A stretch of 47,374 bases of DNA from Bacteroidales bacterium (GTDB taxonomy: Bacteria > Bacteroidota > Bacteroidia > Bacteroidales > VadinHA17): assembly GCA_003141715.1 (NCBI GenBank), contig PLNF01000119.1, forward strand, positions 1 through 47,374, in the 5' to 3' direction. The translations under genes were made by a program, and so were the position numbers. Below, one piece after another: positions 1 to 47,374 of the stretch (position 1 is the stretch's first letter; the number at the start of each line of letters is the position of its first letter). The notes beneath the pieces were generated by a model, which worked only from the letters and a program-made list of their open reading frames with translations, did no database searches and had not been told where the DNA came from.

Positions 1-422
1 TCAACATGCTCAAATGAGAAGATTTCCTGAAGTCCATGAATTTTATCGGCAATCGAGTTCACCTTATTATATATTGTTTTGTTGCCAAGTATAATCATCT
101 TGACATCAGAGTGTTCAAGTATATATTCATATTCATCAGTCCCGATTGTCGGGTAGATAGGTACATGTATGAGCCCGGCCTGAGCAAGACCCATATCGAC
201 AAAATTCCATTCAGGCTTATTACCGCTTATTGTAGCAACTTTATCTCCCTTTTTATACCCTAATGAAAGCAGACCATAGCTAACCCAGTTCACATAGTTA
301 CTTACTTCTTCAGTAGAGTATGTTATCCATTCCTTGTCTCTTTTCCCGCCAAACATATCTTTACGCGGATATTTCTCCAGATTCCACTGAATTATATCAA
401 AGGTTCTTTTAACTTCCATCAT
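1..422 (-). CDS. AMP-dependent acyl-CoA synthetase, N-terminal part (truncated by window edge)
   Basis: The minus strand from ATG at 422 is open to base 1, giving the first 140 residues of a larger protein. Visible features are those of the long-chain fatty acid-CoA ligase branch of the AMP-binding superfamily: an opening 'RTFDIIQWNLEKYPRKDMF', a 'WITYSTEEVSNYVNWVSYGL' segment, 'GYKKGDKVATISGNKPEW' and 'LAQAGLIHVPIYPT', which match the usual N-terminal region before the P-loop. The ATP/AMP motifs lie outside the window, so substrate cannot be judged. A second in-frame ATG at 419 is equally possible. It lies 92 bases downstream of alaS on the same strand. I see no terminator between them and no clear TAnnTTTG element, so cotranscription with alaS is possible. 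By family, it would activate fatty acids to acyl-CoA at the membrane. Confidence 0.85.
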   Translation of the reverse strand, partial: MMEVKRTFDIIQWNLEKYPRKDMFGGKRDKEWITYSTEEVSNYVNWVSYGLLSLGYKKGDKVATISGNKPEWNFVDMGLAQAGLIHVPIYPTIGTDEYEYILEHSDVKMIILGNKTIYNKVNSIADKIHGLQEIFSFEHV

Positions 423-513
423 CAGTTCAAATTAATTAGGAAGCAAGTCTAATGATTATTTTCGAACAAATAATAATGAGAATGCAAACTAAAAATAAGA
501 TAATATATAGATA

Positions 514-3144
514 TCATATTTTTTGAAGGAATTCGGCTGCTTTTTGGATTGCACGTTGCATACCTTGAGGATTCTTTCCTCCGGCAGTGGCAAAAAAAGG
601 TTGTCCGCCTCCGGCTCCGTTAATTTCACCGGAAATTTCCCTGATAATCGCAACTGCGCTAATGTTCCTACCCTTGATAAGATCGTCGGTTACCGTGACC
701 AGTAAATTGGCTTTTCCACCATTCTCTGATCCGATAACCATTACAGTATTGTCTGAAGCTGTTCTTAACTGATAAGCAACGTTCTTCAGTACATCAGCTG
801 AATCGGTTTCAATCTGACCAGAAACAAAACTTATATTTTTAATTTTAACAGCCTTGTCAACCAGTTCTTTCAGCCTGAGTGTAGCTGATTGAACCTGGAA
901 TTTCTCTACGATCTTCTTAAGCGAGTTGTTTTCTGCCAAAAGCTTTTCGACACTATCTGTGATACTTCCGGTGCTCTTAAGAAGCGTGGCTATCTCCTCA
1001 ACTGTTTTCAATTTGTCATTTATATATTCCTCAGCTTTTGAGGCAGTTACAGCTTCAATTCTTCGTATGCCGGCTGCAATCGCTCCTTCTGATACAATTT
1101 TCACAATTCCGATACTACCGGTAGCTTCAACATGCGTTCCACCGCACAGCTCTATTGATTTTCCAAATTCAACAACTCTTACATGATCGCCGTATTTTTC
1201 TCCAAAAAGAGCCATGGCACCCATTGATTTGGCCTTTCCCATTGAAACTCCTTCAGTTATCTTACTGATATAATTATCCCTTACCATCTGGTTCACCTGT
1301 TCTTCAACCTTTGATAATTCTTCTTTACTCACCTTGCTGAAATGACTAAAGTCAAAACGTAAGCGATCAGGAGTTACCAGTGAGCCTTTTTGTTCCACAT
1401 GTTTTCCAAGAACTGAACGTAACGCAAAATGAATCAGGTGAGTAGCTGTATGATTATTTGCAGTCATCATACGTTTCTCAAGATCGACAGTCGCTTTGAA
1501 AACTACAGTAAGATCAACTGGTAATTTCCGTGTAATATGTATTGTAAGGTTATTCTCTTTAATGGTATCTGTTATTGAAATTTTTTCGTTTCCTGATGAT
1601 ATAAAACCAGTATCTCCGGCCTGGCCACCGGCTTCAGCATAGAAGGGTGTTTTATTAAAAACAAGCTGAAAGTTCTCCTTCCGTTTGACTTTAACACTCC
1701 GGTATTTTGTTATATACACATCATCTTCGGTATTCCGGTAACCGGTGAATTCAGTTCCGTCAATTTCTTTTACAACTGTCCAATCCGCCGCTTCAACTGA
1801 AGCATCTTTCCTCGACCGGTCTTTCTGGTTCTTCATCTCTTCTTCAAAACCTTTCACATCAAGGTGCATATCATTCTCTTTAAGAATAAGCTGTGTAAGG
1901 TCAACCGGGAATCCGAAAGTATCGTACATCTCAAAAGCTACTTTCCCGGGCAGTATATTTTTACGTTCTTTTCTAAGATCAGTAATCATCCTTTCAATCA
2001 TTTTCAACCCTTTACCAAGAGTTTTAAGAAAAGCAGTCTCTTCTTCAAAGATTATTTTCGCAATCTGTTTTTTACCTGATTGAAGTTCAGGATATTGGTC
2101 ACCCATAGTGGCAGCAAGGACAGGAACCAGCCGAAACATAAATGGTTCCTCTATGCCCAGGTTATTATAACCATATCTTACAGCACGACGGAGAATTCTT
2201 CTTATAACATAACCTGCTTTATTATTTGAAGGAAGCTGGCCATCAGCTATTGAGAATGAAACGGCTCTCAAATGATCGGCAACAACCCGGAGTGCAATAT
2301 CCCATTTTTCGTTAACCCCGTATGCCTTGCCCGTAATTTCAGAAATTTCCCTTATGACATCCTGAAAAATATCAGTCTCGTAATTTGATTTTTTACCCTG
2401 GACAACCATACAGAGCCTCTCGAATCCCATGCCTGTATCAACATGCCGGGAAGGAAGTTGTTCGAGAACGCCGTCAGTCCGGCGGTTATACTGAATAAAG
2501 ACAAGGTTCCATATTTCAATTACCTGAGGATGACCTTTATTTACCAGATCTTTCCCCGGTATTTTTTTTCTCTCTTCATCGTCCCGTAAATCAACATGGA
2601 TCTCCGAACAAGGGCCACACGGGCCGGTTTCTCCCATTTCCCAGAAGTTATCCTTTTTTGATCCTTGAATAATCCTTCCTTCCGGTTTTGAAAAACATTT
2701 TTCCCAATAGGTGAAAGCTTCATTATCCCGTGGTACATTGTCTTCCTGACTACCCTCAAATATTGTAGCATATAACCTGTCTTCCGGAATTCTGAGTCTT
2801 TTCACCAGTAATTCCCAACCCCATTCAATTGCCTCTTTCTTAAAATAGTCGCCAAACGACCAGTTGCCAAGCATTTCAAACATTGTATGGTGGTAGGTAT
2901 CATGCCCAACCTCTTCCAGGTCATTATGTTTTCCGGATACTCTTAAACATTTCTGTGAGTTTGCTACTCTTTTGTTCACTGGCAACCGGTTCCCGAGGAA
3001 TATGTCTTTGAACTGGTTCATCCCGGCATTTGTAAACATTAGGGTAGGATCATTTTTAACTACCATTGGTGCTGATGGCACTATAAGATGACCTTTAGAC
3101 TCGAAAAATTCAAAAAATAACTGCCTCAGTTCCAGTGACTTCAT
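514..3144 (-). CDS. alaS: Alanyl-tRNA synthetase
   Basis: This 876-residue protein has the normal length and full domain order of bacterial AlaRS, which charges tRNA-Ala with alanine. The N-terminus (LRQLFFEFFESKGHLIVPSAP, then TNAGMNQFKDIFLG) is the class II catalytic core. The editing domain shows its zinc site, HTATH near residue 563 and CGGTH near residue 666, which deacylates Ser/Gly mischarged tRNA. The C-terminus ends with the glycine-rich GAGGGQPFFATAGGKN segment of the C-Ala/DHHA1 domain. The start MKSLELRQLFFEFF is the standard family start. A TAAATTTG promoter element sits 32 bases upstream (3177-3184), back to back with the M23 gene that reads the other way. Confidence 0.98.
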   Translation of the reverse strand: MKSLELRQLFFEFFESKGHLIVPSAPMVVKNDPTLMFTNAGMNQFKDIFLGNRLPVNKRVANSQKCLRVSGKHNDLEEVGHDTYHHTMFEMLGNWSFGDYFKKEAIEWGWELLVKRLRIPEDRLYATIFEGSQEDNVPRDNEAFTYWEKCFSKPEGRIIQGSKKDNFWEMGETGPCGPCSEIHVDLRDDEERKKIPGKDLVNKGHPQVIEIWNLVFIQYNRRTDGVLEQLPSRHVDTGMGFERLCMVVQGKKSNYETDIFQDVIREISEITGKAYGVNEKWDIALRVVADHLRAVSFSIADGQLPSNNKAGYVIRRILRRAVRYGYNNLGIEEPFMFRLVPVLAATMGDQYPELQSGKKQIAKIIFEEETAFLKTLGKGLKMIERMITDLRKERKNILPGKVAFEMYDTFGFPVDLTQLILKENDMHLDVKGFEEEMKNQKDRSRKDASVEAADWTVVKEIDGTEFTGYRNTEDDVYITKYRSVKVKRKENFQLVFNKTPFYAEAGGQAGDTGFISSGNEKISITDTIKENNLTIHITRKLPVDLTVVFKATVDLEKRMMTANNHTATHLIHFALRSVLGKHVEQKGSLVTPDRLRFDFSHFSKVSKEELSKVEEQVNQMVRDNYISKITEGVSMGKAKSMGAMALFGEKYGDHVRVVEFGKSIELCGGTHVEATGSIGIVKIVSEGAIAAGIRRIEAVTASKAEEYINDKLKTVEEIATLLKSTGSITDSVEKLLAENNSLKKIVEKFQVQSATLRLKELVDKAVKIKNISFVSGQIETDSADVLKNVAYQLRTASDNTVMVIGSENGGKANLLVTVTDDLIKGRNISAVAIIREISGEINGAGGGQPFFATAGGKNPQGMQRAIQKAAEFLQKI

Positions 3145-3176
3145 CTTATTTAGAATTATGTTAAATTAACATTCGT

Positions 3177-3184
3177 CAAATTTA
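3177..3184 (-). promoter_or_regulatory. Bacteroidota -7 promoter element for alaS
   Basis: On the minus strand this reads TAAATTTG, an exact match to the TAnnTTTG consensus. The alaS ATG follows 32 bases later. I do not see a good -33 TTG at the usual 19-21 base spacing. Confidence 0.5.
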
Positions 3185-3223
3185 GGGCTTTAAAATTAGT
3201 TTATTTGCTTAAGATTTATCAAA

Positions 3224-4225
3224 TTGCAAAATAAAATTTTAAAAAACCTCTTCCTGTTGTTAAGAAACCGGAAATACGTGCTTGATTTGTCCGATCTGCA
3301 GTATAAGCAGGTCAGGCTGCCTTGGAAGATGAGGTTTTTGCATGTTCTTTTATGGTTTGCCGGATCGCTTGTTTTAGCAACAGTTTACGGTACTATTATT
3401 GAAAACACGTTCGGTTCTCCCAAAGAGAAGCTGCTTAGTCAGCAGGTTGAAAATCTGAAACTTCAGTATACACTAATTGGAAGAGAGTCGGATAATTCAA
3501 TTGCCGCTCTTAACAGTTTCAGGCTCTCTGATGACAAACGGTACCGGCCGATACTTGACATGGACAGTGTTCCTGAATCATACAGAAAAGCTGGTATTGG
3601 AGGGGTCGACAGATACAGTGATCTAAAAGGCTATCTGAACTCAGATATTCTTATTGAATACAAATCAAAAATTGATGAGATAAAGAGCATGGCGACTGTC
3701 CAGAACGAATCTTTTAAGACAATCGCTGAAAGAAGTGTTGAATGGAAAAGGGAAATGGATCATTTCCCGGGGATAAGTCCGGTAAGTGTAAAATTCAAAC
3801 TTGGTGATACATTCAAGTGGAGGACCATTCACCCTGTGTTAGGCACGCCACGAATGCATAACGGGCAGGATTTTGAAGTTCCTTATGGTACAGAGATATA
3901 CGCTACCGGCGATGGTTCAGTTATTGAGTCAGGCTGGAACTCAGGCGGATTTGGAAATTGTATTGTGATCGATCATGGCTATGGTCTTCAGACTGTTTAT
4001 GGTCATCTTAGTGATATTAAAGTTGTTAAAGGTCAGAATGTTAAAAGAGGTGACCTTATAGGAATAAGCGGAAGCAGCGGTTTGTCTTCAGGCCCTCACC
4101 TGCATTATCAGGTCGAACAATTTGGAGCCCATAAGAATCCTGTTAATTTCTTTAATAATGATGTCAGTGTTGAGGAATATAATGATATGATCCAGGCATT
4201 CGAATCGAAATCAAAACTCAGATAA
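3224..4225 (+). CDS. M23 family membrane-anchored metallopeptidase (first of a pair)
   Basis: A peptidoglycan endopeptidase of the LytM/M23 type. It has a cytoplasmic N-terminal stretch, one membrane segment (about residues 38-58, LHVLLWFAGSLVLATVYGTI), a coiled-coil stalk beginning SPKEKLLSQQVENLKLQ, and a C-terminal M23 domain. Zinc ligands are intact: HNGQD (H212, D216) and HLH (H292, H294). A functional enzyme cleaving periplasmic peptidoglycan cross-links is likely. The start is uncertain: there is no in-frame ATG before the membrane segment, and alignment to the paralogue just downstream shows the homologous N-terminal segment (RKYVLDLSDL against KYKFDPDSL) begins well before the first ATG at 3329. 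I therefore take TTG at 3224; a TTG at 3257 is an alternative. A degenerate -7 element (TTTATTTG, 3200-3207) precedes it. Confidence 0.9.
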   Translation: MQNKILKNLFLLLRNRKYVLDLSDLQYKQVRLPWKMRFLHVLLWFAGSLVLATVYGTIIENTFGSPKEKLLSQQVENLKLQYTLIGRESDNSIAALNSFRLSDDKRYRPILDMDSVPESYRKAGIGGVDRYSDLKGYLNSDILIEYKSKIDEIKSMATVQNESFKTIAERSVEWKREMDHFPGISPVSVKFKLGDTFKWRTIHPVLGTPRMHNGQDFEVPYGTEIYATGDGSVIESGWNSGGFGNCIVIDHGYGLQTVYGHLSDIKVVKGQNVKRGDLIGISGSSGLSSGPHLHYQVEQFGAHKNPVNFFNNDVSVEEYNDMIQAFESKSKLR

Positions 4226-4300
4226 TCTCCTCCCAAGTTCAATTACGATCATCTTAATGTCCAAATTGGATAGTTAGTTTCTTATTTTTTTAGAATTGAT

Positions 4301-4308
4301 TATCTTTG
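4301..4308 (+). promoter_or_regulatory. -7 promoter element next to the second M23 start
   Basis: TATCTTTG matches TAnnTTTG exactly. The ATG of the second M23 gene is only 6 bases downstream, so a transcript from here would be leaderless or nearly so. The TTG inside this element is in frame with the gene but is better read as promoter than as start codon. Confidence 0.55.
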
Positions 4309-4314
4309 CACAAT

Positions 4315-5286
4315 ATGGCACCTACAAAATATAAATTTGATCCGGATTCTCTGAGTTTTGATAAAATAAGCCTTGGTATAAAGGCTTTGTTTCTCAGGTT
4401 TCTTGCCTATTTTATCGGGTCACTCGTTTTCGCTTTAATTTACTGGGTCATTTATGCATCCTTCTTCGATTCTCCAAAAGAAAAGGCCCTTAAGAGGGAA
4501 GTTGAGCAGATGACTATTCAGTACGACCTGATGCACAGGGAGATGGCAAATGTTGAAAATGTTCTTGAAGATCTTCAGAAAACCGATGATAATCTTTACA
4601 GAACTATTTTTGAAGCTGAACCGATCCCGGCTGAGCAGAGAGATGGAGGAATTGGAGGAGTAAACAGATATGAAGCTCTTGAGGGTTATAATAATTCAAA
4701 CCTGGTTATAGAAACAGCAAACAGACTCGATAAGATAAGGAAAAAAGTTTATGTTCAGTCAAAATCATTCGACGACCTCATTAAACTGGCTGGGAATAAG
4801 GAAGAGATGCTCAGATCAGTTCCTGCAATTATTCCGATTTCCAATAAGGATCTGACGAGAACAGCCTCAGGATTCGGTTGGAGGATTCATCCGTTTTATA
4901 AGATCAGTAAGTTTCATTACGGGATGGACTTCACAGCTCCCTTTGGAACTGATGTCTATGCGACCGGGAATGGAACAGTTGTTGACATTTTATCCTCACA
5001 GAGAGGTCTCGGCAAACATATAATTATTGATCATGGTTTCGGATATAAAAGTATCTATGCACATCTGAGCAGTTTCAATGTAAGAGTAGGCCAGAAGGTA
5101 CAGAGAGGAGATATTATCGGTTTTGTAGGGAGTACAGGAATGTCGGTTGCCAACCATCTTCATTACGAGATCAAACTAAATGGCGTAAATGTTGATCCGG
5201 TCAACTATTATTTCGAAGATCTCAGTTCGGCAGAATATGAAAAAATGATTGAGATTGCATCTAAAACCGGTCAGTCTTTTGATTAG
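4315..5286 (+). CDS. M23 family membrane-anchored metallopeptidase (second of a pair)
   Basis: A 323-residue paralogue of the preceding gene with the same plan: N-terminal MAPTKYKFDPDSLSF, one membrane segment (about residues 27-49), stalk from SPKEKALKREVEQM, the shared 'GIGGVNRYEAL' motif, then the M23 domain. The zinc site is intact: HYGMD (H201, D205) and HLH (H281, H283). Expected role: periplasmic peptidoglycan endopeptidase anchored to the inner membrane. I use ATG 4315 rather than the in-frame TTG at 4306, because that TTG is the tail of an exact TAnnTTTG promoter element and because MxxxKYKFDPDSLSF is a typical start of this Bacteroidota family. A small MerR-like gene follows about 100 bases downstream on the same strand. 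Confidence 0.95.
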   Translation: MAPTKYKFDPDSLSFDKISLGIKALFLRFLAYFIGSLVFALIYWVIYASFFDSPKEKALKREVEQMTIQYDLMHREMANVENVLEDLQKTDDNLYRTIFEAEPIPAEQRDGGIGGVNRYEALEGYNNSNLVIETANRLDKIRKKVYVQSKSFDDLIKLAGNKEEMLRSVPAIIPISNKDLTRTASGFGWRIHPFYKISKFHYGMDFTAPFGTDVYATGNGTVVDILSSQRGLGKHIIIDHGFGYKSIYAHLSSFNVRVGQKVQRGDIIGFVGSTGMSVANHLHYEIKLNGVNVDPVNYYFEDLSSAEYEKMIEIASKTGQSFD

Positions 5287-5384
5287 GATTTTTCTTCGCA
5301 CAATAGTTGGTTATAGTGCTGATTTTGGTACTGACAATAAATCAGATGTTATCGGACAGGTGAAATCTCATATAAATAATTGGT

Positions 5385-5720
5385 ATGCCTTACAAAGAAA
5401 AAAAAGTCGAAAAGCTCTATTATTCAATAGGGGAAGTAGCTGAAATGCTCGAAGTGCCGGTCTCTACGATTCGTTTCTGGGAAAATGAGTTCGATATTCT
5501 CAAACCCATGAAAAATAAAAAAGGCAACAGGCTGTTTACACCGGCAGACATTAAGAACCTTAAGATACTCCATCATCTTGTGAAAGAAGAGGGCATGACT
5601 CTTTCCGGGGCTAAAAAGAGACTAGCGGAAAAGTGGGTTGAAACGGATTATAAATATGAGATCAATGAATCGCTTCAGAAAATAAAATCCATGCTTCTCG
5701 ATATAAGAGATAATATATAA
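5385..5720 (+). CDS. MerR-type helix-turn-helix transcriptional regulator
   Basis: This 111-residue protein has a MerR-like winged helix at its N-terminus: LYYSIGEVAEMLEVPVSTIR, then FWENEFDILKP, then NRLFTPADIKNLKILHHLV. A short C-terminal helix (residues about 85-111) replaces the effector-binding domain of full-length MerR regulators and may serve for dimerisation. There are no obvious metal-binding cysteines, so the inducer is unknown. The gene sits just after the two M23 peptidases on the same strand and could regulate them or be cotranscribed with them; that is inference from position only. A long imperfect inverted repeat begins five bases after its stop codon. Confidence 0.88.
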   Translation: MPYKEKKVEKLYYSIGEVAEMLEVPVSTIRFWENEFDILKPMKNKKGNRLFTPADIKNLKILHHLVKEEGMTLSGAKKRLAEKWVETDYKYEINESLQKIKSMLLDIRDNI

Positions 5721-5725
5721 AGAAT

Positions 5726-5825
5726 CTCTGAGTAATCTCTGTGTCTTCTCTATGACTCTCTGTGTAACAAAGATGTTTAAGAACTTACGCAGAGCTACCC
5801 AGAGGATTCACAGAGGGTCACAGAG
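5726..5825 (+). repeat. Imperfect inverted repeat made of CTCTGTG-like units
   Basis: The left arm (5726-5768) consists of four consecutive 10-11 base units of the form CTCTGnGnnnn. The right arm (5784-5825) is the reverse-complement series (CAGAG units), with about 15 bases between the arms. The arms pair over about 42 bases with mismatches, so the RNA could form one long hairpin. It fills the gap between the MerR-like gene and the Nif3-like gene. Similar CTCTGTG/CACAGAG intergenic repeats occur in many bacterial genomes as I remember them; their function is not established. Confidence 0.7.
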
Positions 5826-5835
5826 AAAAATCATT

Positions 5836-6930
5836 ATGAAATTAAAAGATCTTTGCTCATATCTCGATTCAGCAGTTCCCCTGTCATTTCAGGAAGAGTA
5901 TGATAATTCAGGACTGCAGATCGGCTCACCCGAAAGAGAGATTTCTTTAGCGATGATCACACTTGATGTTACTAAGGAGGTCATTGATGAAGCTATTGCT
6001 CATAAATGTGATGTATTGGTTTCACATCATCCTCTTATTTTCAACCCTATAAAGAGCCTGACAGGCAAATCATTTATAGAAAGGATTCTATATAAGGCTG
6101 TAAAGAACGATATTGCTGTTTATTCCGCTCATACCAACCTTGATGTATTCAGTAATGGAGTCAGCAGGAAGATGGCAGAAAAGATTGGTCTGGAAGAGAT
6201 AAGTGTATTATCACCCTCTGAGAACAGATTATTAAAACTTGTAACCTACATTCCTGAATCTCATCTTGAAGTAGTGAGAAATGCACTTTTTGAAGCAGGA
6301 GCAGGTGTTATCGGCAATTATGACCAATGTGGATTTGCAACTTCAGGAACCGGGAGTTACAGGGGTAACGAAATGACAAAACCATTCAGAGGTGAAAATG
6401 GGAAGATCCATTTTGAAAAAGAGATCCGCTTTGAGACAATATTGTTTTCTCATCTTAAAGATAAAGTGACAAAGGCTCTTCTTGAGGCTCATCCTTATGA
6501 AGAGGTGGCTTATGATCTTTACTCACTTGAAAATAAAAACACTGAGATAGGTTTAGGATGTGTCGGGAAATTTCATGATCCGGTTTCGGAAAATGATTTT
6601 CTGAAACTTGTTTCTTCAGTTTTTGACGCAAAAGGCGTCAGGTACTCAAAACCGACAGGAAAACAGGTAAGAAAAGTCGCACTTTGTGGCGGCTCGGGTG
6701 CATCTCTGCTCAATCTGGCAATTTGTTCCGGAGCCGATGCCTTTTTAACTGCCGACATTAAATATCATGATTTTTTTAGTACAGAGAATAAGATACTACT
6801 TGTGGATGCCGGACATTTTGAAACTGAAAAATTCTCAAGAGAAATTTTAAAAGACCTAATTATTAAAAAATTCCCTAAATTTGCAGTCCGGTTTTCAGAA
6901 ACAAATACGAATCCGATAAATTATTTTTAA
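5836..6930 (+). CDS. Nif3-like dinuclear metal centre protein (YbgI/YqfO family)
   Basis: This 364-residue protein belongs to the NIF3 family, often named 'GTP cyclohydrolase 1 type 2 homolog', hexameric proteins with a two-metal site. The N-terminus (LCSYLDSAVPLSFQEEYDNS, GLQIG) is the family signature. Metal-binding residues are present: SHHPLIF (H64, H65), HTNLD and the C-terminal GHFETE (H327, E331). The middle section (about residues 130-235, with PESHLEVVRNALFEAGAGVI and HPYEEVAYD) is the extra CutA/PII-like insert found in the long YqfO form. The ATG at 5836 is chosen because any earlier start would lie in the inverted repeat. The exact cellular role of the family is unsettled. The downstream zinc-ribbon gene starts 2 bases after its stop, a common pairing in Bacteroidota. 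Confidence 0.93.
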   Translation: MKLKDLCSYLDSAVPLSFQEEYDNSGLQIGSPEREISLAMITLDVTKEVIDEAIAHKCDVLVSHHPLIFNPIKSLTGKSFIERILYKAVKNDIAVYSAHTNLDVFSNGVSRKMAEKIGLEEISVLSPSENRLLKLVTYIPESHLEVVRNALFEAGAGVIGNYDQCGFATSGTGSYRGNEMTKPFRGENGKIHFEKEIRFETILFSHLKDKVTKALLEAHPYEEVAYDLYSLENKNTEIGLGCVGKFHDPVSENDFLKLVSSVFDAKGVRYSKPTGKQVRKVALCGGSGASLLNLAICSGADAFLTADIKYHDFFSTENKILLVDAGHFETEKFSREILKDLIIKKFPKFAVRFSETNTNPINYF

Positions 6931-6932
6931 AG

Positions 6933-7697
6933 ATGGAAAAAGCAAAATCACATGAGTCTGAAATTTCTGTAGAAGAGAGATTAAGAGCATTATATGGTTT
7001 ACAATTAGTAGATTCAGAGATAGATAAGATTAAGACACTTAGAGGAGAATTACCTCTTGAGGTACAGGATCTGGAAGATGAGATAGCAGGACTTGAGACA
7101 AGGTTAGGGAATCTGAAAGACGAAGTAGGAAATCTTGAAAAGTCGGTGGTAAAGAAGAATAATGAGATTAACGATGCTGAAGCTCTGATAAAAAAATATG
7201 AAGAGCAGCAAAAGAACGTACGCAATAACAGGGAATTTGATTCGCTTTCGAAAGAGATTGAATATCAAAACCTGGAGATTGAACTGTTCAACAAGAAAAT
7301 CAAGGAGTTCAACTTTCTGATTGAAGAAAAGAAATTGGTCATTGCCGATTCGGAGGCTACTTTTGCTGACCGCAAGACCGATCTTGAAAACAAAAAATCA
7401 GAGCTCGATGAGATTATTTCCGATACTCAGAAAGAGGAAGAGGGTCTCTATAAAAAATCTGAAAAAGTTGAGGCAATTATTGAAGAAAGGTTGCTTACTG
7501 CCTATAAAAGGATCCGTTCCAATGCCAGAAATGGTCTTGCAGTTGTTCCGGTACAGAGGGATGCATGTGGTGGCTGCTTTAATCAGATACCTCCACAAAG
7601 ACAACTTGATATCAAATCGAGAAAGAAAATTATCGTATGTGAATATTGCGGACGAATTCTCGTTGACGATGAAATAATAAAAGAAGGCCACTTGTAG
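6933..7697 (+). CDS. Coiled-coil protein with C-terminal C4 zinc ribbon (CT398-like)
   Basis: The 254-residue product is mostly a long charged helix (about residues 15-195, rich in E, K, L and I with heptad character), then a zinc ribbon with four cysteines: C212-GG-C215 and C236-EY-C239. This is the architecture of the CT398/DUF164-type family. The molecular role is not known to me with confidence; members have been linked to flagellar or secretion export gates in other phyla, which should not be assumed here. It starts 2 bases after the Nif3-like stop, so the two are almost certainly one operon, and a hairpin plus T-run follows within 20 bases. Confidence 0.9.
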   Translation: MEKAKSHESEISVEERLRALYGLQLVDSEIDKIKTLRGELPLEVQDLEDEIAGLETRLGNLKDEVGNLEKSVVKKNNEINDAEALIKKYEEQQKNVRNNREFDSLSKEIEYQNLEIELFNKKIKEFNFLIEEKKLVIADSEATFADRKTDLENKKSELDEIISDTQKEEEGLYKKSEKVEAIIEERLLTAYKRIRSNARNGLAVVPVQRDACGGCFNQIPPQRQLDIKSRKKIIVCEYCGRILVDDEIIKEGHL

Positions 7698-7716
7698 AAG
7701 GCCGGACGAAATAAAG

Positions 7717-7746
7717 AAAGCTGACTCCATAAGGGCCGGCTTTTTT
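7717..7746 (+). terminator. Intrinsic terminator after the Nif3/zinc-ribbon operon
   Basis: A hairpin (AAAGCTG ... CCGGCTTT, with internal mismatches) is followed directly by six T and, one base later, five more T. It lies 20 bases after the zinc-ribbon gene stop. Confidence 0.7.
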
Positions 7747-7779
7747 GTTTTTACTAGGTCAAATTCTTGTTTTCTTTGC

Positions 7780-7810
7780 ACCCCCTCGCCCGCCAGCCGG
7801 CAGAGGGGGT
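7780..7810. repeat. GC-rich palindrome (ACCCCCTC ... GAGGGGGT)
   Basis: The arms ACCCCCTC and GAGGGGGT enclose a C/G-rich core with GCC/GGC segments. It is very unlike the AT-rich flanks. A relative with the same CCCCCT/AGGGGG ends and a GCCGC...GCGGC core is at 19101-19139. This looks like a dispersed REP-like intergenic element, or an extra transcription stop. Confidence 0.6.
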
Positions 7811-7860
7811 TCTCTCATTAAAAAAAATTACCTTTACATAGTAATTCACAATCTTAGATC

Positions 7861-9876
7861 ATGACCTCAGCTGAATTCAAAAAACAGATAGTCGAAGGGA
7901 TCCCGTCGGAACTTCCTGAACTAAAATCATATGATCAGAATATTAATCACGCACCAAAAAGAAAAGAGATACTGAATAGTGCTGAAAAACGGCTCGCAAT
8001 AAAGAATGCCCTGAGATATTTTAATGAAAAATTTCATCCTGTTCTGGTAAAGGAATTTGCTGACGAATTGGCAACTTATGGAAGAATCTATATGTACAGG
8101 TTCAGGCCTGATTATGAGATTAAAGCCCGACATATTGATGATTTTCCTTATCGCTCCCGCAGTGCAGCTGCAATTATGCTGATGATCTCTAATAATCTGG
8201 ACATTGCTGTCGCCCAGCATCCTCACGAACTTATAACATATGGTGGCAATGGGGCAGTATTTCAGAACTGGGCCCAATACCGGTTAACAATGAAATATCT
8301 TTCGGAGATTACCGATGAGCAGACACTTGTGATCTATTCCGGTCATCCGCTCGGCCTCTTTCCTTCGCCGAAAGATGCCCCGAGGGTAGTCGTAACCAAT
8401 GGAATGGTAATCCCAAATTATTCTTCCCAGGATCACTGGGAAAAGTTTAATGCTCTGGGAGTTTCACAATATGGTCAGATGACAGCAGGTTCGTACATGT
8501 ATATCGGACCTCAGGGTATTGTTCACGGAACAACGATTACTATTCTTAATGCAGCCAGGATGATAAGTAAATCCGGCGATGCGCGAAAGGGTAAACTATT
8601 TGTATCGTCAGGTCTTGGTGGAATGTCAGGGGCTCAGCCTAAAGCAGCAGGTATTGCCGGTATAATTTCGGTGATAGCTGAAATGAACCCGAAGGCTCTT
8701 AAGACAAGGCATTTGCAGGGCTGGGTCGATGAGGTTTTTTTGGATTTGAATAGTCTTGTCCAACGAGTGAGGGAAGTAACTGCAGCCCATAAGGTGACAT
8801 CAATAGCTTACGAAGGAAATATAGTTGATGTATGGGAAAAATTTGCAGATGAAAATATTTACGTGGATCTCGGTTCTGATCAAACCTCTCTTCATAATCC
8901 ATGGTCAGGAGGATATTATCCGGCAGGTATAAGTTTTGAAGAATCAAACAGGATGATGTCAGAAAATCCTGAAAGATTTAAGGATGCTGTACGTACTTCA
9001 TTAAGACGACAAGTGGAGGCAATTAACAGACATACTTCGAGGGGGACATATTTTTTTGACTATGGAAACGCATTCCTGCTCGAGGCTTCCAGGGCCGGTG
9101 GAGATGTTCTGAAACCCGATGGCGAATTCAGATATCCGTCTTATGTTCAGGATATTATGGGACCTATGTGTTTCGATTACGGGTTTGGTCCATTCAGATG
9201 GGTCTGTTGTTCAAATATGCCTTCCGATCTGGAAATGACTGATAAAATTGCCATAGAGACACTCGGGAAATTAATTAAAAAATCGCCGGATCAGATAAAA
9301 CAACAGATGAATGATAATATTCACTGGATTAAGGAAGCAGGCAAAAACAGGCTGGTCGTGGGTTCGCAGGCACGTATTCTTTATGCTGATGCTGAAGGAA
9401 GAATGGAAATCGCTGCAGCATTCAATAATGCAATATCGAAAGGTGAAATTTCAGCACCGGTCGTAATAGGAAGGGACCATCACGATGTATCAGGAACCGA
9501 TTCGCCTTACAGGGAGACATCAAATATCTATGACGGATCAAAATTCACAGCTGACATGGCTGTTCAGAATGTAATCGGTGATTCCTTCCGTGGTGCTACA
9601 TGGGTATCATTGCACAATGGAGGCGGAGTAGGATGGGGTGAAGTTATTAATGGGGGATTTGGTATGATGCTTGATGGTACTCCTGAGACTGAAAGCAAAC
9701 TCAGGATGATGCTGCATTGGGATGTCAACAACGGAATTGCCCGCCGGAGCTGGGCAAGGAATAAGGAAGCTATGTTCACTCTGAAAAGAGAGATGGAGAG
9801 AACCCCTGGTCTTAGGGTTACTGTTCCTTATATTGCTGATGACAAATTAATTGACGATGTGATGAAAGGGGTGTGA
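7861..9876 (+). CDS. hutU: Urocanate hydratase
   Basis: The 671-residue protein converts urocanate to 4-imidazolone-5-propionate, the second step of histidine degradation, using tightly bound NAD. Recognisable blocks are YGGNGAVFQNWAQYRLTMKY, TNGMVIPNYS, the glycine-rich SSGLGGMSGAQPKAAGIAG NAD-binding segment, DQTSLHNPWSGGYYP and FRWVCCSNMPSDLEMTD with the conserved cysteine region. At about 670 residues it is the long form typical of Bacteroidota, about 115 residues longer than the Pseudomonas enzyme. The ATG at 7861 follows a 160-base gap holding the previous operon's terminator. No hutH, hutI or ftcD lies next to it, so the rest of the pathway must be elsewhere. Confidence 0.96.
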   Translation: MTSAEFKKQIVEGIPSELPELKSYDQNINHAPKRKEILNSAEKRLAIKNALRYFNEKFHPVLVKEFADELATYGRIYMYRFRPDYEIKARHIDDFPYRSRSAAAIMLMISNNLDIAVAQHPHELITYGGNGAVFQNWAQYRLTMKYLSEITDEQTLVIYSGHPLGLFPSPKDAPRVVVTNGMVIPNYSSQDHWEKFNALGVSQYGQMTAGSYMYIGPQGIVHGTTITILNAARMISKSGDARKGKLFVSSGLGGMSGAQPKAAGIAGIISVIAEMNPKALKTRHLQGWVDEVFLDLNSLVQRVREVTAAHKVTSIAYEGNIVDVWEKFADENIYVDLGSDQTSLHNPWSGGYYPAGISFEESNRMMSENPERFKDAVRTSLRRQVEAINRHTSRGTYFFDYGNAFLLEASRAGGDVLKPDGEFRYPSYVQDIMGPMCFDYGFGPFRWVCCSNMPSDLEMTDKIAIETLGKLIKKSPDQIKQQMNDNIHWIKEAGKNRLVVGSQARILYADAEGRMEIAAAFNNAISKGEISAPVVIGRDHHDVSGTDSPYRETSNIYDGSKFTADMAVQNVIGDSFRGATWVSLHNGGGVGWGEVINGGFGMMLDGTPETESKLRMMLHWDVNNGIARRSWARNKEAMFTLKREMERTPGLRVTVPYIADDKLIDDVMKGV

Positions 9877-9902
9877 GGTAAGCGGTATGCGGTGTGCGGC
9901 CA

Positions 9903-10379
9903 TTATTTGGTAAGAAGAACAACAGCAATTGCGACTATTCCCTCCTCTCTTCCGGTGAATCCAAGTTTTTCTGTAGTAGTGGCTTTGACTGCCACATCAT
10001 CGGGTTCCGTTTCAACGATAGCTGATATAGTCTTTTTCATTTCCCGGATGAAAGGAGATACTTTAGGTTTCTCCAGGCATATGGTACTATCTATATTATT
10101 CACGCTGTATCCTTTTTGCCTGATCAGGTCAAAGGTGTTCTTCAGCAATATTTTGCTATCGATATTTTTATACTTATTGTCTGTGTCAGGAAAATAATAT
10201 CCGATATCCCTTAATCCGGCTGCTCCAAGCAGGGCATCGCATATTGCATGAAGCAGAACGTCACCATCGGAGTGAGCCACACAGCCTTTTTCAGAAGGTA
10301 TCTTAACACCTCCTAACCATAAATCTAATCCTGTTTCAAGCCGGTGAAAATCAATTCCCTGCCCTATCCTGATGTTCAT
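9903..10379 (-). CDS. ispF: 2-C-methyl-D-erythritol 2,4-cyclodiphosphate synthase
   Basis: This 158-residue enzyme of the MEP isoprenoid pathway cyclises CDP-ME 2-phosphate to MEcPP with release of CMP. Zinc ligands are visible at D10, H12 (GQGIDFH) and H44 in HSDGDVLLHA. The C-terminal signature TTTEKLGFTGREEG is present. Length and start (MNIRIGQGIDFH) are normal. Its ATG overlaps the porV stop by four bases, so it is translationally coupled to a type IX secretion gene with no biochemical link, which is probably a matter of operon history. Confidence 0.97.
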   Translation of the reverse strand: MNIRIGQGIDFHRLETGLDLWLGGVKIPSEKGCVAHSDGDVLLHAICDALLGAAGLRDIGYYFPDTDNKYKNIDSKILLKNTFDLIRQKGYSVNNIDSTICLEKPKVSPFIREMKKTISAIVETEPDDVAVKATTTEKLGFTGREEGIVAIAVVLLTK

Positions 10380-11557
10380 CCCTTCGATCTGCTGGCATTT
10401 CTTAACGCATTGAAATCGAAAGCGATTGAAAATCGCAAAGTATGCGCAAGAGGATTATTCTGTGCAACTGGCATGAGATAGGAGAAATCAAGTGTAAATG
10501 CTTTCAGCCTGAATCCTGCCCCTGCTGTAAAGTATTTCCGGTTACCCTTGGTTGGATCTTCATAAAAATAGCCACCCCTGAGAGCAAATTGATTATTATA
10601 CCAGTATTCAATTCCGAATGAATAGGTTATTTCATGCAATTCTTCCTTCAACCCTCCGGGAGCATCATAAAATGACTGAAATATTGCAACCGGTACAGAA
10701 ACATTCGGATTTTTGCCTTTTATTATACTGTCGGGATTTGTGCTTGTGCCGCTATAAATGGGAGGTGTTGGTACCAGAAGTTTATTGAGATCGAGAGTCG
10801 CTGTAATCTTATTAAAATGGTCAAGGTCAATTGTAGCAGATGTGCCGAGGCGCATATTCATTGGAATAAAATCAGCTGTTTGTGATGATGAATAACTCAT
10901 CTTCGCTCCGATGTTTGAGAAATTAAGGCCAAATGCAAGTTGACCATCTTTGTTGAGTAAAGTAATCTTCTTCTGGTAATATCCTGAAATGTCGGCTGCA
11001 AATGAGATTCCTGGTTTTGTAGCAACTCCTCCTGAATAAGTACCTCCTGTCAGGTTGGAATATATGAATCTGAAAGCGATTCCTCCTGAAAGATGATCGG
11101 AAAATAGCCTGGAATAACCTGCATCGACAGCAAATTCATTAGGATTAAATGTGCGTTGCAGGTTCCCATATTCATCGGTGAATTGTACATCGCCGAGTGA
11201 AGAATATAAAAGACTTGCAGATAAAACCTGTTTGGTATCGAGTCTTTTATAACCGGCAAGATATGCGATATTTATATCAGGAACCAGATTTCTGAGCCAG
11301 GGAGAATAAGATATACCTATTCCGGCGTTGCCATCAATAAAAGCAAATTTTGAAGGGTTCCAGTGCATGCTGTAAACATCAGGTGATGTGGCAACACCTG
11401 CATCGCCCATTGCCCCGGCCCTTGAATCGGGAGCTATTGTCAGGAATGGAACAACTGTCTGTATCGCGTTAAGCTCACCTGTATTCTGTTGAGAAAATAG
11501 TAATGTTCTGCCCGAAAGGGCTATAAGGAATAAAACTGCAACTCTTTTGTTCTTCAT
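10376..11557 (-). CDS. porV: PorV, type IX secretion outer-membrane shuttle protein
   Basis: A 393-residue outer-membrane beta-barrel of the PorV/LptO family, which collects cargo from the translocon and presents it to the PorU sortase. A signal peptide (MKNKRVAVLFLIALSGRTLLFSQQ) is followed by the family hallmark TVVPFLTIAPDSRAGAMGDAG and alternating beta-strand sequence to the C-terminus (LDFSYLMPVAQNNPLAHTLRFSIAFDF). The in-frame codon at 11605 would add 16 non-signal residues and lies upstream of a TATATTTG promoter element (11584-11591), so ATG 11557 is preferred. It follows porU by about 70 bases and overlaps ispF by four. PorU next to PorV is a conserved Bacteroidota arrangement. Confidence 0.95.
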   Translation of the reverse strand: MKNKRVAVLFLIALSGRTLLFSQQNTGELNAIQTVVPFLTIAPDSRAGAMGDAGVATSPDVYSMHWNPSKFAFIDGNAGIGISYSPWLRNLVPDINIAYLAGYKRLDTKQVLSASLLYSSLGDVQFTDEYGNLQRTFNPNEFAVDAGYSRLFSDHLSGGIAFRFIYSNLTGGTYSGGVATKPGISFAADISGYYQKKITLLNKDGQLAFGLNFSNIGAKMSYSSSQTADFIPMNMRLGTSATIDLDHFNKITATLDLNKLLVPTPPIYSGTSTNPDSIIKGKNPNVSVPVAIFQSFYDAPGGLKEELHEITYSFGIEYWYNNQFALRGGYFYEDPTKGNRKYFTAGAGFRLKAFTLDFSYLMPVAQNNPLAHTLRFSIAFDFNALRNASRSKG

Positions 11558-11583
11558 AATGATATTATCATTGTACGAATTTA

Positions 11584-11591
11584 CAAATATA
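11584..11591 (-). promoter_or_regulatory. -7 promoter element for porV-ispF
   Basis: The minus strand reads TATATTTG, an exact TAnnTTTG match, 26 bases before the preferred porV ATG. It suggests porV can be transcribed separately from porU. No good -33 element is visible. Confidence 0.5.
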
Positions 11592-11624
11592 AAACTATTT
11601 TTCAACCTTAATATTGTGTAATTA

Positions 11625-14600
11625 TCACAAAATGATCATTCGGCCCGACACTCTTGCTGTTTCACCACTTCCGGTAATAACCGTAACTGTGTAGGGATAT
11701 ATTCCCCTTCCGACTCTTCTTCCTCCTTCATCATTTCCATCCCAAACCACAGGTGGCAGAGTATAACCGGTTGGATAGGTCTTTGTTTTTATAATTTTAA
11801 TTATTCTTCCATCAATGCTAAAGATATTTATTGTAACATCCAACTCATAATCAGGTCTGTTATGTTCCAGACTAATAGAGGTTTCCTTTAAGAACGGATT
11901 AGGATAGTTAAGAAGGTTCCTGATCATAAATCTTCCGCCTGTGACCACCTGGAATGAAATCGTTTTTTCAGAAGAGTTATTAAAATTATCCCAGGCTTTT
12001 ACTGTAACAGAATGGTTGCCTTCACTCAATCCTGAAAGATAATATTTTATACTTCCTTTCATATAATTATCGAAATCATTTTCAAAATAGCCGTTAAGGA
12101 CAAAAGTTCTGTCAGATTCGTTATCGAGGTATCCGACCAGATCGTGTCCTATTCCTGATCCGGTCGTATTAATGCCACTCTGGTCATTTATAATTGCCAG
12201 AAGCGTTGGATTGCTGTCGGTCAGTCCGCCGTTTTTGAAGAGTGTGTCGTTCATATATAATTTAATATCAGGACCCTCATTATCAGTAAGCATGGTTTTA
12301 TAAAAACCGCCTACGATAATATCATTGAAACTCCCGTTCATATCTTCCTTGTCATCGTAAGCATAATAGCTGATTTTCCCAGAACCGAATGAATAATCAA
12401 TATCCCTGGGAACAATAAAAGTAAATCTGAATCTGCCGTTTTTTGCCATTGTCTTACCGCTGAAAAGAATATTGTTCCTGAGATTGAAAGTCATACTCTC
12501 CCCGCCATCGTTGGCGAGAGTCTTTATTTTGCTTGGTTTATCATATACAAGTGGAGCGACTACCCCATTAAAAGTGTTCAGTCTGTTTCCGAGAGGATCT
12601 TCTATATGTCCTGCGATAGTAATAATAGAAAGCGCTTTCAGACTGTCAATCTTATCATAAACAGATACATTGTTGACAGAATCTGTAATGACCTTGCCAT
12701 GATAAGGATAGGCAAGCTTTAAAGCCGGATCACCAAGGAGAGTAAAGTTCCTTTTATTCGGACCTGATCCTGAGTTGTTTTTAGCGATCTTAATTATGTC
12801 TCCCAGACTCAGAGGATTGCCTGATTCGTCATGATTAAAAGCGCAGCTGAATATGTTCCTGTTCAGATCGTAATTTGGAGCGGAATATACAACTCTTGTT
12901 GTAGACATTAACGCAATACCGCCACCATCTTTATTCAGAAGCACCATTTCACCGCCTGAGGGTTTCCCTGTCATCTGCCTGGTCGCTAAATTAATTTCAA
13001 TGTTATCGAAACGGCTGAATTCGCAGGTAGCGGTAATAAAAAGCGGAAGTTTTCCTCCATTTTTCCAGGAATTAATATCATCAGTTGTAACCACCCTTTC
13101 AGCTGCAAGTTCATTCTCGTTTCCGTGCCCTGTATAATTGAAAATAAGGCATCCTGAATTTATTCGATCGTTGATTGCTTTATTCACTTCCGGATAGGAC
13201 TGCCCGTTCACTGTTGTTGTCTGAGGAAAAGCATCAAGATAGATTTTATCAATATTATAAGCAGGAACACTGTCATTAAGAACAGCTGCAAGGCCCTCAG
13301 CGTCAATCATGTGAGTGTTCCCATCTTCATCATCTGCCGTAAGACATATCACATTTTTCCAGCCACCCATATTTACAGGATCGAGATATCTCTTAATCTT
13401 TGAAAGGACTATGCCAGCCTGGGTAGTATCAGAAACCGGCAAACGACCGATTCCAATATCTAACGTACCATCTGCTTCTCCATCTCCATCATTGAGAAGC
13501 CCATAGAAATCATCAGATGTAAAAGAAGAAACAACCACATTAGAATTCTGTGACTGATAAGTAGGAATGAAATTGGGATTATTTGGAGGCGGTGTTTTAT
13601 TTTCATAAGAGCCATCCCCGAAGAGGAGCAGATATTTAAGAGGATGAGCGCTGCCCTTCTGTCTAAAATACTTCATTCTCAAAAAGTTTCTGATCGCTGC
13701 AATGTCAGGTATACCACCTGAAAATTCATTATATATCTGTTCCGGGGTAACAATCTGGGAAATCAGACCATCGTTTTTCAGATGAATATCTGCCAGTTTT
13801 TCAGCATAAGCACTGAATAACGGGTGAGTAATAATAATCATATCGGCAGAAGCAGACGAATGCAGATCCTGGTTCGGAACCGCTACCGGTTTAATTAAAG
13901 GTACAATTGCATTGGCTACGGTAAAAGCAATGAATGTCTTAAGTGTATCAGTTGCGCTTTTAAATCCAACATTCTCTCCGTCTCTGGCATACTGGATCTG
14001 CTTAACATTGAGAGGATCAGTAACATCCCAGATTAAAGCATCATTGTTAAGGCTCCTGATCGTAAATCCGGTTATCCTGCCTGGTGCAACAGATTTTGAA
14101 TCGCTATATTGCATTTCTGAGCCTGAAAATGAATTTGATCTTCTTCCCTGCAGCGTTATCCAATCAAGCCAGCCGTGTGCTCCCGTTTCACCGTTATTAA
14201 AGAATGTGATATCATAGACCGGAGATGTTGAAGAGGGTTGAATTGAACCTGATGAATCAGTAATCTGGGCATATGTTCCGGTATAATCAAAAAGATTGAC
14301 TCCATCTACCTGGATGCTTTTTTCAAGTGAGTTTCCTTCGTATAGCCTGAAGATTGTAGGAACTGAAGCCCTTGCTGCAACCCTGATGTTGTATTTTACA
14401 TTTTCTGAAGTCATAAGTTCAGTGAAACCGGGGTCAATATGTACTGTCGAAATCTCCTGAAACCACTCTCTCCCTGATTGAATAAGGTTTTCAATATCCA
14501 GTTCATGTATAAATAAAGCATCTGATTCTGATGAATTATAAGTTGCAGGCTGGATAGGTTCTGCGGCAGGTACGATCTTTTTCCCCGGAGTCGGTCCTGA

Positions 14601-15038
14601 GGTTATGAAATAAAATGCAGTGTCAGAATAATTGTGATGCAGGTTATCGTACTCTTTGGTGGTTTCATTATAAATCCACCTGCCTGTACCTTTTGCGAAG
14701 AAAAGGAGATAATCTCCTTCATTAAAAATGCCATCACTTCCTGTAAATGTAAGAACCGACAGCTCTTTCAGGTCGTCGGGTTTTGGTGCATCATTATAAT
14801 ATGATAACTGGCCTGAGTTGTTGCCAAAAATCCTTGGATTGGACGGGTTTTCCAAACCGAGCTGTTTAAGCTTCGAATAGTCGATCCTGTATATTCCGTC
14901 TGAGGTTACTGCAATCTTGAACCATAAACCTTCGGAGAGTTTAGAAGTCGAAGAATAACTATCTTTGGAATTCTGCGCATAAATGTTAGCGGATAAAAGC
15001 AACATGGATATTGGCAATATTTGAAAAATGCTTCTCAT
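11625..15038 (-). CDS. porU: PorU, type IX secretion C-terminal signal peptidase/sortase
   Basis: The 1137-residue C25-family (gingipain-like) cysteine protease removes the C-terminal signal of T9SS cargo and attaches the cargo to the cell surface. Order: signal peptide (cleavage near IYAQ, residue 22), N-terminal beta domains, the C25 domain with its dyad H638 (NYTGHGNEN) and C672 (ITATCEFSRF), and a C-terminal Ig-like region. The end is itself a T9SS type A-like domain (LLNYPNPF, then VWDGNDEGGRRVGRGIYPYT). Length fits known PorU proteins. An exact -7 element lies only 8 bases before the ATG. PorV follows downstream; the PorP-like gene diverges upstream. Confidence 0.96.
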   Translation of the reverse strand: MRSIFQILPISMLLLSANIYAQNSKDSYSSTSKLSEGLWFKIAVTSDGIYRIDYSKLKQLGLENPSNPRIFGNNSGQLSYYNDAPKPDDLKELSVLTFTGSDGIFNEGDYLLFFAKGTGRWIYNETTKEYDNLHHNYSDTAFYFITSGPTPGKKIVPAAEPIQPATYNSSESDALFIHELDIENLIQSGREWFQEISTVHIDPGFTELMTSENVKYNIRVAARASVPTIFRLYEGNSLEKSIQVDGVNLFDYTGTYAQITDSSGSIQPSSTSPVYDITFFNNGETGAHGWLDWITLQGRRSNSFSGSEMQYSDSKSVAPGRITGFTIRSLNNDALIWDVTDPLNVKQIQYARDGENVGFKSATDTLKTFIAFTVANAIVPLIKPVAVPNQDLHSSASADMIIITHPLFSAYAEKLADIHLKNDGLISQIVTPEQIYNEFSGGIPDIAAIRNFLRMKYFRQKGSAHPLKYLLLFGDGSYENKTPPPNNPNFIPTYQSQNSNVVVSSFTSDDFYGLLNDGDGEADGTLDIGIGRLPVSDTTQAGIVLSKIKRYLDPVNMGGWKNVICLTADDEDGNTHMIDAEGLAAVLNDSVPAYNIDKIYLDAFPQTTTVNGQSYPEVNKAINDRINSGCLIFNYTGHGNENELAAERVVTTDDINSWKNGGKLPLFITATCEFSRFDNIEINLATRQMTGKPSGGEMVLLNKDGGGIALMSTTRVVYSAPNYDLNRNIFSCAFNHDESGNPLSLGDIIKIAKNNSGSGPNKRNFTLLGDPALKLAYPYHGKVITDSVNNVSVYDKIDSLKALSIITIAGHIEDPLGNRLNTFNGVVAPLVYDKPSKIKTLANDGGESMTFNLRNNILFSGKTMAKNGRFRFTFIVPRDIDYSFGSGKISYYAYDDKEDMNGSFNDIIVGGFYKTMLTDNEGPDIKLYMNDTLFKNGGLTDSNPTLLAIINDQSGINTTGSGIGHDLVGYLDNESDRTFVLNGYFENDFDNYMKGSIKYYLSGLSEGNHSVTVKAWDNFNNSSEKTISFQVVTGGRFMIRNLLNYPNPFLKETSISLEHNRPDYELDVTINIFSIDGRIIKIIKTKTYPTGYTLPPVVWDGNDEGGRRVGRGIYPYTVTVITGSGETARVSGRMIIL

Positions 15039-15046
15039 TGTACTGA

Positions 15047-15054
15047 CAAAGATA
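15047..15054 (-). promoter_or_regulatory. -7 promoter element next to the porU start
   Basis: The minus strand reads TATCTTTG, an exact TAnnTTTG match, with only 8 bases to the porU ATG at 15038. A transcript starting a few bases downstream would carry almost no leader. No TTG at the -33 position was found. Confidence 0.5.
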
Positions 15055-15155
15055 GAAATGTGCTTCTTGTTTGTTAGTTTATTTTGTTTTTTTGTATGTC
15101 ATGGATTATTATAATAATAACGATATCATTACGTTGATATTGCAGTAATTTTAAT

Positions 15156-16124
15156 ATGTTGTGGCGACTTAGTAAATTAGTTTTATTCATCTTCTTCCTG
15201 CCTGTGTATTGTTTCGCACAGGAGACTGATCCCGGGCCGGGCTATCAGATGATGATGATGAATAATCCTTCACTTGCCGGAATCGGGGGAGACGGGGTAT
15301 TGAGGTTGTCATATCTTAATTTTTATCCTGGCAATAATTATAATCTTCATTCTGTTTATTTATCATACGACTCATATTTTTCTGAATTACATGGGGGTGC
15401 AGGATTATATCTCTCTGATGATTATCTGGGCGGAATTATTAACGATTTCAGGGGAGGATTATCATATGCATATTTTTTGCAGGCCGGGAAAGATCTCTTT
15501 ATAAATGGCGGGCTTTCAGCTTCAATTTACCACAGGGGATTTAACTTTGACAATGCAATTTTACCTGACCAGATAGATCCACTCGGAGGTGTTTCAATTC
15601 CTTCTTCAGAAGTACTGGCATCGTCAGGAAGAACAGTATTTGATATTGGGGCGGGATTTCTCTTTACCTCCGGAAAATTTTCAGGCGGGTTTTCGATCAA
15701 TCACCTTGCCGAACCTGATTTGTCCGCCACAGGCAATTCCAAAGAAAGATTAAAAAGAAAACTTCTCGTCCATCTTTCGGAGGATTTCACTCTTAGCAAA
15801 GCCCAGAATCTGAAAATCCAGCCTCTGACATATTTTGAAATACAGGGAGGTTTCATTAATGGCGGTGCAGGAGCGGCAATAGAAAGCAGATATCTGGCAA
15901 TTAATGCTGTAGTTTTAGGTGATAATGGGAAAAATCTGAATATCCAAACAGGGTTTTTTTTCAAAGCCGGCAGAATCACAGGTTTTTACAATTATCGGTT
16001 TAATGTAGTTTCAGGAAATAAATTATTACCATTATCCCTTCTGCATCAGACAGGACTTGCATTCAGTTTAAATAATGTTGAAAAAAGAAATACAATCAAA
16101 ACAATAAATTTTCCTAAATTGTAG
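15156..16124 (+). CDS. PorP/SprF family type IX secretion membrane protein
   Basis: A 322-residue predicted outer-membrane beta-barrel. It has a signal peptide (MLWRLSKLVLFIFFLPVYCFAQ, cleavage near residue 21), then the family-typical NNPSLAGIGGDGVLRLSYLNFYPG (here given in part), YSSELHGG-like strands, 'GGAGLYLSDDYLGGIIND' and repeated amphipathic strands. Members of the PorP/SprF family anchor or assist export of partner proteins at the outer membrane; SprF helps export SprB in Flavobacterium. It diverges from porU and is followed by gldJ after an 82-base gap on the same strand. Whether it serves the core machine or one cargo cannot be told from sequence. I see no full -7 consensus upstream. 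Confidence 0.88.
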   Translation: MLWRLSKLVLFIFFLPVYCFAQETDPGPGYQMMMMNNPSLAGIGGDGVLRLSYLNFYPGNNYNLHSVYLSYDSYFSELHGGAGLYLSDDYLGGIINDFRGGLSYAYFLQAGKDLFINGGLSASIYHRGFNFDNAILPDQIDPLGGVSIPSSEVLASSGRTVFDIGAGFLFTSGKFSGGFSINHLAEPDLSATGNSKERLKRKLLVHLSEDFTLSKAQNLKIQPLTYFEIQGGFINGGAGAAIESRYLAINAVVLGDNGKNLNIQTGFFFKAGRITGFYNYRFNVVSGNKLLPLSLLHQTGLAFSLNNVEKRNTIKTINFPKL

Positions 16125-16165
16125 TTATATTTGATGAGTAAAAAAAATGATTTAGTAAAAATTGT

Positions 16166-16173
16166 TATATTTG
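16166..16173 (+). promoter_or_regulatory. -7 promoter element for gldJ
   Basis: TATATTTG, an exact TAnnTTTG match, lies 33 bases before the gldJ ATG. It would let gldJ be transcribed apart from the PorP-like gene. Confidence 0.5.
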
Positions 16174-16206
16174 GGTATTCTTAAAAGCCATAAAACTAAA
16201 GGAGTT

Positions 16207-17712
16207 ATGTATAAATTCAGAGCCTTACCAGTTGTTTTAATCGCTGTCTTGCTTTTTACCTCCTGTATTTTTAAGAAAAAGGGGAAAGATGATGTTTCCA
16301 CTTCAACAGGATGGAAGTATAATGATCCTGATATGGGCGGATTTGAAGTTGCTCTTGGAGCTGACCAGAAAACTGGTCCTGGCCTGGTACTGATTGAAGG
16401 TGGCCGTTTTACAATGGGACAGGTTGCACAGGATGTTATGTTCGACTGGAATAACAAACCAAGAACAGTTACAGTATCATCATTTTATATGGATGAAACA
16501 GAGGTTAAGAATGTTGACTACCGGGAGTACCTTTTCTGGCTGCGCAGGGTTTACAAAGATTATCCTGAAGTCTACAGAAGAGCCCTGCCTGATACATTAG
16601 TCTGGAGAACCCCGATGGGATTTAATGATCCTTATGTCCAGTATTATTTCCGGCACCCTTCTTATAATAATTATCCGGTTGTTGGTGTGAGTTGGGTAAA
16701 GGCAAATGATTTTTGTCTTTGGAGAACCGACAGGGTTAATGAACAATTGCTTATTGACTTTGGTGAGCTTAAAGCCGATCCAAACCAGTCAAATGAAAAG
16801 AACTTTAATACAGAAGCATATCTTGCAGGTCAGTATGAAGGTGTTGTAAATCAGTTACGCACAAGTCTTGATCCGAATCAGAAAGAACGCCGGACAAACT
16901 TTGAAGATGGGGTGCTGCTTCCCAGTTACAGACTGCCAACAGAAGCTGAATGGGAATTTGCTGCTTATGCACTCAGAGGCAATACATTTGAAGAGAGGAT
17001 TTATGAAAGAAGAATTTATCCCTGGGATGGTCATAACGTCAGAAATGCATCAAAAAAGAACAGAGGTCAGATGATGGCAAACTTTGTACGCGGAAGAGGT
17101 GACATGATGGGAGTAGCCGGAAGCCTGAACGATAACGGAAGTATTACAGTTGATGTGAAATCATACTGGCCAAACGATTACGGGCTTTATTGTATGGCCG
17201 GAAATGTTAATGAATGGGTACAGGATGTTTACCGTCCGCTTACATCGGAAGATGTTGATGGTTTTAATCCTTTCAGAGGGAATGTCTTTACTGATCTGAA
17301 GCGCGATGTCAATGGCTCGGTTGTAGCTAAAGATAAACTCGGACGTTTATATATAGATACCGTTAAAGATGCTGATGTGGCAAACAGATATAATTATCAG
17401 AAAGGCGATTACAGGAACTATAGGGATGGGGACCTTCAATCAGCGATACCCGGAGGAGGAGGAACTGATTTTACAGTTGAGGATGGGAAAAAAGGCTCTC
17501 TCAGGATGTATGCCCAGGATAACACTGCCGGAAGCAGTGATTTTGTAACTCTCATTAATGATAATGCCCGTGTATATAAAGGCGGTTCATGGAGAGACAG
17601 AGCCTATTGGCTTAATCCATCCACAAGAAGATTCCTCGATCAGGAAAGCAGTCGCGATGATATCGGCTTCAGGTGTGCAATGATCAGGGTTGGAAGTCCT
17701 TCCGGTTTATAG
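16207..17712 (+). CDS. gldJ: GldJ, gliding motility/type IX secretion lipoprotein
   Basis: A 501-residue lipoprotein. The signal peptide ends in the lipobox LFTSC with lipidated C20. It then has a formylglycine-generating-enzyme-like (SUMF1) fold: LIEGGRFTMGQVAQDVMFDW, YPVVGVSWVKANDFCLWRTD, YRLPTEAEWEFAAY, MAGNVNEWVQDVYRP, VYKGGSWRDRAYW and a C-terminal RRFLDQESSRDDIGFRC. In GldJ/GldK this fold is structural, not catalytic. I call GldJ rather than GldK because gldLMN do not follow, whereas porU, porV and murF, the usual neighbours of gldJ, are here. The ATG is supported by an unusually good AAAGGAG ribosome site 4 bases upstream; an in-frame TTG at 16162 lies before the promoter element. A strong terminator follows the stop. 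Confidence 0.93.
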   Translation: MYKFRALPVVLIAVLLFTSCIFKKKGKDDVSTSTGWKYNDPDMGGFEVALGADQKTGPGLVLIEGGRFTMGQVAQDVMFDWNNKPRTVTVSSFYMDETEVKNVDYREYLFWLRRVYKDYPEVYRRALPDTLVWRTPMGFNDPYVQYYFRHPSYNNYPVVGVSWVKANDFCLWRTDRVNEQLLIDFGELKADPNQSNEKNFNTEAYLAGQYEGVVNQLRTSLDPNQKERRTNFEDGVLLPSYRLPTEAEWEFAAYALRGNTFEERIYERRIYPWDGHNVRNASKKNRGQMMANFVRGRGDMMGVAGSLNDNGSITVDVKSYWPNDYGLYCMAGNVNEWVQDVYRPLTSEDVDGFNPFRGNVFTDLKRDVNGSVVAKDKLGRLYIDTVKDADVANRYNYQKGDYRNYRDGDLQSAIPGGGGTDFTVEDGKKGSLRMYAQDNTAGSSDFVTLINDNARVYKGGSWRDRAYWLNPSTRRFLDQESSRDDIGFRCAMIRVGSPSGL

Positions 17713-17735
17713 AATCTGGTTCTATGACAATATTA

Positions 17736-17769
17736 GCCTCATTATGCGATCATAGTGAGGCATTTTTTT
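17736..17769 (+). terminator. Strong intrinsic terminator between gldJ and murF
   Basis: GCCTCATTATG pairs with CATAGTGAGGC (11 pairs including one T-G) around a 4-base CGAT loop, followed by A and seven T. It lies 23 bases after the gldJ stop and ends only 6 bases before the murF ATG. Confidence 0.85.
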
Positions 17770-17775
17770 ACGAGT

Positions 17776-19068
17776 ATGAAAACTGAACAACTATATAACC
17801 TTTTTAAAGAATCAAAGGGCGTATCGACTGATTCCCGTACAGTGGGGAAAGGCCAGATTTTTTTTGCACTCTGGGGTGACAATTATAACGGAAATAAATT
17901 TGCTTCCGAGGCTCTTGCCCGGGGTGCTTCGTGTGCCGTTATAGATGATCCTCTGTTTGAAACTGAAAACACGATACTTGTAGATGACTGTCTATTTGAA
18001 CTGCAGGCTCTGGCCTCTAACTTCAGGAAGGAGTTGAAAGTTCCGGTACTTGCCATAACCGGGTCAAATGGCAAGACAACTACCAAAGAACTGCTTGCTG
18101 CCATCCTTTCAAAAAAGTTTAAAGTTCATTTTACAAAGGGAAACCTGAATAATCATATCGGAGTTCCTCTTACAATTCTGTCAGCACCTGCTGATACAGA
18201 AATGTTGATTATAGAAATGGGAGCAAGTCATATTGGTGAGATCAGAACTTTATGTCTTATTGCAAAACCTGATTATGGAATAATTACAAATATCGGCACT
18301 GCCCATATTGAAGGATTTGGATCGGCAGATGGTGTTGCCAGGGCAAAAACAGAACTATATGAGCATCTCCGTAAGGTAAACGGAATCGCACTGTATAACG
18401 ACAAAGATTCCCTGCTGACTGAAAAAATTTTCAGGATCATAAACAGGGCAGTCCCCTTTTCTGATCCTACAGGTATTGATCTCTTGGTTGACCTGGTTCC
18501 GTCTGATCTTGCTCTCAGGATATCAATAACCTACCTTCATCATACCTATATTATAAATACTAACCTGTTTGGCAGCTATAATCTCGAAAATGTCAGAGCA
18601 GCAGTAGCTACCGGTCTGTTCCTTGGGGTTGAGATGAAAGATATTATTGAGGCTGTTGAACAATACCAGCCGGCCAATAACAGATCACAGATAAAGACCA
18701 CAAAAAGCAATACCCTTTTATGTGATTCTTATAATGCCAATCCCACAAGTATGTGCTTAGCCCTGGACTCTTTTTCGGCAATAAAGGCTGACCGTAAAAT
18801 TATTATCCTTGGCGATATGCTTGAACTTGGCGATAAGAGCGAAGAGGAACATCTTAAAGTATTGAAAGTGCTTCAGTCTCACATTGCGGAAAAGGTTCTT
18901 CTTGTTGGTCCGGTATTTCATAAAATATCTTCGAAATCAGGCTTTAAAGCATTTGATAATGTAGATAAACTTATGGAATTCCTTAAAGGTGATACGTTAA
19001 AGGGAAACACAATTCTTATTAAAGGTTCAAGGGGCATGGGTCTTGAAAAGATCTATGATCTCCTCTAG
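17776..19068 (+). CDS. murF: UDP-N-acetylmuramoyl-tripeptide-D-alanyl-D-alanine ligase
   Basis: A 430-residue Mur ligase that adds D-Ala-D-Ala to the UDP-MurNAc tripeptide, the last cytoplasmic step of peptidoglycan precursor synthesis. The N-terminal domain shows GVSTDSRTVGKGQIFFALWG, the central ATPase P-loop is ITGSNGKTTTKELL (near residue 96), and later motifs include EMGASHIGEI, NIGTAHIEGFGS, and CDSYNANPTS. The GTG at 17755 lies inside the terminator stem, so the ATG at 17776 is the credible start. The gldJ-murF order is conserved in many Bacteroidota. The terminator just before it implies readthrough or an unseen promoter at the end of gldJ. Confidence 0.96.
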   Translation: MKTEQLYNLFKESKGVSTDSRTVGKGQIFFALWGDNYNGNKFASEALARGASCAVIDDPLFETENTILVDDCLFELQALASNFRKELKVPVLAITGSNGKTTTKELLAAILSKKFKVHFTKGNLNNHIGVPLTILSAPADTEMLIIEMGASHIGEIRTLCLIAKPDYGIITNIGTAHIEGFGSADGVARAKTELYEHLRKVNGIALYNDKDSLLTEKIFRIINRAVPFSDPTGIDLLVDLVPSDLALRISITYLHHTYIINTNLFGSYNLENVRAAVATGLFLGVEMKDIIEAVEQYQPANNRSQIKTTKSNTLLCDSYNANPTSMCLALDSFSAIKADRKIIILGDMLELGDKSEEEHLKVLKVLQSHIAEKVLLVGPVFHKISSKSGFKAFDNVDKLMEFLKGDTLKGNTILIKGSRGMGLEKIYDLL

Positions 19069-19100
19069 TCTAGATAAATTCTATAATACAACGTTTTTAG

Positions 19101-19139
19101 TCCCCCTTCTGGGGGACAGCCGCGAATGCGGCAGGGGGT
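19101..19139. repeat. GC-rich compound palindrome between convergent murF and phosphoesterase genes
   Basis: TCCCCC and GGGGGA form a tight hairpin (19101-19116) and GCCGC/GCGGC forms a second (19119-19132). Alternatively the first C-run pairs with AGGGGG at 19133-19138 to make one long stem. It resembles the element at 7780-7810 and could also stop transcription from both sides. Confidence 0.6.
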
Positions 19140-19140
19140 G

Positions 19141-20295
19141 TTAATTTCCTGTAAATGTTAGGTTTATCAGCAACACTTCAGATCTGCTGCCCGACCTGAC
19201 TCTTGGTCCCCACAAACCGTAGCCTGATGAGACTATAAAATTCGTGTTCCTTTTTTTCAGGTAGCCATAGCTTAATTCGTAAATCATTTTGGTAACATAA
19301 TTAAGAGGCCACATCTGCCCGTTATGAGTATGTCCCGAAAGTTGAAGATCAATTCCATACTTCGCGGTTTCATCAAGATGGAATGGCTGATGGTCAAGCA
19401 GAATGACAGGTTTTGTGGTATCTGCCTGTTTCATTAGTTCACCCAATGGCAATCGTTCTTTTCTGTAAAAACGGTATGAATCACGGTCGATTCTCCCGAT
19501 AAGTTGAATTCCACCCTCAAGAGTTACCATTTCATCTTTTAAGACTCTTATACCTTTGCTTTCAATGTACGGAATAGTACGATTAGCTCCACCAATAAAT
19601 TCGTGGTTACCGGTAATTGCATACAGTCCGTCAGCGCACTTTGGACAGGTAAAATACTGCAGTAGATCGCCTCTTAATACCGGACCAATTTCCCCATCAA
19701 CTATATCTCCAAGCAGCAAGACAAGATCTGGTTTCATGTCTTTTATCATACCTGACATCTTTTTCAGACTTCTTTTTCTTATGATACTCCCGAGATGAAT
19801 ATCAGAAACTGCTGCGATGCGTAATGTTTTTACAGATCCTGCCGGTTTGTTTATTGTGATATTGTATTCCCTGGCAACCGGGATTATTGCATTAATAAAA
19901 CCTCCGATTATTAAAAGGGAAGATGCTGAAGCTATAATAATAAATGACCATTTCCTGTAAAGAAAGATGTTATCACCTTTAATAATACCGGGAATTCTCA
20001 GGATCAGTAAAATGATATCAGACAGAAGAAAAAATAAGAAACCATAAAGCATAAATGCAAGCCAGAATCCTCCCACAATATTCAGGAAATCAGTAATAAC
20101 CGATGAATGTTTTGATTCAAGGATCTTTGAAATAATAAAAAGTACAGCAAGCAAAAAAAATGTAATTGCATAGAGGAACTTGTTATTTTGCAAACAGGGG
20201 ATTGAATGGTACCCTTTATAGAATAAATAAATATTTACAAGCGCGTAAATTGTGAGTACTATGGAAAAAAATACTATCATTTGATATTTCTTCAT
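19141..20295 (-). CDS. Membrane metallophosphoesterase (YaeI/YkuE-like)
   Basis: A 384-residue protein with four predicted N-terminal membrane segments (between residues about 5 and 140) followed by a calcineurin-like phosphoesterase domain. The metal motifs are complete: AVSDIHLGS, LLGDIVDGE, TGNHEF, LDHQPF and SGHTHNGQ. Relatives such as B. subtilis YkuE and E. coli YaeI act at the membrane; YaeI-like enzymes can hydrolyse UDP-diacylglucosamine, but the fold covers many substrates, so the exact reaction is open. As the last gene of a six-gene minus-strand run (12 bases after the glycosyltransferase) beside an LpxL-like acyltransferase, a part in envelope lipid metabolism is plausible. Confidence 0.9.
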   Translation of the reverse strand: MKKYQMIVFFSIVLTIYALVNIYLFYKGYHSIPCLQNNKFLYAITFFLLAVLFIISKILESKHSSVITDFLNIVGGFWLAFMLYGFLFFLLSDIILLILRIPGIIKGDNIFLYRKWSFIIIASASSLLIIGGFINAIIPVAREYNITINKPAGSVKTLRIAAVSDIHLGSIIRKRSLKKMSGMIKDMKPDLVLLLGDIVDGEIGPVLRGDLLQYFTCPKCADGLYAITGNHEFIGGANRTIPYIESKGIRVLKDEMVTLEGGIQLIGRIDRDSYRFYRKERLPLGELMKQADTTKPVILLDHQPFHLDETAKYGIDLQLSGHTHNGQMWPLNYVTKMIYELSYGYLKKRNTNFIVSSGYGLWGPRVRSGSRSEVLLINLTFTGN

Positions 20296-20307
20296 TTTAG
20301 TTCTGGT

Positions 20308-21330
20308 TTACGATATCAGGCTCTTATAAGTTTTATTGCCCTTAACATAAAACTCAAAAACGATACTCTTGTTCAATAAAGATTCCTGAGTGTGTTTCAT
20401 TTCTAATTTTTTAACGGCTTTTCTCTTTTCTCTGAGTCCATCTATTGCTTTGTAGTAATCCATATGAGCTTTCCATACGGCCCTGACACTTCTGAGACTG
20501 CCTTTCATAAGAAAATAAATTGCAGCCAGTCCGTCTAACATTCTTCTGATGAATAAAACAGTAAATAATTTATTGTCTGGCAGGTTTTTATAAAGAAGAA
20601 ACAGGCTGTTTCTGAAGTTAAGATATGTTTTTACAGGGGAACTATAAGAAAGTGTGCCGCCACCAATATGATAAATCACCGAATCAGGCAAAAAGCAGAC
20701 GCGATATCCGGCTTTATGAAAACGCCAGCACAGATCGATCTCTTCCATATGAGCAAAGAAATCGGCATCGAAACCACCGCATTTTTTCCACGCCTCACTC
20801 TGTACAATCATACATGCTCCGCTTGACCAGAAAACGTCAATCTGAGAATCATACTGCCCAGTATCTTTTTCAATTTTATTTATGATTCGGCCACGGCAGA
20901 ATGGATAACCGTACTTGTCGATAAAACATCCGGCTGCACCGGCATGCTCGAAATGATCTTTCTGATAATATGAAAGTATTTTTGGCTGGCAGGACGCGAC
21001 ATCGGGATGGTTATCCATAAAGCTGACAAGCGTATGAAGCCAGTTTTCAGTAACTTCAATATCAGAATTTAACAAAACGAAGTATTTGGCATTAAGCTGA
21101 TTAATAGCGAGATTATATCCCCCGGCGAACCCATAGTTTTTATCCAGTTTTATAAGTTTTACCTCACTGAAGTTTTCAGCAACCCATTCCGTTGACCCGT
21201 CTGATGATCCATTATCTGCCACACAAACTATTGTCTCGTTGTCTATGGAATATTTAAGGACTATACCAAGGAACATTTTAAGAAAGCCAAGGCCATTCCA
21301 GTTTAATATTACTATTGCTGTTTTAGCCAT
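20308..21330 (-). CDS. Family 2 glycosyltransferase (rhamnosyltransferase-like)
   Basis: A 340-residue GT-A enzyme starting MAKTAIVILNWNG. It shows the nucleotide-binding VADNGSSDGSTEW, the LNKNYGFAGG-type motif (here LDKNYGFAGGYNLAI), the metal-binding acidic NSDIE, and the acceptor-side GGFDADFFAHMEEIDLCWR typical of WbbL-like rhamnosyl- and galactosyltransferases. A C-terminal hydrophobic region (about residues 235-285) may bind the membrane. A start at 21420 would add 30 low-quality residues inside the upstream gene; ATG 21330 overlaps the acyltransferase stop by 8 bases, a normal coupling distance. Likely role: adding a sugar to a lipid-linked surface glycan; the sugar is not determined. 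Confidence 0.92.
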   Translation of the reverse strand: MAKTAIVILNWNGLGFLKMFLGIVLKYSIDNETIVCVADNGSSDGSTEWVAENFSEVKLIKLDKNYGFAGGYNLAINQLNAKYFVLLNSDIEVTENWLHTLVSFMDNHPDVASCQPKILSYYQKDHFEHAGAAGCFIDKYGYPFCRGRIINKIEKDTGQYDSQIDVFWSSGACMIVQSEAWKKCGGFDADFFAHMEEIDLCWRFHKAGYRVCFLPDSVIYHIGGGTLSYSSPVKTYLNFRNSLFLLYKNLPDNKLFTVLFIRRMLDGLAAIYFLMKGSLRSVRAVWKAHMDYYKAIDGLREKRKAVKKLEMKHTQESLLNKSIVFEFYVKGNKTYKSLIS

Positions 21331-22207
21331 TTTCAACCGGCTTTTTGTGCTTCCAGCGGCGGTGACTCCAAATCCAGTATTCGGGTTTCTCTCTGATGAT
21401 CTCTTCGAGTCTCCTGACATGCGTTTCTGTTATTACCTCTTCAGAAATTCCTGCCGTATGGTCATAAAGAAGTTCTATATCAAGATTGTAATGACCCCGT
21501 TTTACTTTCTGAACATGGAAAAAAACTATTGCCATATCGTACTTTGACGCGATCTTCCCGGCACCCGTAAACACTGCCGTATCCTGATTCAAAAAAGTTG
21601 TCCAGAATTTAATATCTCCCTTTGCAGGAATCTGATCGGAAATGAAAACCGAAAGCGTATTCACGTCATTCTTTCTATAGTTTATTATTTCCCTTATTAC
21701 CTGAGATGTAGGAGTAAGAACCATGCCGTACTCTGATCTATGATTATTAACAAAATTGTTGAAATACTTATTTTGCAAAGGTTTATAGATAATGATGGTT
21801 TTGTATTTCAGATAGTATGGAAGCAATGTGGGCCATTCCCAATTATTATAATGACCTACTATAGCAATTATGTCTCTTTTCTCCTCCCTGAGTTTGTCGA
21901 TAATTTCGAGGTTGCTGTATGTGAATCGTTTTTTCTGGTTGGCTTTGGTCATGTGAGTAGCCTTGAAAGTCTCAATAATAAGATCTGCCAAATGTCTATA
22001 GAATTTTTTTTCTATGCTTTTAAGTTCCTTATCAGTTTTTTCAGGGAATGAGTTTTTAAGATTGATTGCAACAACATTCCTGCGGTATGAAACGACGTAA
22101 TAAAGCACCAGATAGAGAAAGTCAGAAAATATATAAAGAACCGGTAATGGCAAGAGGGTTAAAATCCAGTTTAATCCGTAAAAGAGGTAGTATCCGATAG
22201 CGGCCAT
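21323..22207 (-). CDS. LpxL/HtrB-like lysophospholipid (lipid A) acyltransferase
   Basis: A 294-residue inner-membrane acyltransferase with an N-terminal hydrophobic anchor (YYLFYGLNWILTLLPLPVLY). The catalytic H-x4-E motif is IVGHYNNWEW, followed by YKPLQNKYFN and ISDQIPAKGD, as in late acyltransferases of lipid A synthesis. Expected reaction: transfer of a secondary acyl chain onto a lipid A precursor. It begins 13 bases after the inositol monophosphatase and overlaps the glycosyltransferase by 8 bases. Confidence 0.93.
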   Translation of the reverse strand: MAAIGYYLFYGLNWILTLLPLPVLYIFSDFLYLVLYYVVSYRRNVVAINLKNSFPEKTDKELKSIEKKFYRHLADLIIETFKATHMTKANQKKRFTYSNLEIIDKLREEKRDIIAIVGHYNNWEWPTLLPYYLKYKTIIIYKPLQNKYFNNFVNNHRSEYGMVLTPTSQVIREIINYRKNDVNTLSVFISDQIPAKGDIKFWTTFLNQDTAVFTGAGKIASKYDMAIVFFHVQKVKRGHYNLDIELLYDHTAGISEEVITETHVRRLEEIIREKPEYWIWSHRRWKHKKPVENG

Positions 22208-22220
22208 CTAAAAAAAGAGT

Positions 22221-23018
22221 TTAATTTTTCATAAATTTACTTACTATTTCCAGGATTTCAGCAAAAACAAAACCATTCGCAGCTATAAATTCTTCTCCTG
22301 TAAGGTTTTTCTCATTGCCTGAAAAATCGCTTACCCTTCCACCGGCTTCTCTGACCAACAGCATCCCTGCCGCAATATCCCATTCATGAAGTCCATATTC
22401 ATAGAATGCATCGAATCTGCCACAGGCAACGTAAGCAAGATCAATTGCAGCTGAGCCGAGTCTCCTTATGCCGTGGGTATGTTTACAGAAATGGGTAAGA
22501 CATTTCATATAAGAATCGAGTAATTTGAAATCGCTGTATGGAAATCCTGTGGCTACAAGACTGTCAGCCAACTTTAAGGCTTTCGATGCATGGATCTTCG
22601 AACCATTAAGCCATGCCCCTCCGCCTTTCCAGGCAGTAAACGATTCATTTCCACCGACTTCGTAAACAATCCCTGCAATAACTTCATCGTGTTCCTTTAA
22701 TGCAATACTGATAGCGTAAGGATGAAAACCATGCAGGAAATTGGTTGTGCCATCGAGAGGATCAATTACCCAGCAGTATCTCAAACCGATTTTTTTTGAT
22801 GTTCCTTCTTCAGTAATAAATCCGGCTTCAGGCAGCAGGAGGCTCAATTTTTCAACAAGCATTTTTTCGGAGCCCTTATCAACATAACTGACAAAATCAT
22901 TCAATCCTTTTTTTTCTGTCCTGTTGATATCGAATTCCTTAGATTCCTTAAGAATAAAAGCACTTGTTTCACGGGCGGCTTTTTCAAGTTCCGTAGATAC
23001 ATATTTAAGATCAATCAT
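22221..23018 (-). CDS. Inositol monophosphatase family protein (SuhB-like)
   Basis: A 265-residue Mg-dependent sugar phosphatase of the inositol monophosphatase superfamily. Metal-site motifs are EEGT, WVIDPLDGTTNFLHG and WDIAAGMLLVREAGG, all intact. Substrates in this family include inositol phosphate, fructose-1,6-bisphosphate and 3'-phosphoadenosine 5'-phosphate; the sequence alone does not decide. It starts 3 bases after the mtaB stop, so it is in the same transcript. Confidence 0.93.
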   Translation of the reverse strand: MIDLKYVSTELEKAARETSAFILKESKEFDINRTEKKGLNDFVSYVDKGSEKMLVEKLSLLLPEAGFITEEGTSKKIGLRYCWVIDPLDGTTNFLHGFHPYAISIALKEHDEVIAGIVYEVGGNESFTAWKGGGAWLNGSKIHASKALKLADSLVATGFPYSDFKLLDSYMKCLTHFCKHTHGIRRLGSAAIDLAYVACGRFDAFYEYGLHEWDIAAGMLLVREAGGRVSDFSGNEKNLTGEEFIAANGFVFAEILEIVSKFMKN

Positions 23019-23021
23019 GGG

Positions 23022-24326
23022 TTATTCAATTAATTCAATACTCATTCTTCCTGATTGAGATATCTTGTTCAGCCTGACTTTTTTTATCTGTCCGGCAAGT
23101 CTGGATTCCCACGGATGTTCCACCCTGATATAATTAGATGTAAAGCCTGTTATTAATCCTTCATTTCGCGTACTCTCAAACAAAACATTTGTCACCTGAC
23201 CAGTATTCAATTTATTAAATATAAGGTTTTTCTTTTGAGATAGTTCAATCAGACTTTTACTCCTTTTCTCTTTATCCTTGTATAATACTTTCCCGGGAAG
23301 TTTTTCCGCGACTGTATCGGGTCTTTCGGAAAAAGTGAAAACATGAAGGTAAGAGAGAGGAATATCCTCAAGGAAGGAATACGTATCCTCAAAATCAGAA
23401 ACTGATTCTCCGGGGAAACCAACTATAACATCAGCTCCTATTCCGGCTAAAGTCAGCTTCTCCATAACCATTTTTATTCTGGAAGCGAAGATATCCCTTG
23501 TATATCTTCTTCTCATAAGACCAAGGATTTTATTACATCCGCTTTGCAGAGGTATATGGAAATGAGGAAGGATCTTTTCATTTTTTACTGTCAGCTCAAT
23601 AAGCTCATCAGTCAACAGGTTGGGTTCAATTGAAGATATTCTGAACCTTTCAATGCCCGGTACCTTAACCAGCTCTTTGAGCAGCCCGGTAAATGAATCT
23701 CCGGTCGATTTTCCAAAATCACCAATATTGACACCAGTTATGACAATCTCTTTTACACCTTTTCCGGCAATGTGCTCTGCCTCGCGCATTATTGCGGAGA
23801 TTTCAGCATTCCTGCTTTGTCCACGTGCAAGAGGGATTGTGCAATATGAACACCCGTAATCACATCCGTCCTGAACTTTGAGGAATGACCGTGTTCTGCC
23901 GCCCAGTGAAAATGAGGGGTTAAAGCTATCGGTTGAATTAAGATCGCAGGAATGAATTTCTGTTTTTTGTTTCTTATTTAAACCGGTTATATAATCGACT
24001 ATGTCGAACTTCTCATTAGTACCAAGTACAAGATCTACCCCCGGTATGGAAGATATTTCCTGCGGTTTCAGCTGTGCATAACAGCCAATAACTGCAATAA
24101 ATGCCCCGGGCGAGAGATTTATGAATTTCTTTATTGCCTGCCTGCATTTTTTGTCTGCTGCATCAGTGACTGAACAGGTATTGATTATGTAAATATCAGC
24201 TTTTGAGTTTGCAGGAACTCTTTCAAATTTCTCTTCAGGAAATGATCTTGAAATAGTTGATGTCTCGGCATAATTGAGTTTACAGCCAAGAGTATGGAAA
24301 GCTACTTTTTTCTTTATTACGCTCAT
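23022..24326 (-). CDS. mtaB: tRNA (N6-threonylcarbamoyladenosine37-C2) methylthiotransferase
   Basis: A 434-residue radical SAM methylthiotransferase that converts t6A37 to ms2t6A37 in tRNAs reading ANN codons. The N-terminal MTTase domain has the three cluster cysteines in HTLGCKLNYAE, INTCSVTDAADKKC and VIGCYAQL. The radical SAM motif is CDYGCSYC (around residues 153-160, after SFLKVQDG), and a C-terminal TRAM-like domain follows. The CKLNYAET start and DGCDYGCSYCTIPLARG separate MtaB from MiaB and RimO. ATG 24326 is preferred over a codon at 24359, whose 11 extra residues do not resemble the family. Confidence 0.94.
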   Translation of the reverse strand: MSVIKKKVAFHTLGCKLNYAETSTISRSFPEEKFERVPANSKADIYIINTCSVTDAADKKCRQAIKKFINLSPGAFIAVIGCYAQLKPQEISSIPGVDLVLGTNEKFDIVDYITGLNKKQKTEIHSCDLNSTDSFNPSFSLGGRTRSFLKVQDGCDYGCSYCTIPLARGQSRNAEISAIMREAEHIAGKGVKEIVITGVNIGDFGKSTGDSFTGLLKELVKVPGIERFRISSIEPNLLTDELIELTVKNEKILPHFHIPLQSGCNKILGLMRRRYTRDIFASRIKMVMEKLTLAGIGADVIVGFPGESVSDFEDTYSFLEDIPLSYLHVFTFSERPDTVAEKLPGKVLYKDKEKRSKSLIELSQKKNLIFNKLNTGQVTNVLFESTRNEGLITGFTSNYIRVEHPWESRLAGQIKKVRLNKISQSGRMSIELIE

Positions 24327-24409
24327 TGCATATATTGCCACGAAACCGCAAAGGTTCACATTCTCTAAATTATCCTGCCACTTTTACCTTTTACTTTTTT
24401 ACATTTATC

Positions 24410-25744
24410 TTACAACAGCTTGCTGGCCAGTTCAGCCAGGAAACTGCGTTCTCCTTTTACCAGGTTTACATGAGCAAAAATATCCTGGTTCTTCATTTTA
24501 TCTGACAGATAACTTAAACCGTTTGATGCAGTATCGAGGTAAGGTGAATCTATCTGTTCAATATCGCCGGTAAAAACCATCTTGGTTCCTTCTCCGGCCC
24601 TGGTAATAATCGTTTTTATCTCGTGGGGTGTAAGATTCTGTGCTTCATCAACTATAAAGAAGATACTTGAAAGACTCCGGCCTCTTATGTATGCAAGGGG
24701 AGTTATTACCAGTTTATCTTCTTTCATCATATCATTGATGCGCAGAAATTCAGGACTCTGGTGACTGAATTTATGTTTGATGACTGTGAGATTATCATAT
24801 AGAGGCTGCATGTATGGGTCCATCTTTTCTTTAACATCCCCGGGCAAAAAACCAAGATCGCGATTTGCCAGTGGAACAATCGGACGGGCAAGAAATATCT
24901 GTTTGTATCTCTTGTGTTGCTGTAAAGCAGCTGCAAGAGCAAGAAGCGTTTTTCCTGTTCCTGCTTTTCCGGTTAACGATACAAGCTGAATATCAGGATT
25001 TGACAGAGCTTCGATCGCGAATGTCTGTTCGGCATTCCTTGGATCAATACCGTATGTTGTTTGTTTTATTACCCTGCTGAGGGTTTTATTAACAGGGTTA
25101 TAATGAGCGAGAGCGCTTGACCCATTATTTTTCATAATAAAAAACTGATGACCGGTAAGATTTGGTTCTAGATTGAATTCTCCTGAACTGACCCCTTCCG
25201 GAACTTCATAAAGCTTGCTTATTGATTCCTGATTGACCCCCTCGAGTATCCTGATCCCTTTGTAGAGATCATCAATATTGGCAACCTTGTCGTTTTCGTA
25301 GTCCTGTGCAATTATCCCCAGCGATTTTGCCTTCATCCTGAGATTAATGTCTTTTGTAATCAGCACCACTGTTTTATCTTTGTTGGTACTGCACACATAC
25401 TCGGCAATTGCAAGGATTCTGTGATCAGCTGTCCTTTCAGGAAAAGATTGATTTACCTTTTCTGAGAAGTCTTTGCCTGTTTCAATATGCATATTCCCAA
25501 GGTTTTCTCCAAGGGGAATATTGGCAGTCAACAGCATGTCACCTGAAAGTTTGTCGAGCTCCCGTGTAAACTCACGTGCATGAAAGTTGATCAGATCATT
25601 TCCCCTTTTGAACTTATCAAGCTCCTCCAGAACAACAATAGGAATAATAATATCATTCTCTTCAAAATTGTAAATACATTTATAATCGTGAAGTAAAACG
25701 TTGGTATCAATAATAAAGAGTTTCTTGTTGTGTTTCTTTCTCAT
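24410..25744 (-). CDS. PIN domain-PhoH family ATPase
   Basis: A 444-residue fusion of an N-terminal PIN nuclease-like domain (KLFIIDTNVLLHDYKCIY, IIIPIVVLEELDKFKRG, with acidic metal residues) and a C-terminal PhoH ATPase. Walker A is LTGKAGTGKTLLALAAAL (around residues 258-266) and Walker B is FIVDEAQNLT. The arrangement matches B. subtilis YlaK and the PhoH2 type, thought to couple RNA unwinding to cleavage; activity here is inferred. It heads the minus-strand run with mtaB about 84 bases downstream, and has an exact -7 element upstream. Confidence 0.94.
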   Translation of the reverse strand: MRKKHNKKLFIIDTNVLLHDYKCIYNFEENDIIIPIVVLEELDKFKRGNDLINFHAREFTRELDKLSGDMLLTANIPLGENLGNMHIETGKDFSEKVNQSFPERTADHRILAIAEYVCSTNKDKTVVLITKDINLRMKAKSLGIIAQDYENDKVANIDDLYKGIRILEGVNQESISKLYEVPEGVSSGEFNLEPNLTGHQFFIMKNNGSSALAHYNPVNKTLSRVIKQTTYGIDPRNAEQTFAIEALSNPDIQLVSLTGKAGTGKTLLALAAALQQHKRYKQIFLARPIVPLANRDLGFLPGDVKEKMDPYMQPLYDNLTVIKHKFSHQSPEFLRINDMMKEDKLVITPLAYIRGRSLSSIFFIVDEAQNLTPHEIKTIITRAGEGTKMVFTGDIEQIDSPYLDTASNGLSYLSDKMKNQDIFAHVNLVKGERSFLAELASKLL

Positions 25745-25801
25745 CGTTAATGATTTAATATCAGTAGTTTACATCTTAATAAACTGACATGATCGTACCT
25801 G

Positions 25802-25809
25802 CAAAAATA
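25802..25809 (-). promoter_or_regulatory. -7 promoter element for the PhoH-mtaB run
   Basis: The minus strand reads TATTTTTG, fitting TAnnTTTG, about 57 bases before the PhoH-like ATG. It lies in a 206-base divergent region shared with folC. Confidence 0.45.
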
Positions 25810-25842
25810 ACTATTTTAAGGTAGAAATTGTAATGTAACTGT

Positions 25843-25850
25843 TAAGTTTG
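25843..25850 (+). promoter_or_regulatory. -7 promoter element for folC
   Basis: TAAGTTTG fits TAnnTTTG, 100 bases before the folC ATG. The -33 region is weak (a TTG is too close), so this is tentative. Confidence 0.35.
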
Positions 25851-25950
25851 TTATTTTGTAGAATTAAGTGCCTAAAGTTTGGAATGTCTAGAGTACTTAA
25901 AGTTATGAAAATAATGAACCCGGATAGCTAAACGCTAAACATTGAACTTA

Positions 25951-27240
25951 ATGACGTACTCCCAAACTCTCGAGTTTCTTTTCAGTCAGCTTCCAGCCTA
26001 TCACAGGATAGGAAAAGCTGCCTACAGGAGTGACCTGAAAAATACAATTCTGCTTGACAATTATTTCAACAAACCTCACCTTAAATACCGTACAATTCAT
26101 GTTGCCGGAACAAATGGCAAAGGGTCTGTTGCACATATGATTGCTTCTGTTTTACAGGAGGCAGGTTATAAAACCGGTTTATATACTTCGCCTCACCTGA
26201 AAGATTTCAGGGAGAGAACAAAAATTAACGGTGAGATGATTTCTGAGAATGATGTTGTAACATTTGTTGAAAAGCACAAGAATATTATTGAGTCTTTAAA
26301 ACCCTCTTTTTTTGAAATGACCGTGGCTATGGCTTTTAATTACTTTGCTGAATGCAATGTAGATGTTGCAGTTATTGAGGTTGGTATGGGAGGAAGACTC
26401 GATTCCACAAATATTATAAACCCGGTCTTATCGGTAATTACAAACATTGGCCATGATCATATGGATATGCTTGGAAATACGCTGGAGAAGATTGCTGTTG
26501 AAAAGTCAGGAATCATAAAGAAGAGTATCCCGGTTTTAGTAAGCGAAACACAACCTGAAACAGGAAATGTTTTTATTAAAAAAGCGAAAGAATGTGATTC
26601 TCCGATCTTATTTGCTGATAAAATTTTCTCATGCGATCTCAAACAAAATGAGAATCTGAGCAGTGAAAGAAGATATTTGATGACTGAATTATCAACAAAT
26701 CATCAGTTCGAAGGTAAAACATTGCTTGGAGGAGATTGCCAGTCAAAAAACCTTCAGGCGGTTTTCACTGCTTTTAATTTGTTAAAAAATATTTTTAAGG
26801 TTTCGGAGGAGAATATTACTGAAGGTATCAGGAAAGTAGTAATAAACACCGGTCTGCAGGGGCGATGGCAGATATTAAGCACGGCCCCATTAACTATTTG
26901 TGATACAGGGCACAACAAAGAGGGTCTGGAGTATGTGTTGAATCAGATACAAAGGATTCCAAAATCGGCTTTACATATAATCCTGGGTTTTGTTAATGAT
27001 AAAGATCTGGGATCAGTTTTACCTCTTTTCCCTGCTGATGCGCTTTATTATTTTACAAAAGCTTCAGTTCCGAGGGCACTTAATGAAGAAAATCTCAGAT
27101 TAGAAGCTGCGAAATACGGACTTGCCGGACAGAGCTTTACTGACGTTGGAACAGCTCTTAGGTGCGCCAGAAATAATGCGAAAGAATCAGATCTGATTTT
27201 TATAGGAGGCAGCACTTTTGTGGTAGCGGAGGTTGTCTAA
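25951..27240 (+). CDS. folC: Bifunctional folylpolyglutamate synthase/dihydrofolate synthase
   Basis: A 429-residue Mur-ligase-like enzyme that attaches glutamate to dihydropteroate and extends polyglutamate tails on folates. Motifs: YRTIHVAGTNGKGSVAHMIA (P-loop), GLYTSPHLKDFRERTKING, VIEVGMGGRLDSTNI, NIGHDHMDMLG and ICDTGHNKEGL in the C-terminal domain. The ATG at 25951 gives MTYSQTLEFLFSQLP, the family's standard opening; an in-frame TTG three codons earlier is less likely. It stands alone between divergent PhoH and the downstream nucleotidase, which has its own promoter element. Confidence 0.96.
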   Translation: MTYSQTLEFLFSQLPAYHRIGKAAYRSDLKNTILLDNYFNKPHLKYRTIHVAGTNGKGSVAHMIASVLQEAGYKTGLYTSPHLKDFRERTKINGEMISENDVVTFVEKHKNIIESLKPSFFEMTVAMAFNYFAECNVDVAVIEVGMGGRLDSTNIINPVLSVITNIGHDHMDMLGNTLEKIAVEKSGIIKKSIPVLVSETQPETGNVFIKKAKECDSPILFADKIFSCDLKQNENLSSERRYLMTELSTNHQFEGKTLLGGDCQSKNLQAVFTAFNLLKNIFKVSEENITEGIRKVVINTGLQGRWQILSTAPLTICDTGHNKEGLEYVLNQIQRIPKSALHIILGFVNDKDLGSVLPLFPADALYYFTKASVPRALNEENLRLEAAKYGLAGQSFTDVGTALRCARNNAKESDLIFIGGSTFVVAEVV

Positions 27241-27277
27241 GTCACGGCAACCCGACAATCTTATAGGATTTATTGTT

Positions 27278-27285
27278 TAAATTTG
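27278..27285 (+). promoter_or_regulatory. -7 promoter element for the 5'-nucleotidase gene
   Basis: TAAATTTG, an exact TAnnTTTG match, lies 22 bases before the ATG at 27308. Confidence 0.5.
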
Positions 27286-27307
27286 TGAATACTCATTCTT
27301 CTGATCT

Positions 27308-29110
27308 ATGAAAAAAACTATAGTCTTTATTATCTGGTTCGTTGCAGTTATTACACTTAACGGTCAAACAGAAAAGAAGATTACCATTTTGCATACAAAT
27401 GATCTTCATTCGCGTCTCATCGGATACGCCCCTGAATCGGCCTATTCTCCTCTTACAGTGAACGATGACAAAACAGTCGGAGGCTTTGCCAGGATTGCTG
27501 CCATTATTAAGGCTGAAAAAGAAAATAACACAGGAACAACACTGGTTTTAGATGCCGGCGATTTTCTGATGGGAACACTTTTTCCCAGTCTTGAGAAAGA
27601 AACCGGTTTTCAGCTCAGGTTAATGAAAACAATGGGATACGATGCTATTGCCCTTGGAAATCATGAATATGAATTCGGACCAGAATGGCTGGCTTCAGTT
27701 ATCAATACATCGCGGTTAAATGGTGAAATTCCTTCATTACTCGCAAGTAATGCCATTTTTGATAAAAAAGATAAAAAGGATGATGCACTTGAAAAACTTT
27801 TCTCCGATAATATTATTGGCAGGAAGCTGATTCTGACTAAGGATGGTATTAAAATCGGCATTTTTTCAATCTTAGGAAAAGATGCTGTCCGAGTTGCTCC
27901 TAAGGCAAAGCCGGTAACTTTTGCAAAACAAGTCTCTTTTTCAAAGAAAATGGTAAAAGAACTTCAAAACGATAAATGCGATATTATAATTTGCCTTTCA
28001 CATTCCGGTGTTACAAAAGAAAAGAATGGAGAATGGGGTGGAGAAGATGTTGAACTTGCGAAGGCAGTCAAAGGTATCGATCTTATCATTGGAGGACATA
28101 CACATACCAAACTAGATCAGCCAATTATGGTAAATGGTATTCCCATAGTTCAGACAGGGGAATTCGGTCAGTTTGTCGGCCGTCTTTCATTAATATATTC
28201 GAGCGGGAAATTGAGGGTTGATGATTATAAGCTTATTCCTGTTGATGATAAAATAATGGGTGATAGTAATATAAATAAACTCATTGATGAACAAAAAGTA
28301 AGAATAAGTAATGAAATCCTTAAACCTCTAGGGATGGATTATAATAAACCGGCAGCTGAGACAGATTTTATACTCGAAGGTAATGACGTTGGAGATTATG
28401 TAAATAGCAATATCGGACCTCTTATTGCCGATGCAATACGTTATTATGTAAATATTCACAATAGTAAAGGTACGGATATCAGCATGGTTGCTGCGGGCAT
28501 GATATTCGACAAAATTTTACCAGGAATACAGACGGCACCTGATATTTTCAGGGTGATGCCGCTTGGATCGGGTAATGATGATTTTCCGGGTTACGCGCTT
28601 TCAAGATTATATGTAACAGGCAGGGAGTTGAAGAGTATTCTTGAAATATTACAGGTTGCTGCCAAATCGAAACCTGAGGATTATTGTTATTATTCAGGTC
28701 TGAGAGTTGACTATGATCCTGAAGGAGGTTTATTTAAGAAAATTAAAAAAATTGAAATAGTCCATAGTGATGGAATTATGGTAAATGTCGATTATTCGAA
28801 GAAAAACAAATCTCTCTATTCAATAACTGCTGATTCGTATATGCTTGAATTCATTGGTATCATCAAAAAAATGAGCTTTGGTCTGATAAATGTAGTTCCA
28901 AAAGATGAAGCGGGAAATAAAGTAAAAGATCTGGGAACCATGGTCATAGATATGGATGAAAGCCGTGATGGGGTACAGGAGGGAAAGGAGTGGCTTGCGC
29001 TGATCGAGTTTCTTGGCTCAATGAAAGATACTAATGGTGATGGCATCCCGGATATTGATAAGAAATATGCTGTTCCCATAAAGTGTTTCCTGCCTGTAAA
29101 AGCCAGATGA
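27308..29110 (+). CDS. Secreted 5'-nucleotidase/UshA-type metallophosphoesterase
   Basis: A 600-residue exported protein with signal peptide (MKKTIVFIIWFVAVITLNGQ). The N-terminal metallophosphoesterase domain has ITILHTNDLHSRL, LDAGDFLMGT, ALGNHEYEFG, CLSHSGVTKE and LIIGGHTHTKL, all metal motifs intact. The C-terminal substrate domain runs from about residue 345. Family members dephosphorylate nucleotides or UDP-sugars in the periplasm or at the surface. Near the C-terminus there is a calcium-loop-like DTNGDGIPDIDKKY. No T9SS C-terminal domain is present, so it is probably periplasmic. It has its own promoter element and a 90-base gap to the transporter gene. Confidence 0.93.
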   Translation: MKKTIVFIIWFVAVITLNGQTEKKITILHTNDLHSRLIGYAPESAYSPLTVNDDKTVGGFARIAAIIKAEKENNTGTTLVLDAGDFLMGTLFPSLEKETGFQLRLMKTMGYDAIALGNHEYEFGPEWLASVINTSRLNGEIPSLLASNAIFDKKDKKDDALEKLFSDNIIGRKLILTKDGIKIGIFSILGKDAVRVAPKAKPVTFAKQVSFSKKMVKELQNDKCDIIICLSHSGVTKEKNGEWGGEDVELAKAVKGIDLIIGGHTHTKLDQPIMVNGIPIVQTGEFGQFVGRLSLIYSSGKLRVDDYKLIPVDDKIMGDSNINKLIDEQKVRISNEILKPLGMDYNKPAAETDFILEGNDVGDYVNSNIGPLIADAIRYYVNIHNSKGTDISMVAAGMIFDKILPGIQTAPDIFRVMPLGSGNDDFPGYALSRLYVTGRELKSILEILQVAAKSKPEDYCYYSGLRVDYDPEGGLFKKIKKIEIVHSDGIMVNVDYSKKNKSLYSITADSYMLEFIGIIKKMSFGLINVVPKDEAGNKVKDLGTMVIDMDESRDGVQEGKEWLALIEFLGSMKDTNGDGIPDIDKKYAVPIKCFLPVKAR

Positions 29111-29174
29111 ACCTGCTAAACTTTTACACATTAGCTGTATGGATTATCAACAACGAATTAAAGAAATATTTTTA

Positions 29175-29182
29175 TAAGTTTG
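29175..29182 (+). promoter_or_regulatory. -7 promoter element for the TerC-histidine kinase operon
   Basis: TAAGTTTG fits TAnnTTTG, 18 bases before the ATG at 29201. It overlaps an in-frame TTG at 29180, which argues against that TTG as start codon. Confidence 0.5.
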
Positions 29183-29200
29183 CAGGCTAATGTCAAATTA

Positions 29201-30127
29201 ATGGGAACAAGCATTTATTTCTGGATCGGATTCCATGTTTTCGTATTCGTAATGCTTGCACTTGACCTGGGTGTTTTTCATAAACATACACATAAGATAC
29301 CTGTAAAAGAAGCAATTATATGGAGTTGTGTGTGGATAGCACTTGCTCTGTTATTTGATTTATTTATCTATCTGGATAAAGATTTCGGTCATATAAAAGC
29401 TCTGGAGTTCCTGACAGGTTACGTAATTGAATACTCACTTAGTGTTGACAATATTTTTGTATTCATTCTTATATTTTCATATTTTACCGTTAATAATCAA
29501 TATCAGCATAAAATTTTGTTCTGGGGAATACTTGGTGCGCTTATAATGAGGGGTGTTTTTATCTTTACAGGAGTTGCTCTTATTAACCGGTTTCATTGGA
29601 TTGTTATCATTTTTGGAGGGTTTCTTGTTTATACCGGAATCCGTATGTTATTTCAAAAAGAGACTGAAGTCGATCCTGAAAAGAATGCTGTCGTCAGATT
29701 TTTCAGGCGATTTCTTCCAGTTACAAAATCACTGCACGGAGATAAATTATTTATTACCCAGAACAGGAAGTTGTATGCCACGCCTTTATTCTTAGTTCTC
29801 CTGATCATAGAATCTTCTGACCTTATATTTGCAGTTGACAGCATCCCTGCTATTCTTGCAATAAGTAAAAGCACATTCATCGTTTATACCTCTAACATTT
29901 TTGCAATACTGGGTTTACGGTCACTTTATTTTGCTATTGCCGGAATTATCGGGTATTTCCGTTTCCTGAAAGTCGGACTGGCCTTTGTTCTTACCTTTGT
30001 CGGATTGAAAATGCTTGCCTCATTTTTCCATTTTGAGATACATATAGTCATATCTCTGGGAATAATCGTTTCAATTCTTCTGGTATCAATTCTTGCTTCT
30101 GTTTTCATTAAAATTGAAGAAGAATGA
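29201..30127 (+). CDS. TerC/Alx family integral membrane transporter
   Basis: A 308-residue polytopic membrane protein with about nine hydrophobic segments. The two diagnostic acidic motifs are present: EYSLSVDNIFVF in the first half and ESSDLIFAVDSIPAI in the second, which form the proposed metal path. Family members (TerC, Alx, MeeF/MeeY) are linked to manganese export, alkaline response and metalation of exported proteins. The start ATG 29201 (MGTSIYFWIGFHVF) is chosen because the alternative TTG lies in the promoter element. Its stop overlaps the histidine kinase start by four bases (ATGA), so the two are translationally coupled. Confidence 0.93.
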   Translation: MGTSIYFWIGFHVFVFVMLALDLGVFHKHTHKIPVKEAIIWSCVWIALALLFDLFIYLDKDFGHIKALEFLTGYVIEYSLSVDNIFVFILIFSYFTVNNQYQHKILFWGILGALIMRGVFIFTGVALINRFHWIVIIFGGFLVYTGIRMLFQKETEVDPEKNAVVRFFRRFLPVTKSLHGDKLFITQNRKLYATPLFLVLLIIESSDLIFAVDSIPAILAISKSTFIVYTSNIFAILGLRSLYFAIAGIIGYFRFLKVGLAFVLTFVGLKMLASFFHFEIHIVISLGIIVSILLVSILASVFIKIEEE

Positions 30128-32622
30128 TACCACAAAGACAAAAGCCGCCTGCCTCCCTGCCGTTATTGGTTCTTTTCTTTATCATCATAATCAGTTCAAT
30201 TATAATTGGTTTCATTTATTATAACTATCAGAAAAAAAGCCTTTTGACTGAAAAACAACTTGAGCTTTCAGCAATTTCCTACCTTAAGATCAGACAGATT
30301 ACTCAGTGGCGGCTTGAAAGGATAGGTGATGGAAAATTCCTGGGAGAAAATCTTCTGTTAGTAAAAAAATTCTCGGAATATCTGAAAAACCCCTCCAATT
30401 TGCCATTACGAAAGGATATTCTCCAGAGTCTGAAATCGCTTACGGAAAACTTTGATTATAAAAATGCTCTTCTTGTCGAAAATAACGGGAATGTCAGCCT
30501 GGCCTACCCCGGAGAGGATACTTTAATTGGCGATCATCTGAAACCATTATTACCCGGAATTATTAAAGAGCGTAGGATTGTACTTACAGATATGCACAAG
30601 GCTAATCTGATCAATTTTGTTCATCTCGATCTGGTTATCCCTTTGATCGATCGCAGTAAGAATGATACAATGGTTCTTGGTTTACTTGCTCTGCGTGTTG
30701 ATCCTCAAAAAGTTTTATATCCTCTAATACAATCATGGCCGACTCCAAGTAAAAGTGCTGAGACACTTTTATTAAGGAGAGAGGGCGATGAAATAGTTTA
30801 TCTGAACGAACTCAGGCACCTCAAAAACAGTGAACTGACACTTAAAAAACCTGTTTCAACAGAGAAGTTGCCGGCAGCAATGGCTGTCGAGGGGATTACC
30901 GGAACTATTGATGGAATTGATTACAGGAATGTTCCCGTTGTGGCTGCAATGAATAAAATTCCTGGAACCCAATGGTATATGGTTGCCAAAATGGATCGTG
31001 TTGAGATATTATCTGCATTGACTTACCATGTGAAAATGATAGTGCTCATAATTATCCTTATCATCTTAACTTCTGGTTCGTTTCTGGGATTTATTATCAG
31101 GAATCAACGAGTCATATATTATCGTGAGAAGTACGAGACTGAACTTGACCGTCTTGCCCTGGTCAAACATTTCGACTATATTTTAAAATTTGCTAATGAT
31201 ATTATCTTTCTGATAGACAAGGATTTGACTATTGTGGAGACTAACGATCGTGCATTAGAGTCCTATCAGTATTCCCGCGATGAGTTTATAGGTATGAAAC
31301 TGGATAAAATACTTACCCATGAATCCTTATCACAACTTCAGAGAAACCTTAATAATATTGAGGAAAATGAGTCTGCCACTTTTGAAACTGTTCACAAACG
31401 GAAGGATAATACCACTTTCCCTGTTGAAATCAGTTCCAGGTTAGTAATCATTGAAGGATCAAAATACTATCAATCAATTGGCCGGGATATAACCGAACGC
31501 AAAAATGTTGAAAACACGCTTAAAGAGAGTGAAGACAAATTCAGGAAAATATTTGAGGAAAGTCCTTTTTCGATGCTTATGGCCGGCAAAGATTTTGAAA
31601 TTATCAGGGCAAATCAATCCTTCTGCCATTTCATTGGTTACCAGGAAGAAGAGCTAAAGTTATTTACATTCAGAAATTTTACACATCCCGACTATGTAAG
31701 TAATGATGAAATTTCACTCCTGAAGCTGATTGCAGGAGAGATCCCTATATATCATACTGAAAAGAGGTATATCCGAAATGGTGGTTCTATTATCTGGGGA
31801 TTAACAACAGTGAGCTTAATCCGTAATAAAAAAAATGAAGTTCAGTTTTTTCTTGTGATGATTGAGGATATCACTTCGCGGAAAAAAGCTACAGATGAAC
31901 TTATTGCAGCTAAAGAAAAAGCAGAGGAGAGCGACAGGTTAAAGACCGCATTTCTGCATAATGTTTCACATGAGATTCGTACTCCTATGAATGCAATCAT
32001 AGGGTTTTCGACACTTCTGAATGAACCTGATCTGACGGAAGAAGACCGGCATCAGTATGTTGATATCATTTTTCAGAGCGGGAGTCAGCTTCTTTCAATA
32101 ATAAATGATATTGTTGATATTGCCAATGTTGAGAGTGGCCAGGCTAAGGTTAATCTTACTGAAATTAATCTCAATTCGATGATGAAAAGACTGAATGAAC
32201 AGTTCAGTATTAACGCGAAAAAGAATAATGTTTCTATAAATCTTAAAGCGACACTTCCTGATGAAAATTCATCTATAAAATCAGACAATACCAAACTTGT
32301 TCAGATACTTTCAAACTTAATAAACAATGCCGTTAAGTTCACAAAGTATGGCCGGATTGATTTTGGTTGTGTTTTGAAAGATAAGTTTCTTGAATTCTTT
32401 GTAAAAGACACCGGAATTGGTATACCGCCCGAGTATCATTCCCGGATATTCGACAGGTTTTACCAGGTCGACAGCGCAGTATCCAGACAATACACCGGTA
32501 CCGGCTTAGGTCTTTCGATATGTAAAGGATATGTCGAACTGCTGGGAGGTACCCTCGGGGTTGAATCAGAACCCGGAAAAGGAACTTTGTTTGTTTTTAC
32601 AATTCCTTATTTGCCTGTATAA
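30124..32622 (+). CDS. PAS-containing sensor histidine kinase
   Basis: An 832-residue membrane sensor kinase. Order: membrane segment 1 (about residues 11-32), a periplasmic sensor of about 265 residues, membrane segment 2 (about 300-322), PAS 1 (about 350-455), PAS 2 (about 470-590), HisKA with phosphoacceptor H616 in HNVSHEIRTPMNAIIGFS, and a HATPase with N-box NLINNAVKFTKYG, G1 DTGIGIPPEYHSRIFDRF and G2 TGTGLGLSICKGYVELLGG. There is no receiver or DNA-binding domain and no response regulator gene adjacent, so it is an orphan kinase. Overlap with the TerC gene suggests joint expression and perhaps a shared metal or envelope-stress input; the ligand is unknown. A terminator follows 57 bases after the stop. 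Confidence 0.95.
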   Translation: MIPQRQKPPASLPLLVLFFIIIISSIIIGFIYYNYQKKSLLTEKQLELSAISYLKIRQITQWRLERIGDGKFLGENLLLVKKFSEYLKNPSNLPLRKDILQSLKSLTENFDYKNALLVENNGNVSLAYPGEDTLIGDHLKPLLPGIIKERRIVLTDMHKANLINFVHLDLVIPLIDRSKNDTMVLGLLALRVDPQKVLYPLIQSWPTPSKSAETLLLRREGDEIVYLNELRHLKNSELTLKKPVSTEKLPAAMAVEGITGTIDGIDYRNVPVVAAMNKIPGTQWYMVAKMDRVEILSALTYHVKMIVLIIILIILTSGSFLGFIIRNQRVIYYREKYETELDRLALVKHFDYILKFANDIIFLIDKDLTIVETNDRALESYQYSRDEFIGMKLDKILTHESLSQLQRNLNNIEENESATFETVHKRKDNTTFPVEISSRLVIIEGSKYYQSIGRDITERKNVENTLKESEDKFRKIFEESPFSMLMAGKDFEIIRANQSFCHFIGYQEEELKLFTFRNFTHPDYVSNDEISLLKLIAGEIPIYHTEKRYIRNGGSIIWGLTTVSLIRNKKNEVQFFLVMIEDITSRKKATDELIAAKEKAEESDRLKTAFLHNVSHEIRTPMNAIIGFSTLLNEPDLTEEDRHQYVDIIFQSGSQLLSIINDIVDIANVESGQAKVNLTEINLNSMMKRLNEQFSINAKKNNVSINLKATLPDENSSIKSDNTKLVQILSNLINNAVKFTKYGRIDFGCVLKDKFLEFFVKDTGIGIPPEYHSRIFDRFYQVDSAVSRQYTGTGLGLSICKGYVELLGGTLGVESEPGKGTLFVFTIPYLPV

Positions 32623-32679
32623 AACGCTCTCTGTTTTTGATGTCCTTATCCAGATAAGACTGGAACGTCCACCAAAAAT

Positions 32680-32709
32680 AAAAACCAGTCACTTTCGTGA
32701 CCGGTTTTT
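32680..32709. terminator. Bidirectional terminator between histidine kinase and tRNA-Val
   Basis: AAAAACCAGTCAC pairs with GTGACCGGTTTTT around a TTTC loop, with one A-C mismatch. With A-run before and T-run after, it works on either strand and serves both the plus-strand kinase and the minus-strand tRNA. Confidence 0.85.
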
Positions 32710-32715
32710 GTGTTG

Positions 32716-32790
32716 TGGGGGTTGAGGGATTCGAACCCCCGACCCTCTGCTTGTAAGGCAGATGCTCTGAACCAGCTGAGCTAAACCCCC
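32716..32790 (-). tRNA. tRNA-Val (anticodon UAC)
   Basis: A complete 75-base cloverleaf on the minus strand: acceptor GGGGGTT/AACCCCC, D-arm GCTC/GAGC, anticodon stem TCTGC/GCAGA with loop CTTACAA giving anticodon TAC, and T-loop TTCGAAT closed by GGGGG/CCCTC with one G-T. Discriminator is A; CCA is not encoded, as usual in Bacteroidota. It reads GUA valine codons and, by wobble, others in the GUN box. Confidence 0.96.
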
Positions 32791-32803
32791 CGAAAAGAGA
32801 GTG

Positions 32804-32834
32804 CAAATATAGATTACATTTTCTTTTCTGCAAA
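32804..32834 (-). promoter_or_regulatory. Full-consensus promoter for tRNA-Val
   Basis: On the minus strand, TTTG (32831-32834) is separated by exactly 19 bases from TATATTTG (32804-32811). This is a complete TTTG/TAnnTTTG Bacteroidota housekeeping promoter, the best in the window. The mature tRNA begins 13 bases after the -7 element. Confidence 0.85.
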
Positions 32835-33217
32835 CATTATATAAAAATAAATATTTCAGATATTCTTGATAGTATATGGTAACTTTAAGAAATTGGAAGG
32901 GAATCACTATTATAGAAATCAGGATTTGTCAAACTATTTAGGGCGTTTAAACGAATAATATTCGGTTTAGTCAAAAAAATGGCTAATATCATATCAATAG
33001 TAGTATCATCATGCAACCTACCTGCTGACATATAGTGTCATCTTACAGAGATTATTAAACAAGTTACGGGTAATGTAATAAGTCTTGTTAATATGTTGAA
33101 AACACTTTATAATTAGTATTATACATGTGAATAAAAAATGATTACATTCGCTTTTGTAAGAAATTGATTAACTAAACCTGTGACTTTTAAGGGAGGGCTA
33201 TAACCTGATGAGTCGTA
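32835..33217. other. AT-rich non-coding region upstream of the giant adhesin gene
   Basis: No credible gene or RNA was recognised here. Two small symmetric sequences stand out: CGAAT-aat-ATTCG (32952-32964) just after a GTTTAAAC palindrome (32945-32952), and TGACA-tatag-TGTCA (33026-33040). Either could be a regulator site for the large gene. Together with the promoter stretch this is the longest non-coding gap in the window. Confidence 0.4.
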
Positions 33218-33246
33218 TTTGTTTGATATCTAGTAGATTATATTTG
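33218..33246 (+). promoter_or_regulatory. Candidate promoter of the giant adhesin gene
   Basis: TTTG (33218-33221) and TATATTTG (33239-33246) are separated by 17 bases, two less than the usual spacing, but the -7 element is exact. The first possible ATG is 26 bases downstream at 33273, and the preferred ATG is at 33366. Confidence 0.5.
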
Positions 33247-33365
33247 GATAAAAACATTTGAATCTGACCTGTATGATACGTAAAAATCCTATTATTGAAT
33301 TACTTTTGGGTTTAATTAACCTTCCTATTGTTGCGGATTTAGTAAAACCTGACAGTTGCAAGGAA

Positions 33366-36300
33366 ATGAAAAAGTCCAAAGGCATAATGCGGAACTTATT
33401 GCAAAAAGGAGCATTTGTTTTAATATTTTTGACTTTTTTAAGTAATTTGTCATTTGGTGCCATAAAAACATGGCAACTTGCAGGACTTGGATCCTGGGCC
33501 ACTCCCGCAAACTGGTCGGGAGGAACGGTACCTGCCGCTGGTGATGATGTGATTATCAACTTAACTGCTGCAGGAATTATATCCAACGTTCCTTCAATCA
33601 GCCTGAACTCTTTAAGTATCGGTGGAACTGCCAATGTTACATTGACAGGGACAGGAGCTTCAGTAATTACTATCAATAATATCAGTGCGACAGTGGCCTT
33701 AAATATTATTGGCGGTCGTACCCTTACTTTAGGCGCGGGAACTGCAGCCACTGCAGTAAGTATTACGTTTCAGACAATCACAACGGCTACAACCATTTCA
33801 GGTACACTGGCAAATACTGCAGCCAATACAATTACTATCAATCCTTTACAGACTTTAACAATAGCCGGAACCGGGACTTTTACTGCAAATGTCGGAACAA
33901 TCACTGTAAATGGTACAATTTCAAACGCTGGAACCGTAACCGGTGCAGCTACTCTTACTTTCGCAGCTAACTCAGCTTATGTACATAATCGGGATGGTGG
34001 TATAATTCCTACAGCAACCTGGAATGCAACCTCAAACTGCAATATTACCGGGTTAACGGCAATAACTCCAGGAGGTTTAGGTCAAAACTTTGGTAATTTT
34101 AACTATTCAAGCTCATATGCTTTACCACTGGGAGCCAATTTAGCCGTTGCTGGTAACCTTGATATATCAGTTGGCAGTATAACAGCATCAACTTTTACAA
34201 TAAATCTGACAGGAAATTTTACTGGTACTAATGCACTATCATTTACAACAGGTATACTAAATATTGGAGGGAACTTTACCAATAACGGTGCATTTGCATG
34301 TGGAACAAGTACTGTAAATTATAATGGTGTAGCGCAACAAGTAAATAGTACTACATATAACAATTTAACTATATCAGGAAGTGGTATAAAGACTTTGCAG
34401 GGTGATGTTACCGTAAATAACAACCTTTCAGTCGCAGCCGGTACTTTCAGTTTTGGAAATGTTGCTGCCAGGAATGTTGTTGTTACCGGAAATCTTAGTG
34501 GTGTTGGAACCATTGATATGAGCGGGGGAGCATTGGCTCATGTCTTAACTCTAAACGGCCCGAATAATGCAATCACAACTTTTACAGCAGGTTCCGGTAC
34601 GGTTATTTATAGTGGAGCAGTTGCACAACAGATATTCGCCGGGACATATTATAAACTTATAACCCAAACCAGCAACCAGGTCCGAACAATACAGGGCAAT
34701 GTTACAATAAACAATGACTTATCAGTATCTCTTGGAACTTTCAGCTTTGGCAATGTACTAAGAACGGTTAGTGTTACAGGAAATTTAAGTGGTGCCGGAA
34801 CAATAGATATGAGCGGTGGAGCTGTTGCCCATATATTAAACCTTGGAGGGGTAAATAATTCTATTGGTACCCTTACTACCGCCGCAGTGGCTAGCGTCAT
34901 TAATTATAACCTGGCAGGAGATCAGACTGTTTTTGCCAGCCCCAACTATCGGAATCTGACTATTTCAGGGAGTGGTAACAAAACCATGCAGGGAGATATT
35001 TCAGTTGGCGGAACAGCGACATTCAATACTGCAGGCTGCGCTTTGGTAATTAACGGGAATACGTTATTCCTTAATAACGCAACAGCAGGAACTAATGGTA
35101 CAATTACAGGCAGTCCTGCTTCAAATATTGTAATTACAGGAAACGCAACTCCTGTTATGATTTTACCAGGAATTATAGGAGGGTTAAATAATTTTACTAT
35201 TAATAAAACAGGTGCTAATAATACAGTTACTTTAGGAGGAGACCTGAATGTTGCAGGTACATTAACATTAACGGCCGGCGCATTATCAATTGCAGCAAAT
35301 ACACTTACTCTGCCTGATGCAGCAAATCTTAGTTATGGAGCTGGTTCATTAACCGGAGGCGTGACGTCTAACCTTACAATCGGAACAGGAGCAGATATAA
35401 CATTGAATGCAATAGCAGGTGGATTAAATAATTTCAGTACAAGCAGGAATATAATATTGGGAGCCGGGTTATCTTTAAATGGGACTCTTACTCTTACCGC
35501 AGGTACTTTTACTGTCGGAGGAAATACCCTCACATTAAACGGGCCAACCATTGCCGGAACGCCAACAAATTTAGTAACAACAGCAGCATCCAGTCTTGTG
35601 TTTGGCGGAACAACATCAGGAGTATTAATACCAACCAGTGTTGTCGCAATAAGTGGCCTTTCAATAACCAATACCAGTATTGTTAATTTACAAAGCTCGC
35701 TTACAGTAAGCGGAATATTCAACCCTACTGGTGCCGGTTTATCTATTGGGGCAAACACATTAACACTTAATGGCGTAATAAATTGTGGAACTCTTGTGGG
35801 CGGTCCAACTTCCAATATTATAATTGGTGGTGCCGGAGCAGCTAATTTATCTGGGGTGACATTAAATAATCTTACGATTAACAGGGCAGTTACAATGTGT
35901 GGTAGTGTTACTGTGGGCGGAACTCTTACTCTCACTTCAGGAGCATTATCAATTGCAGCAAATACACTTACACTGTCCAATGCCGGGACTCTCAGTTATG
36001 GACTTGGTTCATTAACCGGAGGCGTGACCTCTAACCTTACAATCGGAACAGGAGCAGATATAACATTGAATGCAATAGCAGGTGGATTAAATAATTTCAG
36101 TACAAGCAGGAATATAATATTGGGAGCCGGGTTATCTTTAAATGGGACTCTTACTCTTACCGCAGGTACTTTTTCTGTTGCAGGAAATACCCTCACATTA
36201 AACGGACCAACAATTGCCGGAACACCTGCAAATCTGATAACAACAGCAGCATCCAGTCTTGTATTTGGAGGTACAACAGCAGGAGTTTTAATTCCTTCCA

Positions 36301-39300
36301 GTGTTGTTTTATTGAATGGACTTTCAATAACCAATACCAGTATTGTTGCTTTGGAAAGTTCTCCAACTCTCAGTGGAATATTCAATCCCACAGGTGCCGG
36401 TTTATCAATCGGGGCAAATACTCTGACACTTAATGGACAAATAAATTGTGGAACCCTTGTGGGAGGCCCTACTTCCAATATTGTAGTTGGTAACGCCGGT
36501 GCAGCGAGTTTATCGGGAGTGACTTTGAATAATCTTACTATTAACAGAGCACTTGTGACAATGTGTGGTAATGTTACTGTTGGCGGAACACTTACCCTCT
36601 CTTCAGGAGCATTATCAATTGCAGCAAATACACTTACACTTTCCAATGCCGGAACTCTCAGCTATGCCGCTGGTTCATTAACCGGAGGAGTAACTTCTAA
36701 CCTTACAATCGGAACAGGTGCAAATATTACATTAAATGTAATAGCAAACGGATTAAATGATTTCAATACAAGCAGGAATATAACATTAGGGGCAGATTTA
36801 TCACTGAATGGGACTCTTACTCTTAATGCCGGTACTTTTACTGTTGGTCCAAGGTTACTCACATTGAATGGACCTGCAATTGCCGGAACACCCGTTAACT
36901 TAATAACTATTGCTGCATCAAATTTATCTTTTGGCGGGTCCTCTGCCGGAGTTTTTATTCCGGGCAATGTTACAAATTTGACTAATCTTACAATAAATAA
37001 TGCAAATGGTGTTACTATGAATAGTAACATTACACTTGCAGCCGGCGGAGTTTTGACTCTTACAAGCGGTATTGTTCAGGCCGGAACCAATATCCTGAAA
37101 ATTACTAACCCAAATCCTGTTACAGCTCTGGTATGGTCCCCCGGGACTTTTCTAAATGTCACTCCCGGTGGTGGTGTGGAAAGAACTTTATCTCCGAATT
37201 TGGTTGGATCAGGAAATAATTATTTGTTTCCGATAGGAGATGGGGGAGTTTATAAAGCGATTAACCTCAGGGATGTAAATACCGGAGTTACCGGTCCGGT
37301 TCTTAGAGCGTCAGAAAGCGCAACAGGAGCATTAACAGGTGATGGAACGACAATTGGTATCGTTGATCCACGCTATTGGTCTTTGATAAATTTAAACAGC
37401 GGTAATTTTACAAGTGCCAAAGTAGAATTATTTGAAAGTGGTCTTGATTTTTCAAAAACAATAGGCATGTCTGCTGCTGTAGCCGGAAATTATTCTGCTA
37501 TTGGAGGTTCAAGTAATACATCTTCTATAATTTCCCCAACTGTTCTTAACCCTGGCCCTTATTTTAGTATAGGAGCAAGCATCCTGGGTACATATTATTC
37601 CTACGAGAATGGTGATTGGAATAATCCGGTTACATGGACATCTGACCCCAGTGGAACACTTCAAATTGGCACCACCATACCCGCAGATAATGATAAGGTT
37701 GTGATTCTTACAGGTCGTAATGTATCTTTATCAGCCGATATTGCCACCAAAACACTTGACATTACAATTAATGCTGGTGGCTTCCTTGATCAGACAATTT
37801 ACAGGTTTACTAATTCGATATATGCCCTTCGCGGACAAGGAACCATCAGGCTTGCTTCTGCAAATTTCCCCGCTTCCGTAATCAATACATTTATTAATGC
37901 CGGTGGAGGAACTACCGAGTACAACAATACGGCTAATTTTACCTTACCTGCTGCACAAACCACATATAATAATTTAACAATTAATACCTCTGGTTTTGTA
38001 GCAACACAATTAAGCAACATAACATTAAATGGGGATTTATACATCAAGAGCGGAACATTTCAAATCAATAACAACGTAGCCGTTGCTAAACTTATTCTTA
38101 CCATAAACGGGAATGTAACTGTTGATAATGGTGCATTTTTTACCGTTGGAAATGGCCCCACAAACCCTGCAATCGGAATTGTAACTGCTGGTGGTGCTGC
38201 GCCTTTCATAAATTATTATACTTATTTCCATACGGTAATTATCAAAGGTGATCTTACTAATAATGGTACTGTAAAGTTCACAAACCTTCCATATCCTATT
38301 TACAATGCTTTTCCTCCGGTTGCAGCCGGGCCGACTTCAGGTGCTGCTTCAGTATATTTCCAGGGAGCAAGCGATAATACAATAACCTGTAATGGGGTTA
38401 CTAACTTTTATAACCTGATCCTCGATAAAGGAATTGACCAGACATACAAGCTGACGATTAATTCAACGAATTACGCAAACTTCAAGTTATTTGGAGCAAA
38501 CGTAACAGCTCCTGAAGTAGCTGGTTTAAGCAATCCAAATCTCAGAAAAGCTTTGTGGATTCGTACAGGTACTCTTGATTTAAAAGGTACGTTAATTATA
38601 CCTTCACTTTCTGAAGGGACTCTTGCTAATTGCGATTACTACATCCCCTCGAACGGGGCTTTGATAGTTGATGGTGTCGATGTGGTTGTACTTTCAAGTG
38701 CTGATGATTACAGGGAAATAAATGTGGCATATACTGTTGCAGCTCCCAACAATGCAACAATCGGAGTTACGATGGGTGGATTCAGTGCCCTGGATATATA
38801 TGGTAAACTGCAAATAAATAACGGTTATCTTTCAACCAGAGAGTCTGGGGGATTAATCACTTCAAATATTGCCTCCGGACAACTCATTATTAATGGGGGA
38901 ACTGTTGACGCCAAGCAGCTTCTTTCCTCAACAGGTTTTGCATCTTATACACAGACGGGAGGATTATTTATTCTCCGTGGCCGGTTCCAGCGTACACCGG
39001 TAACTTATTTAACCGTTGCCAATCTCACAGATGTTTCGGTTGCATCCTTAAATACATCAAGGGCAGTAAATGGTACCAATTCTGCCTTTGGCTCATTTAA
39101 CCTTGAACAACCAACCAATATTTTTTCTATGTCGGGGGGCACTATACAAATTTACGATGTATGTGGAGTAGCCGGTGCAGAACAGAAAGCTATTGATGTG
39201 AAATCATCTTTATCAAATATAAATGTTACAGGCGGCACTTTAGAAATAAGACCTACAACAGGTACAGCTTTAGCAGATGCAGGGAATTATTATATAAATT

Positions 39301-42300
39301 CAAGTGCACCTTTAATGAATTTACTTATTAATCGTGCAAGTAGTCTTTCAGTTGTTCAATTAAATACATCTCCATTAGTTGTACTAAATAACCTTACTCT
39401 TACTTCAGGAGATTTTTCAGCGAATAATTTAAATGTTACAGTCAGTGGAGATTTTTTTATTGCGGCTGGAACCTCCTATACTCCGGGAACCAACACCACT
39501 ATCTTTAATGGAACCGGAAATCAGACATTCACAGTTAATCTTGCAGCACTACTTTCGCTTAATAAGCTTACTATTAACAAAACAGCAGGGGTTGCTCTGA
39601 ACTTTGCCGGAACACAATCTATCATAAATGTTGCAAGTGATTTCAGTCTGGTTTTAGGTACTTTGAATGATAATGGCAATGCGATTAATATAGCAGGCAA
39701 CGTTTTCAACTCAGGAATTCATGCCGGCGCTGGTAAAGTGTCTTTGAACGGAACATTAACCCAGACGATTGACGGAAATGGTATTTTCGGAAACCTTGAA
39801 CTGAATAATACGAATGCTGCCGCAGCCCCGGTTTCCCTGGTAGCAAATATAACCCTTAATGGGTTGCTTACCTTTTCACAGGATAAGCTTTTTAATATTA
39901 ATACAAATAATTTAAAGCTTAACTCAACAGCCTCTATTGTAAATGGTGGAGCATTAAGGTACATTAAATCTGCCGGAAACGCCGGTGATGGAGGTCTTAC
40001 AAAAGTGTACTCATCTCCAGCTGCTTTTAATTTTCCTGTTGGAGTAGTTAATTACACACCGGGTTCACTAGGGCTTAGCGCTGCGCCGACAACGTATGGT
40101 TCTATCACGGTGATACCTGTAAATTATGAACATCCCAATGTTACAGTACCAGGAAGAAGCCTTACCTATTTCTGGCGCGTAAAATCTTCCGGTTTCACGT
40201 TAGGAAGCGCCACAGTCAGTCATGGATATACATACTCTCCGGCAAACGTTGTAACGGGTCCGGGAATAACAGAAAATGAATATGTTGCTGCGCGTTTTAA
40301 TGTCTCTACAAGTACATGGACAAACGGTACGACTGCCGATATTGATATAATTGGCAAAATTATAGGGCAACCCGGCGCTGGTACCTTCCTTAAAAATGTT
40401 ACTTTCATCGATGGCGACTACACTGCAGGTGATAATAATCCAATCAATCCATTTGGTACACCTACAATCTATTACAGCAGAATAAATGGAGCTGGTCCTG
40501 GTAGCGGACTTTGGAGCAGCGTTAATACCTGGTCCACCGACCCGGTATTACAACACACAGGTGCTCCTGCAGCATCAGTTCCGGGAGTTAGCGATATTGT
40601 AATCATCGGAGCTAAGGATTCCGTATATCTTGCAACAAATAATACAGCAGCTAACACAGATGTCAGGAGTTGCGCAAGTTTAAGGATTGAAAAAGGATCC
40701 GCTCTTGATATAGGGTATAATCCTGCATCGAGTTTTGGTTTGGTTCTGAATAGTCCGGGAGGCAATGGAAATTTCAGGCTGACAACATCCTGGACTTCAG
40801 GAAGTACATTTACCTTCCCCCTTGGAGACTTTTCAGATTATAATGTAAATCTGGGTACAACGGAACTCTACTCAACAAACGCGGCAAGCAATACTACTTA
40901 TTGGTTACCCAATGGTGTCTATTCATATGGTAATTTAATTCTTTCTCCACTTGGAGGGTCGAATATTATTTTCCCGAATAATGATTTGGCAATTTATGGG
41001 AACCTGATCACTCGGGGCCAGAATGCAGATTCGTGGTTCTGCCCGTCATGGAATACTCCATATCCAAATGCTCCAACTGCTCTTGTTGCAAAAACAATTA
41101 CAATAAATGGGAATTTAGATATTCAAGGTGGTGCCCTTGAATGGTATGCGAATGGTGCAATCGCCCAGAATATTGTTGTAAATGGGAATGTAATAGTAGC
41201 CACACTTGCCACAATTAGTGATGATCCAGGTGGCGCTGCCAACCAGCGCTTATCTATTGGAGGCAGCTTGATTAACAATGCAAACGGATTAGCAAATCCT
41301 CCTGCCGGAACAGTTGCACAATGCAGATTTACAAATATTCCTGTGACTTTCTTTGGTCCTACGTCAGCAAGTATTACGAATACAATTGGTTCTCCGTCAA
41401 CAACATTTGGACAGTTGACCATTAATAAGGGGACTTCAAAAGCGACTACACTTAACTGCAGCATCGGAGGTACACTAAATACACCGGTCGATAACTGGTT
41501 AACATTGCAAAACGGTACGTTCAATTTTACGCGAACTAACCCTAATTCAGATTTTACTGTTTCAACAACTACACCTTTTACAATTCCTTCAACTGCAGGG
41601 TTTGGAGTTAATTATACAAACTCTAATAACAAGAACATACTTATTGGTAATGCTGCCAACAATAGTGGCGATCTCCTTCTGAGCGGAGTACTCACATTGG
41701 TCAATGGAAATATTTATGTAGGTCCGATTGCTGCTCCGGCTACCAATAATGATATAGAGTATTCAGGAGGTGGGGCATCTGACATCGAAATACAGGGTGG
41801 AAATCTTGTAGTTAATGGCCAGGTTCGCAGAAATACTTCAACCACAAATGGAATTCTAACTTATAACCAAAGTGGTGGTGCAGTTACAATAAACGGCAAC
41901 GCTGCAGTACCGGGTTATGCTAAATTAGAGGTATTAAATTCGAGTAGTGTATTCAATATGTCAGGCGGTACACTTACCATCGTGCGTGGAGGAGGTACTA
42001 CATTTGGAGATTTGTATCTGAGACCTGCAAGTTCTTCGGTAACAGGCGGTACAATAATATTTACCAACGTAATTCCAAATACTCTTCAAAACTATTCATT
42101 AGATGCAAATATACCGTTAAACAACCTTACAGTTACAGGATCTGCCGGTGTGGGTTTGAATGCTAATCTGGGTCTTATTGTAAGTCCGTTGGTACTTAAT
42201 GGAACTCTGACACTGAGTAATGCACAGAGCATATTCAACTCAAATAATATTAATGTTTCCATAAAAGGTAACTTAGATAACAGCGGCACCTATAATTTTG

Positions 42301-45300
42301 GCACCAATACAACAACATTTAACGGTGGAGTACAGCTAATTACCGGAAGCTCGATAACTAATTTTTATAATCTTAATGTATCCTCAGGGAGTTCTCTTAC
42401 TGTAAATAATAATTTTTCAGTTAACAAGGATTTGTTGATAGGAAGCGGAACGCTGACCCTTGGCAACAAGAAATTAACCCTTTCAGGGAACCTTGTAAAC
42501 AACAGTTCTTATACCGACGACAATACAACTGGCGGCATAAGTTTATCTGGTACGACTCAGCAGCAGATTTCCGGAACAGGATTTTATGGAAAGCTTGAGA
42601 TCAACAATAGTTCAGGAGCTAAACTGAACAATGATATCATGCTTCAAAATGACCTTGTACTTACCCAGGGTATCTTCAATATTAACTCAAATCTTCTTAC
42701 ACTAAGCCAATTCAGTAGTATCATTGGGGTACCTGGTATAACCAAAATGATTATGTCTGATGGTGTAACAAGCAGCTTTGGACTCAGGAAGTTTTTTACT
42801 GCTTCTGCGCAATCATTTACTTTCCCTGTAGGGGTTGCCGGGAAATATACACCTGCTACTTTTACGATTACGGCAAATGGAGCCATTGGTTATATAAATG
42901 TTAATCCTATTAACAATAATCATCCAAGCGTTTTGGATCCTTCTAATGTTCTGAAATACTATTGGAAGATTGAAAGTTCGGGAATTTCAGGATTTGATGG
43001 GAGTGTCGTATTGCAATATCTGCCCGGCGACGTAAATGGTAATGAAAGTAATTATGTTGCTGCAGAACTTGCACTTCCGGGTAACTACTGGTATAAAGCA
43101 CCCGTTGGACCAGGAACTGATAATGTAAATGAAACCAGTCATCAGATCACTTTCAATTATTCCGGAAGCAGTAATCTAAGCGGCGATTATACTGCAGGTA
43201 TTTACGCTGCCTTCCCCGGTGAAGTTCCTACATACCAGACAAATAGTGATGGTTTTTGGTCAGATCAGACAATTTGGACTCCGGTTGGTTCATCTCCTCC
43301 TTGTCCTGCAGGAGGACCAAATGGAAGTAATGTCATAATTGATCATGTTGTTACAACTAATATTAACAACGTATTTGCATTAAACACAACAATTAACAAA
43401 GAACTGAGAATAGTTTCACCAACCTTCGGACATAGCCTTGGAAATGTGGACGGTAATGGGACAATTTATTTGGAAAATGGTAATCTGCCGGCTGGTAATT
43501 ATGACACCTTTATTGATTGTTCAGGAAACGGAACAATTGAATATGGAGGTACGGGTAGTTATACGATCATTGCAACCCAGTTCAGCAGTTTACCTAATAT
43601 GTATATTTCAGGAACAGGGACGCGGATACTTCCGAATAAGGATCTGACAATATGCAAAAGACTTATTATTGACGGTGCTACTCTTGACAATAGTGTGAAT
43701 AATAAAAAGCTGACGATCCTTGGCACAATGGAACGTTATAATACCGGTGCCTTCATCAGTGGAATTGGCGCCTCTCCGTCATCAACAGTTACTTTTGCGG
43801 GTACACTTATTCAGAACCTTGGCGGTCCTACTGGTGACTTCATAGGAGCCAACAAGTTTAATAATCTTGAGATTAATAACCCTGCCGGTTTGAATATCAA
43901 TGGACTCGTTGAAGTTAATAATGAATTATTGCTCACCAGTGGTATCATTAATACAACTAGTGCCAACAGCCTTACTTTATTAAGTACTTCATCCGCAGCG
44001 GTTTTCCCAACTGGTGGAAGTGCTAACTCTTTTGTTAACGGACCACTGATTAAGAATATAATTAATGGAGGTAATTTTATTTATCCGATAGGAAATGGAA
44101 CTACTAAAGGTCATAATTTTACCCTCACCTCAACAGCCGGAAGCACTTTATTCTGGACCGCCGAATATTTTACACCTAATCCAACTGCGACTTTCTTAAC
44201 TCCACCTTTGCAAGTATCTAATAGTAAGGAATATTGGAGCGTCAGCACTACAATCGGAGCGACAGCAAAAGTCAAAATAGGATGGGATCCTTTGAGTGAT
44301 CTGACACCTCTTATGACATTAAATGGTATGCCTGATATGAGGGTTGCAGAATACAATGGCACTTCATGGACTGAATTGGCATCAATTGCCTCAGGCAATA
44401 ATAATAACGGAGATGTAGCTACTGTCAACGATGTTAATCTCTCCACTACACCCAAGAACTATACTACTGCAAGTGTTTCTCCGACAATAGCAAGAGCATC
44501 ATTAGCTCCTTTAGGTCCGGTGTGCGGTGCAGTAGGAATTCCTGTGAATTTTGCTTCATTTATCCTGATTAATCTTAATTATACTCTTGATTATACAATT
44601 AATGGCACTCCACAGCCAACAATTAATGTAACATCATTACCCTATTCTTTGCCAACTCCCGTTCCAGGAGCCTACAAATTAACAGGTTTCACTTATAATA
44701 ACGGAGGTAATGTCGGAGTAGTAGATGGGACAGTGGTTAATGCATATGCATCACCAATGGCATCAAATGCCGGGTTAGATCAATCACTCTGTGGAGTATC
44801 CGGATTAATTCTTGCTGGCAATAATCCTGCACCTTACTCAGGCTTATGGACAATTGTCAGTGGTCCGGGAGGTACATTTGTAAATAGCTCACAGTTTAAC
44901 ACTGTCTTTACGGGTGTTCTTGGTCAAACCTATACATTACGCTGGACTATCAGCAATGCAACCTGTACTTCATCGGATGATGTAACAATTTCATTTCCTG
45001 TTGTGGCTGCAATGCCATCGAATTTCATATCTGCTCCAACCCAGGTATGTCAGGGCTCCGGAGGGTATATTTACACAGTCCCGAATGTTGCCGGCTATAC
45101 TTACAACTGGAGCTATACTGGTGGTTCGGGCCAGACAATACATGGAACCGGAAATTCTGTTACAATAGATTTCAGCACGTCAGCTACAAGCGGCACATTA
45201 AATGTAACTGCAACAAATTCCTGTGGAACAAGCGCTCCTAGATCAATAGCAGTTACTGTAAACTCATTGCCTGCTCCATCCATAATTGGTAGTAACACTG

Positions 45301-47374
45301 TCTGTCCGTTTTCAACTGGCATTATCTACAGTACAACAAATAACCCGGGAGACACATATAACTGGGTTGTATCCGGCGGAGTTATAAATGGATCTTCAAC
45401 AGGAAGCAGCATTGTGGTAAATTGGGGCTCTATTGGTACTGGTACAGTCAGAGTCACTGAAACCTATCCTTTAGCCGGATGTACATTCACAACTCCTGAT
45501 TATAATGTGACAATTAGTGATATCTTACCTCCGATAATATCAAATTGTCCTGCAAATATTTTTGTAAATAATGATCCGGGTTTGTGTTCTGCAGTTGTAA
45601 TATGGACTGAGCCTACCGCAATTGACAACTGTACATCGGCAGGGAGTCTCATCTGGACAAAATCTCATCTGCCGGGTTCTACTTTCCCTTCAGGTACAAC
45701 ACCTGTAACTTATACAGCAACTGATGCTTCAGGTAATACAAGCCTTATATGCACTTTTAATGTAACGGTTACTGATAATACCAGTCCGATAATTACTTTA
45801 CCGGCTCCTCCGACCTTAAATGCAGATGCAAGCTGCCATGCAATTATGCCTCTTATTGCTGCCACAGCAACGGATAATTGCTCAATTCCTGCCAATATTA
45901 CGATAACCCAGCTCCCGGCAGCTGGTACAATAATAGGCACCGGTGTAACAGCCGTTACGATCACTGCAACTGATCAGGCTGGAAACAATTCAGTATCAAG
46001 CATTAACGTTACAGTTCTTGATGTCATTCCGCCAATAGCTATTTGCAAAAATATTACTGTTGTTCTTGATGCAACTGGTAATGCTTCAATTGTAGCTGCA
46101 GATATTGATAACGGAAGCAGTGATAACTGCGGAATAGCATCAATGTCAATTAGTAAATCCAGCTTCACATGTGCTGATCAGGGAATTGTTCCCGTTACTT
46201 TAACCGTTTTTGATAACACTGGGAATTCTTCAACATGTATTTCAAGCGTAAATGTTACAAGCAGTCTTAAAATTACCAATATATCATTGAGCACCTGTGA
46301 TGTGGCACCTCCTTTTGCACTCTTTTCATCAACAGTTGCAGGTGGTAGTGGTACCTATACATATTTCTGGCATTGCTTAGAAAGTACAGCCTATCCGTTT
46401 ATGTACATGGATGCTATCCCTCCTTTCTTACATTTTACAAAGACAAGTTCAACTGCTTTTCCATTCTTTAATAGCACAATGCCAAATGGTACATACCATA
46501 TTCGTTTGCTTGTTACTGATGGAAATGGTTGCAAGGATTCTTCAGAAATGGTTTTAAACCAGGGAAGTGTGACATTTAATAATGTTACACTCCTTTATTC
46601 AAATGCATGTGAAGGAGAGACTAAAACTTACACCGTTGCTTTTGATGCTGCTGCAACTTATATCTGGAATGTGGCAAATGGAGTATTTCAGACACCTATT
46701 AATACGAATACAGTAGATGTCAAATGGAATTTGGGAGCTACACAAGGAGTAGTGACAGCAAATGTAACAAAACCTGATATTAATGGAAACTCCTGTGGTT
46801 CATCTACAGTTGATTCGGTTTCTATACATCCGACTCCTTCTCCAGGTTTTATTGCCCCGGTAGTAAGTGTTTGCGCAGGAAGTACAGTTACATATACTCT
46901 TTCACCTCCAGCTTATAGTAGTTATGCTTGGACAGTGACCAACGGAACCATTGTTGTCGGGGGAACTCCTTCAAGTAATTTTGTAACAGTGCTTTGGAAT
47001 ACAACTTCTCCTGGTAGTGTAGCTGTGGATGTTACTTCTGCATCTGGTTGCATCGGTTCAACAAGCTTGATGGTTAATATTTATAATGTAGCGGGTTCTA
47101 TCACAAGTCAAACCAATGAAAGCTGTACCGGAAGTGGTGACGGTTCTGTAACAGTAGTAGCAACAGCTGGCAGTGGATTGGCCCCTTATCTATATTCAAT
47201 TAATGGCGGTGCAAATTGGTTTTCACCACCTTTCAATACCTTTAATTCACTTAGTGCAGGGAGCTATACAGTAATAATTAAGGATGCTCTGGGATGTACT
47301 TTTAATGTGCCAGTTGTGATAACAGTCTCACCTAATAATACTGTTGCCAGAACCTCAGCAGCAGGCACGGATGC
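33366..47374 (+). CDS. Giant secreted modular adhesin, SprB-like; 3' end outside window
   Basis: One frame stays open from ATG 33273 to the last base. From the preferred ATG 33366 there are at least 4669 residues and no stop. ATG 33366 begins a clean signal peptide (MKKSKGIMRNLLQKGAFVLI, then FLTFLSNLSFG); ATG 33273 would add 31 residues. Composition is rich in T, N, G, S and A with short 'YNNLTI', 'GTLTL' and 'INGN' strands, as in beta-solenoid adhesins. Four composite modules start at about 33460, 37587, 40464 and 43230, each opening with a W-x(n)-nW cap and closing with FP[IV]G then YW. After them come PKD/Ig-like domains (about 44760-45520), three HYR-like domains (from about 45520, 45773 and 46020), further PKD-like segments and an SprB-type repeat (47091-47330, GDGSVTV...YSINGG...AGSYTVIIKDALGC). 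A T9SS C-terminal domain is expected past the edge. Probable role: surface adhesion or gliding. Confidence 0.92.
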   Translation, partial: MKKSKGIMRNLLQKGAFVLIFLTFLSNLSFGAIKTWQLAGLGSWATPANWSGGTVPAAGDDVIINLTAAGIISNVPSISLNSLSIGGTANVTLTGTGASVITINNISATVALNIIGGRTLTLGAGTAATAVSITFQTITTATTISGTLANTAANTITINPLQTLTIAGTGTFTANVGTITVNGTISNAGTVTGAATLTFAANSAYVHNRDGGIIPTATWNATSNCNITGLTAITPGGLGQNFGNFNYSSSYALPLGANLAVAGNLDISVGSITASTFTINLTGNFTGTNALSFTTGILNIGGNFTNNGAFACGTSTVNYNGVAQQVNSTTYNNLTISGSGIKTLQGDVTVNNNLSVAAGTFSFGNVAARNVVVTGNLSGVGTIDMSGGALAHVLTLNGPNNAITTFTAGSGTVIYSGAVAQQIFAGTYYKLITQTSNQVRTIQGNVTINNDLSVSLGTFSFGNVLRTVSVTGNLSGAGTIDMSGGAVAHILNLGGVNNSIGTLTTAAVASVINYNLAGDQTVFASPNYRNLTISGSGNKTMQGDISVGGTATFNTAGCALVINGNTLFLNNATAGTNGTITGSPASNIVITGNATPVMILPGIIGGLNNFTINKTGANNTVTLGGDLNVAGTLTLTAGALSIAANTLTLPDAANLSYGAGSLTGGVTSNLTIGTGADITLNAIAGGLNNFSTSRNIILGAGLSLNGTLTLTAGTFTVGGNTLTLNGPTIAGTPTNLVTTAASSLVFGGTTSGVLIPTSVVAISGLSITNTSIVNLQSSLTVSGIFNPTGAGLSIGANTLTLNGVINCGTLVGGPTSNIIIGGAGAANLSGVTLNNLTINRAVTMCGSVTVGGTLTLTSGALSIAANTLTLSNAGTLSYGLGSLTGGVTSNLTIGTGADITLNAIAGGLNNFSTSRNIILGAGLSLNGTLTLTAGTFSVAGNTLTLNGPTIAGTPANLITTAASSLVFGGTTAGVLIPSSVVLLNGLSITNTSIVALESSPTLSGIFNPTGAGLSIGANTLTLNGQINCGTLVGGPTSNIVVGNAGAASLSGVTLNNLTINRALVTMCGNVTVGGTLTLSSGALSIAANTLTLSNAGTLSYAAGSLTGGVTSNLTIGTGANITLNVIANGLNDFNTSRNITLGADLSLNGTLTLNAGTFTVGPRLLTLNGPAIAGTPVNLITIAASNLSFGGSSAGVFIPGNVTNLTNLTINNANGVTMNSNITLAAGGVLTLTSGIVQAGTNILKITNPNPVTALVWSPGTFLNVTPGGGVERTLSPNLVGSGNNYLFPIGDGGVYKAINLRDVNTGVTGPVLRASESATGALTGDGTTIGIVDPRYWSLINLNSGNFTSAKVELFESGLDFSKTIGMSAAVAGNYSAIGGSSNTSSIISPTVLNPGPYFSIGASILGTYYSYENGDWNNPVTWTSDPSGTLQIGTTIPADNDKVVILTGRNVSLSADIATKTLDITINAGGFLDQTIYRFTNSIYALRGQGTIRLASANFPASVINTFINAGGGTTEYNNTANFTLPAAQTTYNNLTINTSGFVATQLSNITLNGDLYIKSGTFQINNNVAVAKLILTINGNVTVDNGAFFTVGNGPTNPAIGIVTAGGAAPFINYYTYFHTVIIKGDLTNNGTVKFTNLPYPIYNAFPPVAAGPTSGAASVYFQGASDNTITCNGVTNFYNLILDKGIDQTYKLTINSTNYANFKLFGANVTAPEVAGLSNPNLRKALWIRTGTLDLKGTLIIPSLSEGTLANCDYYIPSNGALIVDGVDVVVLSSADDYREINVAYTVAAPNNATIGVTMGGFSALDIYGKLQINNGYLSTRESGGLITSNIASGQLIINGGTVDAKQLLSSTGFASYTQTGGLFILRGRFQRTPVTYLTVANLTDVSVASLNTSRAVNGTNSAFGSFNLEQPTNIFSMSGGTIQIYDVCGVAGAEQKAIDVKSSLSNINVTGGTLEIRPTTGTALADAGNYYINSSAPLMNLLINRASSLSVVQLNTSPLVVLNNLTLTSGDFSANNLNVTVSGDFFIAAGTSYTPGTNTTIFNGTGNQTFTVNLAALLSLNKLTINKTAGVALNFAGTQSIINVASDFSLVLGTLNDNGNAINIAGNVFNSGIHAGAGKVSLNGTLTQTIDGNGIFGNLELNNTNAAAAPVSLVANITLNGLLTFSQDKLFNINTNNLKLNSTASIVNGGALRYIKSAGNAGDGGLTKVYSSPAAFNFPVGVVNYTPGSLGLSAAPTTYGSITVIPVNYEHPNVTVPGRSLTYFWRVKSSGFTLGSATVSHGYTYSPANVVTGPGITENEYVAARFNVSTSTWTNGTTADIDIIGKIIGQPGAGTFLKNVTFIDGDYTAGDNNPINPFGTPTIYYSRINGAGPGSGLWSSVNTWSTDPVLQHTGAPAASVPGVSDIVIIGAKDSVYLATNNTAANTDVRSCASLRIEKGSALDIGYNPASSFGLVLNSPGGNGNFRLTTSWTSGSTFTFPLGDFSDYNVNLGTTELYSTNAASNTTYWLPNGVYSYGNLILSPLGGSNIIFPNNDLAIYGNLITRGQNADSWFCPSWNTPYPNAPTALVAKTITINGNLDIQGGALEWYANGAIAQNIVVNGNVIVATLATISDDPGGAANQRLSIGGSLINNANGLANPPAGTVAQCRFTNIPVTFFGPTSASITNTIGSPSTTFGQLTINKGTSKATTLNCSIGGTLNTPVDNWLTLQNGTFNFTRTNPNSDFTVSTTTPFTIPSTAGFGVNYTNSNNKNILIGNAANNSGDLLLSGVLTLVNGNIYVGPIAAPATNNDIEYSGGGASDIEIQGGNLVVNGQVRRNTSTTNGILTYNQSGGAVTINGNAAVPGYAKLEVLNSSSVFNMSGGTLTIVRGGGTTFGDLYLRPASSSVTGGTIIFTNVIPNTLQNYSLDANIPLNNLTVTGSAGVGLNANLGLIVSPLVLNGTLTLSNAQSIFNSNNINVSIKGNLDNSGTYNFGTNTTTFNGGVQLITGSSITNFYNLNVSSGSSLTVNNNFSVNKDLLIGSGTLTLGNKKLTLSGNLVNNSSYTDDNTTGGISLSGTTQQQISGTGFYGKLEINNSSGAKLNNDIMLQNDLVLTQGIFNINSNLLTLSQFSSIIGVPGITKMIMSDGVTSSFGLRKFFTASAQSFTFPVGVAGKYTPATFTITANGAIGYINVNPINNNHPSVLDPSNVLKYYWKIESSGISGFDGSVVLQYLPGDVNGNESNYVAAELALPGNYWYKAPVGPGTDNVNETSHQITFNYSGSSNLSGDYTAGIYAAFPGEVPTYQTNSDGFWSDQTIWTPVGSSPPCPAGGPNGSNVIIDHVVTTNINNVFALNTTINKELRIVSPTFGHSLGNVDGNGTIYLENGNLPAGNYDTFIDCSGNGTIEYGGTGSYTIIATQFSSLPNMYISGTGTRILPNKDLTICKRLIIDGATLDNSVNNKKLTILGTMERYNTGAFISGIGASPSSTVTFAGTLIQNLGGPTGDFIGANKFNNLEINNPAGLNINGLVEVNNELLLTSGIINTTSANSLTLLSTSSAAVFPTGGSANSFVNGPLIKNIINGGNFIYPIGNGTTKGHNFTLTSTAGSTLFWTAEYFTPNPTATFLTPPLQVSNSKEYWSVSTTIGATAKVKIGWDPLSDLTPLMTLNGMPDMRVAEYNGTSWTELASIASGNNNNGDVATVNDVNLSTTPKNYTTASVSPTIARASLAPLGPVCGAVGIPVNFASFILINLNYTLDYTINGTPQPTINVTSLPYSLPTPVPGAYKLTGFTYNNGGNVGVVDGTVVNAYASPMASNAGLDQSLCGVSGLILAGNNPAPYSGLWTIVSGPGGTFVNSSQFNTVFTGVLGQTYTLRWTISNATCTSSDDVTISFPVVAAMPSNFISAPTQVCQGSGGYIYTVPNVAGYTYNWSYTGGSGQTIHGTGNSVTIDFSTSATSGTLNVTATNSCGTSAPRSIAVTVNSLPAPSIIGSNTVCPFSTGIIYSTTNNPGDTYNWVVSGGVINGSSTGSSIVVNWGSIGTGTVRVTETYPLAGCTFTTPDYNVTISDILPPIISNCPANIFVNNDPGLCSAVVIWTEPTAIDNCTSAGSLIWTKSHLPGSTFPSGTTPVTYTATDASGNTSLICTFNVTVTDNTSPIITLPAPPTLNADASCHAIMPLIAATATDNCSIPANITITQLPAAGTIIGTGVTAVTITATDQAGNNSVSSINVTVLDVIPPIAICKNITVVLDATGNASIVAADIDNGSSDNCGIASMSISKSSFTCADQGIVPVTLTVFDNTGNSSTCISSVNVTSSLKITNISLSTCDVAPPFALFSSTVAGGSGTYTYFWHCLESTAYPFMYMDAIPPFLHFTKTSSTAFPFFNSTMPNGTYHIRLLVTDGNGCKDSSEMVLNQGSVTFNNVTLLYSNACEGETKTYTVAFDAAATYIWNVANGVFQTPINTNTVDVKWNLGATQGVVTANVTKPDINGNSCGSSTVDSVSIHPTPSPGFIAPVVSVCAGSTVTYTLSPPAYSSYAWTVTNGTIVVGGTPSSNFVTVLWNTTSPGSVAVDVTSASGCIGSTSLMVNIYNVAGSITSQTNESCTGSGDGSVTVVATAGSGLAPYLYSINGGANWFSPPFNTFNSLSAGSYTVIIKDALGCTFNVPVVITVSPNNTVARTSAAGTD
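34328..35035 (+). repeat. Three tandem ~98-aa repeats inside the giant adhesin
   Basis: Equivalent points (the CAGGG of the 'QGDV/QGNV/QGDI' motif) fall at 34398, 34692 and 34989, spacings of 294 and 297 bases (98 and 99 codons). Units share 'VAQQ...TY..LT', 'QG.VT.NN.LSV..GTFSFGNV' and 'VTGNLSG.GTIDMSGGA.AH.L.L'. The third unit is diverged after its first half. DNA identity is moderate, so this duplication is old. Confidence 0.8.
35281..37080 (+). repeat. Tandem 221-222-aa repeats (2.7 copies) inside the giant adhesin
   Basis: Units begin CATTATCAAT at 35281, 35944 and 36610, spacings of 663 and 666 bases (221 and 222 codons); the third copy fades near 37080. Copies 1 and 2 share an identical 144-base block (35367-35510 and 36030-36173), while copy 3 differs at many positions in the same block. 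Each unit encodes 'GALSIAANTLTLxxAxxLSY', 'GSLTGGVTSNLTIGTGA', 'NxFxTSRNI' and 'LGAxLSLNGTLTL'. The frame is kept throughout. Confidence 0.9.

Follow-up and report, generated by a model that had tools for sequence, protein, structure and literature searches.

The 47,374-nucleotide stretch analysed here (the window), which is the entire contig C108 of a 148-contig, 3.70-Mb draft genome of an uncultured Bacteroidales bacterium, probably holds the N-terminal and central part of a very large surface adhesin. The protein would be exported by T9SS with a type B end and held by a dedicated carrier, and it is more likely stationary than propelled. If contig C27 of the same genome carries the 3' end of the gene, the adhesin would have at least 5,397 residues.

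In the mechanism that we propose, Sec would export the chain and T9SS would pass it across the outer membrane. The type B (CHU_C) end, situated outside the window, would stay bound to a dedicated PorP/SprF barrel; this mode of export and holding is proposed because of the families involved. A shaft of capped beta-helix and beta-sandwich modules, extended by PKD, HYR and SprB repeats, would project from the cell, with the variable N-terminal module as its tip, and could bind a glycan-like or particulate surface as putative ligand. Its anchoring would be stationary, rather than serving propulsion along a gliding track.

A single long frame and its conservation

The plus-strand frame is free of stops from 33258 to 47372 (4,705 codons) and open at its 3' end. 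The other two forward frames contain 339 and 364 stops after position 33300, and this one contains none. Across 1,000 random sequences, matched to this region in length and in base composition, no stop-free run in the three forward frames exceeded 214 codons, the mean of the longest runs being 114. A preliminary description, made from the sequence alone, was therefore right that a single frame runs to the window end. It placed the start at the ATG at 33273, which is in frame; the ATG at 33366 (MKKSKG...), with AAGGAA immediately upstream and a signal-peptide-like stretch after it, fits better. It is from this second ATG that the described length of 4,669 visible residues is obtained. The antisense open frames mentioned there are also present, as six ORFs of at least 100 codons overlap the adhesin frame.

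Because the window is a whole contig and the frame is open to its last codon, the 3' cut of the gene is an assembly edge. The last residues fall inside a TSxxGTD repeat unit, and the same holds for the frame in G032. Six 3' fragments from other genomes were tested; those of G027, G020 and G009 have a TSxxGTD unit within their first 28 residues, and those of G005, G026 and G010 do not start in such a unit. Four units of a looser pattern were seen in the type B homologue L131. Tandem Repeats Finder, with its period limit of 500 bases, reported nothing in the window.

The C-terminal 826 residues matched 49 of the 60 genomes (own included), many of the matches being to single repeats only. Colinear frames that run off their contigs were found in G032 (4,073 codons), G023 (4,583) and G030 (4,294), and G018 has a closed colinear frame of 4,857 codons. 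Homologues split into separate genes, a finding that would have spoken against a single gene, were not seen over the window's part in any of these four genomes. The claim of one real, very long frame for a secreted, adhesin-like T9SS substrate is supported. In the relatives from G011 and G013 the frame is broken 3' of this part, close to the type B end. There the adhesin (L105 on G011:C9, L110 on G013:C36) consists of two overlapping frames, and both contigs are given as 32,279 bases long.

The closed type B homologues L134 (4,857 codons, taken as the same locus as G018:C375) and L131 (5,397 codons) both have CHU_C and a PorP/SprF-type gene directly downstream, the carrier of L131 being recognised from its sequence ends only. 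Among 14 same-genus loci with a C27-type carrier, three (G018, G001 and G014) have a closed, intact-reading adhesin frame; in the other 11 the adhesin either meets a contig edge or is disrupted close to the type B end. Genes of this family are often broken in assemblies.

The adhesin frame is conserved under purifying selection. The dN/dS values in 300-residue bins were mostly 0.07-0.29, rising to 0.45-0.50 in two N-terminal bins; three bins were not computable due to saturated dS, and one had too few codons.

Modules and predicted fold

Four large all-beta modules make up about 80% of the visible protein (Table 1).

Table 1. Features of the adhesin gene and of the T9SS and gliding genes upstream of it, in window positions
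Feature	Position	Strand	Basis
porV, T9SS outer membrane shuttle	10376..11605	-	NCBIfam
porU, T9SS sortase	11625..15038	-	NCBIfam
PorP/SprF-family gene, not adjacent to adhesin	15156..16124	+	NCBIfam, 92.7 vs 90.55 bits, just over cut-off
gldJ, gliding motility lipoprotein, conserved upstream neighbour	16162..17712	+	NCBIfam
Giant adhesin gene, 5' part, 4,669 codons, 3' end past contig	33366..47374	+	ORF; colinear single frames in G032, G023, G030, G018
Signal-peptide-like N terminus MKKSKGIMRNLLQKGAFVLIFLTFLSNLSFG	33366..33458	+	by eye
Module 1, residues 32-1409, with a W-rich cap (residue 44), a long stretch of beta type and an 'FPIG' motif (residue 1286)	33459..37592	+	boundaries by eye
221-residue unit in about three tandem copies, within module 1	35022..37193	+	
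Module 2, residues 1410-2360, conserved core	37593..40445	+	
Module 3, residues 2368-3288, conserved core	40467..43229	+	
Module 4, residues 3289-3707, conserved core; beta-helix-like, then beta-sandwich	43230..44486	+	AlphaFold, structure comparison
PKD_6 domain, best stretch of its slice	45018..45254	+	Pfam
HYR domain, better of two stretches	45519..45770	+	Pfam
PKD_6 domain, best stretch of its slice	46836..47072	+	Pfam
SprB repeat (PF13573)	47103..47216	+	Pfam
First residues of TSxxGTD repeat unit, contig break	47352..47374	+	

Module 1 differs most between species. One pair of its 221-residue repeats is 89.5% identical over 200 residues and 74% identical at the DNA level; outside this repeat, autocorrelation gave no convincing solenoid coil period. 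Module 3 is homologous to module 2, with about 25-28% identity as measured in homologues.

No Pfam cut-off was reached by residues 1-3,800. In the window protein, HYR (two stretches) and PKD_6 scored above their cut-offs, and the SprB repeat reached 35.6 bits against a cut-off of 28 when the 3' slice was scanned alone, being unreported in the whole-chain scan. The HYR, PKD and SprB repeats of the preliminary description thus stand; for its Ig part, Ig_7 remained below its cut-off. The label "SprB-like" holds to the extent that an SprB repeat is present; there is just one, and the bulk belongs to another conserved family of all-beta modules. The adhesin is SprB-like in plan at its end and a different protein in bulk. 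We agree that its module order seems unlike that of the classic SprB.

The AlphaFold model of module 4 (mean pLDDT of 96.0, pTM of 0.91) and its structure comparison suggest a beta-helix followed by a ZU5/GAIN-like sandwich, and we infer that modules 1-3 share the predicted fold. The resemblance to ZU5/GAIN sandwiches concerns the second half of the module, at 44022-44486; sandwiches of this kind are known for autocleavage in animals. The G8 domain (PF10162) was matched weakly by 6 of the 21 members of module 2 and by 1 of the 34 of module 4, with a best E-value of 4.1e-4, and had no match in the window's own modules. The P2_N model of Pfam, below its cut-off in one of the 21 module 2 members, was taken as a chance match. 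The same was concluded for two weak rows (E-values of 0.042 and 0.054) in the PDB sequence search with module 2. Such searches gave no row for module 4, for C27's carrier or for the C27 fragment.

The module family and the mosaic gene

A scan of named genomes with module 4 yielded 38 loci, four of them partial. Their hosts are mostly uncultured Bacteroidales, along with some isolates and a small number of more distant Bacteroidota. The core order of modules 2-4 was kept in all 22 loci tested, namely the long-frame ones among the 38. Module 3 was identified where the module 2 query matched a second time, immediately before module 4. The identity of module 2 was merely 28% in L144 and L145. A limited literature search found nothing on an adhesin family with this core. 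These relatives define a family of very large surface proteins that spans Bacteroidales and beyond, with a core that stays below Pfam cut-offs in the window.

We observed that different parts of the gene are closest to different species. For ten upstream genes, the identity between the own genome (G000) and G032 was 87%, with a dS of 0.60 overall and of 0.37-0.56 for the seven genes farther from the adhesin. The same genes were 68.5% identical to those of G023, with dS of 2.2 or saturated. Within the adhesin, from residue 301 to 3,900, G023 was 71-85% identical in 11 of the 12 bins of 300 residues (dS of 0.5-1.6), compared to 43-79% for G032 where enough codons align. The exceptions to G023 being closer were bins 2101-2400 (58% vs 61% for G032) and 3601-3900 (78% vs 79%). 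From residue 3,901 on, G032 was again closer, with 85-88% identity and dS of 0.45-0.75, compared to 54-76% identity for G023.

The site patterns gave a similar division. Residues 1-200 and 3,801-4,669 make up six bins, each of which favoured G032, with p from 1.7e-3 to 1.7e-26. Thirteen of the 18 bins between favoured G023 (p < 0.05), and bins 201, 1601, 2001, 2201 and 3601 were undecided; the bins of residues 801-1400 had just 16-48 four-way columns each. In residues 2,201-2,400 the own gene pairs with that of G018 (69 sites, compared to 8 and 10). Sequence comparison thus shows the adhesin gene to be a mosaic: through most of its middle it groups with a species more distant than the one matched by its ends and by the genes beside it. 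The exchange may reach into the upstream flank, because the dS against G032 is 0.79-1.16 in the three adjoining genes (nucleotidase, TerC-family and histidine kinase, window 27308-32622) and thus raised over that of the farther genes. That the shaft was swapped between lineages and the ends were retained suggests that selection acts on the target of adhesion.

Upstream neighbours and the candidate 3' end

The preliminary description pointed to porU, porV, a PorP/SprF-like gene and gldJ in the same window. All four are there above NCBIfam cut-offs, about 16-23 kb upstream of the adhesin, and nothing marks them as its dedicated partners. These neighbours are also present in G032 (whose contig begins inside gldJ), G023 and G030. 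The dedicated carrier is likely a different PorP/SprF gene, situated on contig C27.

On C27 (8,603 bases) of the own genome, a 728-codon frame that is open at its 5' end encodes Ig-like units, SprB repeats and CHU_C. Downstream of it lie genes for PorP/SprF, Exo_endo_phos_3 and PolyA_pol, in this order. ORFs that match these neighbours in size, strand and order come after the adhesin in G018 and G001. The type B signal (CHU_C / TIGR04131) occurs on C27 and in the closed homologues L131, L134/G018, G014 and G001. A PorP/SprF gene adjoins the adhesin gene in all four of these closed relatives and on C27, and there is none beside the adhesin on the window contig. The C27-type carrier was found at 65% identity or more in each of the 28 same-genus genomes (own included).

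The two sides of the gene are bridged in G014. Of the ten window genes that run from murF to the histidine kinase, its contig C40 has nine; TerC was not found there. They are followed by about 9.7 kb of other DNA, a 2,014-codon HYR/SprB/CHU_C gene and a PorP/SprF gene with 70% identity to the one on C27. The 3' neighbours also occur in G018 and G001, where the window's upstream neighbours are absent. The bridging gene is short, without the shaft, and aligns with window residues 4056-4659 only; because of this, our confidence in the favoured explanation is slightly lowered.

A search with the last 100 bases of C108 across the own genome found only C108 itself, and three candidate contigs, C27 among them, have no end in common with it. 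C27 begins in NPVC repeat units, unlike the TSxxGTD repeat at the end of C108. There may be a gap between the two contigs, or else another 3' end. Still, C27 is likely the 3' end of the window adhesin, on grounds that are strong though indirect. That the sum of 4,669 and 728 equals the codon count of L131 (5,397) is a coincidence.

Contig C65 was set aside as a 3' end, its carrier being of another group and 43% identical to that of C27. In relatives, CHU_C frames of the C65 group are in most rows separate genes or fragments, with 514 to 3,165 codons. This exclusion is an argument from orthology and not a proof.

Stationary or gliding

The preliminary description implied a gliding role. In that case the protein would be a true SprB equivalent, propelled on the GldJ/GldK track through a carrier contact other than a disulfide, which we consider unlikely. 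It would agree with gldJ in the window, with gldB, gldH and gldK elsewhere in the genome (all four scored above cut-offs, as GldH also did in the control Bacteroides ihuae), with the SprB repeat and with the type B end of relatives. The candidate carrier ends in a strongly conserved tail, KFGESARRYRWINAY, that may dock to something; we speculate that it marks a third docking mode.

The evidence against gliding comes from the same tails. The available part of PMC12635249 reports that the Cys-X-Cys tail of SprF in Flavobacterium johnsoniae forms a disulfide with GldK, required for gliding, and that substitution of either or both cysteines abolished gliding on agar. No Cys-X-Cys tail was found in the 12 own PorP/SprF proteins, in the 19 homologues of C27's carrier (those at fetched loci, not every carrier match) or in 45 PorP/SprF-like frames picked by sequence pattern across all loci, own ones included. 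A gliding role is therefore unsupported. C27's carrier would be the adhesin's partner, and none of the other own PorP/SprF proteins has the motif either. Because the likely carrier has no Cys-X-Cys tail, a stationary adhesin appears more likely than a gliding one.

Two own PorP/SprF proteins have a lone cysteine near the end, at -19 on C57 and at -4 on C118. The latter (L061, positions 10-873 of C118) is the sole own one with a cysteine in its last ten residues, and L061 is a possible track-linked carrier. The own GldK retains two cysteines aligned with those of PorK, one of which would correspond to Cys343 of F. johnsoniae. A tail cysteine is also present in the own DUF6089 protein, which we take to be PorG-like.

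Static type B adhesins do exist: some are described in the part of PMC12618676 available to us, which proposes PorE as the companion of one of them. PorE is not among the two genes scanned beside C27's carrier (Exo_endo_phos_3 and PolyA_pol). The family offers natural cases for asking whether a large type B adhesin depends on the disulfide between SprF and GldK.

Exchange of delivery ends

In a census of 24 closed homologues, 15 had type A ends and 2 had type B ends, both counts from model matches, and 7 had a YH tag recognised by eye; individual rows were assigned to A or B by eye from their tails. Two members also matched the type C model in the C-terminal scan. Left out of the census were L118 and L153, for their unclear letters, and L150-L152, as partial matches; A2 omitted L118 and L150-L153. 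The copies in three cultured relatives (Saccharicrinis aurantiacus, Plebeiobacterium sediminum and Carboxylicivirga linearis) have type A ends by eye. On the module 4 tree the three end states need seven changes. The well-supported branches alone, with open rows computed as a fourth group, force at least three changes for A, three for YH and two for B. Since the end-type labels are clustered on the tree, the exchange of ends is recurrent, not free. With all three kinds of end present among the closed homologues, the shaft does not tell which C-terminal type a protein has.

The YH tag is a short C-terminal pattern, roughly P-x-T-[GS]-x-x-Y-H-[IL]-P, on proteins with no CTD. It ends 21 of 645 distinct closed frames, 19 of which are Ig- or module-type by eye. 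In L122, L127 and L137 the genes after the tagged giant encode first one or two further small proteins, then a small protein with CHU_C and finally a PorP/SprF-type protein. For example, L127:2-16198 has, in order, a 977-codon YH protein (5' cut), a 3,170-codon module-core giant with the YH tag, a 322-codon YH protein, a 338-codon CHU_C protein and a 331-codon PorP/SprF-type protein. Where a short CHU_C frame had an upstream neighbour, the neighbour was tagged in eight of nine cases (L122 being the exception; for L167 no neighbour was found). No CHU_C gene was found after the tagged giant in L120 and L144. The own contigs C77 (L071:5457-9182) and C135 (L072:5337-9034) also have operon-like runs of 'T-[GS]-x-x-YH'-tagged proteins, a small CHU_C protein and PorP/SprF. 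A limited literature search found nothing on export of CTD-less proteins by a partner.

A wider reading can be offered only tentatively. Modules 2-4 (about 2,300 residues) might be a portable Bacteroidales binding shaft, repeatedly plugged into type A, type B or CTD-less export ends. The YH loci might then encode a multi-subunit T9SS adhesin that uses a partner's type B signal, and the window gene its single-chain version, with a PorP/SprF carrier independent of both the GldK disulfide and any PorE encoded beside it. In any case, the module-core family offers natural cases of T9SS delivery ends exchanged on one shaft.

Naturally, the census raises the question of whether the window gene itself ends in a type A signal or a YH tag and not in the type B end of C27, the protein being anchored or released differently. 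We find this rather improbable. Types A and YH predominate among the closed homologues, and the closed rows nearest to the window on the module 4 tree are mixed (B in L134, A in L128 and YH in L120). However, a C27-type carrier lies directly 3' of the closed G018 gene and is linked to the window's upstream neighbours in G014, and the window ends in SprB and TSxxGTD repeats, the latter also seen in the type B homologue L131. As for an assembly artefact, with the frame a chimera or a collapsed repeat array of smaller genes, the contig does end in a repeat, relatives break in the same zone and the genome is a draft, but one colinear frame across separate assemblies (closed ones included), purifying selection over the whole frame and the absence of N letters from the window make it very hard to believe.

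Comparison with known systems

Several beta-helix receptor-binding proteins (phage tailspikes, PfbA of Streptococcus pneumoniae and the Awp adhesins of Candida glabrata) appeared in the structure-comparison rows for module 4, at 6-12% identity. The chain of the window adhesin is much longer than any of these, and the common fold shows no function. The likeness of module 4 to the ZU5/GAIN beta-sandwiches of NLRP1, BAI3 and ankyrin has a moderate Z and may be a mere common arrangement.

The window adhesin differs from SprB in that its bulk consists of large all-beta modules and not of SprB repeats, and in that the tail of its candidate carrier is without Cys-X-Cys. The likeness to SprB and SprF of F. 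johnsoniae, a substrate and its carrier according to the accessible part of PMC9143113, is that of a T9SS substrate with SprB repeats, the closed type B relatives of which sit directly upstream of a PorP/SprF gene. Another related system is the static type B adhesin Fjoh_3952 with its carrier Fjoh_3951, described in the portion of PMC12618676 available to us: a type B signal is combined with a cognate carrier, and the adhesin is predicted to be static. That locus includes the PorE-like Fjoh_3950, whereas the carrier on C27 adjoins the Exo_endo_phos_3 and PolyA_pol genes.
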